DNA from: a bacterium BMS3Abin14
GTDB lineage: Bacteria; BMS3Abin14
Assembly: GCA_002897695.1 (NCBI GenBank)
Contig: BDTG01000008.1
Location: 105,345-169,344, forward strand
Length of the DNA: 64,000 nt
Direction of reading: 5' to 3'
Of this stretch, positions 1 through 64,000 are shown one piece after another. Within the stretch, counting starts at the first letter, position 1; each line of letters begins with the position of its first letter. Under the pieces are notes generated by a model, which was given only the letters and a program-made list of their open reading frames with translations, was not told the DNA's origin and made no database searches. The position numbers and the translations under genes are program-made.

Positions 1-372
1 CTGGAAGTGATCGGACTTCCCATCGTACGGGAGGACGACGGCCTTGCAATGAGCAGCAGGAACACCTACCTTTCCACGGAGGAACGTGCAAGCGCCCTTT
101 CCCTCAGTCGATCACTGGAGGAGGCGAAAAGGATAGTGGCCTCCGGGGTTCGGGACACGAAAACTGTTGAAGCCCGTGTTCGATCCATAATCGAGGGAGA
201 GCCGCACACCAGGGTGGATTATATCCGGGTGGTGAACACCGGGGACCTTACCCCTGTTGAGCGCATTGTGGATGGCGCGCTGCTCGTTCTTGCCGTTTTC
301 GTGGGCCGCGCCAGACTTATCGACAACACCATTTTAAAAACAGGAAGACTGGAATCAAAATTGGAGGCATAG
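1..372 (+). CDS. panC: Pantothenate synthetase, C-terminal part (cut by window edge)
   Basis: The frame is open from base 1, so only about the last 123 residues are present and the start lies outside the window. PanC condenses pantoate with beta-alanine using ATP to make pantothenate, in the cytoplasm. Visible family signatures are the segment IGLPIVREDDGLAMSSRN, the KMSKS-type ATP-binding region of the family (here DGLAMSSRN), and the closing DYIRVVNTGDLTPVE, which matches the C-terminal dimer domain. It ends 5 bases before panD, which makes the beta-alanine it uses, so the two form a pathway operon. Confidence 0.95.
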   Translation: MEVIGLPIVREDDGLAMSSRNTYLSTEERASALSLSRSLEEAKRIVASGVRDTKTVEARVRSIIEGEPHTRVDYIRVVNTGDLTPVERIVDGALLVLAVFVGRARLIDNTILKTGRLESKLEA

Positions 373-377
373 ATAAG

Positions 378-740
378 ATGAGATACACATTGCTTGCGGG
401 CAAGATCCACCGTGCGACTGTAACGGGCACCGACCTGGAGTACGAAGGGTCCATCACCATTGACAAGGGCCTCCTGGAAGCGGCCCGGATCCCCCTCTAC
501 TCCCAGGTTCAGATCTACAACGTCACCAACGGGGAGCGGTTTGAGACCTACGCCATCCTCGGCGAACGGGGGTCCGGCGCCATTGCCCTTAACGGAGCCG
601 CCGCGCACAAGGCAAGCAAGGGGGATATTATAATCATCGCGTGCTATTGCCATGTTGCGGCCAAGGATGTTCTCTCCCACAAACCGTCACTGGTCTACGT
701 GGATCAAAACAACGCCATCAAGGAAACCAAACAGGGATAG
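378..740 (+). CDS. panD: Aspartate 1-decarboxylase (pyruvoyl enzyme)
   Basis: A protein of 120 residues, the normal size for this family. It decarboxylates L-aspartate to beta-alanine for pantothenate and coenzyme A. The family self-cleaves between Gly and Ser to make a pyruvoyl group; the expected site is seen as YEGS at about residues 22-25. Other family features are the N-terminal MRYTLLAGKIHRATVT and the NGAAAHKASKGD region. A GGAGG lies 10 bases before the ATG. It sits directly behind panC. No clear terminator follows; a structured repeat begins about 55 bases downstream. Confidence 0.97.
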   Translation: MRYTLLAGKIHRATVTGTDLEYEGSITIDKGLLEAARIPLYSQVQIYNVTNGERFETYAILGERGSGAIALNGAAAHKASKGDIIIIACYCHVAAKDVLSHKPSLVYVDQNNAIKETKQG

Positions 741-794
741 CTTCCTTCCTTGCGTCCCAAAAATCCCCGGGACCTTTATTAAAACCATGTTTGG

Positions 795-857
795 GGATTT
801 TCCTTCGCGGCCCTTTGCGGCAGCGCCTGCAACAGGCGCTCTTCGTGGCCCTCTGCG
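795..857 (+). repeat. Structured intergenic repeat, copy A (5' side of rtcB)
   Basis: This matches 2786-2846 on the other side of rtcB in the same orientation. Both share the core GCGGCCCTT...GTGGCCCTCTGCG around a hairpin. Here the hairpin is AGCGCCTG/CAGGCGCT at 822-829 and 833-840. In the other copy it is AGCACCT/AGGTGCT, so one G-C pair has become A-T on both arms. Such a paired change suggests selection on the stem. Confidence 0.7.
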
Positions 858-925
858 ATAAGGCTTTCAACTATCTGGAACCTGGCGTGTCGATATTTTC
901 CGACACGCTGCCGGGGGACAGTATA

Positions 926-2383
926 TTGGCTGAAATAAACCCCGAAAAAATCGCGCCGTTCAAGTGGGAAATCCCCGTTGGAACCGTTCCCGGAATGAGG
1001 GTACACGGGATCATCTATGCGGATGAAGCCCTCATGGAGGACATCCGGCAGGACAAGAGCCTCCTCCAGGTTGCCAACGGGGCCACACTGCCCGGTATCG
1101 TCGGCGCCTCCATGGGCATGCCGGACATTCACTTCGGGTACGGCCTCCCCATCGGCGGGGTCGTGGCAACCGACGTTCAGAACGACGGAATCATATCCCC
1201 CGGCGGCACCGGGTACGACATAAACTGCGGGGTGAGGCTGGCGGGCACAGGGCTCGACCGGAGGGCCCTGAAAACCAGGGACGCCCTCAGACGGTTTACC
1301 GACTCCCTGTTCGCGGGGATCCCCTCGGGGGTGGGTTCCAAGGGGGCGGTCAAACTGGGTGGAACCGAGATGGAAAAGGTCCTCGTCAAAGGTTCACGCT
1401 GGGCGGTGGAGAAAGGCATCGGAGACCCCGACGACCTGGCCCACACCGAGGAGGGCGGCTGCCTTGAAGGCGCTGATCCGGCGCAGGTCAGCGACCGTTC
1501 CCTGAAAAGAGGGGCGCCCCAGCAGGGGACCTTGGGCAGCGGAAACCACTTCGTGGAGGTCCAGTACGTGGACCGGATATTCGACCCCGAGGCGGCCGCC
1601 GCCTTCGGGATACACCAGGATCAGATAACCGTCATGATCCATTCCGGGTCCCGGGGGTTCGGCCACCAGGTCTGCACGGACCACCTGGAGAGGATGAAAA
1701 GCGCTGCCGGAAAGTACGGCATCGAACTTCCCGACCGGCAGCTGGTCTGCGCGCCCTTCCGTTCTCCGGAGGGCCGGAGCTATTGGGGGGCCATGAAGTG
1801 TGCTGCCAACTACGCGTGGGCAAACCGTCAGTGCCTCATGGACCGCGTCCGGGGGATAATGATGGATTTCTTCTCCATGGGTCCCCATGACCTGGGGTTC
1901 CGGCTGGTTTACGACGTGGCCCACAACATCGTAAAGCTGGAGTCTCACCTGGTTGGAGAAAAAGAGCATCTCCTGGCCGTCCACCGGAAGGGCGCCACCC
2001 GCGCTTTCCCGCCGGGGCACCGTGACCTGCCGGTCGATTACAGACCGTTCGGACAACCCGTCATCATCCCGGGCGACATGGGCACGGCCTCCTACCTTCT
2101 AAGGGGAATGGAAACGGGCATGGCAGAGACCTTCGGGAGCGCCTGCCACGGCGCCGGGAGGGTTCTGTCCCGAAAGGCCGCTATCAGGCAAGCCAGGGGC
2201 AGGTCAATTACCCGGGAACTGGAGGACCGGGGGATCTTCGTCCGGGCCTCGGGGAAAACATCGCTGATGGAGGAGATGCCCGAGGCATACAAGGAGGTTT
2301 CCCGTGTGGTGGAGGTGGTTCACCGGGCGGGCATCGCCTCAAAGGTGGCCAGGATGAGGCCACTGTGCGTAATCAAGGGTTAG
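926..2383 (+). CDS. rtcB: RNA-splicing ligase RtcB
   Basis: RtcB joins RNA 2',3'-cyclic phosphate or 3'-phosphate ends to 5'-OH ends using GTP and Mn2+, in RNA repair or tRNA splicing. The frame is open from 641, but family homology begins only at KWEIPVGTVPGMRVHG. A TTG at 926, about nine bases behind GGGG in CCGGGGGACAG, gives 485 residues, close to the roughly 480 of long RtcB proteins. Family signatures are MPDIHFGYGLPIGGV, SPGGTGYDINCGVR with the metal-binding Asp and Cys, LGSGNHFVEVQYV, and the HGAGR segment (residues ACHGAGRVLSRK) that carries the guanylylated His. No rtcA or rtcR is adjacent. The copies of a structured repeat on both sides are unusual. Confidence 0.93.
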   Translation: MAEINPEKIAPFKWEIPVGTVPGMRVHGIIYADEALMEDIRQDKSLLQVANGATLPGIVGASMGMPDIHFGYGLPIGGVVATDVQNDGIISPGGTGYDINCGVRLAGTGLDRRALKTRDALRRFTDSLFAGIPSGVGSKGAVKLGGTEMEKVLVKGSRWAVEKGIGDPDDLAHTEEGGCLEGADPAQVSDRSLKRGAPQQGTLGSGNHFVEVQYVDRIFDPEAAAAFGIHQDQITVMIHSGSRGFGHQVCTDHLERMKSAAGKYGIELPDRQLVCAPFRSPEGRSYWGAMKCAANYAWANRQCLMDRVRGIMMDFFSMGPHDLGFRLVYDVAHNIVKLESHLVGEKEHLLAVHRKGATRAFPPGHRDLPVDYRPFGQPVIIPGDMGTASYLLRGMETGMAETFGSACHGAGRVLSRKAAIRQARGRSITRELEDRGIFVRASGKTSLMEEMPEAYKEVSRVVEVVHRAGIASKVARMRPLCVIKG

Positions 2384-2565
2384 AAAAAGAAGAAAAGATA
2401 ATTTAACACAGTGCAGCCTCTGGCAGGCTGCTCCACAGGGTTTTAAAAGAGGGTTTCACGGAGAAGATCAAAAGCCTTAACGCAGAGGCTCGCAGAGGCG
2501 GCCAGTCCCGGCCGCATCGCAGGGAGCCGCTGAGAAGGGCAACCCATTAGGATCCTGGTTTTAAA

Positions 2566-2665
2566 CTTTGCGAAACTTCGTTAACTTTGCGGTAAGTCGG
2601 CTCCTGCCCAGTGCGTAAGCAGACAAAAAGCTGGTTCACCGCAAAGTACGCTAAGTTACGCAAAG
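2566..2665. repeat. Long imperfect inverted repeat
   Basis: The arms are 2566-2593 and 2638-2665, 28 bases each with 23 matching positions and a 44-base loop. The ends are CTTTGCG and ACCGCAAAG. There is no coding frame inside, which suggests a small non-autonomous palindromic element rather than a gene. Confidence 0.6.
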
Positions 2666-2785
2666 TAAGACGCGTCCCCACTTCATTAAACCATGTGTAA
2701 CCCTGTGGGGTGACCTGCAAGTGGTCACGCTGTGGTAAAATACATGCCTTATCGCGGTGAGCCGCTCCCTAACCCAAAGATTCAA

Positions 2786-2846
2786 GGTTTTCTCTGCGGC
2801 CCTTCGCGACAGCACCTGGAAGAGGTGCTCTCCGTGGCCCTCTGCG
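2786..2846 (+). repeat. Structured intergenic repeat, copy B (3' side of rtcB)
   Basis: This is the partner of 795-857. The stem is AGCACCT (2811-2817) with AGGTGCT (2823-2829) and a five-base loop, followed by GTGGCCCTCTGCG. Compared with copy A, one base pair differs on both arms and still pairs. Confidence 0.7.
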
Positions 2847-2959
2847 TTACAGTTTTTCCCAAAGCTCAGTCTGTAAAAACAATTAGTTTGGTTTGCCTCA
2901 ACTCTGTGTCACCCTGTGTACTCCGTGTTGAAATAGCTTTTCTTACCATCTTTTACGCA

Positions 2960-5245
2960 TTAACCGGATGAACCGAATTTCCAGGTCAGGAAAACCATGG
3001 ACATGAGTAAAAGGGTGAGCAGCAGGGCGGCCCAGACGGGTCCGACTTTCAGGGACACCCAAGCGAAGCCGATGAGGGGAAACAGGAGGACGCGGATAGC
3101 CGGTTTAAGCCAAGAGTGGCCGTTAAGCCATCGGGCAGCCGGGGGCGAATACCGGTAGTACATGGCGACAAACCACCTTCCCGGGCCGTTGGTCAAAAGA
3201 TCGTCGTCCCTGAAATCCCTGAGCACCTTCACGGCGGGGGCCTCGTAGGACTCGAAAGCCGCCGTGGCGATGAAGCATCCTCCGCCGCCTCCGGATGGCA
3301 GCGGGGGCATAACCATGATAACTCCGCTGGTATCGGCGGGTATCCCGCCGATACTCAGGCTGACCCGCGTCCGCCCTTCCGCCAGCGCCGTGAATACCCC
3401 GGTAACAGGATCAATGGATCCGACCGAGGTATCCATTACCGACCATGTGGGGGTCCCGGCGATGGCAAGCAGGCTTGTAAAGGCGACGGTGTTCCCCACG
3501 GCGGGGTTGGCCGTGAAGGGCGCGATCCCCGTCACCCTCCACGGGCCGGTCTCCCAGGAACCCACGGGGTCCAAGACATTCGTGAAGGACAGGGTGAAGC
3601 TGGCGATGCCCGGCGACACGGGGGACACGGCCCACCCTGCGGCGGCATCCCCCTTAAGGACGGCGATTGATCTACTGCTGCTGACCGCGCTGATAAAGGT
3701 TGCGTACTGCGCGCCGATGGAATCGGAGTACATGGTGATGGACTGTGTCACATCCAGGGGAGCCAACCCCGAGTAGGGATAAAACGGGGCCAGGGCGCCG
3801 GCCAGGTTGACGCGCTTGCCCGATTTCACTACTCCGGCTAACCGGGCGTCGAAATCCCCTCCATCGATAAGCCGGCCTATGGCCTGCGCGGGCGTAAGAC
3901 CGGGGTCGGCCGCCATGATCAGGCCCAGCGCCGCGGCCGCGATGGGGGCGGCGAAGGAGGTCCCTCTGACGTAGGCATAGCCGTTGAAACCTCCGGACGT
4001 TGCGTAGATAAACGTGCCGGGGGCGGCTATCTGGACGGAGGCGGGCCCGAAATGGGAGAAGTCAGCGAGGGCCCCGGTGCTGTCGGCGGCGGCCACCGAC
4101 AGGACGTTGGTGAGGGAGGTGGAGTAGGAGGCCGGGTAGACGGGAACAATGTCGTTATTAAGTTCGGGGAGGTCCGAATTGTCGTTCCCGGCGGCGGCGA
4201 CGAATATGAGACCCGACGCGCCGGCATCCGTAATGGCGGCCCTAAGGGGCGGGTAGTCCTGCCCCGGAGGAATGATTGCCCAACTCCCGTTGAGGACCCG
4301 CACGTTCTCCCCCGTGTCCGCCAGGGCGGCGGCGTAGCCTATGGCAGCTATGTAGTCACTGGCGAACGGACCGCCACGGAGGGGAAGGACCCGAAGGGCT
4401 TCCATCCCTATCCCGGCGATCCCCGTGCCGTTGCCCCAGGCCGCCGCAATGATCCCCGATATTCTTGTACCATGATAGGGTGCGTCGGGATCTACGGGCG
4501 TGTCGGCCGGGGCGTTGTCATTGGGGAAATCGGCCCAGTCCCAGCCGTTGACGTCGTCGACATAGCCGTTTGCGTCATTGTCTAAACCGGTTCCCAATGC
4601 CTCTCCGGTGTTGACGAAGAGCAGGGAATTGAGCAGGTCCTCGTGGTTGGGGATATACCCCGTCGAATCGCTGAAAATGCCGGCCGAGCCGTCCCCCGAA
4701 TCGATGACGCCGACCCCGGCCGTCATGGTCGAGTCGAAGGTCGACCCCATCACCCCCCACGCCTCCGGGGCATCGATGTCAACATCTACGGAGAATGACT
4801 TGGAGCCCACGGAACCGCTGATGAGGGGCGTTTTGTTCAGGTACCACTGGCTTCCGTTTAGGAATGCGGGATCATCGGGCAGCTGGATGGGTATGCCCAG
4901 GTAAACAACCCTCCTGTTGGGCTCGGCATACTCCACCCGGGGGTCGTTCTCCAGCGTCCTGACGGCATCCTCCACGCTCATGCCGGGGGGGAGCTCCACC
5001 TTTTCCACGCCGATGCGGCCGAGCCGCCTGTGCTCACCCGCCCTGATGCCCCTCCTGGCCTGGTCCCGGTCCCATTCATCCGTGCCCGGCCGGAACTTTA
5101 CCAGCACCTCCCCGGGGACGTAGTTCTTACGGTTCCATTTTCCTGAAACCTCTCCTCCACGATTAACGGGCCGCCCCAGGGCGAGGGCCCCCAGCGAGAG
5201 GAGAAAAAAAGCTGTAATCATGCCTGCTGCAAACCTGGCCTTCAT
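2960..5245 (-). CDS. Secreted subtilisin-like serine protease (S8) with CFI-type C-terminus
   Basis: A 761-residue S8-family protease. There is a signal peptide at about 1-24, a propeptide-like domain at about 42-113 ([13 protein letters not shown] to YAEPNRR), and the catalytic domain at about 155-490. The triad is visible as Asp182 in VGVIDSGDG, His258 in PYHGTRISG and Ser430 in RGTSFAAP, with the oxyanion Asn354 in AAAGNDN. A bacterial Ig-like (BIG2-type) domain covers about 575-645. After a Gly-rich linker comes the CFIATAAF motif (Cys657) and a C-terminal region with [19 protein letters not shown] and hydrophobic helices, matching the CFI-box C-terminal domain. The start overlaps the stop of the upstream propeptide-like gene by ATGA, so they are co-translated. 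Export and cell-surface retention are likely; a link to the nearby T2SS is inference. Confidence 0.9.
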
Positions 5246-5595
5246 CTGTCCTCCTGGAACCGGACTTTCCTGTCGGGCTCCGCGTACCGGACCTCGGGAA
5301 ATGCCGCGAACCTGGCCACCGCGTCCATAACATCAGCCCCATCCGGCAGGATGACGAGGTAGACCCCGATGCGCCCGAGCTTCCTGTCGATGCGGGCGTT
5401 CTGCCCGGCCACGATCTCCTCGATCCTTTCCATGGGAACCCCGTCTTGAAACTTGACCAGAACATGCCCCGGGACATAGGCCGGCTCCGGGGGGCGCCTC
5501 GACATGCAAAAGGCTGATCGGGGCAGAACGACCGCTGTCAAAAGCGCGGCCATAATCAGCCATCCGGCAATATTTTTTCGACCCGTTCTACCCAT
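5242..5595 (-). CDS. Stand-alone subtilase propeptide-like secreted protein
   Basis: About 117 residues: a signal peptide ([19 protein letters not shown]) followed by one domain, [13 protein letters not shown] to [12 protein letters not shown], which resembles the propeptide of the downstream protease ([10 protein letters not shown]...VEYAEPNRR). It has no catalytic domain. Free propeptide-like proteins can act as intramolecular-type chaperones or inhibitors of subtilases, so this may fold or restrain the downstream enzyme; that is inference. I chose the ATG at 5595 because a good promoter overlies the upstream ATG at 5649, which would place that ATG before the transcript start. The stop overlaps the protease start (ATGA). 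Confidence 0.7.
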
Positions 5596-5628
5596 GACAA
5601 CTCGATACAGTTTTGTAACTCGCGTCGG

Positions 5629-5657
5629 ATAATAACCCGCCGGCGGCATTATGCCAA
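5629..5657 (-). promoter_or_regulatory. Sigma70-type promoter for the propeptide-protease pair
   Basis: On the minus strand, -35 TTGGCA (5652-5657), a 17-base spacer and -10 TATTAT (5629-5634). Each box matches the consensus at five of six bases. Transcription would start near 5622, about 25 bases before the chosen ATG. Confidence 0.6.
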
Positions 5658-5942
5658 CCGGAAAAAACTCGTTGTTCAGAGTCCACTTTCCCCCTCACCT
5701 TGGTCCTCTCCCCCCAGGGGAGAGGAAGAGTAATGACTTCGTTTTATTCCCCACGCTTGTCGGGTTCCACTTTTACCCCCCTCCCTTGAGGGGAGGGGCC
5801 GGGGGAGGGTGCGTGGATGACTTTTTGCGAAGTTCTCATCAATTATAAATCTGAAAAATGATTCAATTTTTTTCTTCTCTCTTCATAATCGGGCATCAAC
5901 CTGGACAACATCCGCCAGAAGCGCGGGCTCTGAAAAAGAAAC

Positions 5943-5992
5943 ACCCCCCGGAATTACGCGTGTCCGGCAGGCCGGACAGAAGCGCGGGGGGT
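5943..5992 (-). terminator. Nested two-stem hairpin, possible terminator of the gsp operon
   Basis: The outer stem is ACCCCCCG (5943-5950) with CGGGGGGT (5985-5992); the inner stem is TGTCCGGC (5961-5968) with GCCGGACA (5971-5978). On the minus strand it is followed by GTTTCTTTTT, so it could end transcription coming from gspN, although it lies about 480 bases behind that stop. A structured RNA is an alternative. Confidence 0.45.
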
Positions 5993-6083
5993 TCGCTGAC
6001 CTGAGAATACCCATCCCCAGGGGCTAAATCAAGAAATTTATACACCCGTATTTTCAAACGGCACTCCAGCGCCCGTTCATGTT

Positions 6084-6144
6084 CCCCTCATCTGATTTCT
6101 CCCACAGGGAGAAGGATTTCTCTGAAATCAGCTTTGGTGAGGGG
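6084..6144. repeat. Nested palindromic element
   Basis: Three nested pairs: CCCCTCA (6084-6090) with TGAGGGG (6138-6144), CTGATTTC (6092-6099) with GAAATCAG (6124-6131), and an inner CTCCC/GGGAG pair. It resembles the small palindromic repeats scattered in proteobacterial intergenic DNA. Confidence 0.55.
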
Positions 6145-6472
6145 ATGCGCCCTACTTTGCGGCTTGGCGTGAGACCAGAATGTGATCTTCTCTGCCTGCC
6201 ACGCCATAGCTCAAAGAGCGAAGGCTGGTGAAACCCTGTGTACTCCGTGTTAAATTAGCTTTTGATCTCCGGGATTGCCGCGTCGTCTTCGCTTGCTGAG
6301 CTTCGCCGTGATAAGTCACGCGGGTATCGGCTTCCGCCTTCGCGTAAAGCTACGGCGGACAGGCGCAATGACATCGTCTGATTAGCCACTGCTGTGCATC
6401 GGTTTTGCCACGTTGGACATTGGACGTTGGACGTTGCACACTGGCCTCTGGACTTTCAACTCTGGACTGTTT

Positions 6473-7327
6473 TTACAGGCTGAGCTTCGGCCGTCGGAAC
6501 GTTCCCCTCACCTTTACGGTGATGGACCCGTCGGCCTTTGCGCCGGCCCCGGCGAGGAGGAACAGGGGGGCCAGCCGTTTGCGCGACGCCGCCGAGGGGC
6601 GCAGTGTGAACGTCATGTTAATCCGGGAATTTTCAAGGTTCGAGGGGTAAAGGAGGGCGGTCCCCCTGGCGTTGCCGATGACGTCGCCCTGGATGGCGAC
6701 CTCGCCGAGCGTGAGAAGGTTATCCTCGATGGTCCAGAAAACAACACCGCTGGTGACTTTCAGAGCCCCGGCGCCCAGGATGTCCAAGGCACCGCCGGAG
6801 ATGGAAGCGGCCTCAACCCGTGCGTTCCCCTTGCCGGATATCTTCCCCGGCCCTTCGCTGTTTACTTCAAGATCAACATCCAGGGAAAGCCGGCCCGAGA
6901 GCTTCACTGGGAGGTCCTGCCCGCCGGGGATGCGGGATAGTTCGATCCCCTCTCCCCTGCCCCTCACGTTCCATGTACGCCCTGTCATTTCAAGGGTTAC
7001 GGGCAGTTCGCCCCATGGCCCATTCAGGACAATCCCGGCCCTCCTGTCCTTTCCCACTAAGCTCCTCGGGCCCATGGATACCGTGGCATTCCCGAGGCCG
7101 ACATCGGCCCCGCCCAACCTGGCGGAGAGCCCCGTCACCCTCATGGACATGGGGAAGACATATTCCGCCGAATCAACGGACAGCGCTCCATCGGTGACGT
7201 CCTTCATCCGCCCGTTCAGCATCTCGGCCATCCGGTCCCCGGGAAAGGTCGAAATCAGGAAGATCACCGTCATCGACAGGAATAGCAGCGCGTAGGCCGC
7301 GTATCTGACCGCGCCGAACCGTCTCAT
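6473..7327 (-). CDS. gspN: Type II secretion system protein GspN
   Basis: A 284-residue protein with one N-terminal membrane helix (about 8-27) and a periplasmic part made of beta strands with the pattern of the GspN/AsmA-like family (LSGRLSLDVDLEVNSEG, ARVEAASISGGALDILGAG). GspN is an accessory inner-membrane component of some T2SS operons; its exact role is not settled. It is the last gene of the operon and overlaps gspM by 4 bases. The first, positively charged residues and short cytoplasmic tail fit an inner-membrane anchor. Confidence 0.8.
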   Translation of the reverse strand: MRRFGAVRYAAYALLFLSMTVIFLISTFPGDRMAEMLNGRMKDVTDGALSVDSAEYVFPMSMRVTGLSARLGGADVGLGNATVSMGPRSLVGKDRRAGIVLNGPWGELPVTLEMTGRTWNVRGRGEGIELSRIPGGQDLPVKLSGRLSLDVDLEVNSEGPGKISGKGNARVEAASISGGALDILGAGALKVTSGVVFWTIEDNLLTLGEVAIQGDVIGNARGTALLYPSNLENSRINMTFTLRPSAASRKRLAPLFLLAGAGAKADGSITVKVRGTFRRPKLSL

Positions 7328-7860
7328 TTCCCCCCCAGGGTGCTGACCAGCAACGTGGCGTCAAGCAGACTGGGATCGTCGAAACGGGCCTTGATCCGGA
7401 TCCGCCTTATCCTGATCAGACGGCCCTTATCCTCCACGTTTTTCAAAAACCCGGTGAGAGAGCCAAGGTCCAGCTTTTCCAGCCTGATCTCCACTGATGA
7501 TTCCTCGATTCCCGATTCCATCTTGGTTTTCAGCGGTTTCATTGATGCGATCTTGTCCTGAATGCCTGCTTCCCTGGCTCCCGATTCGAGCCGGGCAAGA
7601 AGTGAATCTCCACCTCTGGAGGAACCGATACGTTTCTCAAAGCCGGACAGTGATCGGGTCAGTTCCACGTATCTGGTTTTCAACTCCTCGAACCTGGCAA
7701 GCTCCTGTTTTTTTCGAACCGCCATACTCAACCACCGGCTTCGCTTTTCCAGGGCAGGGGAGAGAACGAGGCCGTACAGAATGGCGCCCAGGACGAAGAC
7801 AGCCCCCAGAGTGATGGCGACCCTTTCTCTTTGTGAAAGGCGAAGAAGAAAGCTGCGCAA
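7324..7860 (-). CDS. gspM: Type II secretion system protein GspM
   Basis: 178 residues. A membrane helix at about 15-33 (ITLGAVFVLGAILYGLVL) is followed by a coiled-coil region (KKQELARFEELKTRYVELT) and a ferredoxin-like domain (VEIRLEKLDLGSLTGFLKNVE, then IRRIRIKARFDDPSLLDATLLV). This layout is typical of GspM/PilO-type proteins that pair with GspL in the inner-membrane platform. It starts 1 base after gspL ends and overlaps gspN. Confidence 0.85.
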   Translation of the reverse strand: MRSFLLRLSQRERVAITLGAVFVLGAILYGLVLSPALEKRSRWLSMAVRKKQELARFEELKTRYVELTRSLSGFEKRIGSSRGGDSLLARLESGAREAGIQDKIASMKPLKTKMESGIEESSVEIRLEKLDLGSLTGFLKNVEDKGRLIRIRRIRIKARFDDPSLLDATLLVSTLGGK

Positions 7861-7861
7861 G

Positions 7862-9265
7862 TTAAGGAACCTCCATCTGGAGACGGAAAGAAACCTTGGA
7901 AGGGTCGGCGCCTACCCGTGCATTCTGGACCTTGACCTCTCTGAACTTTCCGGATTTATCGAGTGCGCCTTTGATCCTGTCAATGGCATCGAAGGATGAA
8001 GCTGTGCCTTCCAGGCGGAGCCGGCCTGAATCCAGGGACAGTTCGTTGATCCTCAGGTCCAGATCACCGGGGATAGCCCGGCTGAGATCCCCAAGTACCG
8101 AGAGAGCGGTCCTGCCGGAAAAACCAGCGTAATCGGCGGCCTTTTTCTGAAGGGTGGAAATTTTCTCCTCTATCTGGGCCACAGGATTGACGACCCTCGA
8201 ATCCGGAAACATGCTCTTGAAGGAGGAACTGAGCGTCCCGGCGTAGGCTTGATATCCGTCCCTCGCGGCGGTGTACTCACCCCCGAGGTACCCGGCGCCC
8301 AGAAGGAGCAGCAGGCCGGCCAGAATCGCGGTCCGAAATGCAGACCCTTTCAGTGCGGTAAGTGCGCTTCCGGGTTTAAAGGATCCCTGACGAAGGTCAA
8401 AGGACGAGGATTCCCGGCGGCCCAGCGCCCTGAGGGCCAACCCCAGTGCGGGAAGGTATTGACCGGATTCACCAGAAACGGTCAGATCGCTTTCACTGAA
8501 GATGGCCCAGTCCCTCGCGGTTGTTACCCTGGACACACCGGCCTCATTGAACGCAGCCAGGAAGGGTTCGAGGAGAGAACCGCAGGCCAGGAGGAGTTCG
8601 CCCCCCTCGGCCATGAGACCGGTGGTCATATCCACCATGTTGTTCAATTGTCCGGCGGGGTCACCGGCAAGCCGCATTCTCCTCAGTGCGGACGTTCTTC
8701 CGGAGACAAATCCAATACCGATAGCCTCTCCCTCGCCGCAGTAAAGGATGCCTCCATCCACGATTCCGCCGAAAGCGGACGCAGCGGCCAATCCGATGGC
8801 GTCGGTCTGAATCGCCGCCGGGGAAACACCTGCCGGCAAAATTCTTAAAACCTCCCGGACCAGTTCCCGATCGCAGGCGATGGCCACACCCTCGCATCCA
8901 TGCTTTTTTATGGTAAAAGGAATAAAATCAGAAACCGATTCATCGGACGAGATGGGGATTTCACCCTCCAGCTCCGAAGGGAGGACCTGGCTGACCCGTC
9001 GGCGCCCGGCGAACGGGAAGGAAAGGGTCCGGTGAAATGTGAGAACATCAGGGACCCCGAGGACGATCCTCTCCGTAGAAAATCCGTTTTCCACGACAAG
9101 CCTCAGGGCTGAGGCCCAGCGGTCGTAGAGCGTCTCCCCTTCCCCCGGAAAAGCAGCGGCACGGCTCAGTGAAACTCCTCTCAGATTAGCGGAAAGTTCA
9201 ACTGCCGTAACGTCTCCGCCTTCATTAAGGGCTATGCCTGTGCCGGTTTGAGTAAACATTTCCAT
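7862..9265 (-). CDS. gspL: Type II secretion system protein GspL (PilM-PilN-like)
   Basis: 467 residues: a cytoplasmic actin-like domain (about 1-290; VPDVLTFHRTLSFPFAGRR and the AIQTDAIGLAAASAF segment), a membrane helix at about 308-327 (ILAGLLLLLGAGYLG), then a coiled coil and a periplasmic ferredoxin-like domain. GspL links the ATPase GspE to the platform and binds GspM. No clear ribosome-binding site precedes the ATG; translation may be coupled to gspK, which ends 14 bases upstream. The ATG at 9259 is an alternative start. Confidence 0.85.
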   Translation of the reverse strand: MEMFTQTGTGIALNEGGDVTAVELSANLRGVSLSRAAAFPGEGETLYDRWASALRLVVENGFSTERIVLGVPDVLTFHRTLSFPFAGRRRVSQVLPSELEGEIPISSDESVSDFIPFTIKKHGCEGVAIACDRELVREVLRILPAGVSPAAIQTDAIGLAAASAFGGIVDGGILYCGEGEAIGIGFVSGRTSALRRMRLAGDPAGQLNNMVDMTTGLMAEGGELLLACGSLLEPFLAAFNEAGVSRVTTARDWAIFSESDLTVSGESGQYLPALGLALRALGRRESSSFDLRQGSFKPGSALTALKGSAFRTAILAGLLLLLGAGYLGGEYTAARDGYQAYAGTLSSSFKSMFPDSRVVNPVAQIEEKISTLQKKAADYAGFSGRTALSVLGDLSRAIPGDLDLRINELSLDSGRLRLEGTASSFDAIDRIKGALDKSGKFREVKVQNARVGADPSKVSFRLQMEVP

Positions 9266-9279
9266 GAGCGGTAAAGTTA

Positions 9280-10302
9280 TCAGAACCCCCTGTAGTACAC
9301 AAGGCTGACATGTTTCCCCTGCCTGGCGAAGATGCCGACCGCTGTGCTGGAAGACCTCTCTGTCTCTCCGGTTATAACGGCGGAAAAATGGCTGCTGTTT
9401 ACGTCAATCAGCGTTAAAACCTGATTGTAGAGGTCCTCGTGAAAATCCGCCACCCTCTCTTTCAGTTCGTTGGTTGTCGTAAACGGGGCATCGGATCGGA
9501 CCGAAACGATCTCATCGGCAAGTTCCCGGTCAATTATGTAGTCAACTCCCTCAACCCCCTTCGGGGTCAGGGCCATGAGGACCTCCGCCGGTGCGGTATT
9601 GATATTTATCTTCCCGTTCTGCCCCCCGTATATGGTGACAAATCTTCTCAAAGGGGGAATCTTCCCCTCACCGCGGTTAAGGAGTGCGTCGCCGACCCCC
9701 CTGACAAGGGCCAGCTCACCCACTGTCCGAAGCCTTTCATTGGGGCAGGCATAGGGTACGGACAGGTCTGAATAGTACTGGTCCTCGGCCCCATTTTCCA
9801 GGACGATGTTGTCCTCGTCCATCCAGTCGGTAAGGCCGGCGACGATTTCGTCCGCACGGCTCTCTGAAATACCGAGAGATGTCAGCAGGGACCAGAGGCG
9901 GCCGGCCGCTTTTGCCGTCGCCCCATCGGTCTCGCCGTCATTGTTGACCAGCGTGTTAAGGTTCAGTTTCCCCTCCTCGTCTTCGACCCTGCCGCTTACC
10001 CAACCGAGATCAGCGACGGGTATTGTGCCGGCCGAATTGGCGGCCGCCCAATCGTCACTGAATGAATCGACACCGGTGTCGTCCTTCTCCAGAGCGGCCT
10101 GTACCAGGGCAAGGCCCGAACGGGCGATATATTCGGTCTGAAGCTCATAGGCGGCATTATAGGCTATATCCTCAAACAGATTCACCCCCGCCCTCGTATC
10201 CAGCACCACCACGGAGAGGAGGAGCACCGCCACAATGGCCATAAGAAGGGCAACGCCCCGCTCTCCCCCCGAAGCCCGTTTCGATGCCATGGCGCTGCTC
10301 AT
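9280..10302 (-). CDS. gspK: Type II secretion minor pseudopilin GspK
   Basis: 340 residues, the large size expected of GspK. The prepilin-like leader ends GERG before the hydrophobic helix VALLMAIVAVLLLSVVVL, where the prepilin peptidase should cut. The core carries the large alpha domain inserted in this family (DEEGKLNLNTLVN, WMDEDNIVLENGAEDQYY, KININTAPAEVLMAL). GspK caps the pseudopilus tip together with GspI and GspJ. Here it follows gspI by 6 bases with no gspJ between them. Confidence 0.9.
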   Translation of the reverse strand: MSSAMASKRASGGERGVALLMAIVAVLLLSVVVLDTRAGVNLFEDIAYNAAYELQTEYIARSGLALVQAALEKDDTGVDSFSDDWAAANSAGTIPVADLGWVSGRVEDEEGKLNLNTLVNNDGETDGATAKAAGRLWSLLTSLGISESRADEIVAGLTDWMDEDNIVLENGAEDQYYSDLSVPYACPNERLRTVGELALVRGVGDALLNRGEGKIPPLRRFVTIYGGQNGKININTAPAEVLMALTPKGVEGVDYIIDRELADEIVSVRSDAPFTTTNELKERVADFHEDLYNQVLTLIDVNSSHFSAVITGETERSSSTAVGIFARQGKHVSLVYYRGF

Positions 10303-10308
10303 GGCATC

Positions 10309-10719
10309 TTATTCCGGCAGGTAGACAACCACATGGTAGGACTCTTCCCTGGTGCCTTCCATCCACTTTATCGTAAGGCTGATCTCCCTGGCCCCGGAAA
10401 ATTCCGCATCGGAGACGGTATCGGACCAGGTGTATATTCCGTTCTCATCCTTGCCCTCATCCCGGGTAGAGTCAGGGACACCGCTGGAAATTATCCCCTC
10501 CATCTTCTCCCGTGCCAGAAAAGAAGCCCCCATGAGGCGGGTGGCGTGAAGGGTTCGGGTGTTGTTAAGCCCATCCGTCTGAAGCAGGATCAACAGGCCC
10601 GCCGCCAGGACGGCAAGAGCCGCGAGAATCTCCAGGAGGGTAAAACCGTCACCCGCCTCATGGAAGCTGCAGTGGGGGCTTCGGCGGTGGCTACTGCGCT
10701 GAGAGTTCCACATACCCAT
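10309..10719 (-). CDS. gspI: Type II secretion minor pseudopilin GspI
   Basis: 136 residues with the prepilin motif GDGFTLLEILAALAVLAAG (Gly then Phe at the cut site, Glu at +5). The short length and the segment ATRLMGASFLAREKMEGI match GspI better than the longer GspJ. The ATG at 10719 overlaps the end of gspH by 29 bases; the ATG at 10713 is equally possible. GspI is the core of the pseudopilus tip. Confidence 0.8.
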   Translation of the reverse strand: MGMWNSQRSSHRRSPHCSFHEAGDGFTLLEILAALAVLAAGLLILLQTDGLNNTRTLHATRLMGASFLAREKMEGIISSGVPDSTRDEGKDENGIYTWSDTVSDAEFSGAREISLTIKWMEGTREESYHVVVYLPE

Positions 10720-11272
10720 CCTCCAGCCGAACTACCCCGCTCAACATCTCCGGTCGAATACTCAGGATTCTCCCTTTCCTGTCCCCAACATGGATAATCG
10801 AAGGTTCGACAATCCCCCGGGGCGACAGATGGATCTTTCCGATGCCCTCGTTTTTCTTCCCCTCCCCGGCTGTTACCACGTCCACTATTTTCATCTGTTC
10901 GGGAAGCCGGAGGGTCCTGACATCCTCATCCGGAATATATTTGTCCTCAGGGCCGAAGTATGACGCCGTGACGACCGATTGGTCCAGGTCGAAATCCAGC
11001 CTGTAGTAACGCCTCAGGGTTATGGCCCGATCCCTGGTGAGTTTGATCAGCAGTTCCAGTTTTCGGACTCCACGGTCCGTCTCCAACCCCGAGATATCGG
11101 GCAGTCTCGGCAGGATAATCCCGACGGCGATGCCGATGATCACCATAACTATGACCAGCTCCAGGAGGGTAAACCCCCCATCTGAAACGGCTGCCGCATC
11201 CCTGTAATTTCCATAGACAGGACATTTGCCCCACGGTCCTTTACTCAAGGGTCCATGATTCAACGTCCGCAT
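10691..11272 (-). CDS. gspH: Type II secretion minor pseudopilin GspH
   Basis: The prepilin motif is DGGFTLLELVIVMVIIG, followed by the GspH-type core (LELLIKLTRDRAITLRRYYRLDFDLD and SPRGIVEP). The frame is open up to 11332, inside gspG. I give the ATG at 11272, which leaves a leader of about 35 residues and overlaps gspG by 32 bases; a TTG at 11248 would shorten the overlap. No start has a strong ribosome-binding site, so the exact start is unsure. GspH is a minor pseudopilin near the tip. Confidence 0.8.
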   Translation of the reverse strand: MRTLNHGPLSKGPWGKCPVYGNYRDAAAVSDGGFTLLELVIVMVIIGIAVGIILPRLPDISGLETDRGVRKLELLIKLTRDRAITLRRYYRLDFDLDQSVVTASYFGPEDKYIPDEDVRTLRLPEQMKIVDVVTAGEGKKNEGIGKIHLSPRGIVEPSIIHVGDRKGRILSIRPEMLSGVVRLEDGYVELSAQ

Positions 11273-11687
11273 CCTTCCCCTCGCCTCCTTCAACCCCATC
11301 GGTCCCATAGGAAACGATATCGAACTCTCCATGCAGACCGGGAGAGAGATAGATGTAATCCCTGCCCCAGGGGTCTAGAGGCACCTTCCCCTTTTCAAGA
11401 TAACCCCCGTCGCGGTATTTTCCGGGAACCGGATCGGTTGCAGGTTCTTTGACCAGTGCATCGAGACCCTGATCTGTGGTCGGATAAAACCCGTTATCCA
11501 GATAATAGGTCTTGAGGGCTGTCTCGAGGTTGGAAATGGTCACCTGGGCCTTCAGATGTCTGGCTTTCTCGGGTTCGCCCAGAAACCGTGGAGCAACGAT
11601 GGTGATGAGTGTTGCCAGAATAACCATGACCACCATGAGCTCGATGAGCGTGAACCCGCTCTCCCGTTCACCTGCTGGATTTTTCAT
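11241..11687 (-). CDS. gspG: Type II secretion major pseudopilin GspG
   Basis: 148 residues. The prepilin motif is ESGFTLIELMVVMVILATL, and the C-terminal half has the GspG signatures YYLDNGFYPTTDQGLDALV, DPWGRDYIYLSPG and DIVSYGTDG (the calcium-binding loop region). The frame is open to 11738, but AGGAG with an 8-base spacer precedes the ATG at 11687, which decides the start. GspG is the main subunit of the pseudopilus piston. Confidence 0.95.
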   Translation of the reverse strand: MKNPAGERESGFTLIELMVVMVILATLITIVAPRFLGEPEKARHLKAQVTISNLETALKTYYLDNGFYPTTDQGLDALVKEPATDPVPGKYRDGGYLEKGKVPLDPWGRDYIYLSPGLHGEFDIVSYGTDGVEGGEGKDADVESWTLE

Positions 11688-11738
11688 AATTCTTCTCCTG
11701 TAAAAAAACCGATTGTGACAACCTCGAAAAAAGTACAT

Positions 11739-12962
11739 CTATCCCGATCTTACGAGCTGGTTCAGATCAAAGATGGGAAGAAGCACCGCAAGGACGACAA
11801 ACAGCACTACCCCTGCCATCAGAAGAATGAGGATGGGCTCCATAACCGAGGTCAGCGCCTGGATGGAGGTGGTTACCTCTTCCTCGTAGGACTCCGCTAC
11901 ACTAGTCAACATCCCGGCCAGGTCCCCGCTCTCTTCCCCCACCGCGATAACCCTCGATACGAGAGGTGGAAATACGGCGCCGGCCCGCAGTGCGTCTGCC
12001 AGGGACCCACCGCGGGAGACGGACATGGCGGCCTTCCCAACGGCCGAGTTGAGCACCCGGTTTCCGATTACCTGTCCCGCAACTTCGAGGGACCGCAAAA
12101 GAGGAACACCGCTCTGGAGTAAAGATCCGAGGATGAAGCACATCCTGACGGTGGCAATCTTCAGGGCGAGTCGGCCAAACACGGGCACTTTCAGCTTCAG
12201 GCCGTCCACAACCGGCCCGAACCTGGCGCTGGCTGCCAGTTTTCTATACAGCAAAAAACCCAGCACGCCGGCGGCAACAAGGGCAGGCCAGAAACGCGAG
12301 GCCAGGTCACTGACAAAGAGAAGAATCCGTGTGGGCAGCGGGAGCACCCTGCCGAAATCCGAAAAGATTCCCACTACCTGGGGAACAACATAGGCGAAAA
12401 GAAAGAGAAGAAAGGTGAAACCGAGGAGCGTCATGATAATCGGGTATGTAAGCGCCGCCAGGACTTTGCTCCTGAGCCGGGTCTCCTTCTCCAGAGTGAC
12501 CGCCAGACGCGCCATAATGGCATCCAGAAACCCCCCCGATTCCCCTGCCCTCACCATCTGGATATAGATGGGCGGAAACACAGATGGATGCTCCGCCAGG
12601 GCCTCATGAAAGGATTTTCCCTCGTTTATTCCGTTGCGAACGCTGCTTAACACCTTGCGAACGGCCGGCTTTTCAACCTGTTCCATGAGAGCTTCCAATG
12701 CCTGCACGAGCGTGAGACCGGCTTTAAGCAATGTTGCGATCTGACGAGCGGTTGTGGCAAGGTCCTTCCGGCTCATACGCCCGAAAAGGGAAAGTTCCCT
12801 GGAGGAGGGATCATCCTTTCCGGCAGCCGCATCTTCCAGTGAGACCACAAAAAAGCCATCGGCCTTCAACCGTTCGCGGGCCGCAGACAGGGTTCCGGCA
12901 TCAACGAAGCCGGCCCGTTTTCTGCCCCTGGCATCCAGGGCGCTGTACTCAAACAGGGGCAT
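11739..12962 (-). CDS. gspF: Type II secretion inner-membrane platform protein GspF
   Basis: 407 residues with the duplicated GspF domain: first copy at about 70-195 (RQIATLLKAGLTLVQALEAL, VRAGESGGFLDAIMARLA) and second at about 270-395 (CFILGSLLQSGVPLLRSLEVA, IAVGEESGDLAGML). There are membrane helices at about 170-190, 220-245 and 375-400. It begins 14 bases inside the end of gspE, a common overlap for this pair. GspF is the polytopic base for pseudopilus assembly. Confidence 0.95.
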   Translation of the reverse strand: MPLFEYSALDARGRKRAGFVDAGTLSAARERLKADGFFVVSLEDAAAGKDDPSSRELSLFGRMSRKDLATTARQIATLLKAGLTLVQALEALMEQVEKPAVRKVLSSVRNGINEGKSFHEALAEHPSVFPPIYIQMVRAGESGGFLDAIMARLAVTLEKETRLRSKVLAALTYPIIMTLLGFTFLLFLFAYVVPQVVGIFSDFGRVLPLPTRILLFVSDLASRFWPALVAAGVLGFLLYRKLAASARFGPVVDGLKLKVPVFGRLALKIATVRMCFILGSLLQSGVPLLRSLEVAGQVIGNRVLNSAVGKAAMSVSRGGSLADALRAGAVFPPLVSRVIAVGEESGDLAGMLTSVAESYEEEVTTSIQALTSVMEPILILLMAGVVLFVVLAVLLPIFDLNQLVRSG

Positions 12963-14676
12963 GGCCGGATTCCTCCTGGGTAACCCTGAGAATCTCCTCC
13001 ACAGTGGTCACCCCATCCAGGACTTTCCTGGCTCCATCCTGCCGTATCGTTCTCATGCCCTCTTCTATGGCGATCCGGTAGACGGTGCCGCTGTCAGGAT
13101 TTTTCAGAACCGCTGTCTTGATCCTGTCCGTGACCAAAAGGAGTTCATAGATACCCGTCCTGCCTACGTAGCCGGTTCCCAGACATTGATCACACCCTGC
13201 GCCCTGGTGCAGACGGCCCTCGGGTATATCATCCTGGCTCCAGCCCAGTTCTGCCAGTTCCTCATCGAGTGGGGCGTATTGTTCTACGCAGTGGGGACAA
13301 ATCTTTCGGACGAGCCTCTGTGCCAGAATCGCGGTAACGGAGGACGCGACAAGAAACGGCTCAACCCCCATGTCGATGAGCCTGGTAACGGCTCCGGCCG
13401 CGTCATTGGTGTGAAGGGTCGATAAAACGAGATGGCCGGTCAGGGAGGCCTGAATCGCAATTTCAGCCGTTTCCAGATCGCGTATCTCACCCACCATGAT
13501 TACATTGGGATCCTGCCTGAGAATGGATCGAAGCCCGTTGGCAAAGGTAAGATCAATTTTCGGATTCACCTGAATCTGGCTTATCCCCCGGAGCTGGTAT
13601 TCCACCGGGTCCTCCACGGTTATTATGTTCCTGTCGGCAGAGTTGATCCTGGTAAGCGCCCCGTACAGGGTGGTTGTTTTTCCGCTTCCCGTCGGTCCGG
13701 TCACGAGGGTAATGCCGTGGCTTGAATGGACGATCCTCTCCATTGAGCTGAGATGTTCCGGACCCATTCCGATCTCCTCTAACCCCAACAGCACCTGGGA
13801 TCGATCCAGGAGCCTCAAAACGCCCCGCTCCCCAAAACGGGTCGGCACAATCGAGACCCGGATATCAATGTCCTTGCCGGCGATCTTGATCCTGATCCTC
13901 CCATCCTGGGGCAGGCGTTTTTCGGCGATATCGAGGTCCGCCATGACTTTTACTCGCGAGATTATGGAAGAATGAAGCCTCTGGGGCAGGGAGTGGACAT
14001 TGTGCAAGACCCCATCCACCCGGTATCGAACGGAGAGGTCTCCCTCAAAGGGCTCAATGTGGATGTCGCTGGCACGCCGGCGAACAGCTTCATAGAGGAG
14101 GGAGTTCACAAAGCTTATGATGGGAGCCTCGTCGGAGGAGTCGAGGAGATCCTGCGGTTCATCGAACTCACCTGCGTGAATGGCAAGGTCACCGTTATCG
14201 AGATTTTCAATGACCATGTCGGCCGAATCGGATGATCTCTCGTAGGTCAGATTGATGGCCTCGGATATGGCCCTTCGTGTTGAGAGTACGGGTTTGACCA
14301 CCGCCCCGAGAAAGACACTGACATTTTCGAGTACCTCATGGTCCAGTTGATTTACGGCGACCCTGGCCTCCCCGGTCTCAGCGTCCACGAAGGGATAAAG
14401 AAAATGTTTACGCGCATATTGAATGGGGATCCGGCGCTCAACATCCTCGTCACGAACCCGGGAGGAAAGGTCATCAGCGAAGGGTACGCCGGATACATCC
14501 CCGAGGATCGCAAGTATTTCAGCTTCCCCCAGTGTGTTCAGCCGAAGAAGCGCCTCCTCCAGAGTCGTTCCCATCCTCTCCATCTGGAGATTCGCCTCCT
14601 CGGCCTGGGCAATGGTCAGAAGGCCCCGTTCCACGAGGGCTTCACTGAGCCTCTCGGAAAAAGTGCGGCCTTTCAT
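12949..14676 (-). CDS. gspE: Type II secretion ATPase GspE
   Basis: 575 residues: N1E domain at about 1-140, N2E at about 185-290, and the ATPase core with Walker A GPTGSGKT (327-334), an Asp box (ITVEDPVEY), Walker B (IMVGEIRD, about 393-400) and a His box (LSTLHTND). The tetracysteine zinc motif is complete (Cys460, Cys463, Cys495, Cys498). It powers pseudopilus extension from the cytoplasm. It overlaps gspD by ATGA and gspF by 14 bases. Confidence 0.97.
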   Translation of the reverse strand: MKGRTFSERLSEALVERGLLTIAQAEEANLQMERMGTTLEEALLRLNTLGEAEILAILGDVSGVPFADDLSSRVRDEDVERRIPIQYARKHFLYPFVDAETGEARVAVNQLDHEVLENVSVFLGAVVKPVLSTRRAISEAINLTYERSSDSADMVIENLDNGDLAIHAGEFDEPQDLLDSSDEAPIISFVNSLLYEAVRRRASDIHIEPFEGDLSVRYRVDGVLHNVHSLPQRLHSSIISRVKVMADLDIAEKRLPQDGRIRIKIAGKDIDIRVSIVPTRFGERGVLRLLDRSQVLLGLEEIGMGPEHLSSMERIVHSSHGITLVTGPTGSGKTTTLYGALTRINSADRNIITVEDPVEYQLRGISQIQVNPKIDLTFANGLRSILRQDPNVIMVGEIRDLETAEIAIQASLTGHLVLSTLHTNDAAGAVTRLIDMGVEPFLVASSVTAILAQRLVRKICPHCVEQYAPLDEELAELGWSQDDIPEGRLHQGAGCDQCLGTGYVGRTGIYELLLVTDRIKTAVLKNPDSGTVYRIAIEEGMRTIRQDGARKVLDGVTTVEEILRVTQEESGHAPV

Positions 14677-16697
14677 TTCCCCTCTTCCCCGGGTTGACCC
14701 GGAGCATTCTCTCCATCATCAGCGGGATGCTTAACCAACCCTGTGCTTTCCATTATCTTTGAGGGGAGTAGATTTTGCTGCTGGACCCTCGATCGGGAGA
14801 CCTCCTGCATCTCCTTGGGATTGGAGATAATATGGGGAGTCAGGAAGATCAGGAGGTTCGTCTTGCTCGCAACGGTTGAAGTCTTGCGGAAAAGGGCCCC
14901 GAGTATGGGCAGGCTTCCAAGCACGGGAACCCGGCTGACGACCCGCGTCTGGTTGTCCCTGATCAACCCCCCGATAACCACCGTCTGGCCGTCGGAGACA
15001 AACACGCTCGTCTCGGCCTTGCGCTTGAGTGTCGTGGGTGCAACTACCTGAGAAAGGCCGGTGCTGATGGTGTTGGAAACCAGGGCCTCGAGCTGGGTAA
15101 AAATATCCAGCTTGACAAACCGTTGGGAGTTGATCTGCGGGGTGATCCTCAGGGTCAGGCCCACATCCCGGTAATCGAAGGTGATGATGGGCTGATTGTT
15201 GGAATCGAACTTCGTGCTCGTCTGAAACGGGACGTTCTGGGCCACGACGATCTCGGCCTCATGGTTATCAGTCGTCACGATAGTCGGGGTGGAGAGGATG
15301 TTAATGTCCGAATCGGTGCGAAGCAGACTTATGAGGGCCCCGAGGTTGGGAACATCAATCACCTGCCCGCCCAGATTAAAGGAGATCGTCTCGCCGAGGG
15401 CTCCGACGACAAGTCCGTGGGGAGTGCTGGGGAAGGAGACAACCAGTGAATCAAGCGCGCCGAAGGTTGATCCCGCAAAACCGAGGGTCCCGTCTCTGAA
15501 CCTGTTGGCCGCCCGCCATTCGACGCCCATGGAGAGTGTCTTGTCCATGGACACCTCCGCGATGAGGACCTCCACGAGGACCTGGTCCCGTGGCACATCA
15601 AGTTTCCTGATCACGGATTCCAGGACGGCATAATCCTCGGGGTTTGCTGTGATCACCAGTGCATTCGTGGCAGGATCCGAGATTATCGAGACACCCGTTT
15701 TATTTGTACCGGATCTTGGCGCAGCAGCCCGTGTCGCCTTGCCCGGGGCCGCCGTTGTCTGGCTGGATACCTGTTCCACGGGGATCCCCATGAGGACTTT
15801 TGAAAGATCATCCGAATCCGCGTTCTGCAGGTAGTAGACGTGGATTTTCCCGGTCCCCGCCGGCATTGCAACGTCCAGTTGCCCTATAAGGTCCTCCACC
15901 CGGTCGAGGGTCTGGACATCTCCAATGGCAATGATGGAGTTGGTCCTTTCATCCGGGATAATTTTTGTCGCCGCCGGTCCAGTCACCGGCGCCGGCTGGA
16001 TGCCCCTGGCCGATCGGCGGGGCGCGACCGCCGGACCCGATTGCTTCTGAATGATCTGGGTAATCTTCCCGGCGAGATCATCCACGGGGGCGTATTTCAC
16101 CTTGATGATACGGCTCTCTTCCCGTGCCCCGGCCACGTCCACCACGGATATGATCTGAACCAGGCGGGCCAGGAGAGACTCGGTGGTAGTGATTATGAGC
16201 AGGTTTGTCGGACCGTAGGCGCTGATGCTGTCGCTCTTGGGGATAAGGGGAGCGAGGAGGTTTCTAAGGTCCCCCGCGCTGGTATACCGGATGTGTATGA
16301 CCTGGGTAACGTACTGGTCTCCCTTCCTTCCCTTGACCGTAGTGCCTACCTCCGTGTCCATATTGTAGGTGGCGACGTTGGCCGCCGGCACGATCTTGTT
16401 GATCTTGCCCGCGGGGACCATGGCATACCCCTTGACCCTCAGGACTGACAGAAATACCTGGTAGATCTCGTCTGCGGTCAGGGATTTGGGGCCAACCACC
16501 GTAACCCTCCCCTGGACACGATCATCGATGAGGAAGTTCTTGCCGGTGATCTCGCTCACCGTCTCGATAACCTTACGGATATCCACATCGTTAAAATCAA
16601 TTTTATAGGCCGGCGCGGCCAGGGCTTTCATGGGCAGGGCCATGAGGATAACGGTGAGGATGACCGCTGGTATTTTTCTGGAGATTCGCTCTTTCAT
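14673..16697 (-). CDS. gspD: Type II secretion outer-membrane secretin GspD
   Basis: 674 residues. A signal peptide (about 1-27) is followed by N0 (YKIDFNDVDIRKVIETVSEI), three N1-N3-type repeats (TNLLIITTTESLLARLVQII; TNSIIAIGDVQTLDRVEDLI; TNALVITANPEDYAVLESVI) and the secretin domain with VPVLGSLPILGALFRK near the end. It forms the outer-membrane channel. There is a Lys/Glu-rich tail but no lipobox, so a separate pilotin may be needed; none was identified. It follows gspC by 7 bases and overlaps gspE by 4. Confidence 0.97.
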   Translation of the reverse strand: MKERISRKIPAVILTVILMALPMKALAAPAYKIDFNDVDIRKVIETVSEITGKNFLIDDRVQGRVTVVGPKSLTADEIYQVFLSVLRVKGYAMVPAGKINKIVPAANVATYNMDTEVGTTVKGRKGDQYVTQVIHIRYTSAGDLRNLLAPLIPKSDSISAYGPTNLLIITTTESLLARLVQIISVVDVAGAREESRIIKVKYAPVDDLAGKITQIIQKQSGPAVAPRRSARGIQPAPVTGPAATKIIPDERTNSIIAIGDVQTLDRVEDLIGQLDVAMPAGTGKIHVYYLQNADSDDLSKVLMGIPVEQVSSQTTAAPGKATRAAAPRSGTNKTGVSIISDPATNALVITANPEDYAVLESVIRKLDVPRDQVLVEVLIAEVSMDKTLSMGVEWRAANRFRDGTLGFAGSTFGALDSLVVSFPSTPHGLVVGALGETISFNLGGQVIDVPNLGALISLLRTDSDINILSTPTIVTTDNHEAEIVVAQNVPFQTSTKFDSNNQPIITFDYRDVGLTLRITPQINSQRFVKLDIFTQLEALVSNTISTGLSQVVAPTTLKRKAETSVFVSDGQTVVIGGLIRDNQTRVVSRVPVLGSLPILGALFRKTSTVASKTNLLIFLTPHIISNPKEMQEVSRSRVQQQNLLPSKIMESTGLVKHPADDGENAPGQPGEEGK

Positions 16698-16704
16698 GGT
16701 ATTA

Positions 16705-17637
16705 TCACCTTATTTCATACTGAAGGGTGAGATTCTTCCGGAACCGCTCGATCACCAGTGTGATGCGGTTTTCGTCCCTTAACTGCTGGAACATCTGCAG
16801 GGCCTGTTCGGGGCCGGAGATCTCCAGCCCGTTTACCCGCTTAAGGATGTCGCCGTTGACCATGCCAAGCTTCATGAAGAGGCTGTTGGGGCGGATATTA
16901 AAGACCTTGAACCCGTCCGCTTTACCGTTGGAGAAGTGTGGGACCAGGCGGATCTGGGTCAGAAGCTTGCTGAAGTCCTTGAGAACACCGTCGACCTCCC
17001 TGCGATCCATGACATAGCTGTTTGCCGCAACCTTCCTCACAGTTATGCCAGTGGCTCTTTTTGCAATTCCGGGCCTGATCACCCGAGCGCCGGGTCTCCT
17101 CGCCGGTGGGGCGGCAACCCTGTCCGTGGCCTTCTCCAGGACCTCCCGATGCCCATTCCTCATCAATATGGCCCTGTTCCTGTCAACCGAGACCAAGGTC
17201 ACCCCTTCGACAACCGGGTCTCCCGCAAAGTACAACTGCTGCTCCTTCGTGCTGGTATTTTGAATAATGGCGAATGAGCGTCCACCCCTGACACTGACCA
17301 CCGTCCCCAGAAGCTGGAGGGGAAGGGCGCTTTCAGGAAGGCCTCCCTGGAGAACCACCGTCTCGTTCCCGCCGGAAGGGACTTGACTGATACGGCTGCC
17401 AAACAGGTTTCTATCAAGCACTGCGGCCGCGTCGACATCTCCCCCATGGCTTTTCCGGGAGGGGCCCTCAATCAAAGCAACGGCGCCGGAGCGCACAACA
17501 GATTCGGTCCCGGGGTGAATCAGGGCGGTGAGGATGATCTGCGACGCAAAAAAAGACGCAGCCACAATGAGGAGCAGGTCAGCCGCCGTAAAAATATATT
17601 TACCCGACTTTGACAGGGTCGAAAAAAGTTCATCCAT
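16705..17637 (-). CDS. gspC: Type II secretion protein GspC
   Basis: 310 residues: a short cytoplasmic end, a membrane helix at about 18-40 (AADLLLIVAASFFASQIIL), a homology region at about 95-170 (LPLQLLGTVVSVRGGRSFAII, the part that contacts GspD N0) and a C-terminal PDZ-like domain at about 235-305 (GFKVFNIRPNSLFMKLGMVNG). It couples the inner-membrane platform to the secretin. First gsp gene, 23 bases after the lipoprotein gene. Confidence 0.92.
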   Translation of the reverse strand: MDELFSTLSKSGKYIFTAADLLLIVAASFFASQIILTALIHPGTESVVRSGAVALIEGPSRKSHGGDVDAAAVLDRNLFGSRISQVPSGGNETVVLQGGLPESALPLQLLGTVVSVRGGRSFAIIQNTSTKEQQLYFAGDPVVEGVTLVSVDRNRAILMRNGHREVLEKATDRVAAPPARRPGARVIRPGIAKRATGITVRKVAANSYVMDRREVDGVLKDFSKLLTQIRLVPHFSNGKADGFKVFNIRPNSLFMKLGMVNGDILKRVNGLEISGPEQALQMFQQLRDENRITLVIERFRKNLTLQYEIR

Positions 17638-17660
17638 GGCTTGTTACTCCACAGGTTCCA

Positions 17661-20102
17661 TCAGGGCGCAAGTTCCGGGTCACTGTAATCCGGATCAGTC
17701 AGAGCGCCGGAGAAAACCAACGGATAGATGGCATTCGGAAAATCCACGACGTTGTCGGCAGTGTGATCGTACCATTCCAGAAACTCCTTATTTTGCAGGT
17801 ACGGTGGGATTAATGGGGAGCCGGTGGTGCGGTTCATGGCGGAAATTTTCAGGATGCCCAGAAAATCGCCGCCGACAGTTTTCGAGAACACCGCCTCTCC
17901 GTCCTGGTTGGTCTGATATCTGATTATCATCTGATTGACCTTGTCGGGATCTGTTCCGGTCTCAAGGAGGCCGGCGAAATCCGCGTCCGGCCTTTGTTGA
18001 TAACTGCTGGTTGCACCGGCGGAGCTGTCCAAGGGTGATCCCATGATGTCACTGGGCAGACTGAGCGGGGGGATGCCGCCCTCCATGAAGGAAAAGACCC
18101 TCCTGTGATCCACGTTGGATGAAGGACTCGTCATCTTGAGGGCGCTGGACTCGGTGGAGAAATAATAGTAGGCGTTGTAGGTGTAAAAGGCGCTCAGCTT
18201 ACCGTCCACCCGGGCGGCCGTGTTTCCGTTGTCCTGTATCACACGCCAGACATACTCTCCATCGGGCGGAGCCGCCTTTGGATTCTGCCCCAGGGGAAAA
18301 CCGTTGTATTGATAGGTCCAGCCCAGTGGATAGACGGTGGAGCCCGGGGTTGAGCCTGATGCCCAGCGTACGCTGGATAATATGGAGGGCAACTGGGTAT
18401 CCCATGCCGGGCCGCCCGAACCGGGCAGGGTCACGGTGGTAGTCAGTGGCGTCGACCCGTTCCCGGCGCTGTCCATGGCGATTACGGCAAACCCGTAGGG
18501 GATATCGTTCACCAGGTCCCCGACTGTGGCGGAGGTGCCGGTGGTGTCCATGAAGGCGTAGATCCCGGAGGCGTAGGCGCCGGCATCGGATGAGGCGACG
18601 GAGCCGAGCGCGTGGTACAGCCGGTAGGTAATGGTTGAAGAGGCAGCCGCAGTTCCCCAGGAGGCCAGGACCTGTCCCGGCGTGGCCGTCGGGGAAACGG
18701 TGAAGTTCGTACCGCTCCAGGACGGTCCGGGGGTGGAACCCACCGGAACCGCCGGAGCGGCGGAGATCGGAGATCCAGCGATCCCCACGTCCCCGTTGGC
18801 CGCGAAGGGCTCGACACCGATCCAGTAGTTCGTCCCGTTGACGAGACCGGTGAGGGTTCCCAGGACCGACGAACCCGACGACCAGTTGAAGGTCTTCCTT
18901 ATATACCGGGCATCCCCGACGGCAGCCGATGAAGGTCCGGCATAGACCCGGTAACTGGATGCTGACGCGGGGTTGGTGAAGGTTAAGACAACCTGCCCTC
19001 CGGAAGGCGTGCCGGTGAAGGCGAGACCGTTTACGCTTCCCAGCGGCGTCCCCCCTGAAACCGGGGTTACGTTCCGGGTGGCGGTGGCCGCCAGGGTGTC
19101 CAGGTTGGCCGATGCGTCCCTGGCACGAAGGCCGAAGGTGTACCCGGTCCCGTTTTTCAGAAGCAGCGTGTCGTTGGGAAAAGGAGCGCCGGGACCCACG
19201 GTGAAGAAGAACGCCCCTCCCGAGGCGGCCCACTGGGCATCCCTTACCACCAGGTTTTTCTCCCAGTTACCGTCGGTCCAGGAGGAGGTTGGCGCGTAGT
19301 AAAGGTCGTATGCGTCTGACGGGTAACCGTCTGTCCGAGAGGACCAGAGGATCACCTGGCCTGTGCCCGCCGCCCACGCTCCCTGGAGACCTGACAGCGG
19401 GACCTCCCAGTCCGGCTGAATTCCGGACAGGGTGTTGTCGTATCCCGACGTATTCCGGATACCCAGGGGGAACCGGGTGTCGCCGTCAGTGTCGCGCCAC
19501 AGCTGAAAAGTGAAATTCACCGTACCGGCGAGGGACGGCTCCTGCCGCCATCGGAAGGTGGGCATGATCGGCGATGCGAACTCATCGGTATCGGCCGACC
19601 GATAGGGCGAAGATGTGTCCCGCCCATCCGTCAGCCACTGGTTGTCGGCGGGGGAAACCTCCAGTTCGTCGAGGTAGACGGTGACGACAGTGATAAAACC
19701 GTCGGCCACGGGCACGGACATTACCGTATCTCCCAATGCGAAACCACGTTTCGCGTAGGCCAGGTACGTCCCGTCCGGGCTCTCCCCCGAAATGTGGCTC
19801 CCCCGGAGGACCCATTCCCTGCCGCCCTGCGGATCCACAAGGCTTGCCGGATCCACCTGGACCGCATGATTCCCGCCCACGGAAAGGCTTTTAAACACCT
19901 GGCCCGTACTACGGGCCCCGGTAACGAGGGTGGCCCCGTCCACGATCACATGGACGCCGTCCACGGGAATCCCGTTGGGATCCGCCCCCTTCATGACCTG
20001 AACGACGATGGCAGTCTCCTTTGGAAGCGGGATCCAGCAGGCCGTAAGGGTCAGGGTCAGGCCGAGAATAATCAGGAGGGGCGCTGCCCCCCGTTTTTTC
20101 AT
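17661..20102 (-). CDS. Fibronectin type III-like lipoprotein
   Basis: 813 residues with a clear lipobox (LTLTAC, Cys22), so it should be a lipid-anchored envelope protein. Two fibronectin type III-like stretches lie at about 355-555 (for example GQVVLTFTNPASASSYRVY and GTNYWIGVEPFAANGD; then GQVLASWGTAAAS and PYGFAVIAMDSAGNG). The N-terminal part looks like a carboxypeptidase-regulatory-like domain. I do not know its function. Its position between alaS (ATGA overlap) and gspC (23 bases) could mean a T2SS accessory or surface substrate; that is inference. Confidence 0.75.
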   Translation of the reverse strand: MKKRGAAPLLIILGLTLTLTACWIPLPKETAIVVQVMKGADPNGIPVDGVHVIVDGATLVTGARSTGQVFKSLSVGGNHAVQVDPASLVDPQGGREWVLRGSHISGESPDGTYLAYAKRGFALGDTVMSVPVADGFITVVTVYLDELEVSPADNQWLTDGRDTSSPYRSADTDEFASPIMPTFRWRQEPSLAGTVNFTFQLWRDTDGDTRFPLGIRNTSGYDNTLSGIQPDWEVPLSGLQGAWAAGTGQVILWSSRTDGYPSDAYDLYYAPTSSWTDGNWEKNLVVRDAQWAASGGAFFFTVGPGAPFPNDTLLLKNGTGYTFGLRARDASANLDTLAATATRNVTPVSGGTPLGSVNGLAFTGTPSGGQVVLTFTNPASASSYRVYAGPSSAAVGDARYIRKTFNWSSGSSVLGTLTGLVNGTNYWIGVEPFAANGDVGIAGSPISAAPAVPVGSTPGPSWSGTNFTVSPTATPGQVLASWGTAAASSTITYRLYHALGSVASSDAGAYASGIYAFMDTTGTSATVGDLVNDIPYGFAVIAMDSAGNGSTPLTTTVTLPGSGGPAWDTQLPSILSSVRWASGSTPGSTVYPLGWTYQYNGFPLGQNPKAAPPDGEYVWRVIQDNGNTAARVDGKLSAFYTYNAYYYFSTESSALKMTSPSSNVDHRRVFSFMEGGIPPLSLPSDIMGSPLDSSAGATSSYQQRPDADFAGLLETGTDPDKVNQMIIRYQTNQDGEAVFSKTVGGDFLGILKISAMNRTTGSPLIPPYLQNKEFLEWYDHTADNVVDFPNAIYPLVFSGALTDPDYSDPELAP

Positions 20103-22744
20103 CTGGACATCTCCTGGAGAGTCGCCCCCACACGACCGATTATCTCGTCCAGCCCCCCCGGCCGTTTCCCCCCCGCCTGGGCCATGTCAGGCCGCCCGCC
20201 GCCGCCTCCGTCCACGAGGGGGGCCAGCCGGTTTATCAATTCAAAAGCCGGGTAGGTTTCCACGAGGTCGCGGCTCACGACGCAGACCAGGAAGGCCTTG
20301 TTCTCATCCCTCGTTCCGAGGAGGACCACCCCGCTCCCGATTTTATCCCTCATCCGATCGGCGGTATCCCTCAGGGATGTGGGATCCTGGCCGGGAACCT
20401 CGGCTGCCAGATACCTGATACCGCCGACATCCTTTACCATATCGGCCAGATCCGCCCCTCCTCCGGCCAGATCACTCTGAAGCTCCCGGATTTTCCTCTC
20501 CTGTTCCAGAACCGTCGAAAGGAGTTTGCGGATTCGCGCGGGAAGCTCCGGAGCCGAGACCTTTACAGTATCGGCCATCTCCTTGAGGGATTCCTCTTCC
20601 TCCCTGATCTTGCCCAGAACGCCCGTTCCTGTCACGGCCTCGATCCTTCGCACACCGGCGGCGACACTGGACTCCTGAAGAACCTTGAAAAGGCCGATAT
20701 CACCCGTCCGGCTCACATGCGTGCCGCCGCAAAGCTCCATGCTGACCCCCGGCACCGACACCACCCGAACCACATCCCCGTATTTCTCCCCGAAGAGGGC
20801 CATGGCCCCCTCTTTCATTGCCTCTTCCGAGGACATCTCACGGGTCTTGACGGAAATATTTTCCAGGACATTCCGGTTGACAAGGTCCTCGATCCGTTCA
20901 ATCTCCTGTTTTCTGAGGCCGGAAAAATGGGTGAAGTCAAAGCGCAGGCGGCCGGGGTTCACCAGGGATCCCGACTGCTTTACATGTTCGCCGAGGGTCC
21001 GCCTCAGGGCTGCCTGAAGAAGATGTGTGGCAGTGTGATTACGCCTGGTGGCCGACCTGGCGTCGTGATCGACACGGGCAGAACACGCATCGCCCAGTTT
21101 GACCTTGGCTCCCTTCGGAAAACGGCAGCGGTGAACCACAAGATCCGGCAGGGGACGGGTGGCATCGAAAACCTCGGCCTTAAACCCCTCGCCTTCCACG
21201 ACGCCCGTGTCGCCGGCCTGCCCGCCGCTCTCGCCGTAGAAAGGGGTCTGGTCAAGGACCAGATCGATCTCGCCTTCGCCGGACCACGAGTCGAGCGCCT
21301 TCCCCTCTCCTGCGATCCCAACGACAACTGCCGAATCGGTTTCCTCCGCGTCGTACCCGATAAAATGAACGGGACCGGACGCCTCACGGAGGGCACGGTA
21401 AACTTCGGGCACATCCTCCTCACCGGATCCAGTCCAGGCGGCCCTGGCCCGTTTTTTCTGCAGCTCCATTTCGCGATTGAAGCCGTCGACATCCACGGCC
21501 ATGCCGCTCTCGGAAGCGATATCCTCCGAAAGGTCGAGGGGAAAGCCGAAAGTATCGTACAGGCGGAAGACCTCGTCGCCCGGCAGTTCCTTCAGGTTCC
21601 GGTCCCGCGTCTGCTCCACGAGTTCGGAAAGGCGTCTCAATCCCTGGTCCAGTGTCCTGCAGAAGCGTTCCTCCTCCAGATGAACCGCCTTGACCACAGT
21701 TTCCATATTCTCTTCGAGTTCGGGGAAAACGTCCCCCATGTTTTTCCCGACGAGAGGGCATATCCGGTACAGGAAGGGGTCATCCAGGCCAAGCAGTTTC
21801 CCGTGCCGGGCGGCTCTTCTCATGATCCTCCTGAGAACGTAGCCCCTGCCCTCATTGGATGGAAAGACACCGTCGGCTATCAGAAAGGTGATCGCCCGTA
21901 TGTGGTCGGCTATCACCCGAAGGCTCACGTCGCTCCCCTCGGCGGCCCCGTACTTTACGCCTGCGACTCTGGATGCCTCCTGGACATAGGGAAAGACGAG
22001 GTCCGTGTGGTAGTTGCTGTCCTTGCCCTGAAGGACGGCCGCCAGCCGTTCAAGCCCCATTCCCGTGTCAATACTGGGTTTCGGAAGGGGGCTCAGCTTT
22101 CCGGACTTATCCCGATTGGACTGCATGAAGACCAGGTTCCACAGTTCCAGAAATCGTCCGCAGTCACAGGCAGGCCCGCAGGTACCCTCACCGCATCCGA
22201 ACTTCTCTCCCTGGTCATAAATGATCTCCGAACATGGGCCGCAAGGCCCCGTGTCGCCCATGGACCAGAAATTGTCCTTTTCTCCGAGTCTTACGATCCT
22301 CTCGGCCGGGAGGCCGGCGATCTCCTCCCACAGGTCATAGGCCTCGTCGTCATCCGTGAAGACCGTGGCAGTGAGCCTGCCCGGATCCAGGTTTACAACC
22401 CCGGTCAGGAATTCCCAGCCGTAGAAAATCGCGTCTTTCTTGAAATAGTCCCCGAAGGAAAAATTGCCCAGCATCTCAAAAAAGGTGTGGTGCCTGGCCG
22501 TTCTTCCCACGTTCTCCAGGTCGTTATGCTTGCCCGATACTCTCATGCACTTCTGGGTGGAGGTTGCTCTGGCATAGCCCCGTTTCTCCAGCCCCAGGAA
22601 AAGGTCCTTGAACTGCACCATCCCGGCGTTTGTAAAGAACAGGCTCGGATCGCTCCGCGGGACCAGGGGCGAGCTTCCCACCCGCTGATGCCCTTTGCTC
22701 TCGAAATATTTCAGGAACGCTTCCCGGACCTCGGCGCCTTTCAA
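20099..22744 (-). CDS. alaS: Alanyl-tRNA synthetase
   Basis: 881 residues. It charges tRNA-Ala and has a class II catalytic core (RVSGKHNDLENVGRTARHHTFFEMLGN region, motif 2), an editing domain with the zinc-binding NHTATHLLQ and CGGTHV motifs, and a C-terminal DHHA1 domain ending GGGGGRPDMAQAGG. The frame reaches 22765, but GGAGGAG sits just before the TTG at 22744, and the family N-terminus (KGAEVREAFLKYFESKGH) begins there, so I prefer this TTG start. It follows pilT by 17 bases. Confidence 0.96.
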   Translation of the reverse strand: MKGAEVREAFLKYFESKGHQRVGSSPLVPRSDPSLFFTNAGMVQFKDLFLGLEKRGYARATSTQKCMRVSGKHNDLENVGRTARHHTFFEMLGNFSFGDYFKKDAIFYGWEFLTGVVNLDPGRLTATVFTDDDEAYDLWEEIAGLPAERIVRLGEKDNFWSMGDTGPCGPCSEIIYDQGEKFGCGEGTCGPACDCGRFLELWNLVFMQSNRDKSGKLSPLPKPSIDTGMGLERLAAVLQGKDSNYHTDLVFPYVQEASRVAGVKYGAAEGSDVSLRVIADHIRAITFLIADGVFPSNEGRGYVLRRIMRRAARHGKLLGLDDPFLYRICPLVGKNMGDVFPELEENMETVVKAVHLEEERFCRTLDQGLRRLSELVEQTRDRNLKELPGDEVFRLYDTFGFPLDLSEDIASESGMAVDVDGFNREMELQKKRARAAWTGSGEEDVPEVYRALREASGPVHFIGYDAEETDSAVVVGIAGEGKALDSWSGEGEIDLVLDQTPFYGESGGQAGDTGVVEGEGFKAEVFDATRPLPDLVVHRCRFPKGAKVKLGDACSARVDHDARSATRRNHTATHLLQAALRRTLGEHVKQSGSLVNPGRLRFDFTHFSGLRKQEIERIEDLVNRNVLENISVKTREMSSEEAMKEGAMALFGEKYGDVVRVVSVPGVSMELCGGTHVSRTGDIGLFKVLQESSVAAGVRRIEAVTGTGVLGKIREEEESLKEMADTVKVSAPELPARIRKLLSTVLEQERKIRELQSDLAGGGADLADMVKDVGGIRYLAAEVPGQDPTSLRDTADRMRDKIGSGVVLLGTRDENKAFLVCVVSRDLVETYPAFELINRLAPLVDGGGGGRPDMAQAGGKRPGGLDEIIGRVGATLQEMSR

Positions 22745-22761
22745 TTTTTCTCCTCCATTCA

Positions 22762-23967
22762 TCAAAACCTGTCGATCTTCATCCCGTCTGTCTTCGTGTC
22801 TTCCTTATCATCCCCATTTTCCGAGAGGACCTGCTGGTCCTTCTGCATCTTCTCAAATTCCACCCACGACTCATCAGTAGCATCAACTCCCTTGACCCTG
22901 AGTGTGAAATCGTCGGGGCGCGTGCTCTGGCGAAGGGCCTCCTCATAGGTGATAAGCTTCTTTTTATAAAGCATCATCAGAGCCTGGTCGAAGGTCTGCA
23001 TCCCATACTGGGTGTAGCCGGCCCCGATGATATCGGTGATCTCGTGTGTCCGCTCCTTGTCGACTATGCACTCCTTGACACGGTTGGTAGCCACGAGAAC
23101 CTCCACGGCCGGGACCCTCCCTTTTCCATCGGACTTCGGGACGAGACGCATGGAGATGATCCCCCGCAGGACCCCGGCCAACTGGAGCCTGATCTGTTTC
23201 TGCTGGTAGGGAGGGAACACAGAGATAATCCTGTTGATCGTTTCCGCTGCGTCCACCGTGTGAACGGTGCTCATGACAAGATGACCCGTCTCCGCTGCCA
23301 CCAATGCGGTCTCGATTGTCTCAAAATCCCTCATCTCGCCGACCATCACCACGTCGGGGTCCTGTCTCAGTGCGCTCTTTAGCGCCGCTCCGAAGGAAAG
23401 GGTGTCGGATCCGACCTCCCTCTGGTTGATCAGGCTCTTGATATCCCGGTGAAGGTACTCGATGGGATCCTCGATGGTCATGATGTGGGCCGTCCGATGC
23501 TGATTGATATGGTGGATCATGGCAGCCAGGGTGGTGGACTTTCCACTGCCGGTGGTGCCCGTAACGAGGATCAGGCCACGCTCTTTCATGGCGAGGGATC
23601 CCAGAACTTCAGGCAGGGTCAGTTCATCTATGGCCTTGATTTTCACCGGAATGAGCCTGAAAACGATGCCGATAGCCCCCCTCTGCTGAAAAACGTTGAC
23701 CCTGAATCGGCCAAGGCCGGGTACGCTGTAGGCCATATCCAGCTCGCTGCTCCTCTTGAATTGATCCTTCTGGGCGTCATTCATTACACCGAAGGCTATA
23801 TCCATGACCTCTTCCTGGGTCACACGCCTTGTCTTGGGAAGAGGGTGAAGCGCCCCGTCCACCCGGATAACAGGGGGATTACCCACTTTCACGTGAAGGT
23901 CAGACGCACCGTAACCAGCAGATTGCCGGAGCAGCTGATTGATGTCCAGTGGGGCCTGATCACTCAT
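22762..23967 (-). CDS. pilT: Twitching motility ATPase PilT
   Basis: 401 residues, somewhat longer than the usual 340-370 because of a charged C-terminal tail. It has a PAS-like N-terminal domain, Walker [10 protein letters not shown], an Asp box [11 protein letters not shown], Walker [10 protein letters not shown], and the AIRNLIR-type region seen here as [17 protein letters not shown]. PilT drives type IV pilus retraction in the cytoplasm. No other pil genes are in the window. It overlaps recA by ATGA. Confidence 0.93.
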
Positions 23968-24995
23968 TGGGAATCTCCATTTAGCTCAGGTTTACTGGGC
24001 GCAAGATCGTAATGCTTCCTGACTTTCCCCTCAAGTTCCATGGTAATATCAGGGTTTTCCTTGAGAAATTTTCGTGTATTTTCCCTTCCCTGTCCGATAC
24101 GCTGTTCGCCGTAGGAGTACCAGGCGCCGCTCCGGCTGACCAGTTCCGCGTCCAGGGCCATATCCAACAGTGCGCCCTCCTTTGAGACCCCTTCCCCGTT
24201 TATCAGATCGAATTCGGCCTGGCGGAAGGGTGGGGCCACCTTGTTCTTGACGACCTTTACCCTGACCCTGCTTCCGATGGGAGTGTCCCCATCCTTCAGG
24301 GTGCCGATACGACGTATGTCCATCCTGACGGAGGCGTAGAATTTCAGGGCGTTGCCCCCGGTTGTCGTCTCAGGATTGCCGAACATTACACCTATCTTCA
24401 TCCTGATCTGATTGATAAAGACCAGGGCCGTATTCGTCTTGCTTATGGCCCCTGTGAGCTTTCTCAGGGCCTGGGACATAAGCCGTGCCTGGAGCCCCAT
24501 GTGGGAATCGCCCATCTCTCCCTCGATCTCGGCCCGGGGTACCAGAGCCGCAACCGAGTCGATGACTATGATATCGATAGCCCCGCTTCGCAGCAGCATC
24601 TCGGTAATCTCAAGGGCCTGCTCGCCGGTATCGGGCTGTGATATGAGCATGTCGTTGGTTCTCACACCGAGTTTCCGGGCATAGCCGATGTCAAGGGCGT
24701 GTTCCGCGTCGATGAAGGCGGCAACTCCTGAGCCTTTCTGGGCCTCAGCTATGAAATGGAGTGTCATGGTGGTTTTCCCCGAGGATTCCGGGCCGTATAT
24801 CTCTGTTACCCTGCCGCGCGGAATACCACCCACCCCCAGGGCAATATCCAGGGGCAAAGCGCCGGAGGATATGACGGGGATGTCCGGCAGCGGTTCATCC
24901 GAGCCCAATCGCATTATGGACCCCCTGCCGAACTGCTTTTCAATCTGGCCTACAGTTGCCTCTATCGCCTTTTCTCTATCCGTATTCTGTGCCAT
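23964..24995 (-). CDS. recA: Recombinase RecA
   Basis: 343 residues, full length. Signatures are [11 protein letters not shown], Walker [10 protein letters not shown], the loop-1 and loop-2 regions ([35 protein letters not shown]) and [11 protein letters not shown]. RecA forms filaments on single-stranded DNA for homologous recombination and drives LexA cleavage. The AGGAGG stands directly before an ATG at 25004 but nine bases before the ATG at 24995, so the latter is the start. A likely promoter lies at 25046-25074, so recA need not depend on the upstream genes. Confidence 0.98.
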
Positions 24996-25045
24996 TTTAC
25001 ACATCCTCCTGGTGTTCCCGGCCTGCGAGCGCTAATAACCGAGGA

Positions 25046-25074
25046 ATAATAGCAAATTTCATACCATTTTGCCA
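25046..25074 (-). promoter_or_regulatory. Likely recA promoter (extended -10)
   Basis: On the minus strand, a weak -35 TGGCAA (25069-25074), a 17-base spacer, and -10 TATTAT (25046-25051) preceded by TGC, an extended -10. A 6-bp GC stem (25078-25083 with 25093-25098) straddles the thpR stop just upstream. I did not find a clear LexA operator. Confidence 0.5.
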
Positions 25075-25085
25075 TTCCGGGGGAG

Positions 25086-25652
25086 CTAAATACCCCCGAG
25101 AAAGGGAAAAAACCGAATCACCTCATATTTCGCCCCGCCGACACCAAGATGGCTGTGGTACAGGGTTACCCCCTTTGGCTCCTGTTCTCCCCAGACACTA
25201 TTCTGCATATTTCTCACTGCGGAGGCAAGCTGCTTGAGGTTGATATTTCCCCTGACCCTTCCAATTGTCACATGGGGGTGAAAACCCCTTCGTTCCCTCT
25301 CCCACCCCATTGCCGCCGCCTCACCCTCCAGTGCCCCCCAGACCTTCTCCAGGGCGCCCGATGGTTCCAGGACGCCGGCCCATATTATTCTGGGATCCGA
25401 CAGGGCAGGAAAGGCTCCCATCCCCGACACAGTGATGGGAAAGGGATAGACTCGTGATGATATCCTCTCAAGGACCGATTTCATAGACTCTACCCTGTCG
25501 CCGGGGGTTTCGCCCAGAAATTTCAGGGTCAGGTGGATTCCGTCAGGTTTTACCCATCTGACGGGAGCCCGGGTCTTCCTCAATTCGTCGGCGGCGGCTC
25601 CAAGAGCATCCTTGATCTTCTGGTCTATGGCCAGGGCGACAAAAAGCCTCAC
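25086..25652 (-). CDS. thpR: RNA 2',3'-cyclic phosphodiesterase ThpR
   Basis: 188 residues of the 2H phosphoesterase family, with both catalytic motifs: HLTL in DGIHLTLKFLGET (about residue 40) and HVTI in GFHPHVTIGRVRG (about residue 127). It opens RNA 2',3'-cyclic phosphates to 2'-phosphates in vitro; its role in the cell is not well defined. The start is GTG and overlaps the stop of the upstream amidase gene by 4 bases. An RNA end-repair enzyme, RtcB, is encoded elsewhere in the window. Confidence 0.9.
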   Translation of the reverse strand: MRLFVALAIDQKIKDALGAAADELRKTRAPVRWVKPDGIHLTLKFLGETPGDRVESMKSVLERISSRVYPFPITVSGMGAFPALSDPRIIWAGVLEPSGALEKVWGALEGEAAAMGWERERRGFHPHVTIGRVRGNINLKQLASAVRNMQNSVWGEQEPKGVTLYHSHLGVGGAKYEVIRFFPFLGGI

Positions 25653-26146
25653 AAATCCGCTTTTTCCAGGACTCGCACCAGAAAATAAAGGGCCCCGGAA
25701 ACGGTCAACTCCCTTATCTCCCTCCGGCTGCCGGAAAGAGACAGGGCTTTTACATCGAGAACCTTCGGGGTCTTTACAGCAATATATACGGTGCCGGGGG
25801 GCTTTTTATCGGAGCTTCCCGGACCTGCCACGCCTGTTGTCGACAGGCCGACCTGACTCCCTGTTGCGCGAATAACCCCGATGGCCATTGCCCTCGCCAC
25901 AGACTCACTGACCGCCCCTTCCTCATCTATCAGTTCGGACGGAACACCGAGGAGGGAGGTCTTCAACCGGTTGGAATAGGCGATCACTCCACCCGAAAAA
26001 TATTCGGAGCTTCCGGGCACAGAGGTAATCCTCCCGCCGACCATCCCGCCGGTACAGGATTCGGCCACCGCGATATACCATCCCATACGTTTGCAGATGG
26101 GGCCCAGCATATCCTCAATCTTAATGTTGTTGGCCGATTTTGACAT
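25649..26146 (-). CDS. pncC: CinA-type nicotinamide-nucleotide amidohydrolase
   Basis: 165 residues, the length of stand-alone CinA C-terminal domains. Motifs are AVAESCTGGMVGGRITSVPG (catalytic Ser region), SEYFSGGVIAYSNRLK and STTGVAGPGSSDKKPPGTVYI. The enzyme deamidates nicotinamide mononucleotide to nicotinate mononucleotide in the pyridine nucleotide cycle. I place the start at the ATG at 26146, which overlaps the pgpA stop (TGATG); the frame is open to 26185. It sits between pgpA and thpR. Confidence 0.88.
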   Translation of the reverse strand: MSKSANNIKIEDMLGPICKRMGWYIAVAESCTGGMVGGRITSVPGSSEYFSGGVIAYSNRLKTSLLGVPSELIDEEGAVSESVARAMAIGVIRATGSQVGLSTTGVAGPGSSDKKPPGTVYIAVKTPKVLDVKALSLSGSRREIRELTVSGALYFLVRVLEKADL

Positions 26147-26604
26147 CAAAGGAGCATCCACTCCATTACCCGCAGCGCCCCCCATGCAAACAGGCCGGCC
26201 ATTATGTCATCCGCGACAATGCCGTACCCCCCGGGCAACGTTATCTCCAGCCATCTCGCCGGTTGAAGTTTCGTCACGTCGAAAAACCTGAAGAGAAAAA
26301 AACCTGCGGTGATGTGGAGAATATCCGGAGGCGATCCGGCCATGGTGACCAGATACCCGGCGATCTCGTCGATGACAACCGGCTTGGGGTCCTTGACGCC
26401 CAGGAGGATCTCCATCCTGGATGAGACCGGAATGCCCACAAGGGCAGCTGCAACGGCGCCCGCAATAACCCCCGCGCTGCCCCACAACTGCGCGAGCAAC
26501 AAAAAAAGGGGAATGGCGGCAACTGTTCCGGCTGTGCCGGATGCCACCGGAAAGTAACCGGCGCCCAGCCCCGTGGCCAGGATCCGAACAAGAGTATCCT
26601 TCAT
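26146..26604 (-). CDS. pgpA: Phosphatidylglycerophosphatase A
   Basis: 152 residues, the typical PgpA length. Signatures are ILATGLGAGYFPVASGTAGT, DPKPVVIDEIAGYLVTM (acidic metal-binding residues) and ADDIMAGLFA, with membrane helices between. It removes the phosphate from phosphatidylglycerophosphate to give phosphatidylglycerol in the inner membrane. It overlaps both neighbours by single bases (TGATG), so it is probably translated by coupling. Confidence 0.92.
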   Translation of the reverse strand: MKDTLVRILATGLGAGYFPVASGTAGTVAAIPLFLLLAQLWGSAGVIAGAVAAALVGIPVSSRMEILLGVKDPKPVVIDEIAGYLVTMAGSPPDILHITAGFFLFRFFDVTKLQPARWLEITLPGGYGIVADDIMAGLFAWGALRVMEWMLL

Positions 26605-27032
26605 CAGTGAAGCTTTTCGACCACATGGGTGTCGGCGATTCGGTCACCCAGGCGTTCTCCCATATCGTCCACAAAAACGAGCCATATCTCGACAAGGATA
26701 AGGGGAAGCGCTGCAATGACAAGCAGTATCCATCCCAGAATCGGGATAGCGGCCAACAGAAACATAAGGACAAACGGAAGATTACGAAAAACTGAGGACT
26801 TCAGATCGCACGGATCTCCATCCCTCATGAGCACCTCAAGCCCAAACACCATCTTTCCCAGGCTCTGACCCCTGGGCAGGCCGTCGGCGACTGCCAGATA
26901 GACAAGCCCCAGGATAATTCCTACAGGGGGGACAAAAAGAGCAAGGGCCCAGGCAACCAGGATATCGACCAGCCTGGCCATCACCCGTTTCAGGATGCTT
27001 GCCTTGCGCATATCTCCATCATACACCATCAT
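26604..27032 (-). CDS. RDD-family membrane protein
   Basis: 142 residues with the RDD signature: Arg and Asp in VMARLVDILVAW, then GQSLGKMVFGLEV and a late Asp in LGDRIADTHVV. About three membrane helices (IILGLVYLAVA; LPFVLMFLLAAIPILG; VIAALPLILVEIWLVFV). The function of most RDD proteins is not known; some have been linked to ion transport. GGAGGAGG precedes the ATG by a normal distance. It runs into pgpA (TGATG). Confidence 0.82.
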   Translation of the reverse strand: MMVYDGDMRKASILKRVMARLVDILVAWALALFVPPVGIILGLVYLAVADGLPRGQSLGKMVFGLEVLMRDGDPCDLKSSVFRNLPFVLMFLLAAIPILGWILLVIAALPLILVEIWLVFVDDMGERLGDRIADTHVVEKLH

Positions 27033-27066
27033 GTTTCTCCTCCTCCGGGTCAGGATAATCTTTCAC

Positions 27067-28083
27067 TCAAGTGCCCTCCTCCTTCAGGGAGCGGCTCAGG
27101 AGGCTCTTTAAGGCAGACCGGGCGTTTTTGCCCTCGTAAAGGACCATAAAGATCTCCCTTGTTATGGGCATCTCGACCCCGGTCCCGGCGGCCAGCCCGT
27201 GAGCGGATTTTGTCGTCCTGACTCCCTCCACGATCATGGGTGACGATCCGGTTATCTCATCCAGTGATTCGCCCCGGCCCAGCCGGAGCCCAAGCGTCCT
27301 GTTCCGTGAAAGGTCCCCGGTACAGGTAAGGACCAGGTCCCCGACGCCGGCAAGCCCCTGAAAAGTCAGGGGTTCCGCCCCCATGGCAACCCCCAGCCGG
27401 GTGATCTCGGCAAGGCCCCTGGTAACGAGGGCCGCCCGGGCATTGAGCCCCAGCTGAAGACCATCACACATACCCACGGAGATAGCCATGACGTTTTTCA
27501 GCGCCCCCGCGATCTCCACGCCAATTGGGTCCATGTTGGTGTAAAGCCGAAAGGTCTCCGAGGCGAGGGCCTCCTGGACCTCCGTGTTGCGGCGGCCTTC
27601 CGTGCCCGCTATTACGGCAGCGGCAGGCAGCCCCATGGCAACCTCCCTGGCAAAGGTGGGACCCGAAAGTGTCACCTTTCTCTTCAGGACGTCCTGGCCA
27701 AGGATGTCGGCAAGGACCCCGGTCGCCGTCAGGTGCGTACCCTCCTCAATTCCTTTTGAAGCATTGACGATAATCGCATCCACCGGCAGAAAAAACCGCG
27801 CCTTGCCCCACACCTCCCTGATCACGTGGGACGGGACAACGGAGATTACCAGCTGTGCGCCGGCCAGGCACTCCTCCAGGCTCACGGTGGGGGTTATCCC
27901 GGAAGGCAGCGCTATCCCCGGGAGAAAGACGTCGTTCTCCCGGGTTCGGGCCATCCTCTCGGCCAGGTCCTCTTCAAACACCCACAGGGAAACCGGCACT
28001 GCCAGCCCGGCACAGTGGATGGCCAGGGCCGTACCCCAGCTGCCGCCTCCGATAACGGCGATTTTCGATGGCCGTTTACTCAT
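27067..28083 (-). CDS. gpsA: NAD(P)-dependent glycerol-3-phosphate dehydrogenase
   Basis: 338 residues. It reduces dihydroxyacetone phosphate to sn-glycerol 3-phosphate, the start of phospholipid synthesis. The dinucleotide motif is AVIGGGSWGTALA; the catalytic Lys lies in GALKNVMAISVGMCDGL and further signatures are SGPTFAREVAMGLP and GLAGVGDLVLTCTG. AGGAAGG precedes the ATG. The gene order pfkA-gpsA-RDD-pgpA brings together triose phosphate supply and phosphatidylglycerol synthesis. Confidence 0.96.
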   Translation of the reverse strand: MSKRPSKIAVIGGGSWGTALAIHCAGLAVPVSLWVFEEDLAERMARTRENDVFLPGIALPSGITPTVSLEECLAGAQLVISVVPSHVIREVWGKARFFLPVDAIIVNASKGIEEGTHLTATGVLADILGQDVLKRKVTLSGPTFAREVAMGLPAAAVIAGTEGRRNTEVQEALASETFRLYTNMDPIGVEIAGALKNVMAISVGMCDGLQLGLNARAALVTRGLAEITRLGVAMGAEPLTFQGLAGVGDLVLTCTGDLSRNRTLGLRLGRGESLDEITGSSPMIVEGVRTTKSAHGLAAGTGVEMPITREIFMVLYEGKNARSALKSLLSRSLKEEGT

Positions 28084-28136
28084 GCGATCCTTCCTGTCTT
28101 TGATATGGTCACAAAAAGTGTCATTTTAACTTTCTT

Positions 28137-29171
28137 TTACCCAAAGAAAATTTCCGCGATTCTGTAGATGTTCATGTCCACGGTTTTCAGCTCCCTGACC
28201 GCGTCATCGAGACTGACGGAATCGACTTTTCCACCCACCAGGGCGGCCATGTGCCCGAATTTACCCTCATGAACAAGCTCGTGGGCCTTGACGCCGTAGA
28301 TGGTAGCCAGGATGCGGTCATGGGGTGTCGGAGACCCTCCCCTCTGGACATGCCCCAGCACCGTCACCCGGCTCTCGAATCCGGTCCTGCTTTCAAGTTC
28401 CCTGGCGAGGAATTGGCCTATACCGCCCAGACGAGGATGCCCGAACTCGTCCAGTTCTTCGGACTGTTTTATAAGCCCATGGTCATTGACGGAATCCATT
28501 CGGGCGCCTTCCGCAACCACCACTATGGAGAAGTTCTTTCCCCGGGAATGTCTGGCCCTGATGACCTCGGCCACATCGTCCAGATTAAACGGCCTCTCGG
28601 GGATCAGGATGACGTCCGCACCGCCGGCGAGGCCGGAGTATACTGCAATCCATCCGGCGTGCCGGCCCATCACCTCGACAACCATTACGCGGTCGTGGGA
28701 TTCAGCGGTGGTATGCAGCCGGTCTATGGCTTCCGTTGCCACCGTCATCGCCGTATCGAAGCCGAAGGTAAAATCTGTCCCGGAAAGATCGTTGTCGATG
28801 GTCTTCGGAACACCCACGACGGGCAGACCTATTTTGAAAAACTTGTTGGCCACTCCCAGGGTGTCCTCGCCGCCTATGGCGATGAGTCCGTCCAGGCCAA
28901 GCCGTTTGAAGTTGGCGATAACCTTTTCACTTCCGCCATCCTCCGCAAAGGGGTTGGTGCGCGAGGTATGAAGGATGGTGCCGCCCAGATGAATAAGGCC
29001 GGAGACGGACCGCTGGGTCAACTCCTCGTGCTGACCGGTGAGCATCCCCTGCCAGCCATGGAAAATGCCCAGAATGGCATCGCCTTCCCGAACACCCTTG
29101 CGGACAACCGCACGTATGACCGCATTCAGCCCGGGGCAATCCCCGCCTCCCGTCAGGATTCCAATCTTCAT
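28137..29171 (-). CDS. pfkA: 6-phosphofructokinase, probably PPi-dependent
   Basis: 344 residues from the ATG at 29171, which has GGAGGA about eight bases upstream; the open frame reaches 29234. The protein has GGGDCPGLNAVIR, the substrate loop GVPKTIDNDLSGTD, and MGRHAGWIA. The position equal to E. coli Gly104 is Asp (GGEDTLG, Asp103 here) and that equal to Gly124 is Lys (PKTID, Lys123). In this family that pair marks pyrophosphate-dependent enzymes, which work reversibly. Assignment as PPi-type is from these residues only. It heads the long minus-strand run. Confidence 0.9.
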   Translation of the reverse strand: MKIGILTGGGDCPGLNAVIRAVVRKGVREGDAILGIFHGWQGMLTGQHEELTQRSVSGLIHLGGTILHTSRTNPFAEDGGSEKVIANFKRLGLDGLIAIGGEDTLGVANKFFKIGLPVVGVPKTIDNDLSGTDFTFGFDTAMTVATEAIDRLHTTAESHDRVMVVEVMGRHAGWIAVYSGLAGGADVILIPERPFNLDDVAEVIRARHSRGKNFSIVVVAEGARMDSVNDHGLIKQSEELDEFGHPRLGGIGQFLARELESRTGFESRVTVLGHVQRGGSPTPHDRILATIYGVKAHELVHEGKFGHMAALVGGKVDSVSLDDAVRELKTVDMNIYRIAEIFFG

Positions 29172-29615
29172 GGCGTTTTCCTCCGGCACCTGTGATATGG
29201 TCGCAAAAAGTCCACCTGTCTGCGTGCGACGCACAGGCAGGTTCGCAGCTTTGTGCGAAGTCTCAACTATAGTATCCCCGAAAATTATCAGATGGGTTCA
29301 TCGCCTGTCAAACATCCTTTCTGCAATTACAGCCGAATACGATTTTCACTTATTGATTATTATACCTGAGGTTCATCCGATTAATGCGTATCTTATTTGA
29401 TTATCAGCACGTTCGCTATACTCACCAGGGTTACGCTTCAAACGAAATGAATGGTGGCATAAAACCCGGCATGTTGGACATTTTTCCTTCACTGCTCTAT
29501 AGATTATAGGGCTTGTTCATCGTGATTATGCACATCCATGCTCCATTCACGTCCGGAAGGCCTGCGGCCGTGGGCGTAGCGCATCCCCGATATTTGTATG
29601 GAGGAGGGTCTGAAG
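29172..29615. other. Divergent intergenic region between pfkA and rsmI
   Basis: No gene is supported. A copy of a long palindromic repeat occupies 29201-29258, just upstream of pfkA. The middle part, 29270-29420, is AT-rich compared with the coding flanks. A weak plus-strand promoter candidate, TTGGAC near 29474 with TATAGA near 29498, would serve rsmI. Confidence 0.5.
29201..29258. repeat. Long palindromic repeat, copy 1
   Basis: Outer arms TCGCAAAAAG (29201-29210) and CTTTGTGCGA (29249-29258), nine of ten pairing. The inner hairpin ACCTGTCTGCGTG-CGA-CGCACAGGCAGGT is at 29213-29241. The same element recurs at 30648-30705 and 40032-40085, and a short piece (GATATGGTCACAAAAAGTGTC) near 28102. 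Confidence 0.75.
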
Positions 29616-30443
29616 TTGAATCCCGGCGCCCTTTATATGGTCGCGACGCCCATCGGGAACCTTGATGACATCACCCGCCGGGCCGTACTGACCCTCCAGT
29701 CCGTCGCTATTGTTGCCGCTGAGGACACCCGCAGAACACGCAAGCTTCTCAGCCATCTTGATATCACAAAACGCCTTGTCAGCTACCGGGAGGAAAACAG
29801 GGAAACAGCATCCATCCGGATCCTGGAGGCCCTGGAGAAAGGCCGATCCGTTGCCCTGGTCACTGATGCCGGAACCCCCGGCCTTTCAGATCCGGGCCAC
29901 CACCTCGTCAGGGCCGCCCGTGACAGAGGCATTCAGGTCGTCCCGGTTCCGGGCCCCAATGCCCTGGGAGCCGCCTTAAGTGTGTCTGGAATGTCACTTG
30001 AAAGGTTTATTTTCGAGGGATTTTTACCGACGCGCACCGCAGCCAGGAAGAGACGGCTCCGGGAACTGGCCTACGCAGGATATCCCCTGGTCATCTATGA
30101 GTCGCCCCACCGAATCCGGGATGCGCTGACCGACATTCTGGATGTTCTGGGAAACCGCGAGGCCATGGTTGCCCGCGAGATTACCAAGATACATGAAGAA
30201 TTTATGCGCGGGTCCGTGAAGAGCATTCTCGACATGATGGAAGACAGGAAGATCAAGGGAGAGATCACACTTCTTCTGGCGGAGGGTGAGACCCCCTGCC
30301 TGCCCATGGATCTTGATAGAGCAGTTAAAGAGATGAGGCAGGCAGGCCTGTCGGCAAAACGAACGGCGTCGATCCTTTCGGGCCTTACCGGGGAGAACAA
30401 GCGGGAGATCTACAAAAAAGCCTGCGAAGCGAAGGAGGAATAG
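29616..30443 (+). CDS. rsmI: 16S rRNA (cytidine1402-2'-O)-methyltransferase RsmI
   Basis: 275 residues. It methylates the ribose of C1402 in the 16S decoding centre, using SAM. Motifs are YMVATPIGNLDDITRRA, AAEDTRRTRKLLSHL, SDAGTPGLSDPG-like residues (VTDAGTPGLSDPGHHLV), VPGPNALGAALSVSG and YESPHRIRD. The ATG at 29598 lies inside the ribosome-binding site itself (ATGGAGGAGGG), and the TTG at 29616 is seven bases behind it and matches the family N-terminus, so I choose TTG. Confidence 0.95.
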   Translation: MNPGALYMVATPIGNLDDITRRAVLTLQSVAIVAAEDTRRTRKLLSHLDITKRLVSYREENRETASIRILEALEKGRSVALVTDAGTPGLSDPGHHLVRAARDRGIQVVPVPGPNALGAALSVSGMSLERFIFEGFLPTRTAARKRRLRELAYAGYPLVIYESPHRIRDALTDILDVLGNREAMVAREITKIHEEFMRGSVKSILDMMEDRKIKGEITLLLAEGETPCLPMDLDRAVKEMRQAGLSAKRTASILSGLTGENKREIYKKACEAKEE

Positions 30444-30445
30444 AC

Positions 30446-30625
30446 ATGGACAAAAAACAGATACGGAAGATTATCGAGAAACACCTTGTTGACGGGAAGC
30501 TGTCGTGCGCCGACGCCCATCAGATCGCAGAGGAAAACAGGATACACCTGACAACCATCGGCAACATCTGCAACGAGGGGGAGGAGCAAATTCGGATCAC
30601 GAAGTGCATGCTCGGGTGTTTTTAA
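30446..30625 (+). CDS. Small Cys-rich protein with KCMLGCF C-terminus (59 residues)
   Basis: GGAGGAATAGAC precedes the ATG, three bases after the rsmI stop. The product begins MDKKQIRKIIEKHLVDGKLS and continues with a helix-rich segment (CADAHQIAEENRIHLTTIGN), then ends ITKCMLGCF. Cysteines are at 21, 42, 54 and 58. The first 45 residues look like a small helical (HTH-like) fold, and the final CxxGCF could bind a metal or react as a thiol. It resembles short proteins of anaerobes that end in CQLGCF. I do not know its function. Confidence 0.65.
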   Translation: MDKKQIRKIIEKHLVDGKLSCADAHQIAEENRIHLTTIGNICNEGEEQIRITKCMLGCF

Positions 30626-30647
30626 CCTGAAGTCAAATTTGACATGG

Positions 30648-30705
30648 TCGCAAAAAGTCCACCTGTCTGCGTGCGACGCACAGACAGGTTGGTGGCTTCT
30701 TGCGA
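30648..30705. terminator. Long palindromic repeat, copy 2 (possible two-way terminator)
   Basis: Arms TCGCAAAAAG (30648-30657) and CTTCTTGCGA (30696-30705), nine of ten pairing, around an inner hairpin that is better paired than in copy 1 (T-A replaces T-G). It lies between the converging 59-residue gene and rodA, the right place for a terminator of both strands. Confidence 0.6.
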
Positions 30706-30710
30706 AGTCA

Positions 30711-31796
30711 TCAAATTCTCCGCCTTCTGTAGCCGGCGACTATCCCGAGCCCCAGCCACACGCTGACCAGTGAGGATCCCCCGTAGCTTAGAAACGGCAG
30801 CGGCAGACCGACCACGGGCAGGATACCGATGGCCATGGCGATGTTGATGACTTCCTGCATTGCCAGACCGCAGGAAATGCCGACCACTGTCAGGATACCG
30901 AAACGGGTCCGGGCCGCCTCGACGTAACTGAGCATCCAGAGCGTCAGGAACAGCATCAGCCCGAGGACCAGCACAACACCGATGAAGCCGAACTCCTCAC
31001 CCAGGACGGAGACGATGAAATCGGTATGCTGCTCGGGGATGAAGCGAAGCTGTGACTGGGTTCCCTGGAGGTATCCCTTGCCCAAAAAACCCCCTGAGCC
31101 AATGGCTATTTTGGACTGGATGATGTGGTACCCGGAGCCAAGGGGGTTCCTTTCGGGGTTGAGGAAATTCAGGATCCTCTCCTGCTGATATTTCTTCATG
31201 CTGAAAAACAGGAGGGGCGCTCCCAGGACCGCGCTTCCGGCCATAAAGAGGACCGTCCACCTCTTTACCCCTACCATCAGAAAGATCGGTATCGCCAAAA
31301 GAATGAAAAAAATGGCGCTCCCCAGGTCCGGTTGTAATGCCACGGGTATCACGTAAGCCGCGACCATAGCCATGGGAACGGCGATTTGGTCCAGCCCATA
31401 GGGTGGAGATTTCTTCTGTTTATAAAAGTATCTGGCAAGGGCCAGCACAAGAGCGATCTTGGCTATCTCCGAAGGCTGGATGGACAATCCCCCGATGTGA
31501 ATCCAACGTTGAACACCTCCCGAAATTTTTCCGATGACGGTCAGGGTGACGAGTACAGCAAAAACGACACCGTAAAGCAGATAAGCGCTCCGTCTCAGAT
31601 GACGCCTGTCCACGAAATATCCGATGAAATAGGCCGCTACAGCCACGGCCAGCCAGTAGGCTTGTTTGAGATAGTATCCCTCCGAGGGGTCGTTTACTGT
31701 GGCGGATCGTATGGTCATGATACCGATGAAAGACAGGGTCAGGGCTGAAATCAGCATGACCCAGTCAACGTCCGGGAACCCAAAAGGCCTTTTCAT
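30711..31796 (-). CDS. rodA: Rod-shape peptidoglycan glycosyltransferase RodA
   Basis: 361 residues of the SEDS family with about ten membrane helices. Signatures are WIHIGGLSIQPSEIAKIALVLALA (with the conserved Asp/Glu region), LQPDLGSAIFFILL, IPEQHTDFIVSVLGEEFGFIG and the closing LPFLSYGGSSL. RodA polymerises lipid II in the elongasome with PBP2. The start overlaps the mrdA stop by ATGA, and it is the last gene of the mre operon. Confidence 0.96.
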   Translation of the reverse strand: MKRPFGFPDVDWVMLISALTLSFIGIMTIRSATVNDPSEGYYLKQAYWLAVAVAAYFIGYFVDRRHLRRSAYLLYGVVFAVLVTLTVIGKISGGVQRWIHIGGLSIQPSEIAKIALVLALARYFYKQKKSPPYGLDQIAVPMAMVAAYVIPVALQPDLGSAIFFILLAIPIFLMVGVKRWTVLFMAGSAVLGAPLLFFSMKKYQQERILNFLNPERNPLGSGYHIIQSKIAIGSGGFLGKGYLQGTQSQLRFIPEQHTDFIVSVLGEEFGFIGVVLVLGLMLFLTLWMLSYVEAARTRFGILTVVGISCGLAMQEVINIAMAIGILPVVGLPLPFLSYGGSSLVSVWLGLGIVAGYRRRRI

Positions 31797-33667
31797 GTCC
31801 CTTTCCCCGAAGGTTCGGCGGCATCGGAACCGGAATTTATCATGAGTTCCCTGTATTTTCTGAGAATACGGCCCACTATGGGGGCCGCCGAAGAAGAACC
31901 ATGGCCGCCGTGTTCAACCACCACGGCGGCAGCCACCTCGGGGTTTTCCGCAGGGGCAAAGGCCGCAAACCAGCTGTGGTCCCTCAACTCCCGGGGTATT
32001 TCCTCCGGCTTCCTGCCCTCCCAATCCTTCAGGCGGACAACCTGCGCCGTACCGGTCTTCCCCGCGACCGTGAAACCAGGGATCCTCGCGGCATGGGCCG
32101 TGCCCTTCGGATCGTTCACCGCTCCCACCAGAGCGGGAATGATCCGGTCCCAGACATCCGGGGCGACATGGGAATCCATGGATGGGGACGTATCCTTCCG
32201 ATAAAGTTCCTCTCCATCAACGTTGACGATCCTGTCGGCAAGATAAGGCGTTTTGATAACCCCCCGCCTCGCGATGGTAGCATAGAGGTTGGCCATCTGG
32301 ATTGGGGTCACCAGAACGTAACCCTGCCCGATGGATGCGGAAAGGGTCTCGCCCGGGAACCATGGCGCATCGCGGACAGACCTTTTCCATTGGGGAGTGG
32401 GTATCAAACCGGCGGATTCGCCGGGAAGATCGATGCCTGTTTTCCTGCCGAGGCCCAGTGCGAGAGCCCATTTCGATAACCCTTCGATCCCGGTCTTTTC
32501 GCCCGCCTGATAGAAATAGACATCGCAGGATTCCACAATCGCTTTTTTCAGGTTGACTTCCCCATGTCCGCGGCGCTTCCAGTCATGATAGAGCCTGCCC
32601 CCGAAATAGAACCCGCCTTTACAGGTCACTTCCTTGTCCGGGTCCACCGACCCCGTCATCAGGGCCGCCACAGCAGTAACGGGTTTAAAGGTTGACCCGG
32701 GCGGGTAGACTCCCCTGATTGCACGTGTCTGAAGCGGATGGCTGGAATCTTTCAGTATCTCCTCCCACCTCTGCCTTGTGAGCCTGAGCGAGAACTCATT
32801 GGGATCGAAACCCGGCCGGCTTACCATCGCCAGAACCGCACCGGTCCTCGTATTCAAAAGGACACCGGCTCCATAGTTGTCACCGATGGCGGCCTCCAAC
32901 TCCTTCTGAAGACGAATATCGATGGTTGTGGTCAGATCAGCCCCGGGCACAGGCTCTGTAATGCCCAGAACGTTAATCTCCCGGCCCCGGGCATCCACCT
33001 CCACCTGCCGACCGCCATCCCTTCCGCGCAGGTATCTATCGTAGGCCTTCTCCAGCCCGAACTTCCCTATCATATCCTCCCTGCGCGCCCCTCTGTATTT
33101 TCCAGAGGCGAGTTGGGTGGAGGATATTTCCCCGACATATCCGAGAAGATGGGAGGCCGTGCCTGAATAGGGGTAAAAACGTCGCGGGACAGGTTTGAGA
33201 CTGGTTCCCGGAAAATGGTCCCGCCGGGTCTCGAATAGGGCCACCTCCCGATCATGAAGATTTTCAAACAGGATGATCGCTCTATATGGCGCCCGCCCGG
33301 CTCCCACCAGAACCCGGTCGAGGGCATCACCGGGATCTCTGCCCAGGAGATTGCCCAGTTTCATGATCTCCGCCTTCCGGTCGGAATCCATGTCAACGGG
33401 AATCACGGACAACCGGTAATTGGGTGTGCTGTCCGCCAGAATTTTCCCATTCCTGTCCCTGATAATTCCGCGGGTCGCTGGCATCTCGACCAGCCTGATC
33501 CTGTTGTTGTCGGAAAGGTTCAGGTATTTTCCGTAAAGTAGAACCTGGAGTCTCCAGAAATCACCCAGGAGGAAAAGAAAGGCCAGGACGACAAGCCCGA
33601 TGGTGACGGCAAGTTTCTTTTCCATCAGGGGAATCTGGCCCCTGCCGCCCTTTGAGATGGAAGGCAT
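31793..33667 (-). CDS. mrdA: Penicillin-binding protein 2 (peptidoglycan transpeptidase)
   Basis: 624 residues: one membrane helix (about 18-40), a dimerisation domain beginning MPATRGIIRDRNGKILAD, and a transpeptidase domain with the SxxK motif STFK (Ser325, Lys328), the SxN-type SCD in IVESCDVYFYQ and KTG in VAGKTGTAQVV. It crosslinks cell-wall peptides during elongation with RodA. GGGAGGG precedes the ATG at 33667. mreD ends three bases upstream. Confidence 0.96.
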   Translation of the reverse strand: MPSISKGGRGQIPLMEKKLAVTIGLVVLAFLFLLGDFWRLQVLLYGKYLNLSDNNRIRLVEMPATRGIIRDRNGKILADSTPNYRLSVIPVDMDSDRKAEIMKLGNLLGRDPGDALDRVLVGAGRAPYRAIILFENLHDREVALFETRRDHFPGTSLKPVPRRFYPYSGTASHLLGYVGEISSTQLASGKYRGARREDMIGKFGLEKAYDRYLRGRDGGRQVEVDARGREINVLGITEPVPGADLTTTIDIRLQKELEAAIGDNYGAGVLLNTRTGAVLAMVSRPGFDPNEFSLRLTRQRWEEILKDSSHPLQTRAIRGVYPPGSTFKPVTAVAALMTGSVDPDKEVTCKGGFYFGGRLYHDWKRRGHGEVNLKKAIVESCDVYFYQAGEKTGIEGLSKWALALGLGRKTGIDLPGESAGLIPTPQWKRSVRDAPWFPGETLSASIGQGYVLVTPIQMANLYATIARRGVIKTPYLADRIVNVDGEELYRKDTSPSMDSHVAPDVWDRIIPALVGAVNDPKGTAHAARIPGFTVAGKTGTAQVVRLKDWEGRKPEEIPRELRDHSWFAAFAPAENPEVAAAVVVEHGGHGSSSAAPIVGRILRKYRELMINSGSDAAEPSGKGT

Positions 33668-33670
33668 GTG

Positions 33671-34186
33671 TCACCCTCCCAGGCTCAGTTCTTCATCGCC
33701 CCGGATTCCTACCCTCGATTCAATACGGTTCAGGAGAGAACTGATCAGCAGAACGAAAGCGGTGTTGATCACCACAAACCCAATGGCGGATAAGGATGCG
33801 ATGGAAGGCGCTGGAAGGGAAAATATGTACAGGGTCAGAATTTTGGAAACAAACCCACCCAGGACGGCTCCGAAGACCGAACCGGACCGGTGAAAGAGAT
33901 CCCTGGCGAAGAGTTTCTCACTGAGCATGCCTCCCGTGTATCCGGCGACTATCTTGCTGATCCCATTGACCCCAAGTACTCCGCCTGCCATGGCATCCTG
34001 AAAATAGCCCAGAAATACGCCGGAAAGCATTCCGGCTCTCTTTCCCCTTGTGATCGCCACGTGGACCGCACCTATTAAAGGCAGGTCAATGCAGCCCGCC
34101 AGCCACTGTGGGAAAACAAGCGGGACGGCCACGGACTGAAGGACCAACAGCAGAGAGAAAAAGACCAGATGATACAGGACCATCAT
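33671..34186 (-). CDS. mreD: Rod shape-determining protein MreD
   Basis: 171 residues with about five membrane helices (LVFFSLLLVLQSVAVPLVF; MLSGVFLGYFQDAMAGGVLG; SVFGAVLGGFVSKILTLYIF). The motif GYFQDAMAGGVLGVNGI matches MreD. It joins MreC and the SEDS/PBP2 pair in the membrane. It overlaps mreC by ATGA. Assignment is supported mainly by gene order and membrane layout. Confidence 0.9.
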   Translation of the reverse strand: MMVLYHLVFFSLLLVLQSVAVPLVFPQWLAGCIDLPLIGAVHVAITRGKRAGMLSGVFLGYFQDAMAGGVLGVNGISKIVAGYTGGMLSEKLFARDLFHRSGSVFGAVLGGFVSKILTLYIFSLPAPSIASLSAIGFVVINTAFVLLISSLLNRIESRVGIRGDEELSLGG

Positions 34187-35040
34187 CGGGCATTCCCCAC
34201 TCCCTCACCTCGGGTGAGGACCAGAACGTCCTCCAGGCGATTAATGGGAACCGCCGGCAGGAGTTTGGCGTACTGATAAAGGCCATGATCCTTTTTCAGT
34301 ACCTGGACAATAGTGCCCACCTGGATTCCTCGCGGGTACATGCCGGCCAACCCGCTGGTAGTCACTGAATCCCCCTTGCGAACGTCCTCAGTACGGTCCA
34401 GATATTTCATCTGAACCGTCCCCGAGTTCTCACCTTCGAGGATGGACCTGGCCCTGGATCTGCTCACCAGGACAGGGACCCGTGATGCCCGGTCAACGAT
34501 GAGGCGGACCACGGAGTTTCCCTCGGCAGCTTCAATGACAATTCCGGCAAGCCCTTCGGGGGTTACCACAGGCATATCCACCCTGATGCCGTCACTGGCC
34601 CCGCGATTGATCACTATCGTTCTGACCCACGGATCGGGGGACTCGCCTATAACACGTGCCGCGACCCCAACGAGGCCGGTCGTGTTTTTGAACCGCTCAA
34701 ATTCGGCAAGGCGCCCCGCCTGGTACAGCTCCTCCCTGAGAAACTGTACCTCGCCCTTCAGGAGGTTAACCTCGCTTTTCAACCCACGATTCTCCGACCG
34801 TACACCAAGAAGGTAGAAATAATCGCGCCAGATACCGGACACCGTGTGGGCCAGGCCGCTGGCGCCCCACTGGAAGGGCGACATAAGGGTGAGGCCTTCC
34901 CTTTTCAGGTAGGTCATCCCGGTCTTATCCTTGACCTGTTGGCTAATGATCAGAAGGGACGCGACCAGCAGACATGCCAGCAGCAGCCCCTCTGAGTGGC
35001 GCGTCAGGAAAGCGCGCATGGGGCCGCCGGAATCGGACAT
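34183..35040 (-). CDS. mreC: Rod shape-determining protein MreC
   Basis: 285 residues: an N-terminal membrane helix (LLLACLLVASLLII), a coiled coil (about 80-115, SENRGLKSEVNLLKGEVQFL), and two beta domains with VIGESPDPWVRTIVINRG, ASDGIRVDMPVVTPEGLAG and the closing GDSVTTSGLAGMYPRGIQVG. MreC is a periplasmic scaffold that activates PBP2. It starts 4 bases after mreB ends. Confidence 0.95.
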   Translation of the reverse strand: MSDSGGPMRAFLTRHSEGLLLACLLVASLLIISQQVKDKTGMTYLKREGLTLMSPFQWGASGLAHTVSGIWRDYFYLLGVRSENRGLKSEVNLLKGEVQFLREELYQAGRLAEFERFKNTTGLVGVAARVIGESPDPWVRTIVINRGASDGIRVDMPVVTPEGLAGIVIEAAEGNSVVRLIVDRASRVPVLVSRSRARSILEGENSGTVQMKYLDRTEDVRKGDSVTTSGLAGMYPRGIQVGTIVQVLKKDHGLYQYAKLLPAVPINRLEDVLVLTRGEGVGNAR

Positions 35041-35044
35041 GAAA

Positions 35045-36130
<1,086 letters not shown>

Positions 36131-36185
36131 TCAAGCGTATCGGATCAATTGATCGGCATTTTTCTCTTTACACTTCAGCTCACGG

Positions 36186-36214
36186 ATACTATCAGAACCA
36201 TTACACATTTTCAA
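36186..36214 (-). promoter_or_regulatory. mre operon promoter
   Basis: On the minus strand, -35 TTGAAA (36209-36214), a 17-base spacer and -10 TAGTAT (36186-36191) preceded by TGA, an extended -10. The 5' leader to mreB would be about 100 bases. Confidence 0.65.
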
Positions 36215-36255
36215 CGGAAAGGGGGGAGAATCAACTTATTTTGATCCGCAGGGAC

Positions 36256-36283
36256 TTGCATTCAACAGCTATTTTCTTATAAT
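36256..36283 (+). promoter_or_regulatory. ppiD promoter
   Basis: -35 TTGCAT (36256-36261), a 16-base spacer and a perfect -10 TATAAT (36278-36283). The leader of about 120 bases holds two hairpins: ACCGGGCCG/CGGCCGGT at 36309-36335 and CATGCC/GGCATG at 36336-36350. They may shape translation of ppiD; that is inference. Confidence 0.6.
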
Positions 36284-36410
36284 GACCCGTTGGCTTTCAT
36301 TCCCCTGAACCGGGCCGATGGTTTTCCCGGCCGGTCATGCCAACGGCATGATCAGGATTTTCCAACGCACTGCCGGAGTGACACCACGAACCCTCTGAAG
36401 GAGATTCAAA

Positions 36411-38315
36411 ATGCTCAAGTACATGAGAAACAACGCCGGATCCTGGATGGTGAGAATCATGTTGTTCGGAATTGCCATTATTTTCGCCTTCTGGGGTGTG
36501 GGCAGTTACAGCAGCAGAAATCTCACCACTGTTCTGACAATCGATAAGGATCGGGTTCCCTACAGCGAATATCAGGACATTTACAACACACTGACCGAGG
36601 CGCTTCGGCAGGCCTACGGCGGCCTGGACTCCAAAACCCTTGAGACCCTCGATATCAAGGGGCAGGCCATGGATATTCTCGTTAAACGGCATCTTCTTCT
36701 GGCAGCCGCAAAGAACCTGGGTATTACCGCCACATCCGGTGAGATAAACGGGGTAATCACCCGGAAAAACCTTTTTTTTGAAGGGGGTGTTTTTTCCCAG
36801 CGCCTCTTTCAAGCCTACCTCGACCAGAACCGCCTGACCGCGAATAAATATAAAAAGAATATCGCTATGGACATTACAATTGAAAAAGTTCGCGACCTTG
36901 TCGAGCTTTCTGCTGTGGTCATACCCCAGGAAGTAGATGAGAACCTGACCCTGGTTGCCAGAAAGATCGTTGTGGACCTGGTCAAAATCGACCCCAATCG
37001 ATTCATCCGCAACCTTCCGCCGGCCACCGAGAAAGACCTCATGGCCTTTTACGATAACCACATAGAGGAGTACCGAGTGCCTGAACGGTTCACCGAGGCG
37101 GTGGTTGTGATTGACCCCGGCGACATGGCTCAAAGGGTGACGGTAAGCGCGGGAGAGATTGAGGATAGATATGATGAAAATGCGAAAGATTATGCCCGCC
37201 CCGCGGCATTCAGGCTCCGGCATATCCTTTTTTCCATACCGAGTGAGGCGTCGGCGAACACCATCAAGGCGATACGCATGAGGGCGGAAAAAGTATCCAG
37301 TGATCTACAGGAGGGCAAGCTGACCTTTGATCAGGCAGCGAAAAAGTGGTCCGACGACAAGAAGACCGCATTTTCCGGTGGAAAACTTGGATTTTTGACA
37401 GAAGATGAGCTCCAGATGGCAATCGTTGACGCCGCATCTTCCCTTGAAGGGGATGAAGTCAGCGACCCGATCCTGACGCCGAAAGGCTTTGAGGTCATCA
37501 GCGTCATGGAGCGCAGGGAGGAAAGCCAGATTCCCCTGGACGAGGTAAGGGGGAAAATCAAAGCGCAGATATTGAAGGAAAAAGAGCAGGAAGCCGCCTA
37601 TGATCTTGCCGATGACCTCATCGACGAAGTGGATAAAAAGGGAAAGGACATTCAGGATGCAGCCCAGGCATACAAACTGGCCGTGGTTATCACACCGCCT
37701 TTCAGCCAGGGTGCGCTGCCTCGCTCCGTCGACCTCCCCCGGGGCCTTCTAAAAGAGGCGTTTAACACTGAGGAGGGGGAAATCGGAGACGCTTTCGAAT
37801 CCGGGGGAAAGCTCTATGTCATGCAGACCATCAAACGCTCTGAAACGTATCTTCCAAAACTGGACGAGGTCAGGGGCCAGGTCAACGCCGGTCTTCTGGT
37901 CAAGCGCGCCCTTGACGCAGCCTACGAGAGGGGCAAGGAGATGATCGGGGAGTTGAATACCGGAACGACTCTCAAATCACTGGCCGGGAAACTGCGAACC
38001 CGGGTGATAACGACCAAACCATTTACCATACTGGGCCCCGCCCTGCCGGGCGTTGGCGGCACGGAGGAACTCACCCGGGCCGCTTTCTCCATCGGAAAAC
38101 CGGGCAGAGCAACACTGGTCAAAGGGACGCAGGAACACTATCTGGTTGTTCTCAGAAAGGTAATACCACCGGACCCGGCGGAGGTGAAATCCAAACAGGC
38201 CTCGCTGGTAAAGGCGATGAGAACACAGATTGAGCAGGAAGTGATGGCCGGATACGTAGAATCCCTTAAGGCCGAGTACGCCGGGCGCATTGAGATCAAC
38301 AAGGATCTGATTTAG
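36411..38315 (+). CDS. ppiD: Membrane-anchored periplasmic chaperone/peptidyl-prolyl isomerase (PpiD-like)
   Basis: 634 residues, the PpiD length. The N-terminus (MLKYMRNNAGSWMVRIMLFG) leads into one membrane helix, followed by a SurA-type chaperone region (about 50-220), a parvulin domain (about 260-365: FRLRHILFSIP to GGKLGFLTEDELQMAI, GFEVISVMERREE), and a second, inactive-looking C-terminal domain. PpiD works near the Sec translocon on folding outer-membrane and periplasmic proteins. AAGGAG precedes the ATG. It stands alone, facing away from mreB. Confidence 0.9.
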   Translation: MLKYMRNNAGSWMVRIMLFGIAIIFAFWGVGSYSSRNLTTVLTIDKDRVPYSEYQDIYNTLTEALRQAYGGLDSKTLETLDIKGQAMDILVKRHLLLAAAKNLGITATSGEINGVITRKNLFFEGGVFSQRLFQAYLDQNRLTANKYKKNIAMDITIEKVRDLVELSAVVIPQEVDENLTLVARKIVVDLVKIDPNRFIRNLPPATEKDLMAFYDNHIEEYRVPERFTEAVVVIDPGDMAQRVTVSAGEIEDRYDENAKDYARPAAFRLRHILFSIPSEASANTIKAIRMRAEKVSSDLQEGKLTFDQAAKKWSDDKKTAFSGGKLGFLTEDELQMAIVDAASSLEGDEVSDPILTPKGFEVISVMERREESQIPLDEVRGKIKAQILKEKEQEAAYDLADDLIDEVDKKGKDIQDAAQAYKLAVVITPPFSQGALPRSVDLPRGLLKEAFNTEEGEIGDAFESGGKLYVMQTIKRSETYLPKLDEVRGQVNAGLLVKRALDAAYERGKEMIGELNTGTTLKSLAGKLRTRVITTKPFTILGPALPGVGGTEELTRAAFSIGKPGRATLVKGTQEHYLVVLRKVIPPDPAEVKSKQASLVKAMRTQIEQEVMAGYVESLKAEYAGRIEINKDLI

Positions 38316-38351
38316 AAGATGCGGGGGGAACCCGCGCCCTCACGCCATCTT
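38316..38351. terminator. Hairpin between the converging ppiD and kamA-family genes
   Basis: AAGATG (38316-38321) can pair with CATCTT (38346-38351), enclosing GCGGG/CCCGC. There is no run of T on either side, so terminator activity is uncertain. Confidence 0.4.
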
Positions 38352-39927
38352 ACTTGTACTTCAGCAGCCCGGAATCTTCTTTATCATACTCTTTCGGATC
38401 AGCGTCCGGGTAGGAGACCTCCTCCCCGGACCACGGTTTTCTCATGGTAACTTCGGCGCCGGCCCTCCCGACAATATTGTCCCGGTGCATGGGGATCTTG
38501 CCTCCCGCCGTGGAGATATACCGGGGGATGGCATCCCCGGAGATGTTCCCGTACATGCCTTCCACAATATCCCTGCCTGTCTCCACGGGCACACGAAGGT
38601 GGCGAAACTGGGGATTCCGGTAGGAACAGTTGAATATATAGTAGGGCCGCACGTAGGATTCCTGGATGGTCTCGCACAGCTTCCACATCTTCACACTGGT
38701 ATCGTTGATGCCTTTGAGCAGCACAGCCTGGTTCAGTACGGCCGACACCCGGCTGGAAAGATTTTTGAACCCTTCCCGGCTGATGGGGGTTATCTCCTGC
38801 GCGGTGTTGATCTGGGTCACCACGCGCAGCGGCTTTTTCAGGTTGCTGGCATTCAGTATATCGAAAAGTTCGGCGTCAAGCCGCATGGGAACCGTCACGG
38901 GAATCCTGGTGCCGAGACGCTTCATCCTCACATGATCGATGCCGTCCAGTTGCTCCAGTATCCAGCGGATCATCCTGTTGGGGAGCATGAAAGCATCGCC
39001 GCCTGTTATCAGCACATCACGGATGAGGGGGTTGCCGCGGATGTAATCTAAGGCCTCCTGATAGGCGTCCCTGGAATAGATCCGATCCTTCTTCCCGATG
39101 TGGGCGATGCGAAGGCAGTGGGTACAATACATGGCGCAGATATTGGTCACCTTCACACTCACAACCCGGGGGTAGAACTGGTCCACAAGACGTGCAGGGG
39201 AGTGGTCAGCCGCAACGGGCGGTATCTCCTCCCCCACGTTATCCACCATCTCCCCGGTGGGAACCGACTGGATCAGAACGGGGTCATCAAGGCGCCCGGG
39301 CATGATGAGGCCGGCATAGTACGGCGTCAGCCTCATGCGGTAATCGCTGGTAACACGGGTGACGTCCCTTATCGCTGAAGCCGGCAGGTCGATCACCCGG
39401 GCCAGTTCGTCAACGGTGTTGATGGCATACTTCAACTGACCGGGAAACGACCCCCAATCCTCATCGCTCATGCCAAGAGCTTTCCTGATTCTGGCGCCGT
39501 TCTCCTGAATCTGGTCCCAAAGCTCGATTCCGCTGGGGGCCTCGGCATCCTTGTGGGCCATGTAATCAGCCACCCTGGCGTTGGCTGCTTCAACAATCGG
39601 CGCCGCCTTGAGAAGCCGGCCTCCAACCGTTACACCATGCTCATCGATCTGCTGATGTTTCGACGCCAGCTCCTCAATCGTCTCACGGGCAAGGCCGAAA
39701 TCATCGGGAGTAAACACCGCCTCACGTCGATATTTGAGAAGGGCCTCGAACAACAGAATGATTTTCCGGGTTGAACTGTCCTGTAGAGCGCTGTCACATG
39801 CTTCCTTTATACTCGCTGTCTGACCGGAGGAAGGTTTGCTCCCGGCTCCGGTTCCCGTGAACAGTTCATCTATAAGCTCCATGGTAAACTGGTCCGTTTC
39901 ATCGCCTGTAAAACCGCAGCTGTCCAT
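38350..39927 (-). CDS. KamA-family radical SAM aminomutase
   Basis: 525 residues, longer than the roughly 420 of classic lysine 2,3-aminomutase because of about 120 extra N-terminal residues. The cluster motif is CX3CX2C (Cys264, Cys268, Cys271 in CAMYCTHCLRIAHIGKKD). The PLP-binding Lys is expected in STAGGKIPMHRD near the C-terminus, and ITGGDAFML matches the SAM-binding GGD region. Family members move an amino group between C2 and C3 of lysine, glutamate or related substrates. I cannot tell the substrate. No acetyltransferase (ablB) or lysine-degradation gene is next to it. GGAAGGGG precedes the ATG. Confidence 0.85.
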   Translation of the reverse strand: MDSCGFTGDETDQFTMELIDELFTGTGAGSKPSSGQTASIKEACDSALQDSSTRKIILLFEALLKYRREAVFTPDDFGLARETIEELASKHQQIDEHGVTVGGRLLKAAPIVEAANARVADYMAHKDAEAPSGIELWDQIQENGARIRKALGMSDEDWGSFPGQLKYAINTVDELARVIDLPASAIRDVTRVTSDYRMRLTPYYAGLIMPGRLDDPVLIQSVPTGEMVDNVGEEIPPVAADHSPARLVDQFYPRVVSVKVTNICAMYCTHCLRIAHIGKKDRIYSRDAYQEALDYIRGNPLIRDVLITGGDAFMLPNRMIRWILEQLDGIDHVRMKRLGTRIPVTVPMRLDAELFDILNASNLKKPLRVVTQINTAQEITPISREGFKNLSSRVSAVLNQAVLLKGINDTSVKMWKLCETIQESYVRPYYIFNCSYRNPQFRHLRVPVETGRDIVEGMYGNISGDAIPRYISTAGGKIPMHRDNIVGRAGAEVTMRKPWSGEEVSYPDADPKEYDKEDSGLLKYK

Positions 39928-40031
39928 AAAGATCCCCTTCCGAAACGAAATTGAATGATCGCCCGTTCTGTAATCAAGCCCGATGGGTGCCTTTCATATA
40001 TCCAAGATGGGCCAGTGTCAAGTTTATAGTC

Positions 40032-40085
40032 GTAAAAAGTCCAGCTGTCTGCGTGCAACGCACAGGCAGGTTCCTGGCTTTTTAC
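40032..40085 (-). terminator. Long palindromic repeat, copy 3 (terminator of the methyltransferase gene)
   Basis: Arms GTAAAAAG (40032-40039) and CTTTTTAC (40078-40085), perfectly paired, extended by CCAG/CTGG. Relative to copies 1 and 2, a G-C pair is T-A on both arms. The A-run, hairpin and T-run form a classic terminator, and the element contains the stop codon of the methyltransferase gene. Confidence 0.65.
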
Positions 40086-40852
40086 TCTGCCCGGCAGGCT
40101 GAAAAGATTGCCTTTTCATCCGTGTAGGATACGACGACACCGCCGGGGCCGGTCTCGATCCTGAATATTTCCTTAATTCCTTCCGGGGCATCCCGGAAAA
40201 CGGCCTCGATGTTTTCAAGGCCCTCACCCTTCAGCCCCACCCTCGCTCCCCACTCCCTGAATGGGTGAGTCCTTTGAAACGTTCGGACTGTTCTGACGAT
40301 AAACCCTTCCACCCGAAAAAACTCCCTCCACTGATTCAGATCGAAGGACCGGACATGACTCGGATCTCTCAGCCTTTCCACACGGTTCATGAAAGAAGCG
40401 GCATCCCGGTCAGACGGTACAATGCTGTCAATCATGACGAATGTTCCGTTGTATTTCAAAGCCCGCCGGGCCTCCCGGAGAAATTCCGGCACGGAAGGAA
40501 AATGATGGCAGGCGATACGGCAGGTCAAGAGGTCAGCGGAATCGTCGGGCAAAGGCAGTTCGTGTGCGCGGGCCTGGGCGTACCGGACATGATTAAGACC
40601 GGCGCCGGAAAGGTGCTTCCGCGCAACTTCAAGCATCTCGCGCGTGAGGTCGGAGGCCAGACAGAACCCGGAGAAAGGCGCTGCAGCCTTAAGAGCGTGA
40701 CCCGGGCCGGTAGCTACGTCAACAGTGACTGCGGGCATCGCCCTTCCGGCGGTTTCTCTGATAAAATCCAGATCCGGACCCGTCTGGTGGTCGGTGCTTT
40801 TGAAGTATCTCTCGGCCGATCCGGAAAATGTATTCCTCGGGTCCCTTGGCAT
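40082..40852 (-). CDS. SAM-dependent class I methyltransferase
   Basis: 256 residues from the ATG at 40852, six bases behind GAGGAG; the open frame reaches 40996 but without a ribosome-binding site. SAM motif I is VDVATGPGHALKAAAP, with acidic loop SDLTREMLEVAR, and LLTCRIACHHFPSVPEFLREARRALKYNGTFVMID follows the pattern of the UbiE/MenG-like Methyltransf_11 family. The N-terminus (FSGSAERYFKSTDHQTGPDL) is typical of proteins annotated as small-molecule methyltransferases. The substrate is unknown. The stop codon lies in a palindromic terminator. Confidence 0.8.
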   Translation of the reverse strand: MPRDPRNTFSGSAERYFKSTDHQTGPDLDFIRETAGRAMPAVTVDVATGPGHALKAAAPFSGFCLASDLTREMLEVARKHLSGAGLNHVRYAQARAHELPLPDDSADLLTCRIACHHFPSVPEFLREARRALKYNGTFVMIDSIVPSDRDAASFMNRVERLRDPSHVRSFDLNQWREFFRVEGFIVRTVRTFQRTHPFREWGARVGLKGEGLENIEAVFRDAPEGIKEIFRIETGPGGVVVSYTDEKAIFSACRAE

Positions 40853-41098
40853 TTTCATCTCCTCGCTTATCTGGTTTCCTGGAATCAGGGTCTGGGATCT
40901 AGCCTTCGAGAAGCTCGGAACAGGCTCAGGCCAAGGGAGTCCAGAGTCCAGAGGGGTTCGACACTTCGACACCTCGATACCTGAACACCCCGACACTCCC
41001 CTACCTCCCTACTCCCATATATGTCCCGTCAGGGTTGTCACTGCGAGGAGTGTCGAGTTTAACGAGGGGGCCGTCGCCAAGACCCCACCCTTACTCCC

Positions 41099-42412
41099 TT
41101 ACAAGTTTTTCACCACCGCAAGCGTCTCGATGTGACTGCTGTTGGGAAACATGTCAAACGGCTCCGCCGAAACCAGTTGATACCCCGATTGGACAAAGAA
41201 TTTCAGGTCCCTGGCAAGCGTGGCCGGGTCGCAGGAAACGTAGATGATCATGCCCGGCCGCCGGCTCACCAGAGCAGATTTTACAGCCCGGGAAAGGCCC
41301 GCCCTCGGGGGGTCCACCAGCACCGCATCAAGGTCGGGATGCTTTTGAGCGGCCATGTACGAGTCAACGTCGGAAAGGACGAATTCGACCTCCCCCCCGC
41401 ACGTCGCCGCCTTTGCGTCGGCCACGGCTCCCGGGGATGAATCCACGCCCGTCACCCGAATGCCCCGGCCTGCCGCCGGGATTGAGAAGTTCCCGTTTCC
41501 ACAGAAAAGGTCCACCATGCTCCTGACCCGGCGCTCTTTTAAAAGGGAAAGAATCCTGCTCACCAGAATTTTGTTCTGCTCCGGGTTGACCTGAAAAAAG
41601 GTCCCGGGGGATGCCAGGGTCGTCGCCTCCGCCCCGCCTGTCAACAGGAGGGGAGAACCCTGTCGCCGGATCACCCGGGACGTCGAACCCGAAATCACCC
41701 CCTGACAGGAACCGGCAAGACCGGCGCTGATCAGATTTTCCTCGATCGTGGTCATAAGGCCCATCAACCGGACCTGACCGATTTGCCCGGTTTCCTCCCA
41801 CAGGACAGAGATATTTCCATCTACAGGGCTTAAAGCGATTTCAACGGATCGCAGGGGTAAAAACCCTTTTTTCTTTGCCAGGGATGCCCTCAGAACCGAT
41901 ACCGCCCGGTTGAGGTCATCGGGAATCAGGAGACACCTGTCCCAGGATACCAGGCTGTGAGATCCCCTGCGGAAAAACCCGAGGTTCCCCCGTACATGGT
42001 GGAGCCTGATGCGGTGCCGCCACCCGAACTCTGACGGCGATAATACCGTCTCCACCCCAGGCCCGGCATCTATACCCCCTATCCTGCGGAGTGTCTCGCT
42101 CAGGATTACGGCCTTCCACTCCGCCTGCGCAGCACAGGTCAGGTGCATCCAGTTGCACCCGCCGCAGTCCTGAAAATATGGGCAGGGAGGAACCCTCCTG
42201 GCAGGTGATTCTTCCACCAGCCTTTCAGCCTTGGCGTAAAGAACTCCCCGCCGCCGCTTGATCACACCCGGGAGGACCAGATCTCCGGGGGCGGTGAGGG
42301 GCACAAACACAGGATCATCTCCCAGCCGGCCCAGACCGTCCCCGCCGGTTACCAGCTTCTCAATCCGCACCGTTTTCCCGGATAAATTTTTCGTGGATTT
42401 ACCCTCGACCAT
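41099..42412 (-). CDS. rlmD: 23S rRNA (uracil-5-)-methyltransferase, RlmD/RumA type
   Basis: 437 residues from the ATG at 42412; an in-frame TTG at 42421 is also possible. A TRAM-like N-terminal RNA-binding domain (VRIEKLVTGGDGLGRLGDD) is followed by an iron-sulfur cluster motif, CPYFQDCGGCNWMHL, with a fourth Cys in SWDRCLLI. The methyltransferase part has FFQVNPEQNK, VDLFCGNGNFSIPAA, DAVLVDPPRAGLS and the catalytic Cys in IIYVSCDPATLARD. It adds a methyl group to a uridine in RNA. It follows the M23 gene by about 50 bases. The exact target base (U1939, U747 or tRNA) cannot be decided from sequence. Confidence 0.9.
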   Translation of the reverse strand: MVEGKSTKNLSGKTVRIEKLVTGGDGLGRLGDDPVFVPLTAPGDLVLPGVIKRRRGVLYAKAERLVEESPARRVPPCPYFQDCGGCNWMHLTCAAQAEWKAVILSETLRRIGGIDAGPGVETVLSPSEFGWRHRIRLHHVRGNLGFFRRGSHSLVSWDRCLLIPDDLNRAVSVLRASLAKKKGFLPLRSVEIALSPVDGNISVLWEETGQIGQVRLMGLMTTIEENLISAGLAGSCQGVISGSTSRVIRRQGSPLLLTGGAEATTLASPGTFFQVNPEQNKILVSRILSLLKERRVRSMVDLFCGNGNFSIPAAGRGIRVTGVDSSPGAVADAKAATCGGEVEFVLSDVDSYMAAQKHPDLDAVLVDPPRAGLSRAVKSALVSRRPGMIIYVSCDPATLARDLKFFVQSGYQLVSAEPFDMFPNSSHIETLAVVKNL

Positions 42413-42460
42413 CGGCAACAATCTCTGACATGGGATTATATTGCGGTGGAGAGTTACTGA

Positions 42461-43798
42461 TCATCTGGCCTCATTCACCTGGGCCCGGGCACTGACCTCC
42501 GGATTCTCACCGGCAAACAGGGCTGTCCTTTCGTCAACAACTTTCATGTACGATGCCATTTCATCCCGCGGAACCGAGGATGCCCTTGGGACATTAATCC
42601 TTCTCGGATCAACATATCGGCCATTGCGGTACATGGCAAAATGAAGGTGCGGCCCGGTGGCCCTTCCGGTTTGCCCTACATATCCGATGACCTGTCCCTG
42701 ACGTACGTGAGTACCCCTGGAGATACCGGAAGCGAAGGAGTTCAGATGGGCGTATGCGCTGGAATAGGTTGAATTATGGCGTATTTTCAGCATCCTTCCA
42801 TTGACCCGGTCCGTTTTCTTGAGGATCACCGTGCCGTCGCCGATGGTATGCACCGGAGTGCCGATCCTGGCAGTGTAGTCGACACCCAGATGGGGTGTCA
42901 CCCTTTTCGTGACGGGGTTTAACCTTCTGCGTGAAAACCCTGAGCTGATCCTTCTGAATCTCAGGGGCGCCTTGAGAAACTGCTTCCTCAGGCTGCCGCC
43001 CTTCTCATCGAAATATTCGTCGCGACCATGGGCCGGTCTGAAAAGAAAGGCCTGGTGGAGATGCCCGGAATTACTAAAACGGGCCGCAAGGATGCGCCCA
43101 TATTTCACAAACTTGCCATCACGGTAGAATTTCTCCAGCTGGACCGAGAAGACGTCCCCCTTCCTTAAGTCCCTGAAAAAATCTATCTGCCACGCGAACA
43201 TTTCGGCAAGGTCCATGGCCAGGACAGGGTGCTCGCCTGCAGACTCTACGGCATTAAAAAGGGAGTTCTTGATGACACCTGACACCAGCTCGGTCCTTAC
43301 ATCGTACGCAATAGGCTCTACGCTGACCTCCGGCTCCCTGCTGCCCAGGGAAACCCTGACAAGCCGGGTCTCATCGGGTTCGTACTGGTACTCCACCGCC
43401 TCACTACCCCTTTTGATAATCCTGTATGGCCGCCCTGCTACCAGCCTGGCAACATTTACGCCATCCACCCTTTTTGCCGCCAGGGCCATGATGGATCCGT
43501 CCCTGACTCCAAGGCCCTTGAGTATGCCATAGAAGGTTTCCCCCTTTTTTACCTTGAATTCGCTGACCACAGGAGGCGGCGTCAGGGGAAGGGCTTCTTT
43601 CGCGCTGATCGATTTTTCAATAACAATTGGTGGCTTCGGCGGCGCCTTTTCAGCCCTACCGGGCAGGTAGCTGAAACCGGCCAGGCCGATGCCGATGAGG
43701 AGAAGAAAGACAAATGGAGGCCTCACCGGCCTTCTCCGAATGCGGTTGTTCCGTTTTTGCCTCTGGGATGCTGGATATTTCGGACGGTCCCCTCTCAT
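42461..43798 (-). CDS. M23 murein endopeptidase with LysM/OapA-like domain
   Basis: 445 residues. An N-terminal membrane helix (about 29-46, PFVFLLLIGIGLAGFSYLPG) is followed by a LysM-like/OapA-like region (VKKGETFYGILKGLGV), a Csd3/MepM-type middle domain (VSGVIKNSLFNAVESAGEHP), and an M23 domain with the zinc ligands HLGVDYTARIGTP and HLH in GPHLHFAMYRNGRYVDP. It should cut peptide crosslinks in peptidoglycan in the periplasm. The start overlaps the stop of the 95-residue gene by ATGA. Closest known type is MepM/YebA. Confidence 0.92.
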   Translation of the reverse strand: MRGDRPKYPASQRQKRNNRIRRRPVRPPFVFLLLIGIGLAGFSYLPGRAEKAPPKPPIVIEKSISAKEALPLTPPPVVSEFKVKKGETFYGILKGLGVRDGSIMALAAKRVDGVNVARLVAGRPYRIIKRGSEAVEYQYEPDETRLVRVSLGSREPEVSVEPIAYDVRTELVSGVIKNSLFNAVESAGEHPVLAMDLAEMFAWQIDFFRDLRKGDVFSVQLEKFYRDGKFVKYGRILAARFSNSGHLHQAFLFRPAHGRDEYFDEKGGSLRKQFLKAPLRFRRISSGFSRRRLNPVTKRVTPHLGVDYTARIGTPVHTIGDGTVILKKTDRVNGRMLKIRHNSTYSSAYAHLNSFASGISRGTHVRQGQVIGYVGQTGRATGPHLHFAMYRNGRYVDPRRINVPRASSVPRDEMASYMKVVDERTALFAGENPEVSARAQVNEAR

Positions 43799-44082
43799 TC
43801 CCAGATCCTCGCCTCCACCATCAGGCGGAGCACCGCGTCCCGGTCCTCATTCCCTGATTCCTGAAGGTATGCATAAAAGACATCTTCCAGGTCCAGAAGC
43901 GCCATCTCGTGGACCTTGACGATGGGGAAAAAATTATCCGGAAGCTCGGGCAATTCCAGCTGAACCATGTTTCTGACAGCGAGGCTTCGAACCACCCCGA
44001 TGCTGTAGTCACGGCCGTAGCAAGAGAGGGTTTCCCTGGCCTTGCGGACAAGCTCTTCAAGATTATTTTCCATGTTTGTCAT
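43795..44082 (-). CDS. Small conserved-looking protein of unknown function (95 residues)
   Basis: AGGAAG stands six bases before the ATG at 44082. The product has a helical start (MTNMENNLEELVRKARETL), a central strand-rich part (SIGVVRSLAVRNMVQLELP) and a helical end with many acidic residues. No signal peptide or membrane helix is visible. I do not recognise a family. It overlaps the lipoprotein gene (20 bases) and the M23 gene (ATGA), so it is surely translated with them and probably acts in the same process. Confidence 0.6.
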   Translation of the reverse strand: MTNMENNLEELVRKARETLSCYGRDYSIGVVRSLAVRNMVQLELPELPDNFFPIVKVHEMALLDLEDVFYAYLQESGNEDRDAVLRLMVEARIWE

Positions 44083-45109
44083 CGCTTTCTTCCTGAATTT
44101 TTTTAATGCTGTCCAGGCGTTTTCGGACCTCATCGAGGTAACCCTTCAGTTTTCTGTTGTTCGGATCCTGCGCCAGAGCCAGGTTCCAGACCTCCCGGGC
44201 CTGCGTAAACCGTCCCTTGGCGTAGAACTTCAGACCAAGCAGCCTGGCGAATTCCACAACATCGTCCAGCCTCCTCTTTTCCATGGGGCTATCGCCCACG
44301 GTCAGCCCCAGATAATAGTAGGCATCGTTCAGGTTTCCCTGCTCCTCAGCCCGGACGGCCATCTTGAAGGCCTCCCGTACCCTGGACTCTCTGAGGGTCC
44401 TGATCTCCATCAACAGGCGTTGGGCGGGCATGGGCAATACCGTGGCCACCTGATATTTTTGTAAGGTTTTTTCGGCATCGAAGAGACGCCCCTCCTCGAA
44501 ATATTTTCTGGCCAAAGCCAGCTTTTTCCCCGCTTCCAGGCGAATTTCCTGGTCTTTTTCGGCCTTCCGAAGGGCGGCCATATTCTCCACTGTTCCCGGC
44601 CTTCCCGGCATCAGGGATGAAATAGCCTCCAACCGTTTTCTGGCTCCCGCGAGATCTCCCCGCTCCTCAAGATACTGCGCCTCTTCTTCAAGTCCCTCCA
44701 CACGCACTTCAATGGATCGTTCCACACCCAACAACAGTTTTTTGACCCAGTAGTAACGTGGGTAGATCTTCAATGCCTCTCTCATGCTGTCCCTGGCGGC
44801 GCCAAGATCCCCCCTGTTCTTCTCCGTAAAGGCCCTGCGTACGAGAGAATCTGCACGGTCGAGTGTGGCCCTGGAGCGCTTCTGTGCGGCCTGGACATCC
44901 TCGGAACAGAGCTGAAACTCTTCCTTGAGCTGCCGGGCCGCTTCTACTGCCGCCTGATATTCTCCGGATTTGAACAGTCTGTCTACTCTGCCGCACCGGG
45001 TCGTCCTGTCGGTCCATGCCTCCAGATGAGCGCAGCCGGCCATAACCAGCGGAAGAACCACAACAGAGCATAATTTACCTAATCTGTTTTTTCCTTGACC
45101 TCGGTACAT
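44063..45109 (-). CDS. Repeat-helical (TPR-like) lipoprotein
   Basis: 348 residues. The signal peptide ends in a lipobox VMAGC (Cys26). The rest is helical with TPR-like units (KSGEYQAAVEAARQL; NRGDLGAARDSMREALKIYP; GRFTQAREVWNLALAQDPN) and charged coiled-coil stretches. TPR lipoproteins usually act as scaffolds for envelope complexes. It begins inside the end of the HD-GYP gene (31-base overlap). Confidence 0.8.
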   Translation of the reverse strand: MYRGQGKNRLGKLCSVVVLPLVMAGCAHLEAWTDRTTRCGRVDRLFKSGEYQAAVEAARQLKEEFQLCSEDVQAAQKRSRATLDRADSLVRRAFTEKNRGDLGAARDSMREALKIYPRYYWVKKLLLGVERSIEVRVEGLEEEAQYLEERGDLAGARKRLEAISSLMPGRPGTVENMAALRKAEKDQEIRLEAGKKLALARKYFEEGRLFDAEKTLQKYQVATVLPMPAQRLLMEIRTLRESRVREAFKMAVRAEEQGNLNDAYYYLGLTVGDSPMEKRRLDDVVEFARLLGLKFYAKGRFTQAREVWNLALAQDPNNRKLKGYLDEVRKRLDSIKKIQEESDDKHGK

Positions 45110-46440
45110 ATCTCCCCGATCACACCTTCCTGCTCCAGGCTGAGGAACACATCCACGACCGACGGATCAAACTGAGCGCCGGAGTCCGATTTCAGCCTGC
45201 CGACTGCTTCCTCGTGACCCAGGGCCGATCGGTAGGACCGATCCGAAGTCATGGCATCGAATGCATCAACCAGATTGATGATCCGGGATGGCAGAGGGAT
45301 GTCATTGCCTTTTAAACCATCCGGATATCCGGTCCCATCGAAATGTTCATGATGGTATCTGATATAGAATCCCGCTCGCTTCATGGAAGACATGGGACTT
45401 AATATACGCGCACCGATTTCGGGATGGCGTTTCATGTTAAACAGTTCGCCATCCTTCAGGGGACCTGCCTTGCCTATGATGTTCCCATCCACCCCTATCT
45501 TCCCGATATCATGAAGAATGGCCGCCATATCGAGGTCCTTCTGGTCCGCACTGCTCATCCCCATCCGCTCTGCGATAGCGTGGGAGATCCTGGCCACCCT
45601 TTCGCAATGCCCTCTCGTATAGGCATCTTTGGCCTCAACCGCAGCCGCCAGAGAGCTGATCGTCTCCCGAAAGTTCTTCTCTGTTTCGCCTCTGGCCTCC
45701 TGAATCTGTCTGACCATTTCGTTAAAATGCCTGGTCAGCCTTCCCACTTCGTCCCTTCCCCGCGCATCGACATGCACGAGAAAATCCCCGAATCCTACTG
45801 CACGCACCGCCTTGGCAAGCCTCTCAATCTTCCTGGCCTGAACTCCGGCCAGGAAAAAAATTGCAACAATCCCCAGGACGGTTACCGCAAACAGGGGTAA
45901 CAGCAGCCCCACGAGGGTCTCCTTCATCGCACTGTAGATATAGTCTGCTCCCAGGCCAACGACTGCCTTGCCTATCGTGACATCCTCGGCCACTATTGGC
46001 GCGACAAACTGAATAATGCCGGCGGCGGGCGGGGGAACATGGTCAAGATCGATAATACTGTCTGTTTTACCCGGAGTGGAGTGGTAAACAATCCTTCCCT
46101 GATGGTTCACCAGATAGGCATAACGAACATCCTCGTTGAGAAGTGTGGACTCGGTTATCGGCCCAAGACGAAGGTCGTCCGATGCCAGAAGAGGGTCTGT
46201 AGCGTTTACCGCAAGGTTTTCCGCAAGTGATTTGGCCCTCTTCTGGCTCTCAACTGAAAGAAAAATCCACTCGTAACGCACAAGGGAAACAGCGATAACT
46301 CCGGACAGAAGGAGCAGGAGAAGCGAGAAGGAAAGGGCCACCTTGAAACGCAGAGAAAACAGAAAGGGCACACCTTCTGTGGAAAGGACGCTTTTCGCCC
46401 GGGCTTTCATCCCCGGCACGATGCTCTTATCAAGCCCCAC
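45079..46440 (-). CDS. Membrane HD-GYP phosphodiesterase with HAMP domain
   Basis: 453 residues with a GTG start; an ATG at 46410 is an alternative. Membrane helices at about 34-54 and 177-199 enclose a periplasmic sensor domain with a dCache/sCache-like look. A HAMP linker covers about 200-250. The HD-GYP domain shows HDIGKIG (His310, Asp311) and HHEHFDGTGYPDG (about 363-375), including the GYP motif, so hydrolysis of cyclic di-GMP (or a related signal) is expected. It follows the FHA gene by 5 bases. Confidence 0.9.
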   Translation of the reverse strand: MGLDKSIVPGMKARAKSVLSTEGVPFLFSLRFKVALSFSLLLLLLSGVIAVSLVRYEWIFLSVESQKRAKSLAENLAVNATDPLLASDDLRLGPITESTLLNEDVRYAYLVNHQGRIVYHSTPGKTDSIIDLDHVPPPAAGIIQFVAPIVAEDVTIGKAVVGLGADYIYSAMKETLVGLLLPLFAVTVLGIVAIFFLAGVQARKIERLAKAVRAVGFGDFLVHVDARGRDEVGRLTRHFNEMVRQIQEARGETEKNFRETISSLAAAVEAKDAYTRGHCERVARISHAIAERMGMSSADQKDLDMAAILHDIGKIGVDGNIIGKAGPLKDGELFNMKRHPEIGARILSPMSSMKRAGFYIRYHHEHFDGTGYPDGLKGNDIPLPSRIINLVDAFDAMTSDRSYRSALGHEEAVGRLKSDSGAQFDPSVVDVFLSLEQEGVIGEICTEVKEKTD

Positions 46441-46445
46441 AGATA

Positions 46446-47012
46446 TTATTCCTTCGCATTTACGGCGAGCGTTGTGTTTCCGATGGTAAATGTATCACCA
46501 AGATTCAGCCGGGCTGTGAGGACCTTCTTTCCGCCCACGAAAGTTCCGTTTGTGCTCTCCAGGTCTACGAGAAACAGATGTTCATCGAAGATCTTGACCT
46601 GACAGTGGTTCCGGGAAACCTCGGAATCGTTAATTGCAATATCAGCATCAGCCGCGCTCCTGCCCAGCGTAACCACAGGTTTGTCAACAGGATAAACGTC
46701 ACCGCCGGGCAGGGCCGCCAGAAAATATCTCTTCCCCTCTTTGAGATGAGGTTTTTCGAGGGAAGCCTCCCGCAAAAGATCCTTCACCGCGCTTTTGCTC
46801 TGATCAATCTCCTGAAAATCATAGGACATGGTCTGGCTGTAATCCACAGGAGGAGAGCCCATACGGTTGACGGAAGAGCCGCCGCCCCCTTGTCTGGACG
46901 GGATCAGTATATCATGACCACACTTGGGACAGATCAACTTCGCCCCACCGGCAGGTATCTTTTCATCGGTCACCCGATATTGGGTCTGGCAGCTGCCGCA
47001 ATTTATCTTCAT
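46446..47012 (-). CDS. FHA-domain protein with N-terminal zinc ribbon
   Basis: 188 residues. The first 40 hold a zinc ribbon of the MJ0042 type (INCGSCQTQYRV to CPKCGHDILIP; CxxC twice). A Gly/Ser-rich linker leads to an FHA domain (about 110-185) with GRSAADADI, SEVSRNHC and STNGTFVGGKKV, the phosphothreonine-binding loops. There is no membrane segment. FHA domains recognise phosphothreonine, but no Ser/Thr kinase gene lies in this window. It may recruit a phosphorylated partner of the actin/envelope system. Confidence 0.88.
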   Translation of the reverse strand: MKINCGSCQTQYRVTDEKIPAGGAKLICPKCGHDILIPSRQGGGGSSVNRMGSPPVDYSQTMSYDFQEIDQSKSAVKDLLREASLEKPHLKEGKRYFLAALPGGDVYPVDKPVVTLGRSAADADIAINDSEVSRNHCQVKIFDEHLFLVDLESTNGTFVGGKKVLTARLNLGDTFTIGNTTLAVNAKE

Positions 47013-47057
47013 CCTGCTTCATCCTCTCTCATCGTGTTCTGCATTGCCATGACATCG

Positions 47058-49844
47058 TCACCGGTACACCGGCATTTTGACCACGGAGAAACGATTCCCG
47101 TCGAATTTAAAAACTCCCTTGTCCGTATGGAACCATTTGTTATCCGACAGATCCACAGCGATTACGGGAACAGAGCGTCCGAAAAACCCCTGGTCCGGGC
47201 CGAAAATAACCCATTTTTTTCCATCGTACCGTGCAATTCCGCTGTCCCCGGTTCCGATCCAGACGTTCCAGCGCCCGTCAACGGCGACGGCTGTCACCCT
47301 GTCGGAAGGAAGACCGTCTACATGGGTAAAGACCCTGATCACCTTGTCGTGAAAACTGGCTAACCCCTTGTCGGTCCCGATCCAGAAAACTCCGTTGGCA
47401 TCAATGGCCAGCGCGTTCACATTGTTGTCCGGAAGGCCATCCCTGGATGTGTAAACTTTGAAGGAATTGCCGTCAAAACGGGCTAGCCCCTTGTCGGTGC
47501 CAAACCAGAGATTCCTTTTCTGATCCACAACGATACAGTTGATAAAGTTGCTCGGAAGACCATCGCCGTAATCGAAGGTCACCCAATTCTTCAGGCCATC
47601 GAACTGGGATACACCTTTGTCGGTTCCGATCCATTTGAAGCCCAGCCGGTCAACCGCGATGGCCCGGACGGAATTGCTGATAAGTCCGTCCCTTATGGTG
47701 AAGTTCTTTCTCCTCTTGTTTATGATGTTTACCCTGAAAAGCCCCTCCTGGCCTCCAACCCACAGGAATTTCCCGTCCAGTACGCTGGGGAAGATAAACA
47801 CTCCGTTAGTGTTATCCCTCCACAGGCCACTCACAACTGTGTAGCTTGCGGTCCTGACTTTTTCGTGGTTCCCCGCCCGGTCCACGGCGAAAAACCTTAC
47901 TGTGGCCTTGTCACGCAGAACCAGGGGAACGGTATATTTGGGGGATCTGTCGGTGGGTTCCGCACCATCCAGGGTATAACGGATAACCGCGTTCTTCTCA
48001 CTCTTGAGCTCCAGAGTGATGGGGGGATTGTATTGACCCGGCGCTGGGTAGGCGATGGTGTTGGGAGGCTCGGAATCGATGATATATTCAGCCATCTGGA
48101 TCTGTTCCCTGTTCCCGGTCTCATCCTCGGAGTAAAAGAATATTTTTCCGCTTTTGCTCAGCACGAAAGGCCCACCGTAAATGGAAAACTTCCCTTGCGC
48201 TCCCGTTCTGACGAATATCCTGCCGCCCTTCTCGGATTTAAGGGACACGCTCACGGGCCTGCTGTAAATTCCAGCCGGCGGATCCACGGTGGTTGACGGG
48301 GGCGTATGATCAAAGGTGTATTTTACGGATTTAACGACCTCTCTGTTTCCGGATTCGTCAGTTGCGAAAAACTTCAGAACAGTATCCCGGGTCACCGGCA
48401 CAGGGTTTTCATATTCCGGCGAGGCCTCGCTCGGAGTGCTTGTGTCGGTGGTGTAGCGAATGACGGCATTATCCTCGGTCTTTAATACGACGCGGATAGG
48501 CCCTGCAAACACACCCCCACCGGGGTCGACGGAGGTGACCGGCGGGGTACGGTCCAGCACGTAGCGCTGACTGGCAGCATCACTCCGGTTGCCGACCTTA
48601 TCCACGGCGAAGTACGATAAAATGGCATTTCCGGCTACGTTGATGGGGCCACGATATTTCAATGACTGCCGTGTCACCGGACTTCCGTCGAGTGTATAGA
48701 AAATATCCGCCGGCTCGGAGGTTTCCAGTTTGACCCGAATTCTTCCGGAATAGTTGCCGCCTTTCGGGCGAGGCGTCACAGTGGGAGGAGTGGTATCGAT
48801 AACAAACGCGGCCGAGGCTATCTTACCCCGGTTGCCGGCCTCGTCCACCGCAAAATATTTCAGGACCATGGAACGGGTCAGCATTATGGCGCCATGGTAG
48901 ATCGGTGACGAGGGACCAGGTTCACGTTCACCGGTCTCGTACCGGATCGCCCCCTTCTCATTTGATGACAGGGTAACGTTAATCGCGGCTCCATAGGTCC
49001 CCGGATGGGGTTTCACCTTAACCACGGGAGGTTTGGTGTCGATCACATATCGCTCCTCGCGGACAGTCTCCCTGTTCCCCGCCCCATCAACGGCAAAAAA
49101 ACGCAGGACCCCACTGCGCTGGAAGGTGATGGGTTTCAAATAGGAGCGGGACCTCGAGGTAGGCCGGCCTCCATCGAGGGTGTAATGAATCCTGGCGCCC
49201 TTTTCACCAATGAGCGAAACGGTTACGGGACTGTTGAACAGTCCGCCGGACGGATCGGCGATGGTCACAGGCCTGGTATTGTCGACAAGGACATGGTAGA
49301 CCTCCGTCCTGACCCCCTCCCTGTTTTCCGCCTTGTCCATGGAAAAGAATTTAATTGAGGCATCCCTCTTTATTGTGATGGGTTTACTGTAGACGGGCGA
49401 GTCGTCACCGGGGACGCTTCCGTCAACGGTGAATCGGGTGACGGCATCCTTTTCGCTGGTCAGGCGAACGGATATGGGATGGTTGTACTTTCCCCCCTTT
49501 GGACGGGCCATCGTAACGGGAGGCTCCGTATCCAGACGCACGTGAAAACCCGAGGTCTGTATTTCCGAACCGTTTCCCGCATGATCCCTGGCAAAATATC
49601 GTATCTTTGCGTCGTCCCGCAAGATGACGGGAACGAGGTAGGGCATAAGCGCCTGATCACCGATGGAATAGAACACGACGGCCCCCTCCTCGGTGGTAAA
49701 AACCACTGAGACAGCCTTGTTGTAGGTCCCCGGGGCAGGATGGATGGAAACAGTCGGCGGGGTTTTGTCAAACGGAAAAAATCGGACGGCGACAGCCACG
49801 ACCGCAAGAATAATGGCCAGGAACAGAAAAACCTTGCCTCTCAT
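47058..49844 (-). CDS. Envelope protein: eight chitobiase-C-like repeats and a six-bladed propeller
   Basis: 928 residues. An N-terminal helix (about 6-22) anchors or exports the protein. Residues about 27-670 are eight repeats of about 75 residues with the pattern DxTPPxT...PGGxYxxPxxVxLxxExGAxIxYTLDG...ILxFFAVDxAGNxE, as in the chitobiase/beta-hexosaminidase C-terminal domain (CHB_HEX_C_1). Residues about 690-928 form a two-component-regulator-type propeller with six blades (WIGTDKGLxxFDG). No enzyme domain is present. It overlaps the actin gene by ATGA, so the two proteins are probably made together. Confidence 0.85.
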   Translation of the reverse strand: MRGKVFLFLAIILAVVAVAVRFFPFDKTPPTVSIHPAPGTYNKAVSVVFTTEEGAVVFYSIGDQALMPYLVPVILRDDAKIRYFARDHAGNGSEIQTSGFHVRLDTEPPVTMARPKGGKYNHPISVRLTSEKDAVTRFTVDGSVPGDDSPVYSKPITIKRDASIKFFSMDKAENREGVRTEVYHVLVDNTRPVTIADPSGGLFNSPVTVSLIGEKGARIHYTLDGGRPTSRSRSYLKPITFQRSGVLRFFAVDGAGNRETVREERYVIDTKPPVVKVKPHPGTYGAAINVTLSSNEKGAIRYETGEREPGPSSPIYHGAIMLTRSMVLKYFAVDEAGNRGKIASAAFVIDTTPPTVTPRPKGGNYSGRIRVKLETSEPADIFYTLDGSPVTRQSLKYRGPINVAGNAILSYFAVDKVGNRSDAASQRYVLDRTPPVTSVDPGGGVFAGPIRVVLKTEDNAVIRYTTDTSTPSEASPEYENPVPVTRDTVLKFFATDESGNREVVKSVKYTFDHTPPSTTVDPPAGIYSRPVSVSLKSEKGGRIFVRTGAQGKFSIYGGPFVLSKSGKIFFYSEDETGNREQIQMAEYIIDSEPPNTIAYPAPGQYNPPITLELKSEKNAVIRYTLDGAEPTDRSPKYTVPLVLRDKATVRFFAVDRAGNHEKVRTASYTVVSGLWRDNTNGVFIFPSVLDGKFLWVGGQEGLFRVNIINKRRKNFTIRDGLISNSVRAIAVDRLGFKWIGTDKGVSQFDGLKNWVTFDYGDGLPSNFINCIVVDQKRNLWFGTDKGLARFDGNSFKVYTSRDGLPDNNVNALAIDANGVFWIGTDKGLASFHDKVIRVFTHVDGLPSDRVTAVAVDGRWNVWIGTGDSGIARYDGKKWVIFGPDQGFFGRSVPVIAVDLSDNKWFHTDKGVFKFDGNRFSVVKMPVYR

Positions 49845-50875
49845 TTTTCGGACCCGGACGCCTGGTTACTGCCATCGAAAAAATATCGGGCGTATTTTAC
49901 ATACCCTGATACATTGGTCATTCGAGGATCATCCCTCGTCTGAAGAAGGGCGATCTCCCCACGGACCATTGGCTTGATGAACTCAAAGAGGGCATCACCA
50001 CCGCCGCCGGCCAGAAGAACCAGGTCCAGATCCCAATCATCTACCCATATTCTTTCCATGTCGTTAACAATCGCCGCAGCCAACCTGGAGAAAACATCCT
50101 CCTTGACCTTGGCGATGTCGTATTCTGCCCCCCGGACCTTGATGCTGCCCTCCCTGACGGTATCGTATAGACGATAGATCTCCACGTTAACACCGCTCAT
50201 CTCCCGCAGGGATTCTCCGATAAACTGGAAAGCCTTGGCCATCCCCGTGTCGGTTGTTCTGCTTCCTCTCTCCGAATGTCTGAGCCCCTTGCAGACGGTA
50301 AAATCAGTGGTCTTGAAACCTATGTCGATTATTCCGATTTTCTGGCGTGCGGCGTCTCCCCGGAGCATGGTGCCGTCCTCACGAAAAAGGTAGTCTACCA
50401 GGCTTCCGTATGGCTGTGGAATTACCCTGACCCGGTTAATGGCCAGCGATATTTCCTTGCTTTCACCCCCGTCATGGACGATCAGGTCGTGTTCCCCCAA
50501 AAGCGTTTGGGAAATCTTTTCCTTAAACTCCATAAAGTATCCCACAGGCAGGCCCGTTACCACATTCAGGGGGACACGGCTGGGAGCAATCTGGGCCAGG
50601 CCGGCAAGCGCCAGCAAGCGGAACTGATTTGCAACCATCTGCGCCTGATCCAGAGTAAACTGACGCACCCTCGATTCGGATTCCGCCAATTCCCCGACAA
50701 AATAGGACTTTCCATCCAGGGTAATATGCCCCCCGGAGTGGGAGGATCCATTGAAAAACTCATCGTCAAGGGTGCGTGGTTGAGTCTCACCAATGATCGA
50801 TTTAAAGAGGACGGATGATTCCCCATCCGATGCTTTTGTGAAACCGAAACCTACATCAACACCAGCCATCAGCAT
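49841..50875 (-). CDS. ParM-type actin-like ATPase
   Basis: 344 residues. The frame is open to 51067, but GAGGAG six bases before the ATG at 50875, and the actin motif right after it, fix the start. Actin-fold motifs are AGVDVGFGFTKASDGE (phosphate 1), IGIIDIGFKTTDF (phosphate 2) and LVLLAGGGGDALFEF (adenosine), closest to the ParM/StbA branch that segregates plasmids. Here there is no parR-like gene or centromere repeat, and its neighbours are envelope genes, so plasmid segregation seems unlikely. It begins ten bases after the 613-residue gene ends. Confidence 0.85.
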   Translation of the reverse strand: MLMAGVDVGFGFTKASDGESSVLFKSIIGETQPRTLDDEFFNGSSHSGGHITLDGKSYFVGELAESESRVRQFTLDQAQMVANQFRLLALAGLAQIAPSRVPLNVVTGLPVGYFMEFKEKISQTLLGEHDLIVHDGGESKEISLAINRVRVIPQPYGSLVDYLFREDGTMLRGDAARQKIGIIDIGFKTTDFTVCKGLRHSERGSRTTDTGMAKAFQFIGESLREMSGVNVEIYRLYDTVREGSIKVRGAEYDIAKVKEDVFSRLAAAIVNDMERIWVDDWDLDLVLLAGGGGDALFEFIKPMVRGEIALLQTRDDPRMTNVSGYVKYARYFFDGSNQASGSEK

Positions 50876-50885
50876 AATTTTCTCC

Positions 50886-52727
50886 TCATTTATCTCTTTC
50901 CCTGATTCGATCCATGGCCTCATCTTCCAACCTGTATTGAGCCTGGAACTCTCTCTCGAGTTCCTCAACCCTGATGAGGTCCAGGCCGCTGGATCGGATA
51001 AACTCCTCACGGATCCAGGGGTTCTTCTCCTTGACCGCCCCGGGAAGAACCTTGCTGACGTAAACACGTTCCATTTTCAGGTCATCAAGGGCTTTTCGCA
51101 GAAAGGCATCCGGCATCCCAGACCTGACAAAGCCTTTGGATGTCAACATTTTTTTAACATCCCCGACGAAAGCATTCTCTTCGTCCTCACCCCGGAGTGA
51201 ACGCCCGAATTTCTTCAGCCACCGGTCCATGGCAGCTTTAACAATACGGTATTCCTTCTCATCCCTCGTGAGGGTCCCCAGTGAGATTACCAGATCCTGC
51301 AGCGCAAGATCGCCCGTGGCAATTTTTTTAAGCCCTGATGAAAGGGCCTGGATCTTTTTCCTGCCGGTGCCGGGAAGATAGGGATTTTTCAGAATAGGGT
51401 CCAGGAACAGCTCATGAAAGAGGCCATCCTGTATTTCCTCAAAAATCCTGCGATTGGCCAGAAGGCTCCTCGCCCGTTCCAGTGATAGCTTCTCCTCCTC
51501 ATGAAAAGCCATTCGATTGACCACATTATATACGGTATCAAACCTGTCGAAGTAGGTTATAATATTCCCGAACTCCTCGAGGATAGCCGGGTCCTCGGTC
51601 CTGGTGCTGAATTCATCGCACTCCTTGCCCACCTCGATTAATATTCTGTCGAATACGGAATCGCGATTCTCCAGAGCGGAAAGCTTTGTCTTCAGCAGAC
51701 GGATGAGGTCCACCCTTTCCAGGCGAGCGCCTATGCGCCGGGTCTGGAGCAGGATGGTTTCCAGCACACCCCTTGCCTCAACGAGGTATTCGGGAACCTC
51801 GGTTGCCACGATTCTTTTGTTGCCGAGGAGCTTTTCATCCAGCGCATTCAGGAAGTTATCCGGGATTCCCTTTCGTAGCGCCAATGTCCTCAATCGGGAT
51901 ATCTTGGCACTCTGATCGAAACGGATTTCGTCCCCCCTCCATATCTCAGCAAGAACGGATCTGTACTCATCAATGACCCGTCTGTTCTCGTTGTCCCTAA
52001 ACATTATGTCGATCTTGATACGCTCCCGGGAATAGGGATCAATCTCCAGTCGCTCCGCCAGATTCTGCAGGATGATCTGTTCCTCCTCCCCAAGGACGTG
52101 TGAGCGTGAATAGAGTTCACGAAACTTGACGTAAAATTCGCGATGGGACCGATTCACCAGTTTCAGAAGAAAAAAGGCCGCTCCCAGTTCAGACCATTGA
52201 GCATTCAGTTCCTCCGCGATTTTAGAGTCGTCGCCGTCCAGCTCGAGGGGAAACCTTTTGAGGGATTTCCCGAGAACCCTGAGGATTTTCTCCTGTTGTT
52301 TTTTGAGAGATATGCGGGTTAAAAATTGTATGGAGAAGTAATAGTTGTAGACAGTGTGCCCACGGAGGAAGACATCCTTGAACGATTCACTTCCCGATGT
52401 ATTCCTTGTTAACCGGATACCGGGAACCGGATCGTGTCGTGCCCCGAAAAGAACAAGGCGGTTGACAACGTCCGGCTTGACAAGATCCTCAACCGGCTCA
52501 TCTACCCCGAACATATATGGGCAGAAACTGCCCCCATTACCGGTGTGGGAAACACCGTCGGGACCGACAATATACTCATTGCCGCCGCAAAAAAAGCGGT
52601 GTCGGAGAACGCCGTCCTCATCAATTACCTCGTGAAAATAATGGTTCCCGAGTCCAAATCCACTCAGCGTCGCATAGAATTCCTTGTCCGGTCCAGCCAC
52701 TCCGTGGACCCTGAGATCCTTTATCAT
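50886..52727 (-). CDS. Unrecognised 613-residue protein beside the actin gene
   Basis: I do not recognise its family with certainty. It is cytoplasmic by appearance: no signal peptide or membrane helix. The first 100 residues are strand-rich (HGVAGPDKEFYATLSGFGLG; FFCGGNEYIVGPDG). The remainder is helical and charged, with coiled-coil stretches (KIDIMFRDNENRRVIDEYRS; RARSLLANRRIFEEIQDGLF) and a basic/acidic C-terminal helix. Its position directly before the actin gene (10-base gap) suggests an actin partner or adaptor. The ribosome-binding site is weak. Confidence 0.7.
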   Translation of the reverse strand: MIKDLRVHGVAGPDKEFYATLSGFGLGNHYFHEVIDEDGVLRHRFFCGGNEYIVGPDGVSHTGNGGSFCPYMFGVDEPVEDLVKPDVVNRLVLFGARHDPVPGIRLTRNTSGSESFKDVFLRGHTVYNYYFSIQFLTRISLKKQQEKILRVLGKSLKRFPLELDGDDSKIAEELNAQWSELGAAFFLLKLVNRSHREFYVKFRELYSRSHVLGEEEQIILQNLAERLEIDPYSRERIKIDIMFRDNENRRVIDEYRSVLAEIWRGDEIRFDQSAKISRLRTLALRKGIPDNFLNALDEKLLGNKRIVATEVPEYLVEARGVLETILLQTRRIGARLERVDLIRLLKTKLSALENRDSVFDRILIEVGKECDEFSTRTEDPAILEEFGNIITYFDRFDTVYNVVNRMAFHEEEKLSLERARSLLANRRIFEEIQDGLFHELFLDPILKNPYLPGTGRKKIQALSSGLKKIATGDLALQDLVISLGTLTRDEKEYRIVKAAMDRWLKKFGRSLRGEDEENAFVGDVKKMLTSKGFVRSGMPDAFLRKALDDLKMERVYVSKVLPGAVKEKNPWIREEFIRSSGLDLIRVEELEREFQAQYRLEDEAMDRIRERDK

Positions 52728-52827
52728 CGGGAAAATGTTATATTATTTTGCCCTGGATGTCTTGTGTTTGTTAAAGGATCAATGGGATATAAACCCCGCG
52801 TTCCAGCGCCTTACAGCTGCCGGGTTG

Positions 52828-54816
52828 CTAAGGCGATTCCTCCCTCACCCAGCGCCCCCCCGTAAATCGGGCCACTCCGCCCCGGGTCGCAACCCACACC
52901 TCACCATCGATATCGGGGGCAATGAGGATAATGACGTTGCTCGGCAGCCCATCCTTCCGCCTGTAGGTTCTCCAGTTGGCGCCATCGAACACCGAGATAC
53001 CATCCGGTGTGCCGCACCATACGTTCCAGAGGGAATCCAGGGCAACGGTTCGAACCTCGTTTTTTGCCAGACCGCTTTCTCTGGTAAAGTTACGCCACTT
53101 TGACCCAGTGAACATTGAAAGACCTTTTCTGGTGCCGAACCACTTGTTCCCGAGGGCATCCACAGCAATGGCCAGGACGGTATCGTCCAGTAGCCCGTCC
53201 TTTTTTTTGAGGACCTCCAGAACGACATCCCCCTTGATGTGAGCCACCCCGTTTTTTGTCCCGGCCCAGATGGAATTGTCGATGTCCACACCCAGGCTGA
53301 TGACCTCTCTGGACGGCAGTCCCTGTTTTGTTCCAACATTGAAAGATTCGCCAGCCCTCTTCCTGACCGTTATGCCCGCCTCGGTGGCTATCCACAGGTC
53401 GTCTTTCTCATCTAAAACCATATCGTTGATTTTACCGCCGGAAAGACCCTCCCGCTGTCCGACAAACTTCCGCGAACCCGATCCGATGGTGTAGACGACC
53501 AGACCCGTTTCGGAACCCATCCAGAGCGTGTGCCCGTCCGTCACGCTGGGCAGCAGGAACACCCCGCGTGCGTACTTCCGCCAGACTCCATTGATAAATA
53601 GATATCGATGGGTCTGGACAGCCTCCTTATTGCCGAGTCTGTCCACGGCGAAGAACTTCAAAATGGTGGGGATCTTGAATGTCAAAGCATTGGAATAGAC
53701 AGGGCTATCGGTATCCGGGGCGCTCCCATCAAGGGTGTAATGGATGACCGCTCCCTCTTCGGTTCCAAGTGTAACGGATACGGGCGGTCTGTATTCGCCC
53801 CCGGGGGGCGTCACAGTGGTCTTCGGAGGTGTTGAGTCGAAGGTGTACTCCGCCGTTTTAACCTTCTCTCTGTTGTCCATCCGATCCACTGAAAAATATT
53901 TCAAAACAGTATTGTGATCCAGGACCAGGGGAACGTTATAGGTGTGTGAGTCAAGCCCGGGCTCGGTATCAACCACATACGTTGCCACATGGGTCCCGCT
54001 GCGATTGTGGGCCCGGTCAACGGCAAAAAAACTGAGGACAGTATTGCCCCTGAGGGGGAAAGGTTTTTTATATTTAATTGATTTTTCAGTGGGATTCGAT
54101 CCGTCAAGGGTATAGTACAACTCGCATTTCTCATCTGCCTTGAGATGGACAAGATCACCGGTTTTATACTCCTCTGGAGAGGGTGTAACGGTTGGTTCCG
54201 GCGGGGTCATATCCACAATCCTGTCGCTCAGGCTGAAACTGTAACGCTCCGATCTTACGGGTTCTCTTGTCCCATCTCTTCCCATGGAGAAAAATTTTAA
54301 AATAGTATCACTGGTCAGAAGGACAGGCGAGGTAAACACAGGGCTGCCGGTATCCGGGTCCGAACCATCCATGGTGTAATAGACGGCAGCTCCGACACTG
54401 CCTTCCAGCTTGACCCGGATGCCTCCTGAAAAATGCCCTCCCCCTGGAGTTGCGACGGTCAACAGACGGTCAGGGCTGGATTCCGGCAGATCTATTCGAT
54501 AAAAGGCCTCCTTCACGGCGCCAATGATCCCCGACACGTCCACAGTAATATACCGGATAACCGTATTTTCTTCGATGTCGACGGGGGAACTGAACGCAGG
54601 GGAGTTTAAAGAAGGTTCAGTACCATCCAGTGTGAAATGGGCGCTTGCCCCGGCAGGCAACACGAATCTGACCGAGACAGCCTTGTGGTAAGTTCCAGGC
54701 GGCGGAGTCAGGACGGCATCCAGTGACCGGGCATCCGGGAGATGAAAAAACAGTGAGAACCCGAGAAAAATCAGGAATAACAGGATAGCAGGGCCGCGAT
54801 GCGGTTTCAAAGTCAA
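52828..54816 (-). CDS. Envelope protein: five chitobiase-C-like repeats (one truncated) and a six-bladed propeller
   Basis: 662 residues with a TTG start behind GGAGGAG. A signal helix (AILLFLIFLGFSLFFHLP) is followed by five CHB_HEX-type units (about 35-430) and a six-bladed propeller (about 435-662; WIATEAGITV, WFGTRKGLSMF, WVATRGGVARF). It is a shorter paralogue of the 928-residue protein downstream. The fourth unit lacks about 35 residues of its first half: DTEPG runs straight into LDSHTYNVPLVL. First gene of the run, with a good promoter upstream. Confidence 0.85.
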   Translation of the reverse strand: MTLKPHRGPAILLFLIFLGFSLFFHLPDARSLDAVLTPPPGTYHKAVSVRFVLPAGASAHFTLDGTEPSLNSPAFSSPVDIEENTVIRYITVDVSGIIGAVKEAFYRIDLPESSPDRLLTVATPGGGHFSGGIRVKLEGSVGAAVYYTMDGSDPDTGSPVFTSPVLLTSDTILKFFSMGRDGTREPVRSERYSFSLSDRIVDMTPPEPTVTPSPEEYKTGDLVHLKADEKCELYYTLDGSNPTEKSIKYKKPFPLRGNTVLSFFAVDRAHNRSGTHVATYVVDTEPGLDSHTYNVPLVLDHNTVLKYFSVDRMDNREKVKTAEYTFDSTPPKTTVTPPGGEYRPPVSVTLGTEEGAVIHYTLDGSAPDTDSPVYSNALTFKIPTILKFFAVDRLGNKEAVQTHRYLFINGVWRKYARGVFLLPSVTDGHTLWMGSETGLVVYTIGSGSRKFVGQREGLSGGKINDMVLDEKDDLWIATEAGITVRKRAGESFNVGTKQGLPSREVISLGVDIDNSIWAGTKNGVAHIKGDVVLEVLKKKDGLLDDTVLAIAVDALGNKWFGTRKGLSMFTGSKWRNFTRESGLAKNEVRTVALDSLWNVWCGTPDGISVFDGANWRTYRRKDGLPSNVIILIAPDIDGEVWVATRGGVARFTGGRWVREESP

Positions 54817-54859
54817 AAACTCCTCCGGCAGTATAATTTATTTCACGGACAACGCGGCG

Positions 54860-54888
54860 ATAATATTGAATATGGTCTAAAATGGCAA
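54860..54888 (-). promoter_or_regulatory. Promoter of the actin-envelope gene run
   Basis: On the minus strand, -35 TTGCCA (54883-54888), a 17-base spacer and -10 TATTAT (54860-54865); both boxes match the consensus at five of six bases. It lies about 45 bases before the TTG start of the first gene. Confidence 0.65.
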
Positions 54889-54907
54889 TATTCTTTCCGT
54901 AAGTACA

Positions 54908-54935
54908 TTGCCCAACCCCCATGATCTGCTATAAT
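54908..54935 (+). promoter_or_regulatory. Promoter of the dehydrogenase gene
   Basis: -10 TATAAT (54930-54935) is perfect and preceded by TGC (extended -10). A weak -35, TTGCCC (54908-54913), lies 16 bases away. Transcription would start near 54942, almost on the first ATG (54943). Confidence 0.6.
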
Positions 54936-54966
54936 TCCCAGGATGATCCAGCACACCCGACATACC

Positions 54967-56067
54967 ATGAGAGCCCTTACAGTGACCCCCTCCACGGGGG
55001 AGTTCGCCATCAGGGACATTCCCATGCCGGCGATGGAAGCCGACGAGGTTCTCGTCCGCATTACGCGGGTCGCATTTACGCGCAGGGACCGCCTCATCAT
55101 GGAAAACCCGGGAACCGTCCCTCCTGAAGGGTCAACATACCTGATACCCGGGCACATCGCCATGGGCAGGGTGGTGGAAGCAGGATCCCTGGTAAAGAAC
55201 CTTGTCGCAGGGGACCTTGTCGTTCCGACAATTCGCCGCGACTGTGACAAATGCATTGACGCAAGAAGCGACCTGTGTCCCCATCCTGATAAATACATGG
55301 ATTCGGGGCTTCTGAGAGCGCACGGCTTCGCCAGGGAGTTTATTGTCCTTAAGAGCCGTTATCTCATTAATTTGCCCGATGATCTGGAGAACCTGGCCCT
55401 GCTGCTTACGCCCTTGAGCGTGGCCGAAAAAGCCCACGGGGAGGCGGTTCAGATCCTTGAGCGGTACAACTATTACTGCTTCCACAATGACGATTCTTTC
55501 CCACCCCGCACATTAGTGACCGGTATGGGCCCGGTGGGGATAATGACCGCTTTTCTTCTTTCCCTTTACAACTACCGGATAACAGTATTCGGGCGCAGGG
55601 AATCGGACGACTCCAGATCCGCTGTATTCGACCCCCTGGATGTTGAGTTCATCAATACAGCCCGGGTCCCATTGGAAAGATTGGGGAAGGCGGGATATCA
55701 TTTCAACCATATTTTCGAGACCACCGGGGATCCGGCCTACATCATGCGCACCCTGCCGTTCATGGGTTTTAACGCCATCATGGTCCTTATGGGCATACCG
55801 GAAAATGTCACTGAAGGGGCCAACCTGGAGATAAACGGCACCGCTCTTTTCAGCAGAATGATAGAGGGCAACCAGATGCTGATGGGCAGTCTGAAGGCGG
55901 GAAGGGACGCATTCAACTCTTCGGTAAAACACCTGACCGAGCTAAGCGACCTTTATGGAAAACAGTTGTCCGGGCTTATTACACACACGTTTCCCCTCGA
56001 GGAATACCACAAGGCCCTCGCTCTGGATTCCAGGGAAGCCATCCTTCCTGTTCTGGATCTGACCTGA
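54967..56067 (+). CDS. Glucose-dehydrogenase-like medium-chain dehydrogenase, degenerate catalytic zinc site
   Basis: 366 residues from the ATG at 54967, where the family N-terminus (MRALTVTP) begins; the ATG at 54943 would be leaderless. The layout follows archaeal-type glucose dehydrogenases of the MDR family: GRVVEAGSLVKNLVAGDLVV, then the structural-zinc lobe RRDCDKCIDARSDLCPH (three Cys visible), and a Rossmann motif GMGPVGIMTAF. The usual catalytic Cys (CGTD) is replaced by FTRRD and the GHE motif reads GHI. The protein may not use catalytic zinc, and its substrate is unknown. It stands alone between two opposite operons. Confidence 0.75.
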   Translation: MRALTVTPSTGEFAIRDIPMPAMEADEVLVRITRVAFTRRDRLIMENPGTVPPEGSTYLIPGHIAMGRVVEAGSLVKNLVAGDLVVPTIRRDCDKCIDARSDLCPHPDKYMDSGLLRAHGFAREFIVLKSRYLINLPDDLENLALLLTPLSVAEKAHGEAVQILERYNYYCFHNDDSFPPRTLVTGMGPVGIMTAFLLSLYNYRITVFGRRESDDSRSAVFDPLDVEFINTARVPLERLGKAGYHFNHIFETTGDPAYIMRTLPFMGFNAIMVLMGIPENVTEGANLEINGTALFSRMIEGNQMLMGSLKAGRDAFNSSVKHLTELSDLYGKQLSGLITHTFPLEEYHKALALDSREAILPVLDLT

Positions 56068-56091
56068 TACTGTTTTGACAGAAAATCTACG

Positions 56092-57381
56092 TCAGTCCGC
56101 ATCCGCATCCTCGTCCTTTCCGTCCTGGGAGATGCCGTATTTTTTCACCCGGTCAAAAAAGGTTGATTTAGGTATTCCCAGCCACTTGGCGGCCGCCCTG
56201 ATGTTCCCTTCCGACCTTTCCATGGCACGGGTGTAGTACATCCTTTCCAGTTCCTCCAGGGTATGAGGGGTCTCCTCATCCTCCTCGTAGCCCGTCATGG
56301 GATCATCCCCGTCATCCATGAAGATAAGGTCCTCCCTGTCTATGGCCCCTCCACCTTTCAGTATGCAGGCACGCTCAAGAACGTTTTTCAGCTCCCTTAC
56401 ATTTCCAGGCCAGGTGTGTCCCTCAAGCCTTTCCATGGCATCGGGAAGTATTGCGGACCGTCCCATCAAGAAATACTGCGCCAGAACAGGTATGTCATCT
56501 TTTCTCTGCCGCAGTGAGGGCACCGAAAGAGGGAGGACGAAAAGCCGGTAGAGAAGATCGGCGCGAAAAGTCCCCTGTTCCACACCCTTTTTCAGATGTC
56601 GGTGGGTAGCAGCCACCACCCGAACATCCACGCTGGTACTGCCCTGGGAACCCACTCTCCTGATCTCGCCTGACTCAAGGACCCTGAGGAGCTTCGGCTG
56701 GAGGCTGAGGGACAGTTCGCCGATCTCGTCGAGGAAAAGGGTGCCGCCATGCGCCTGCTCAAAGGCCCCCTTCCTGGCCGAAGAAGCCCCGGTAAACGCC
56801 CCCTTCTCATGGCCGAACAGCTCACTTTCCACAAGGTCCCGCGAAATTGCCCCGCAGTTGATGGCAACGAACGGACCCGATGAACGCCCGCCCCGGTTGT
56901 GGAGCGCCCTGGCCACAAGTTCTTTGCCGCATCCCGTTTCGCCCATGATCAGCGCGGTTCCTCCGGATGAGGAGATCCTGTCGATCATCTCAAACAGGCG
57001 AGTCATGGCTTCGGACCTTCCCACCATCCCCTCGAACATGGATTCATCCCCAGATGAAGATCCCCCCCTGATCTCGGTTTCCTTATCCCACTCGGATTCC
57101 TCCTGGGTCAGGCGGAGTTGGTACGGACCTATGGTAAACTCATCACCGCGGGAGAGAATGGCCTTTTCGATCCTCTCCCCTTCAATCCAGGTTCCGTTGC
57201 TGCTCCGGTCCATCAGGGTGTAGCGGGCGCCCTGACGAACCAGATTGGCGTGGTGACGGCTCACAGTCTGATGAGGAAGAATAATCTGATTTTTCCTGCC
57301 ACGGCCAATTCGCAGCTGGGAACTGCTGCCGACATGGTATCCCCCAAGGTACTGGTCGCCCTTATAAACATCTATACGCAT
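56092..57381 (-). CDS. Sigma54-dependent activator with N-terminal FHA domain
   Basis: 429 residues from the ATG at 57381; an ATG at 57396 and the frame limit at 57408 are alternatives. The FHA domain covers about 1-95 (GRGRKNQIILPHQTVSRHH, RSSNGTWIEG). The AAA+ domain has Walker A GETGCGKE, GAFTGA in KGAFTGASS for sigma54 contact, and Walker B TLFLDEIGEL. A Fis-type HTH ends the protein (GNIRAAAKWLGIPKSTFFDR). The FHA replaces the usual receiver, so activity should depend on a phosphothreonine. It is last in the AOR-aldolase operon, 1 base behind the aldolase stop. Confidence 0.9.
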   Translation of the reverse strand: MRIDVYKGDQYLGGYHVGSSSQLRIGRGRKNQIILPHQTVSRHHANLVRQGARYTLMDRSSNGTWIEGERIEKAILSRGDEFTIGPYQLRLTQEESEWDKETEIRGGSSSGDESMFEGMVGRSEAMTRLFEMIDRISSSGGTALIMGETGCGKELVARALHNRGGRSSGPFVAINCGAISRDLVESELFGHEKGAFTGASSARKGAFEQAHGGTLFLDEIGELSLSLQPKLLRVLESGEIRRVGSQGSTSVDVRVVAATHRHLKKGVEQGTFRADLLYRLFVLPLSVPSLRQRKDDIPVLAQYFLMGRSAILPDAMERLEGHTWPGNVRELKNVLERACILKGGGAIDREDLIFMDDGDDPMTGYEEDEETPHTLEELERMYYTRAMERSEGNIRAAAKWLGIPKSTFFDRVKKYGISQDGKDEDADAD

Positions 57382-57382
57382 T

Positions 57383-58006
57383 TTACCAATCCCCATGCCC
57401 GTCATCACCTATGATCCCCTCGGGCGACAGCCCCATGGCCATGCATCGAAGGAGAATATCGCAGGACCATTCCAGCGAGTGGGAGATCTGAAGCCCCTCC
57501 TCAAGAGTTCCGCCAGTCGCGAAGGCCCCGTGCCCCCTGACCATAACGATGGGAAAATCTTTCAGGAGAGGGGGCAGGCCCTCCTCCATTTCCCCGGAAC
57601 CGATGGCGCGTTCAGCCTGAAAAACCGGGATCCTTTTGAAATAGTACCGGCCCTCCACATCCACGGGGACTATATTGTCCCTCCCCAGAGAAAGGGCCGT
57701 GGCGGAGCGCGGATGGGAATGGACAATAGCCAGCGCCGAGGTGGAACGATAGATTGCCCGGTGGACATTGACCTCCGTGGAGGCGATGGCAATTCCGCTG
57801 TCATCCTGCTTGAGGCCGACCGGGACAAGGTCGGAAGGGCAAAGTTCCCCCAACATTGACCCACGGCGAGTGATCACCAGTTGGTCACCGATTCGAACGC
57901 TGAGATTGCCGCTGTGGGAGTTATTAAGCCCACTCTGTAACAGGAACCGTCCGATGCGGGCAAATTCCGCTGCCAGCCTGTCCCAGGATTCGCCTTCCAT
58001 CCTCAT
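57383..58006 (-). CDS. Class II aldolase/adducin-family protein
   Basis: 207 residues from the ATG at 58006, which overlaps the AOR-family stop (ATGA). Motifs are SHSGNLSVRIGDQLVITRRGS, the catalytic Glu in TEVNVHRAIY, zinc His residues in IVHSHPRSATA, and a third His in VRGHGAFATGG. Members split sugar phosphates to dihydroxyacetone phosphate plus an aldehyde (fuculose-, deoxyribulose-phosphate types) or work as epimerases or dehydratases. Pairing with an aldehyde oxidoreductase favours an aldehyde-releasing aldolase; that is inference. Confidence 0.85.
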   Translation of the reverse strand: MRMEGESWDRLAAEFARIGRFLLQSGLNNSHSGNLSVRIGDQLVITRRGSMLGELCPSDLVPVGLKQDDSGIAIASTEVNVHRAIYRSTSALAIVHSHPRSATALSLGRDNIVPVDVEGRYYFKRIPVFQAERAIGSGEMEEGLPPLLKDFPIVMVRGHGAFATGGTLEEGLQISHSLEWSCDILLRCMAMGLSPEGIIGDDGHGDW

Positions 58007-59775
58007 GCCAGCCCCAACTCCTCTATCTTCTCCCGGTCCGGGATCCCGTCGGTCCATCCTCTACGGGCATAGTATTCATCCAGCATCTCATCGAGCCTGA
58101 CCACCTCACCGGCGCAGGCGCCCTCCTTAAGCGGTTCGGAGAGAAAGCGACGGGGGAGGCTATCCAGTTCCGGCCCAACCCCCCTTTCTACATTCAATAT
58201 TCGTTCCAGATTGATTATTCTCTCCCCTGCCAGCATCAGATCCTCCCCGGATATCTCCCATCCGGTGACGGCGGACACCATCCTGGACCAGTATTCCTGG
58301 GCCAGAGCGAAGGTTGCGAATCGGCATGAGGAAAGGGAATCGGCTACCGCCCCGAAATCCTGTGCTCTCGCGACATGCCCGCCTTTACCCAGGACCTCCC
58401 TCCCGGAAATCTTCTTGGGGATGCCGAGTATCTCTCTGGCGATGAGGTATCCCCCTCTGAGGTGACAGCCCCCACGGCTGGATGTCGCGTATGCCAGCCC
58501 CTGACCCTGCACACCTCGGGGATCGTAACCCGGGAGTTCCAACCCCTTGACCTGCATGGAGTATTCCTCGGCCCCGGCTTTTCTGGAAAGGATACGGGAT
58601 CCCTCGGCCAACTCGTCGCCTTCGCCTTCCCTGGCCGCGATAAGGCCGATCGCCTTCAGAACGGACTCGGGGTCACCGAAGGTCAGGGATGATCTTCTGA
58701 TACCGAGGCTGCCCAGTTCCATGGCGCACGAGAGGGTCCCGCCGGTGGAAATGGTGTCAAGGCCAAGCTCGTTGCACAGGTGAGAGGCCCGGATGATGGT
58801 TTTCAGATCGCAGATGTCGAGGTTCGGGCCCAATGCCCAGAGGCTTTCATATTCCGGGCCCTCGCCCTTCACGCCGTCCACCTCGGTGATTCGGCCGCAT
58901 CGTATGTAGCACCCCGTGCACCCGCTGCGCCCAACGGTGAATTCCCTGGCCAGCTTTTCTCCCGAATAGGCTTTCGATTCCCCCACCGCCACTCTCCGGA
59001 AGTTGGCCATGGGAAAGATGCCCGCACGGGTGCAGATGTTCACCATCATGGGCGTGCCCAATGCCGGCAGCGCCTTCGAGGTGACCGGGTGGGCACGAAG
59101 CCATCTGTTGGATTCCTCGAGGACAGTTTTAAGCCGGCCCCGATCATGGACGGGGACCTCGCCGTTCCCCATAGCCACGATAGCCTTGAGGTTCTTGCTT
59201 CCCATGACGGCCCCTGCCCCTCCCCTGCCCATGGCCCTCATCCGCTCCGTCATGATCGATGCGTAGCGTACAACCCGTTCCCCGGCAGGCCCTATGACCG
59301 CAAACCCGCAGCCTTTTCCGTAGGCGCCCTCCAGTTCTCCCAGGACCTTCGAGACCCCCTGGCCCCACAGTTCCCCGGCCGGCAGCAGCTTGGCCCCGTC
59401 ACTGTCCACTCTGAGGATGGAAGGGTTTTGGGCTGATCCGCGGATAATGAGGAGATCCCAGCCGGCCCTTTTCAGGGAACGGCCCAGCCGGCCTCCCGAA
59501 TTGGTATCCAGGACAGTGCCGGTGAGGGGAGAAAGGGTGCTCAGGCTGAAACGATCGCCGGAAGGGACCCCTGCCCCCGTTAACGGGCCAGTGGCGACAA
59601 TAAGGGGTGTATCCGGACACAGAGGTTCCATCTCGGGAGCTGTCAGATCCCCCAGAATACGGGCGCCGAGCCCCCTGCCGCCCAGAAAAAGCCGGGCCCG
59701 GCTTTCAGGGACCTCACTACTGCGGATTCGGCCTGTGGAAAGATCGATATTGAGGGCACGCCATGGAAAGGACAT
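58003..59775 (-). CDS. Aldehyde:ferredoxin oxidoreductase family (tungsten) enzyme
   Basis: 590 residues, the normal AOR length. The N-terminal domain binds the bis-pterin cofactor (GGRGLGARIL, SGDRFSLSTLSPLTG, GRGGAGAVMGSKNLKAI). The cluster ligands appear in SGCTGCYIRCGRI with the fourth Cys late in the protein (LSSCRFATFA). The closing region with LGELGL-like GPELDSLPRRF fits the family. Members oxidise aldehydes to acids and reduce ferredoxin, in the cytoplasm of anaerobes. The aldehyde is unknown. It opens an operon with a class II aldolase and an FHA-sigma54 activator. No MoaD-like gene is adjacent. Confidence 0.9.
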   Translation of the reverse strand: MSFPWRALNIDLSTGRIRSSEVPESRARLFLGGRGLGARILGDLTAPEMEPLCPDTPLIVATGPLTGAGVPSGDRFSLSTLSPLTGTVLDTNSGGRLGRSLKRAGWDLLIIRGSAQNPSILRVDSDGAKLLPAGELWGQGVSKVLGELEGAYGKGCGFAVIGPAGERVVRYASIMTERMRAMGRGGAGAVMGSKNLKAIVAMGNGEVPVHDRGRLKTVLEESNRWLRAHPVTSKALPALGTPMMVNICTRAGIFPMANFRRVAVGESKAYSGEKLAREFTVGRSGCTGCYIRCGRITEVDGVKGEGPEYESLWALGPNLDICDLKTIIRASHLCNELGLDTISTGGTLSCAMELGSLGIRRSSLTFGDPESVLKAIGLIAAREGEGDELAEGSRILSRKAGAEEYSMQVKGLELPGYDPRGVQGQGLAYATSSRGGCHLRGGYLIAREILGIPKKISGREVLGKGGHVARAQDFGAVADSLSSCRFATFALAQEYWSRMVSAVTGWEISGEDLMLAGERIINLERILNVERGVGPELDSLPRRFLSEPLKEGACAGEVVRLDEMLDEYYARRGWTDGIPDREKIEELGLA

Positions 59776-59926
59776 AGTCAGGTTCCAATCTCGGGTTCAG
59801 GGGCTAAACGTCCGGCCAGCAGCGCCGGATTTTACTCTACTGCCTTTCCCCCGGCATTTCAAGGACACCTGCCGGCAGAAGATTGCCTCCTTGCTCCATC
59901 AGGCCCGTTCTGCTATTCATCCCGGT

Positions 59927-61114
59927 ATGGAAGAGAAAAAGATTCACTGCGTCAACCACCCCGGCAGGAACGCACGACGGCGCTGCTATCAATGTCTTTC
60001 TTCCATTTGCCCCGCGTGCCAGCGTCGGGCAAGCGGGCACATCTTCTGCTCCTTCCGCTGTCAGGCTCTTTATTGGCTGTCCGAAAAGTCGGTGCTCATC
60101 AAACGCAGGTACCTCAGGGTAAGTCTGCGGCTGAGAAGGGTGAACAGGGTACTGGAAAAGGTGACGGGCAGCGGTATATTCAGGCTCGTCTATCTCGGCG
60201 TTTTGCTCCTTATCCTTGTCCAGACGGCCGCACTGCTCCACACCACCAGAGAGATAGGCGATCTCATGCGGTCACCACCCGTTTATTCATCCCCTGTCCT
60301 TCCCTCTCCTCCCGGTGAGGCCCCGGCCGGGTCCCTCGCAGCAGCGCCTTTGCCCCCCACCCCGGCAAAAAAGACGGCAAAGATTTTACTCCCCACGAAT
60401 GATTTGACCAGGGGCGATCCTCTGTCGAGGAAGGTCGCCATAACATTCGACGGAGGCGGGCAGGGAAACGCGGCTGTTCGCATCCTCGACGCCCTTAAAG
60501 CCAGGGGGCTGAAAGCCACATTTTTCCTGACCGGTGAGTTCATCAAACGATATCCCGCTATTGTCCGCCGGATCGCGTCCGAGGGGCATGAAGTGGGAAA
60601 TCACACCTATAACCATCCGCACCTGACCACGTACGCATCCAACTATCGTCAGGATACGCTTCCGGGCGTCACCCGGAAGTTTCTCATCGCTGAACTGGAA
60701 AAAAACGAGGTTATATACGAAAAGATTACCGGCAGGAAGATGGAACACCTCTGGCGCGCGCCCTACGGGGAACAGAACGCGGCTATAAGGCGCTGGGCCT
60801 GGGAAGCCGGGTACCGACACGTCTCATGGACCTACGATTCAAAGACGCACCAAAGCCTTGATGGCCTGGACTGGGTAACCGACAAAAGTTCCGCACTCTA
60901 CCTGAGTTCCAAACAGATCGTGCACAAGATCCTGTCCTTCGATCAGGGGACCAATTCCGGGCTCGGCGGTGGAATACTCCTGTTCCATTTGGGGTCGGAG
61001 CGAAAGACCGATCCTTTCTATCCCAGGATTGGTGAACTGCTCGATCAGCTCAAGGACAGGGGATACAAGGTAGGATCTATCGGTTCCATGATAGGCGCGG
61101 TAGGTGGAGGATAG
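59927..61114 (+). CDS. Membrane polysaccharide deacetylase with B-box-like zinc finger
   Basis: 395 residues from the ATG at 59927; the frame upstream is antisense to the AOR-family gene. The N-terminus is a B-box-like zinc finger (HCVNHPGRNARRRCYQC, ICPACQRR, CSFRCQALY), then a membrane helix at about 88-105 and a NodB domain. NodB motifs are ITFDGGGQGNAA (motif 1, with FDGG in place of FDDG), NHTYNHPHL (the metal His pair), WRAPYGEQN and ILLFHLGS (catalytic His). It should remove N-acetyl groups from a cell-wall or surface glycan. The finger on the cytoplasmic side is unusual. Confidence 0.85.
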   Translation: MEEKKIHCVNHPGRNARRRCYQCLSSICPACQRRASGHIFCSFRCQALYWLSEKSVLIKRRYLRVSLRLRRVNRVLEKVTGSGIFRLVYLGVLLLILVQTAALLHTTREIGDLMRSPPVYSSPVLPSPPGEAPAGSLAAAPLPPTPAKKTAKILLPTNDLTRGDPLSRKVAITFDGGGQGNAAVRILDALKARGLKATFFLTGEFIKRYPAIVRRIASEGHEVGNHTYNHPHLTTYASNYRQDTLPGVTRKFLIAELEKNEVIYEKITGRKMEHLWRAPYGEQNAAIRRWAWEAGYRHVSWTYDSKTHQSLDGLDWVTDKSSALYLSSKQIVHKILSFDQGTNSGLGGGILLFHLGSERKTDPFYPRIGELLDQLKDRGYKVGSIGSMIGAVGGG

Positions 61115-61158
61115 CAGAAAGTCCACGGGAAAACCTCCGTGACATCCTGTCTTCAGTC

Positions 61159-62406
61159 CTACTCCTGATCATCTGTCAGCTCGGGAGCCTGAAGGTCCCT
61201 GGACAGTTTTTCCACGGGTTCAAGGGGGATGATCTCCTTCATGCTTCCGGAACTCATCTCGTTGAATCTCCTGGCCGAGACAAGGACACGACTCTCCATG
61301 GAGGACACTGCCCTGTTGTAGGAGTCCACCGCCTTGTCTAACCCCTTGCCCACCCCTGCGAAGTGGTCAGCGAGGACCCTCAGCCGTTCGTAGAGTTCCC
61401 GGCCCAGATTCCAGATGGACTGGGCGCTTTCCGCCACCTTTTCCTGCTGCCACCCGTAAGCGACCGCCTTGAGAAGGGCAATGAGGGTAGTCGGGGTAGC
61501 CAGGATGACCCGCTGTTCCACCCCTGCCTCAATGAGACTGGGGTCCTTCTCTAACGCAGCGGAAAAAAAGTTCTCACCGGGTATGAACATGACCACAAAC
61601 TCGGGCGACTGGTCAAACTGTTCCCAGTAACCTTTTTCGGCGAGTTTTTTCATGTGGTCCCTGATGTGCCGGGCATGCCTTTTAAGCTGGGTATCCCTCT
61701 CTCCGTCATCCTGTGTTTCCTGAGCGTCCATGTAGGCCTCAAGTGGTGATTTGGCATCTACCACAATTTTTTTGTCCCCCGGAAGCCTGACAATGAGGTC
61801 GGGGCGCAGCCTTCCGTCCTCGGTATTCACCGACTCCTGTTCGACGAAATCGCAGTGATCCAGCATCCCGGCCAGTTCCACAACCCGTTTGAGCTGCATC
61901 TCCCCCCACTGGCCCCGGACGACAGGCGAACGAAGGGCCTTGACAAGGTTTCCGGTCTCCAGCCTGAGATTCTCCTGTGTGCTGGACATCTGTCTGACCT
62001 GTTCTTTCAGTTCACCGTAGGCCTCCTGGCGTACTTTTTCAAGATCGTGGATCTTTGAATCGACCTTTTCCAGGGACTGTTTGATCGGCAGTACAAGATT
62101 CTCCACGGCCTGCTGCCTCTTCTCCATGTCCCCCCTGGCCTGGGACTGGAGCTTTTCAAGTTCAAGTTTGGCCATCTCAAGGAAGGTTTTGCCGCTGCTC
62201 TGCAGGACGTCGGAGGAAAGCGCCTTGAAGGTGTCGCTCAGGGTCTCCCTGGCGGTTTCGACAACCCTGAGGTTTTCCGCGGCCGCCTCCCTCTCGAGCT
62301 TGATAGTGGTTTCCAGACGAACGATCTTCGTCCTGACGACCAGCCAGGCCAGTATGGCGCCGGCAGCGAAGCCGGCAACGGCGAGAACTATGGCAGAGAC
62401 ATCCAT
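61159..62406 (-). CDS. rmuC: DNA recombination protein RmuC
   Basis: 415 residues. An N-terminal membrane helix (about 4-23) is followed by a long coiled coil (about 25-145) and the RmuC nuclease-like domain with [45 protein letters not shown] (PD-(D/E)xK-like residues) and [16 protein letters not shown]. RmuC limits DNA inversion at short inverted repeats; this chromosome stretch has many palindromes. GGAGGAAC precedes the ATG. It stands alone. Confidence 0.92.
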
Positions 62407-62743
62407 GGGGCTGTTCCTCCAGGATAAATGTGAATGGTCTCATCATAGAGGAGGGGCAGGAGGAGTTCAACGAGGATTTTCCGTACGGGGGTTTCGTGCT
62501 ATCCTTTCTCAAGAGTTGGTTCATCCGGCTAAAGCGCGCACCTTTATTATTTTGCTGTCATTGCGAGGACCCTGAGCTTGTCGAAGAGGACGCGGCAATC
62601 CCGGGGAGTAAAAGCTAATTCATCACAGTCACGCCGATGGCGTGATTTGGAGGTCACCCCACAGGGTTTTTAAAGAAAGGTTTTAAAAAACACGGTTCAT
62701 CACAAATAATGCGTACCTCATTGCATCTAAAGGCACGATTTAA
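62407..62743. other. Intergenic region with repeat fragments
   Basis: No gene is supported. It holds the dispersed segment TTGCGAGGACCCTGAGCTTG near 62564 with GACGCGGCAATCCCGG close by, which recurs inverted near 6280, and AGGTCACCCCACAGGGTT near 62649, which recurs inverted near 2700. These look like worn palindromic repeat elements. Confidence 0.5.
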
Positions 62744-63388
62744 CAGGGATGAAGGGGATGGCGGGGCAAACGCATCGTCCTGGACGAGATCCACCGTTTG
62801 AACAATCCGTCTCAACTGCTCAAGATCGCCGCGGACTATTATCCGGAAACCGGGGTTCTCGCGACCGGTTCCTCCACATTGGGGGCATCCGCCAGGTTCA
62901 GCGACACTCTGACCGGCAGGAAAGCAGAACTCTGGCTGACTCCCATGATCGAGGCTGATCTTGGAGATTTCGAATCCCCGAATCTTGACCATCGGTTTTT
63001 TTTCGGGGGACTGCCTCCCTTTTTCCTCGAGGAAAGCCGTGGAGATCGTGTCCGCGCCGAAAGCCTACGGATTTGACACCGGTTTTACCTGTTTTTTCAA
63101 AGGGTGGAGAGATCTGAGGCCTGAAGACCGGGGGCGCCTTTGGGAACATTACGTTCTCAACGAAATACAGGGCAACATGCAGACAAGGAAAATCAACTAT
63201 TGGCGGACGAGTTCTCTCCCGGCAATCTGAGAATCTTTCGCCGACGCTACCCTGAAGGAACGAATCTGGTTGTATCCGCCGATGTTGATAGACCTTTTGC
63301 CCGGGAGATAGACGGATTGAAAGTCCGCTTTGTCGGCATGAACGGTTTGATAAAGGAGCTTAAAGAAATCTCTGATGCCGGAACATGA
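62744..63388 (+). pseudogene. Remnant of a DUF4143-type AAA ATPase
   Basis: Three pieces of one protein in two frames. Piece 1 (62744 to about 63040) has Walker B (RIVLDEIHRLNNPSQLLKIA), then GVLATGSSTLGASARFSDTL and GGLPPFFLEES. Piece 2 (about 63036-63215, shifted frame) begins EIVSAPKAYGFDTGF and contains WEHYVLNEIQGNMQTRKINYW. Piece 3 (about 63215-63388, first frame again) reads GNLRIFRRRYPEGTNLVVSA to GLKVRFVGMNGLIKEL. Compared with intact family members, the N-terminal half with Walker A, a long middle stretch and the acidic nuclease-like segment are missing. A decayed accessory gene. Confidence 0.75.
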
Positions 63389-63833
63389 ATTATGGTTTTC
63401 AAGGAAAGGCCGGCTGAGGATCCTCTGCTTTCCAGCCACGGGTGCCAAAGATTGTTTCACGTCAAGATCACCACTCGGGAGGGTGTGTGGCCCTCATCTT
63501 GCGACTCCACTCCTGCCATTATGCCTTCCATGCCGGGGTCTGGCACCAATCCTCCAAGCCTCTCGTTCCCTGCCTGGGTCTGGCACCAATGCTTGAAGCG
63601 GTCCTGCACTCCCCCCTTCCAATCAACAACCATTCCAAAATCTCCTTTAAAATCAAACTCTTGCCACCAATCTCCATTTGCAGTAATATGACGCTGTTTT
63701 CTGGGGGGACCTTCTTGCCGCCGGCATCCTGGCATTTCCTTTTCATCCGACGACAAAATCATTCCAACACCGATTTTTCATTAATGATAAATGATTTATT
63801 CGGCCATTTCCGGTAAACGATGGGGAGAAAAGT
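63389..63833. other. Intergenic region with a short tandem repeat
   Basis: No gene is supported; the minus frame at 63457-63762 shows no family features. Two 25-base copies lie at 63526-63550 and 63566-63590, sharing GGGTCTGGCACCAAT and differing at two positions, spaced by 15 bases. Confidence 0.5.
63526..63590. repeat. Two-copy direct repeat with GGGTCTGGCACCAAT
   Basis: Copies at 63526-63550 and 63566-63590 match at 23 of 25 positions, with a 40-base period. Each contains TGCC...GGCA, a small palindrome. Sequences of this type often lie near REP-associated transposases, but no transposase is present here. Confidence 0.55.
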
Positions 63834-64000
63834 ATGGATGAGGTGAAGCAGCGCATAGCCCCTCCCGGCCCTGGAGCATCCGGCATCCGGGACAACCACC
63901 ATAGAGGATCGATAGGTGAATTTCTCAAAGAGAAGATCCTCCGAGGCTCGGACCTCTCCTTCGTCTCCGCTTATTTCACCATTTACGCATATGACGCCCT
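63834..64000 (+). CDS. Start of a phospholipase-D-like/helicase-type protein (cut by window edge)
   Basis: GGGGAG stands six bases before the ATG, and the frame stays open to the window end (55 residues). After a variable start, the product reads GSIGEFLKEKILRGSDLSFV then SAYFTIYAYDA, which matches the N-terminal phospholipase-D-like region found in large SNF2-type helicases of bacterial accessory and defence regions. The catalytic and helicase motifs would lie outside the window, so the class is a guess from this segment. Confidence 0.55.
   Translation, partial: MDEVKQRIAPPGPGASGIRDNHHRGSIGEFLKEKILRGSDLSFVSAYFTIYAYDA

Follow-up and report, generated by a model that had tools for sequence, protein, structure and literature searches.

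A ParM-type actin without recognisable ParR in an envelope operon of the bacterium BMS3Abin14

What does an actin of the ParM type do on a bacterial chromosome, in an operon of envelope genes? The question is raised by a 64,000-nucleotide stretch (hereafter the window) of contig BDTG01000008.1 from the bacterium BMS3Abin14 (genome G000), a member of an uncultured lineage. Nine cluster genes, all on the minus strand, span 42461–54816 (Table 1). An earlier note, made from the sequence alone, had listed these nine genes and proposed that they work as one system; all of them exist, but the range that it gave (43795–54816) holds eight, the M23 peptidase gene lying at 42461–43798. From 5' to 3' along the operon, the eight junctions measure +100, +10, −4, +45, +5, −31, −71 and −4 nt. 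Overlaps thus occur at four of the eight, so that their description as joining most of the genes was slightly overstated, although the spacing is still operon-like. The junction of −71 nt becomes one of about −20 nt if the later start of the small protein is used, which is supported by the L142 orthologue, whose first residue corresponds to residue 18 of the longer version. The actin begins at the ATG at 50875, which follows the stop codon of TIGR04442 by 10 nt and is preceded by a GAGGAG ribosome-binding site, and not at the start of the 408-aa open reading frame.

Table 1 Features of the actin-containing operon and of the MreB gene in the window
Feature	Coordinates	Strand	Length and evidence
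PropA	52828..54816	-	662 aa; Pfam, hydropathy
TIGR04442 family protein	50886..52727	-	613 aa, soluble; NCBIfam 536.9 bits
ParM-type actin	49841..50875	-	344 aa; ALP_N 120.8 bits, MreB-like_C 59.1 bits (Pfam)
PropB	47058..49844	-	928 aa; Pfam, TM segment 5-23
MJ0042 zinc ribbon + FHA domain protein	46446..47012	-	188 aa; Pfam, NCBIfam
Membrane sensor, HAMP + HD-GYP	45079..46440	-	453 aa; HD_5 E 2e-37, HAMP E 1e-10 (Pfam)
TPR protein, signal/lipobox-like start VMAGC	44063..45109	-	348 aa; Pfam TPR, sequence
Small conserved protein	43795..44082	-	95 aa from orthologue-supported start; ORF from 44133
M23 peptidase, MepM/ShyA/ShyC-like, membrane-anchored	42461..43798	-	445 aa; Pfam M23 E 1e-29
MreB (context, outside operon)	35045..36082	-	NCBIfam MreB 533 bits

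PropA is composed of an N-terminal transmembrane or signal segment, five CHB_HEX_C/Fn3_assoc repeats and a C-terminal Reg_prop propeller, and PropB of an N-terminal transmembrane anchor, at least seven CHB_HEX_C repeats and a Reg_prop propeller (Pfam, hydropathy). The M23 peptidase scores 227 bits against NCBIfam ShyC and 184 bits against MepM, both under the family cut-offs; the small protein had no match in Pfam or PHROGs. The HD-GYP sensor was correctly recognised in the earlier note, its HD and HHExxDGxGYP motifs being intact (ILHDIGK and HHEHFDGTGYP). The genome encodes eight GGDEF proteins and three Ser/Thr kinases, and control of the operon by c-di-GMP or phosphothreonine may be inferred from domains only. 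The ordinary rod actin MreB sits in a separate mre/rod row (30711–36082), which includes PBP2 (682 bits, NCBIfam).

The actin matches two actin-fold domains (Table 1) and is of the ParM type. By profile comparison, the closest solved structure is pCBH ParM (E 5e-39), and Dh-cParM1 (8x1i; E 1e-22) and CorM (9rmi; E 7e-18) were also matched. The PHROGs 'partition protein' profile matches at 198.8 bits, the FcmB family NF052678 at 57.1 bits, under its cut-off of 300, and plasmid relatives share only 23–30% identity. The ATP-site residues D7, G9, T13, D184, G186, T189, D191 and G290–292 are invariant across 26 clade members, and phosphate motif 2 is intact (DIGFKTTD). An AF2 model built from too few diverse rows reached a pLDDT of 47, and no fold claim rests on it.

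Two of these matches, to the PHROGs partition profile and to pCBH ParM, would suit a ParM system, still working or a relic, for the segregation of a chromosome or plasmid. We nevertheless regard DNA partition as very improbable here. As the earlier note had stated, this is a chromosomal ParM-type actin without parR: both of its neighbours encode large proteins (TIGR04442 and PropB), leaving no gene in the parR position, and no direct-repeat array of the parC type was found in the three gaps examined at the locus. The setting is a 169-kb contig that carries mre/rod and other housekeeping genes, and the actin alone is under strong constraint, being the best-conserved product of the operon (70–83% identity, versus 59–69% for TIGR04442 and 57–66% for full-length PropB).

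A second small phylum and the Desulfuromonadia phylum (15 genomes) also contain close relatives of the actin (41–46% identity); a restriction to two lineages, as suggested by a first sample of 386 genomes, was overturned by the search of the latter phylum. In the tree, 26 actins of three lineages lie on one side of a single branch with moderate support (85/87), several mobile-element rows being long branches, and the label 'ParR-less' maps onto this tree as one change. Behind the clade actins checked, no gene in the ParR position was recognisable, a few having unrelated, probably spurious short open reading frames. In the relatives on mobile elements, a gene of 79–111 aa overlaps or adjoins the actin gene, and is here termed ParR-like solely because of its size and location and because ParR is known to be divergent; Pfam and PHROGs gave no ParR match for these small downstream genes. 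The best reading of these sequences is a clade of ParR-less ParM-type actins that is chromosomal in several phyla. Since no plasmid-type parR was recognised in the clade members checked, and no repeats in the gaps examined at the window locus, a plain partition system, the contrary outcome envisaged in the earlier note, probably does not fit either.

Within the window's family, seven genomes from six genera share the order TIGR04442–actin–PropB, which bears out the proposed link between actin and envelope genes at this level; in several relatives PropA is split from TIGR04442 by polyamine genes. With gene order kept in relatives and core proteins at 57–83% identity, the cluster is far from chance. 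The pairing of actin and TIGR04442 is limited to this one family: TIGR04442 is found elsewhere without actin, and actin elsewhere without the envelope genes. Even inside the family the actin can be lost. In a genome of the window's own genus (G001), two deletions have reduced it to a relic of ~27 codons (~100 bp) in an otherwise intact operon, and in a second genus (G010) the envelope genes are present and the actin is missing; a third genome (G009, 81% complete) retains the actin without TIGR04442. Because the remaining operon survives its loss, the actin appears to be accessory and not core.

The close relatives outside the family never adjoin envelope genes of the window type. In the second phylum, the actin follows TPR lipoprotein, LysM protein and TM protein genes in a different envelope-gene row (three of three genomes), and in the 15 Desulfuromonadia-phylum genomes solitary clade actins lie among varied housekeeping genes, which suggests that the actin functions independently of the window operon. 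As the same kind of actin is solitary in many other bacteria, it is separable from the envelope genes, and the two do not make up one fixed machine. That the actin drives a single obligate envelope machine controlled by c-di-GMP and phosphothreonine, as originally proposed, is therefore improbable: the conservation of the operon in the family, its domain content, and the c-di-GMP enzymes and Ser/Thr kinases of the genome are in favour of this view, but the remainder stays where the actin is lost (G001 and G010), TIGR04442 occurs without actin outside the family, and the actin is found without these envelope genes in the second phylum and the 15 Desulfuromonadia-phylum genomes. The separation that the earlier note had named as refuting the system idea is thus largely what is seen.

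The same distribution would suit an independent cytoskeletal actin with a general role (cell shape, or placement of chromosome or organelles) that is merely co-transcribed with the envelope operon here. The unrelated neighbours of the solitary actins, the different gene context in the second phylum and the persistence of the operon without actin all point this way. However, the seven family genomes of six genera all have the actin placed between TIGR04442 and PropB, the window has a gap of only 10 nt to TIGR04442 and an overlap of 4 nt with PropB, and the neighbours in the second phylum are again envelope proteins. We consider this explanation possible but doubtful.

The gene directly before the actin had been described as an unrecognised 613-residue partner; its product is in fact a clear member of TIGR04442 (536.9 bits, with a family threshold of 150, over residues 3–609 of 613; NCBIfam). 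This family is common in Nitrospirota and Desulfuromonadia, where no actin is nearby, and none was found on plasmids. An AF2 model (pLDDT 86) predicts an N-terminal alpha/beta domain (residues 1–195) with a PP2C-like fold and a long helical C-terminal part. VIA-align superposed the N-terminal domain on the SpoIIE phosphatase 5mqh (Z 10.1, 4.3 Å over 137 residues) and on 4raf (Z 10.1, 3.4 Å over 140 residues). Foldseek gave no match under E 0.001 (PP2C comparison E about 1), profile comparison with solved structures returned nothing of note, hhalign against SpoIIE-type phosphatase domains gave a probability of 0.1, and residues 1–195 contain a single invariant Asp (D81). An active phosphatase was rejected because the sequence profiles do not back the PP2C-like domain, which is seen by VIA-align only.

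The last gene of the operon in relatives encodes a GAF/sigma-54 regulator resembling the one after TIGR04442 in Desulfuromonadia. This NF038230-like regulator is present in 10 of the 11 family genomes searched and adjoins the M23 gene where checked; it is absent from the window genome. Against NF038230 the family regulators score 912–963 bits (350 for the G008 fragment), under the cut-off of 1200. Genes of NF038230 and NF038231 lie near TIGR04442 in 21 and 28, respectively, of 36 Desulfuromonadia/Delta loci. Beside the regulator/TIGR04442 operon of the window's family no MBL-fold gene was seen, and sigma-54 promoter patterns were no more frequent than chance. The core of the locus could accordingly be placed in a TIGR04442/sigma-54 regulator module (the neighbourhood to which NCBI gives the name GPMC system), with TIGR04442 as an inactive PP2C-like signaller, the envelope genes as regulated output and the actin as a late, minor addition. 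The recurrent neighbours and the predicted fold argue for such a module, whereas the sub-threshold regulator scores, the absence of a regulator from the window genome and the poor SpoIIE profile match argue against it; we see it as a possibility, though not a likely one. It overlaps in part with the explanation that we favour.

That explanation, which we put forward tentatively, is that an actin from the ParR-less chromosomal clade was recruited into a TIGR04442-containing envelope operon, where its role is accessory and its adaptor is possibly TIGR04442. Clade actins would have moved from mobile elements to the chromosome in several phyla, with loss of parR and parC, and in the window's family one would have been inserted between TIGR04442 and the membrane-anchored PropB. 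There it may polymerise with ATP into a cytosolic or membrane-near filament, with TIGR04442 replacing ParR as adaptor. Acting by way of PropB and the periplasmic proteins, such a filament might help to position surface material or the remodelling of peptidoglycan, with signal input from the HD-GYP and FHA proteins. A bolder version, in which the ParM-derived actin, an inactive PP2C-like TIGR04442 replacing ParR, the propeller and the endopeptidase form a new envelope cytoskeleton under c-di-GMP/FHA control, beside a ParR-less clade in at least three phyla, seems unlikely.

If recruitment is correct, the operon adds an example from beyond cyanobacteria and Firmicutes to the plasmid-segregation actins that have become chromosomal genes. 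It corrects the idea that the entire gene set is one machine, and for TIGR04442 an architecture of two parts is predicted and neighbours that recur are identified. As the clade appears to have dropped ParR altogether, the role of a ParM-type actin without ParR, and whether TIGR04442 is a substitute adaptor, becomes a clear testable question. Literature searches, largely without subscription journals, found no paper on CorM, TIGR04442, the GPMC system or ParR-less chromosomal ParM in Desulfobacterota.

Among known systems, plasmid ParMRC, including pCBH ParM, has an actin of the same subfamily by sequence, but the window actin is non-plasmid and without parR, and no parC was seen in the gaps examined. 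The GPMC system (NF038230, NF038231) shares TIGR04442 and, in relatives, the terminal regulator homologue; it differs in that the family regulator is below the curated cut-off and missing from the window genome, and in that actin and envelope genes are added. The magnetosome actins Mad28 and MamK are second chromosomal actins beside MreB in Thermodesulfobacteriota and Nitrospirota, and Mad28 has Ser for Asp in phosphate motif 2 (PMC10653835); the window actin keeps the Asp, and no magnetosome genes could be recognised in its neighbourhood. The chromosome-encoded Dh-cParM1 and Cb-cParM are ParM-type actins retained across a genus (PMC12270681), and Dh-cParM1 is a sequence relative of the window actin. 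The chromosomal ParMs studied carry cParR, and one also parC, a ParR-less cassette being mentioned in that work just as an example from Natranaerobius (PMC12270681), whereas the window clade is without recognisable ParR in every member checked. FcmB of filamentous cyanobacteria forms membrane filaments and is required for rod shape (PMC12645912). The FcmB–FcmC and CorM–CorR pairs involve a chromosomal actin that derives from plasmid ParM and is used at the cell envelope; FcmB has an adjacent ParR-derived partner, FcmC, unlike the window actin, which also falls far below the FcmB family cut-off. By analogy, FcmB/CorM and the chromosomal ParMs are precedents for the window actin.

The nine minus-strand genes described in the earlier note are all present, running from position 54816 down to 42461. 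The genes within its range of 43795-54816 are real, but the M23 gene, which it counted, falls outside. Tight packing through overlaps holds at four of the eight junctions; at the remaining ones, 5 to 100 bases separate the genes. Hydropathy places the M23 protein, the TPR protein and the two repeat/propeller envelope proteins (PropA and PropB) across or outside the inner membrane, and gives the HD-GYP protein two transmembrane segments. The actin, the 613-residue protein, the FHA protein and the small protein are soluble by the same analysis. The HD-GYP motif of the operon sensor is intact. An ordinary rod actin is also encoded in the genome, since the mreB-mreC-mreD-PBP2-rodA row is complete (mreC, mreD and rodA identified by position and sequence start). 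Elsewhere in the window, a KamA-family radical SAM protein with about 110 additional N-terminal residues has glutamate 2,3-aminomutase as its best model (321 bits, under the cut-off).

Features of the actin operon, its surroundings and two related loci (window coordinates unless a locus is named)
Feature	Coordinates	Strand	Remark
FHA-sigma-54 activator	56092-57408	minus	just upstream of operon; adjoins operon in G001 too
PropA	52828-54816	minus	
TIGR04442 (613 residues)	50886-52727	minus	
Actin (344 residues)	49841-50875	minus	ATG at 50875, 10 bases past stop of 613-residue gene
PropB	47058-49844	minus	
Interval between M23 and RlmD genes	42421-42461		regulator of relatives missing; RlmD follows M23 directly
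KamA-family radical SAM protein	38350-39927		
mreB-mreC-mreD-PBP2-rodA	30711-36082		about 6.4 kb beyond operon
Actin relic, G001 (same genus)	L032:8571-8671		
FHA gene between two HD-GYP sensor genes, G002	L034:1386-4867		apparent duplication inside operon

The 613-residue protein, previously taken as unrecognised, is in fact a full-length TIGR04442 member (536.9 bits against a cut-off of 150). Scanning genome contigs turned up 284 relatives, and the best 80 of them belong to the window's family, Nitrospirota and Desulfuromonadia. At 36 Desulfuromonadia/Delta loci, the TIGR04442 strand also carries the MBL-fold gene of the GPMC system (28 loci) and the NF038230 regulator (21 loci). Among 38 Nitrospirota loci, a lytic transglycosylase lies on the opposite strand at 17, divergent from TIGR04442 (L070, L079, L085, L091, L105), and trpE on the same strand at 11. 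No locus outside the window's family has the actin in the 10 kb examined near TIGR04442. The N-domain of the AF2 model (pLDDT 86, pTM 0.62) is rich in beta structure; the model also has a long helical part. In this predicted model, residues 1-195 align by VIA-align to the PP2C folds of SpoIIE (5mqh; Z 10.1, 137 residues, 4.3 Å) and PP2C alpha (4raf; Z 10.1, 140 residues, 3.4 Å). Profile comparison with SpoIIE-type domains gave no match (probability 0.1), and the active-site aspartates expected of PP2C are not conserved in the N-domain. If related to PP2C at all, this is an inactive PP2C-like domain. A single in-frame TGA reported by the search in the TIGR04442 gene of genome G149 (L026), and another in the actin of genome G386 (L145), may be an end effect.

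The analysis covered 12 genomes of the window's family; the next kin listed share only the domain. The order TIGR04442-actin-PropB occurs in seven genomes from six genera, with the FHA, HD-GYP, TPR, small-protein and M23 genes downstream of PropB where contigs permit. PropA adjoins TIGR04442 in some genomes; elsewhere polyamine-pathway genes (L035, L036, L037, L041) lie between them, in several relatives those for an arginase-family protein, spermidine synthase and AdoMet decarboxylase. Of the 11 family genomes searched, 10 have a homologue of NF038230, a GAF/sigma-54 regulator, directly 3' of M23 in those examined (G001, G003, G005, G009). The window genome has none at E 1e-80, and RlmD stands in the regulator's place; G001 retains the regulator, with RlmD cut to a fragment. 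Given the regulator after M23 in relatives and the TIGR04442/NF038230 loci elsewhere, the family's actin operon appears to have grown out of an older neighbourhood of TIGR04442 and the regulator.

Wherever present, the actin is the most conserved of the operon proteins. In G001 two internal deletions have cut it to a relic of about 27 codons that still has its ribosome-binding site, its start and the overlap of its stop with the following gene; the other operon proteins are each 74-86% identical to the window's. In G010 (71% complete), PropB directly follows TIGR04442 and no actin was found genome-wide. G009 (81% complete) has actin-PropB without TIGR04442, and G003 (73% complete) has TIGR04442 and actin as fragments about 52 kb apart. 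The actin is thus an accessory of the operon, which survives its loss.

Close actin relatives also occur in all three genomes of a small second phylum (actin profile A3), in the row TPR lipoprotein-LysM protein-transmembrane protein-actin-permease-like protein (L139, L140, L146). We sampled 395 genomes from the phylum of the Desulfuromonadia reference G319; 16 gave strong actin-profile matches, and we examined 15 of these 16 loci (L201-L215), four genes each side. All are solitary and ParR-less, with varied neighbours (for example RNase R-like, aroE-like and purD-like, named from sequence starts) held in common only among near relatives. Within those four genes we recognised no TIGR04442 or envelope-operon gene except one HD-GYP gene, on the strand opposite the actin. 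The proposal of a single machine is therefore partly refuted: the cluster is real and well conserved, but its actin is lost in relatives and found elsewhere without the envelope genes. The observation itself is real, well conserved and moderately surprising.

The analysis establishes the ATP motifs kept in the actin, constraint, clade, operon order, domain content and the intact HD-GYP motif. In the proposed mechanism, the actin would polymerise and contact PropB, TIGR04442 may serve as its adaptor in ParR's stead, and peptidoglycan would be affected via the M23 enzyme. Signal input would come from c-di-GMP, and the FHA protein would read kinase targets. The window genome encodes eight GGDEF proteins and three kinases; no PP2C or SpoIIE phosphatase was found in it.

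More interesting than a single machine is a ParR-less chromosomal actin clade, recruited beside TIGR04442 in one family. A tree of 37 actins has a branch (85/87) that separates the ParR-less actins from all the others. A gene of 79-111 residues sits directly behind the actin, at parR's place, in weaker relatives (24-32% identity) from the phylum of genome G134, the Desulfuromonadia phylum and viral contigs; plasmid relatives show 23-30% identity. The picture is of a ParM-type actin that spread among chromosomes after leaving mobile DNA and losing ParR; we infer this direction of change. CorM has a role in cell shape. In FcmB-FcmC, a chromosomal actin of ParM descent gives cells their shape (PMC12645912); the ParMs encoded on Desulfitobacterium and Clostridium chromosomes polymerise (PMC12270681). 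As ParM-derived actins on the chromosome, FcmB-FcmC and CorM are the nearest functional precedents. The window actin scores under the FcmB cut-off and is without a ParR-derived partner such as that of FcmB-FcmC. It thus belongs with the chromosomal ParM-type actins as a variant, outside FcmBC, CorMR and ParCMR.
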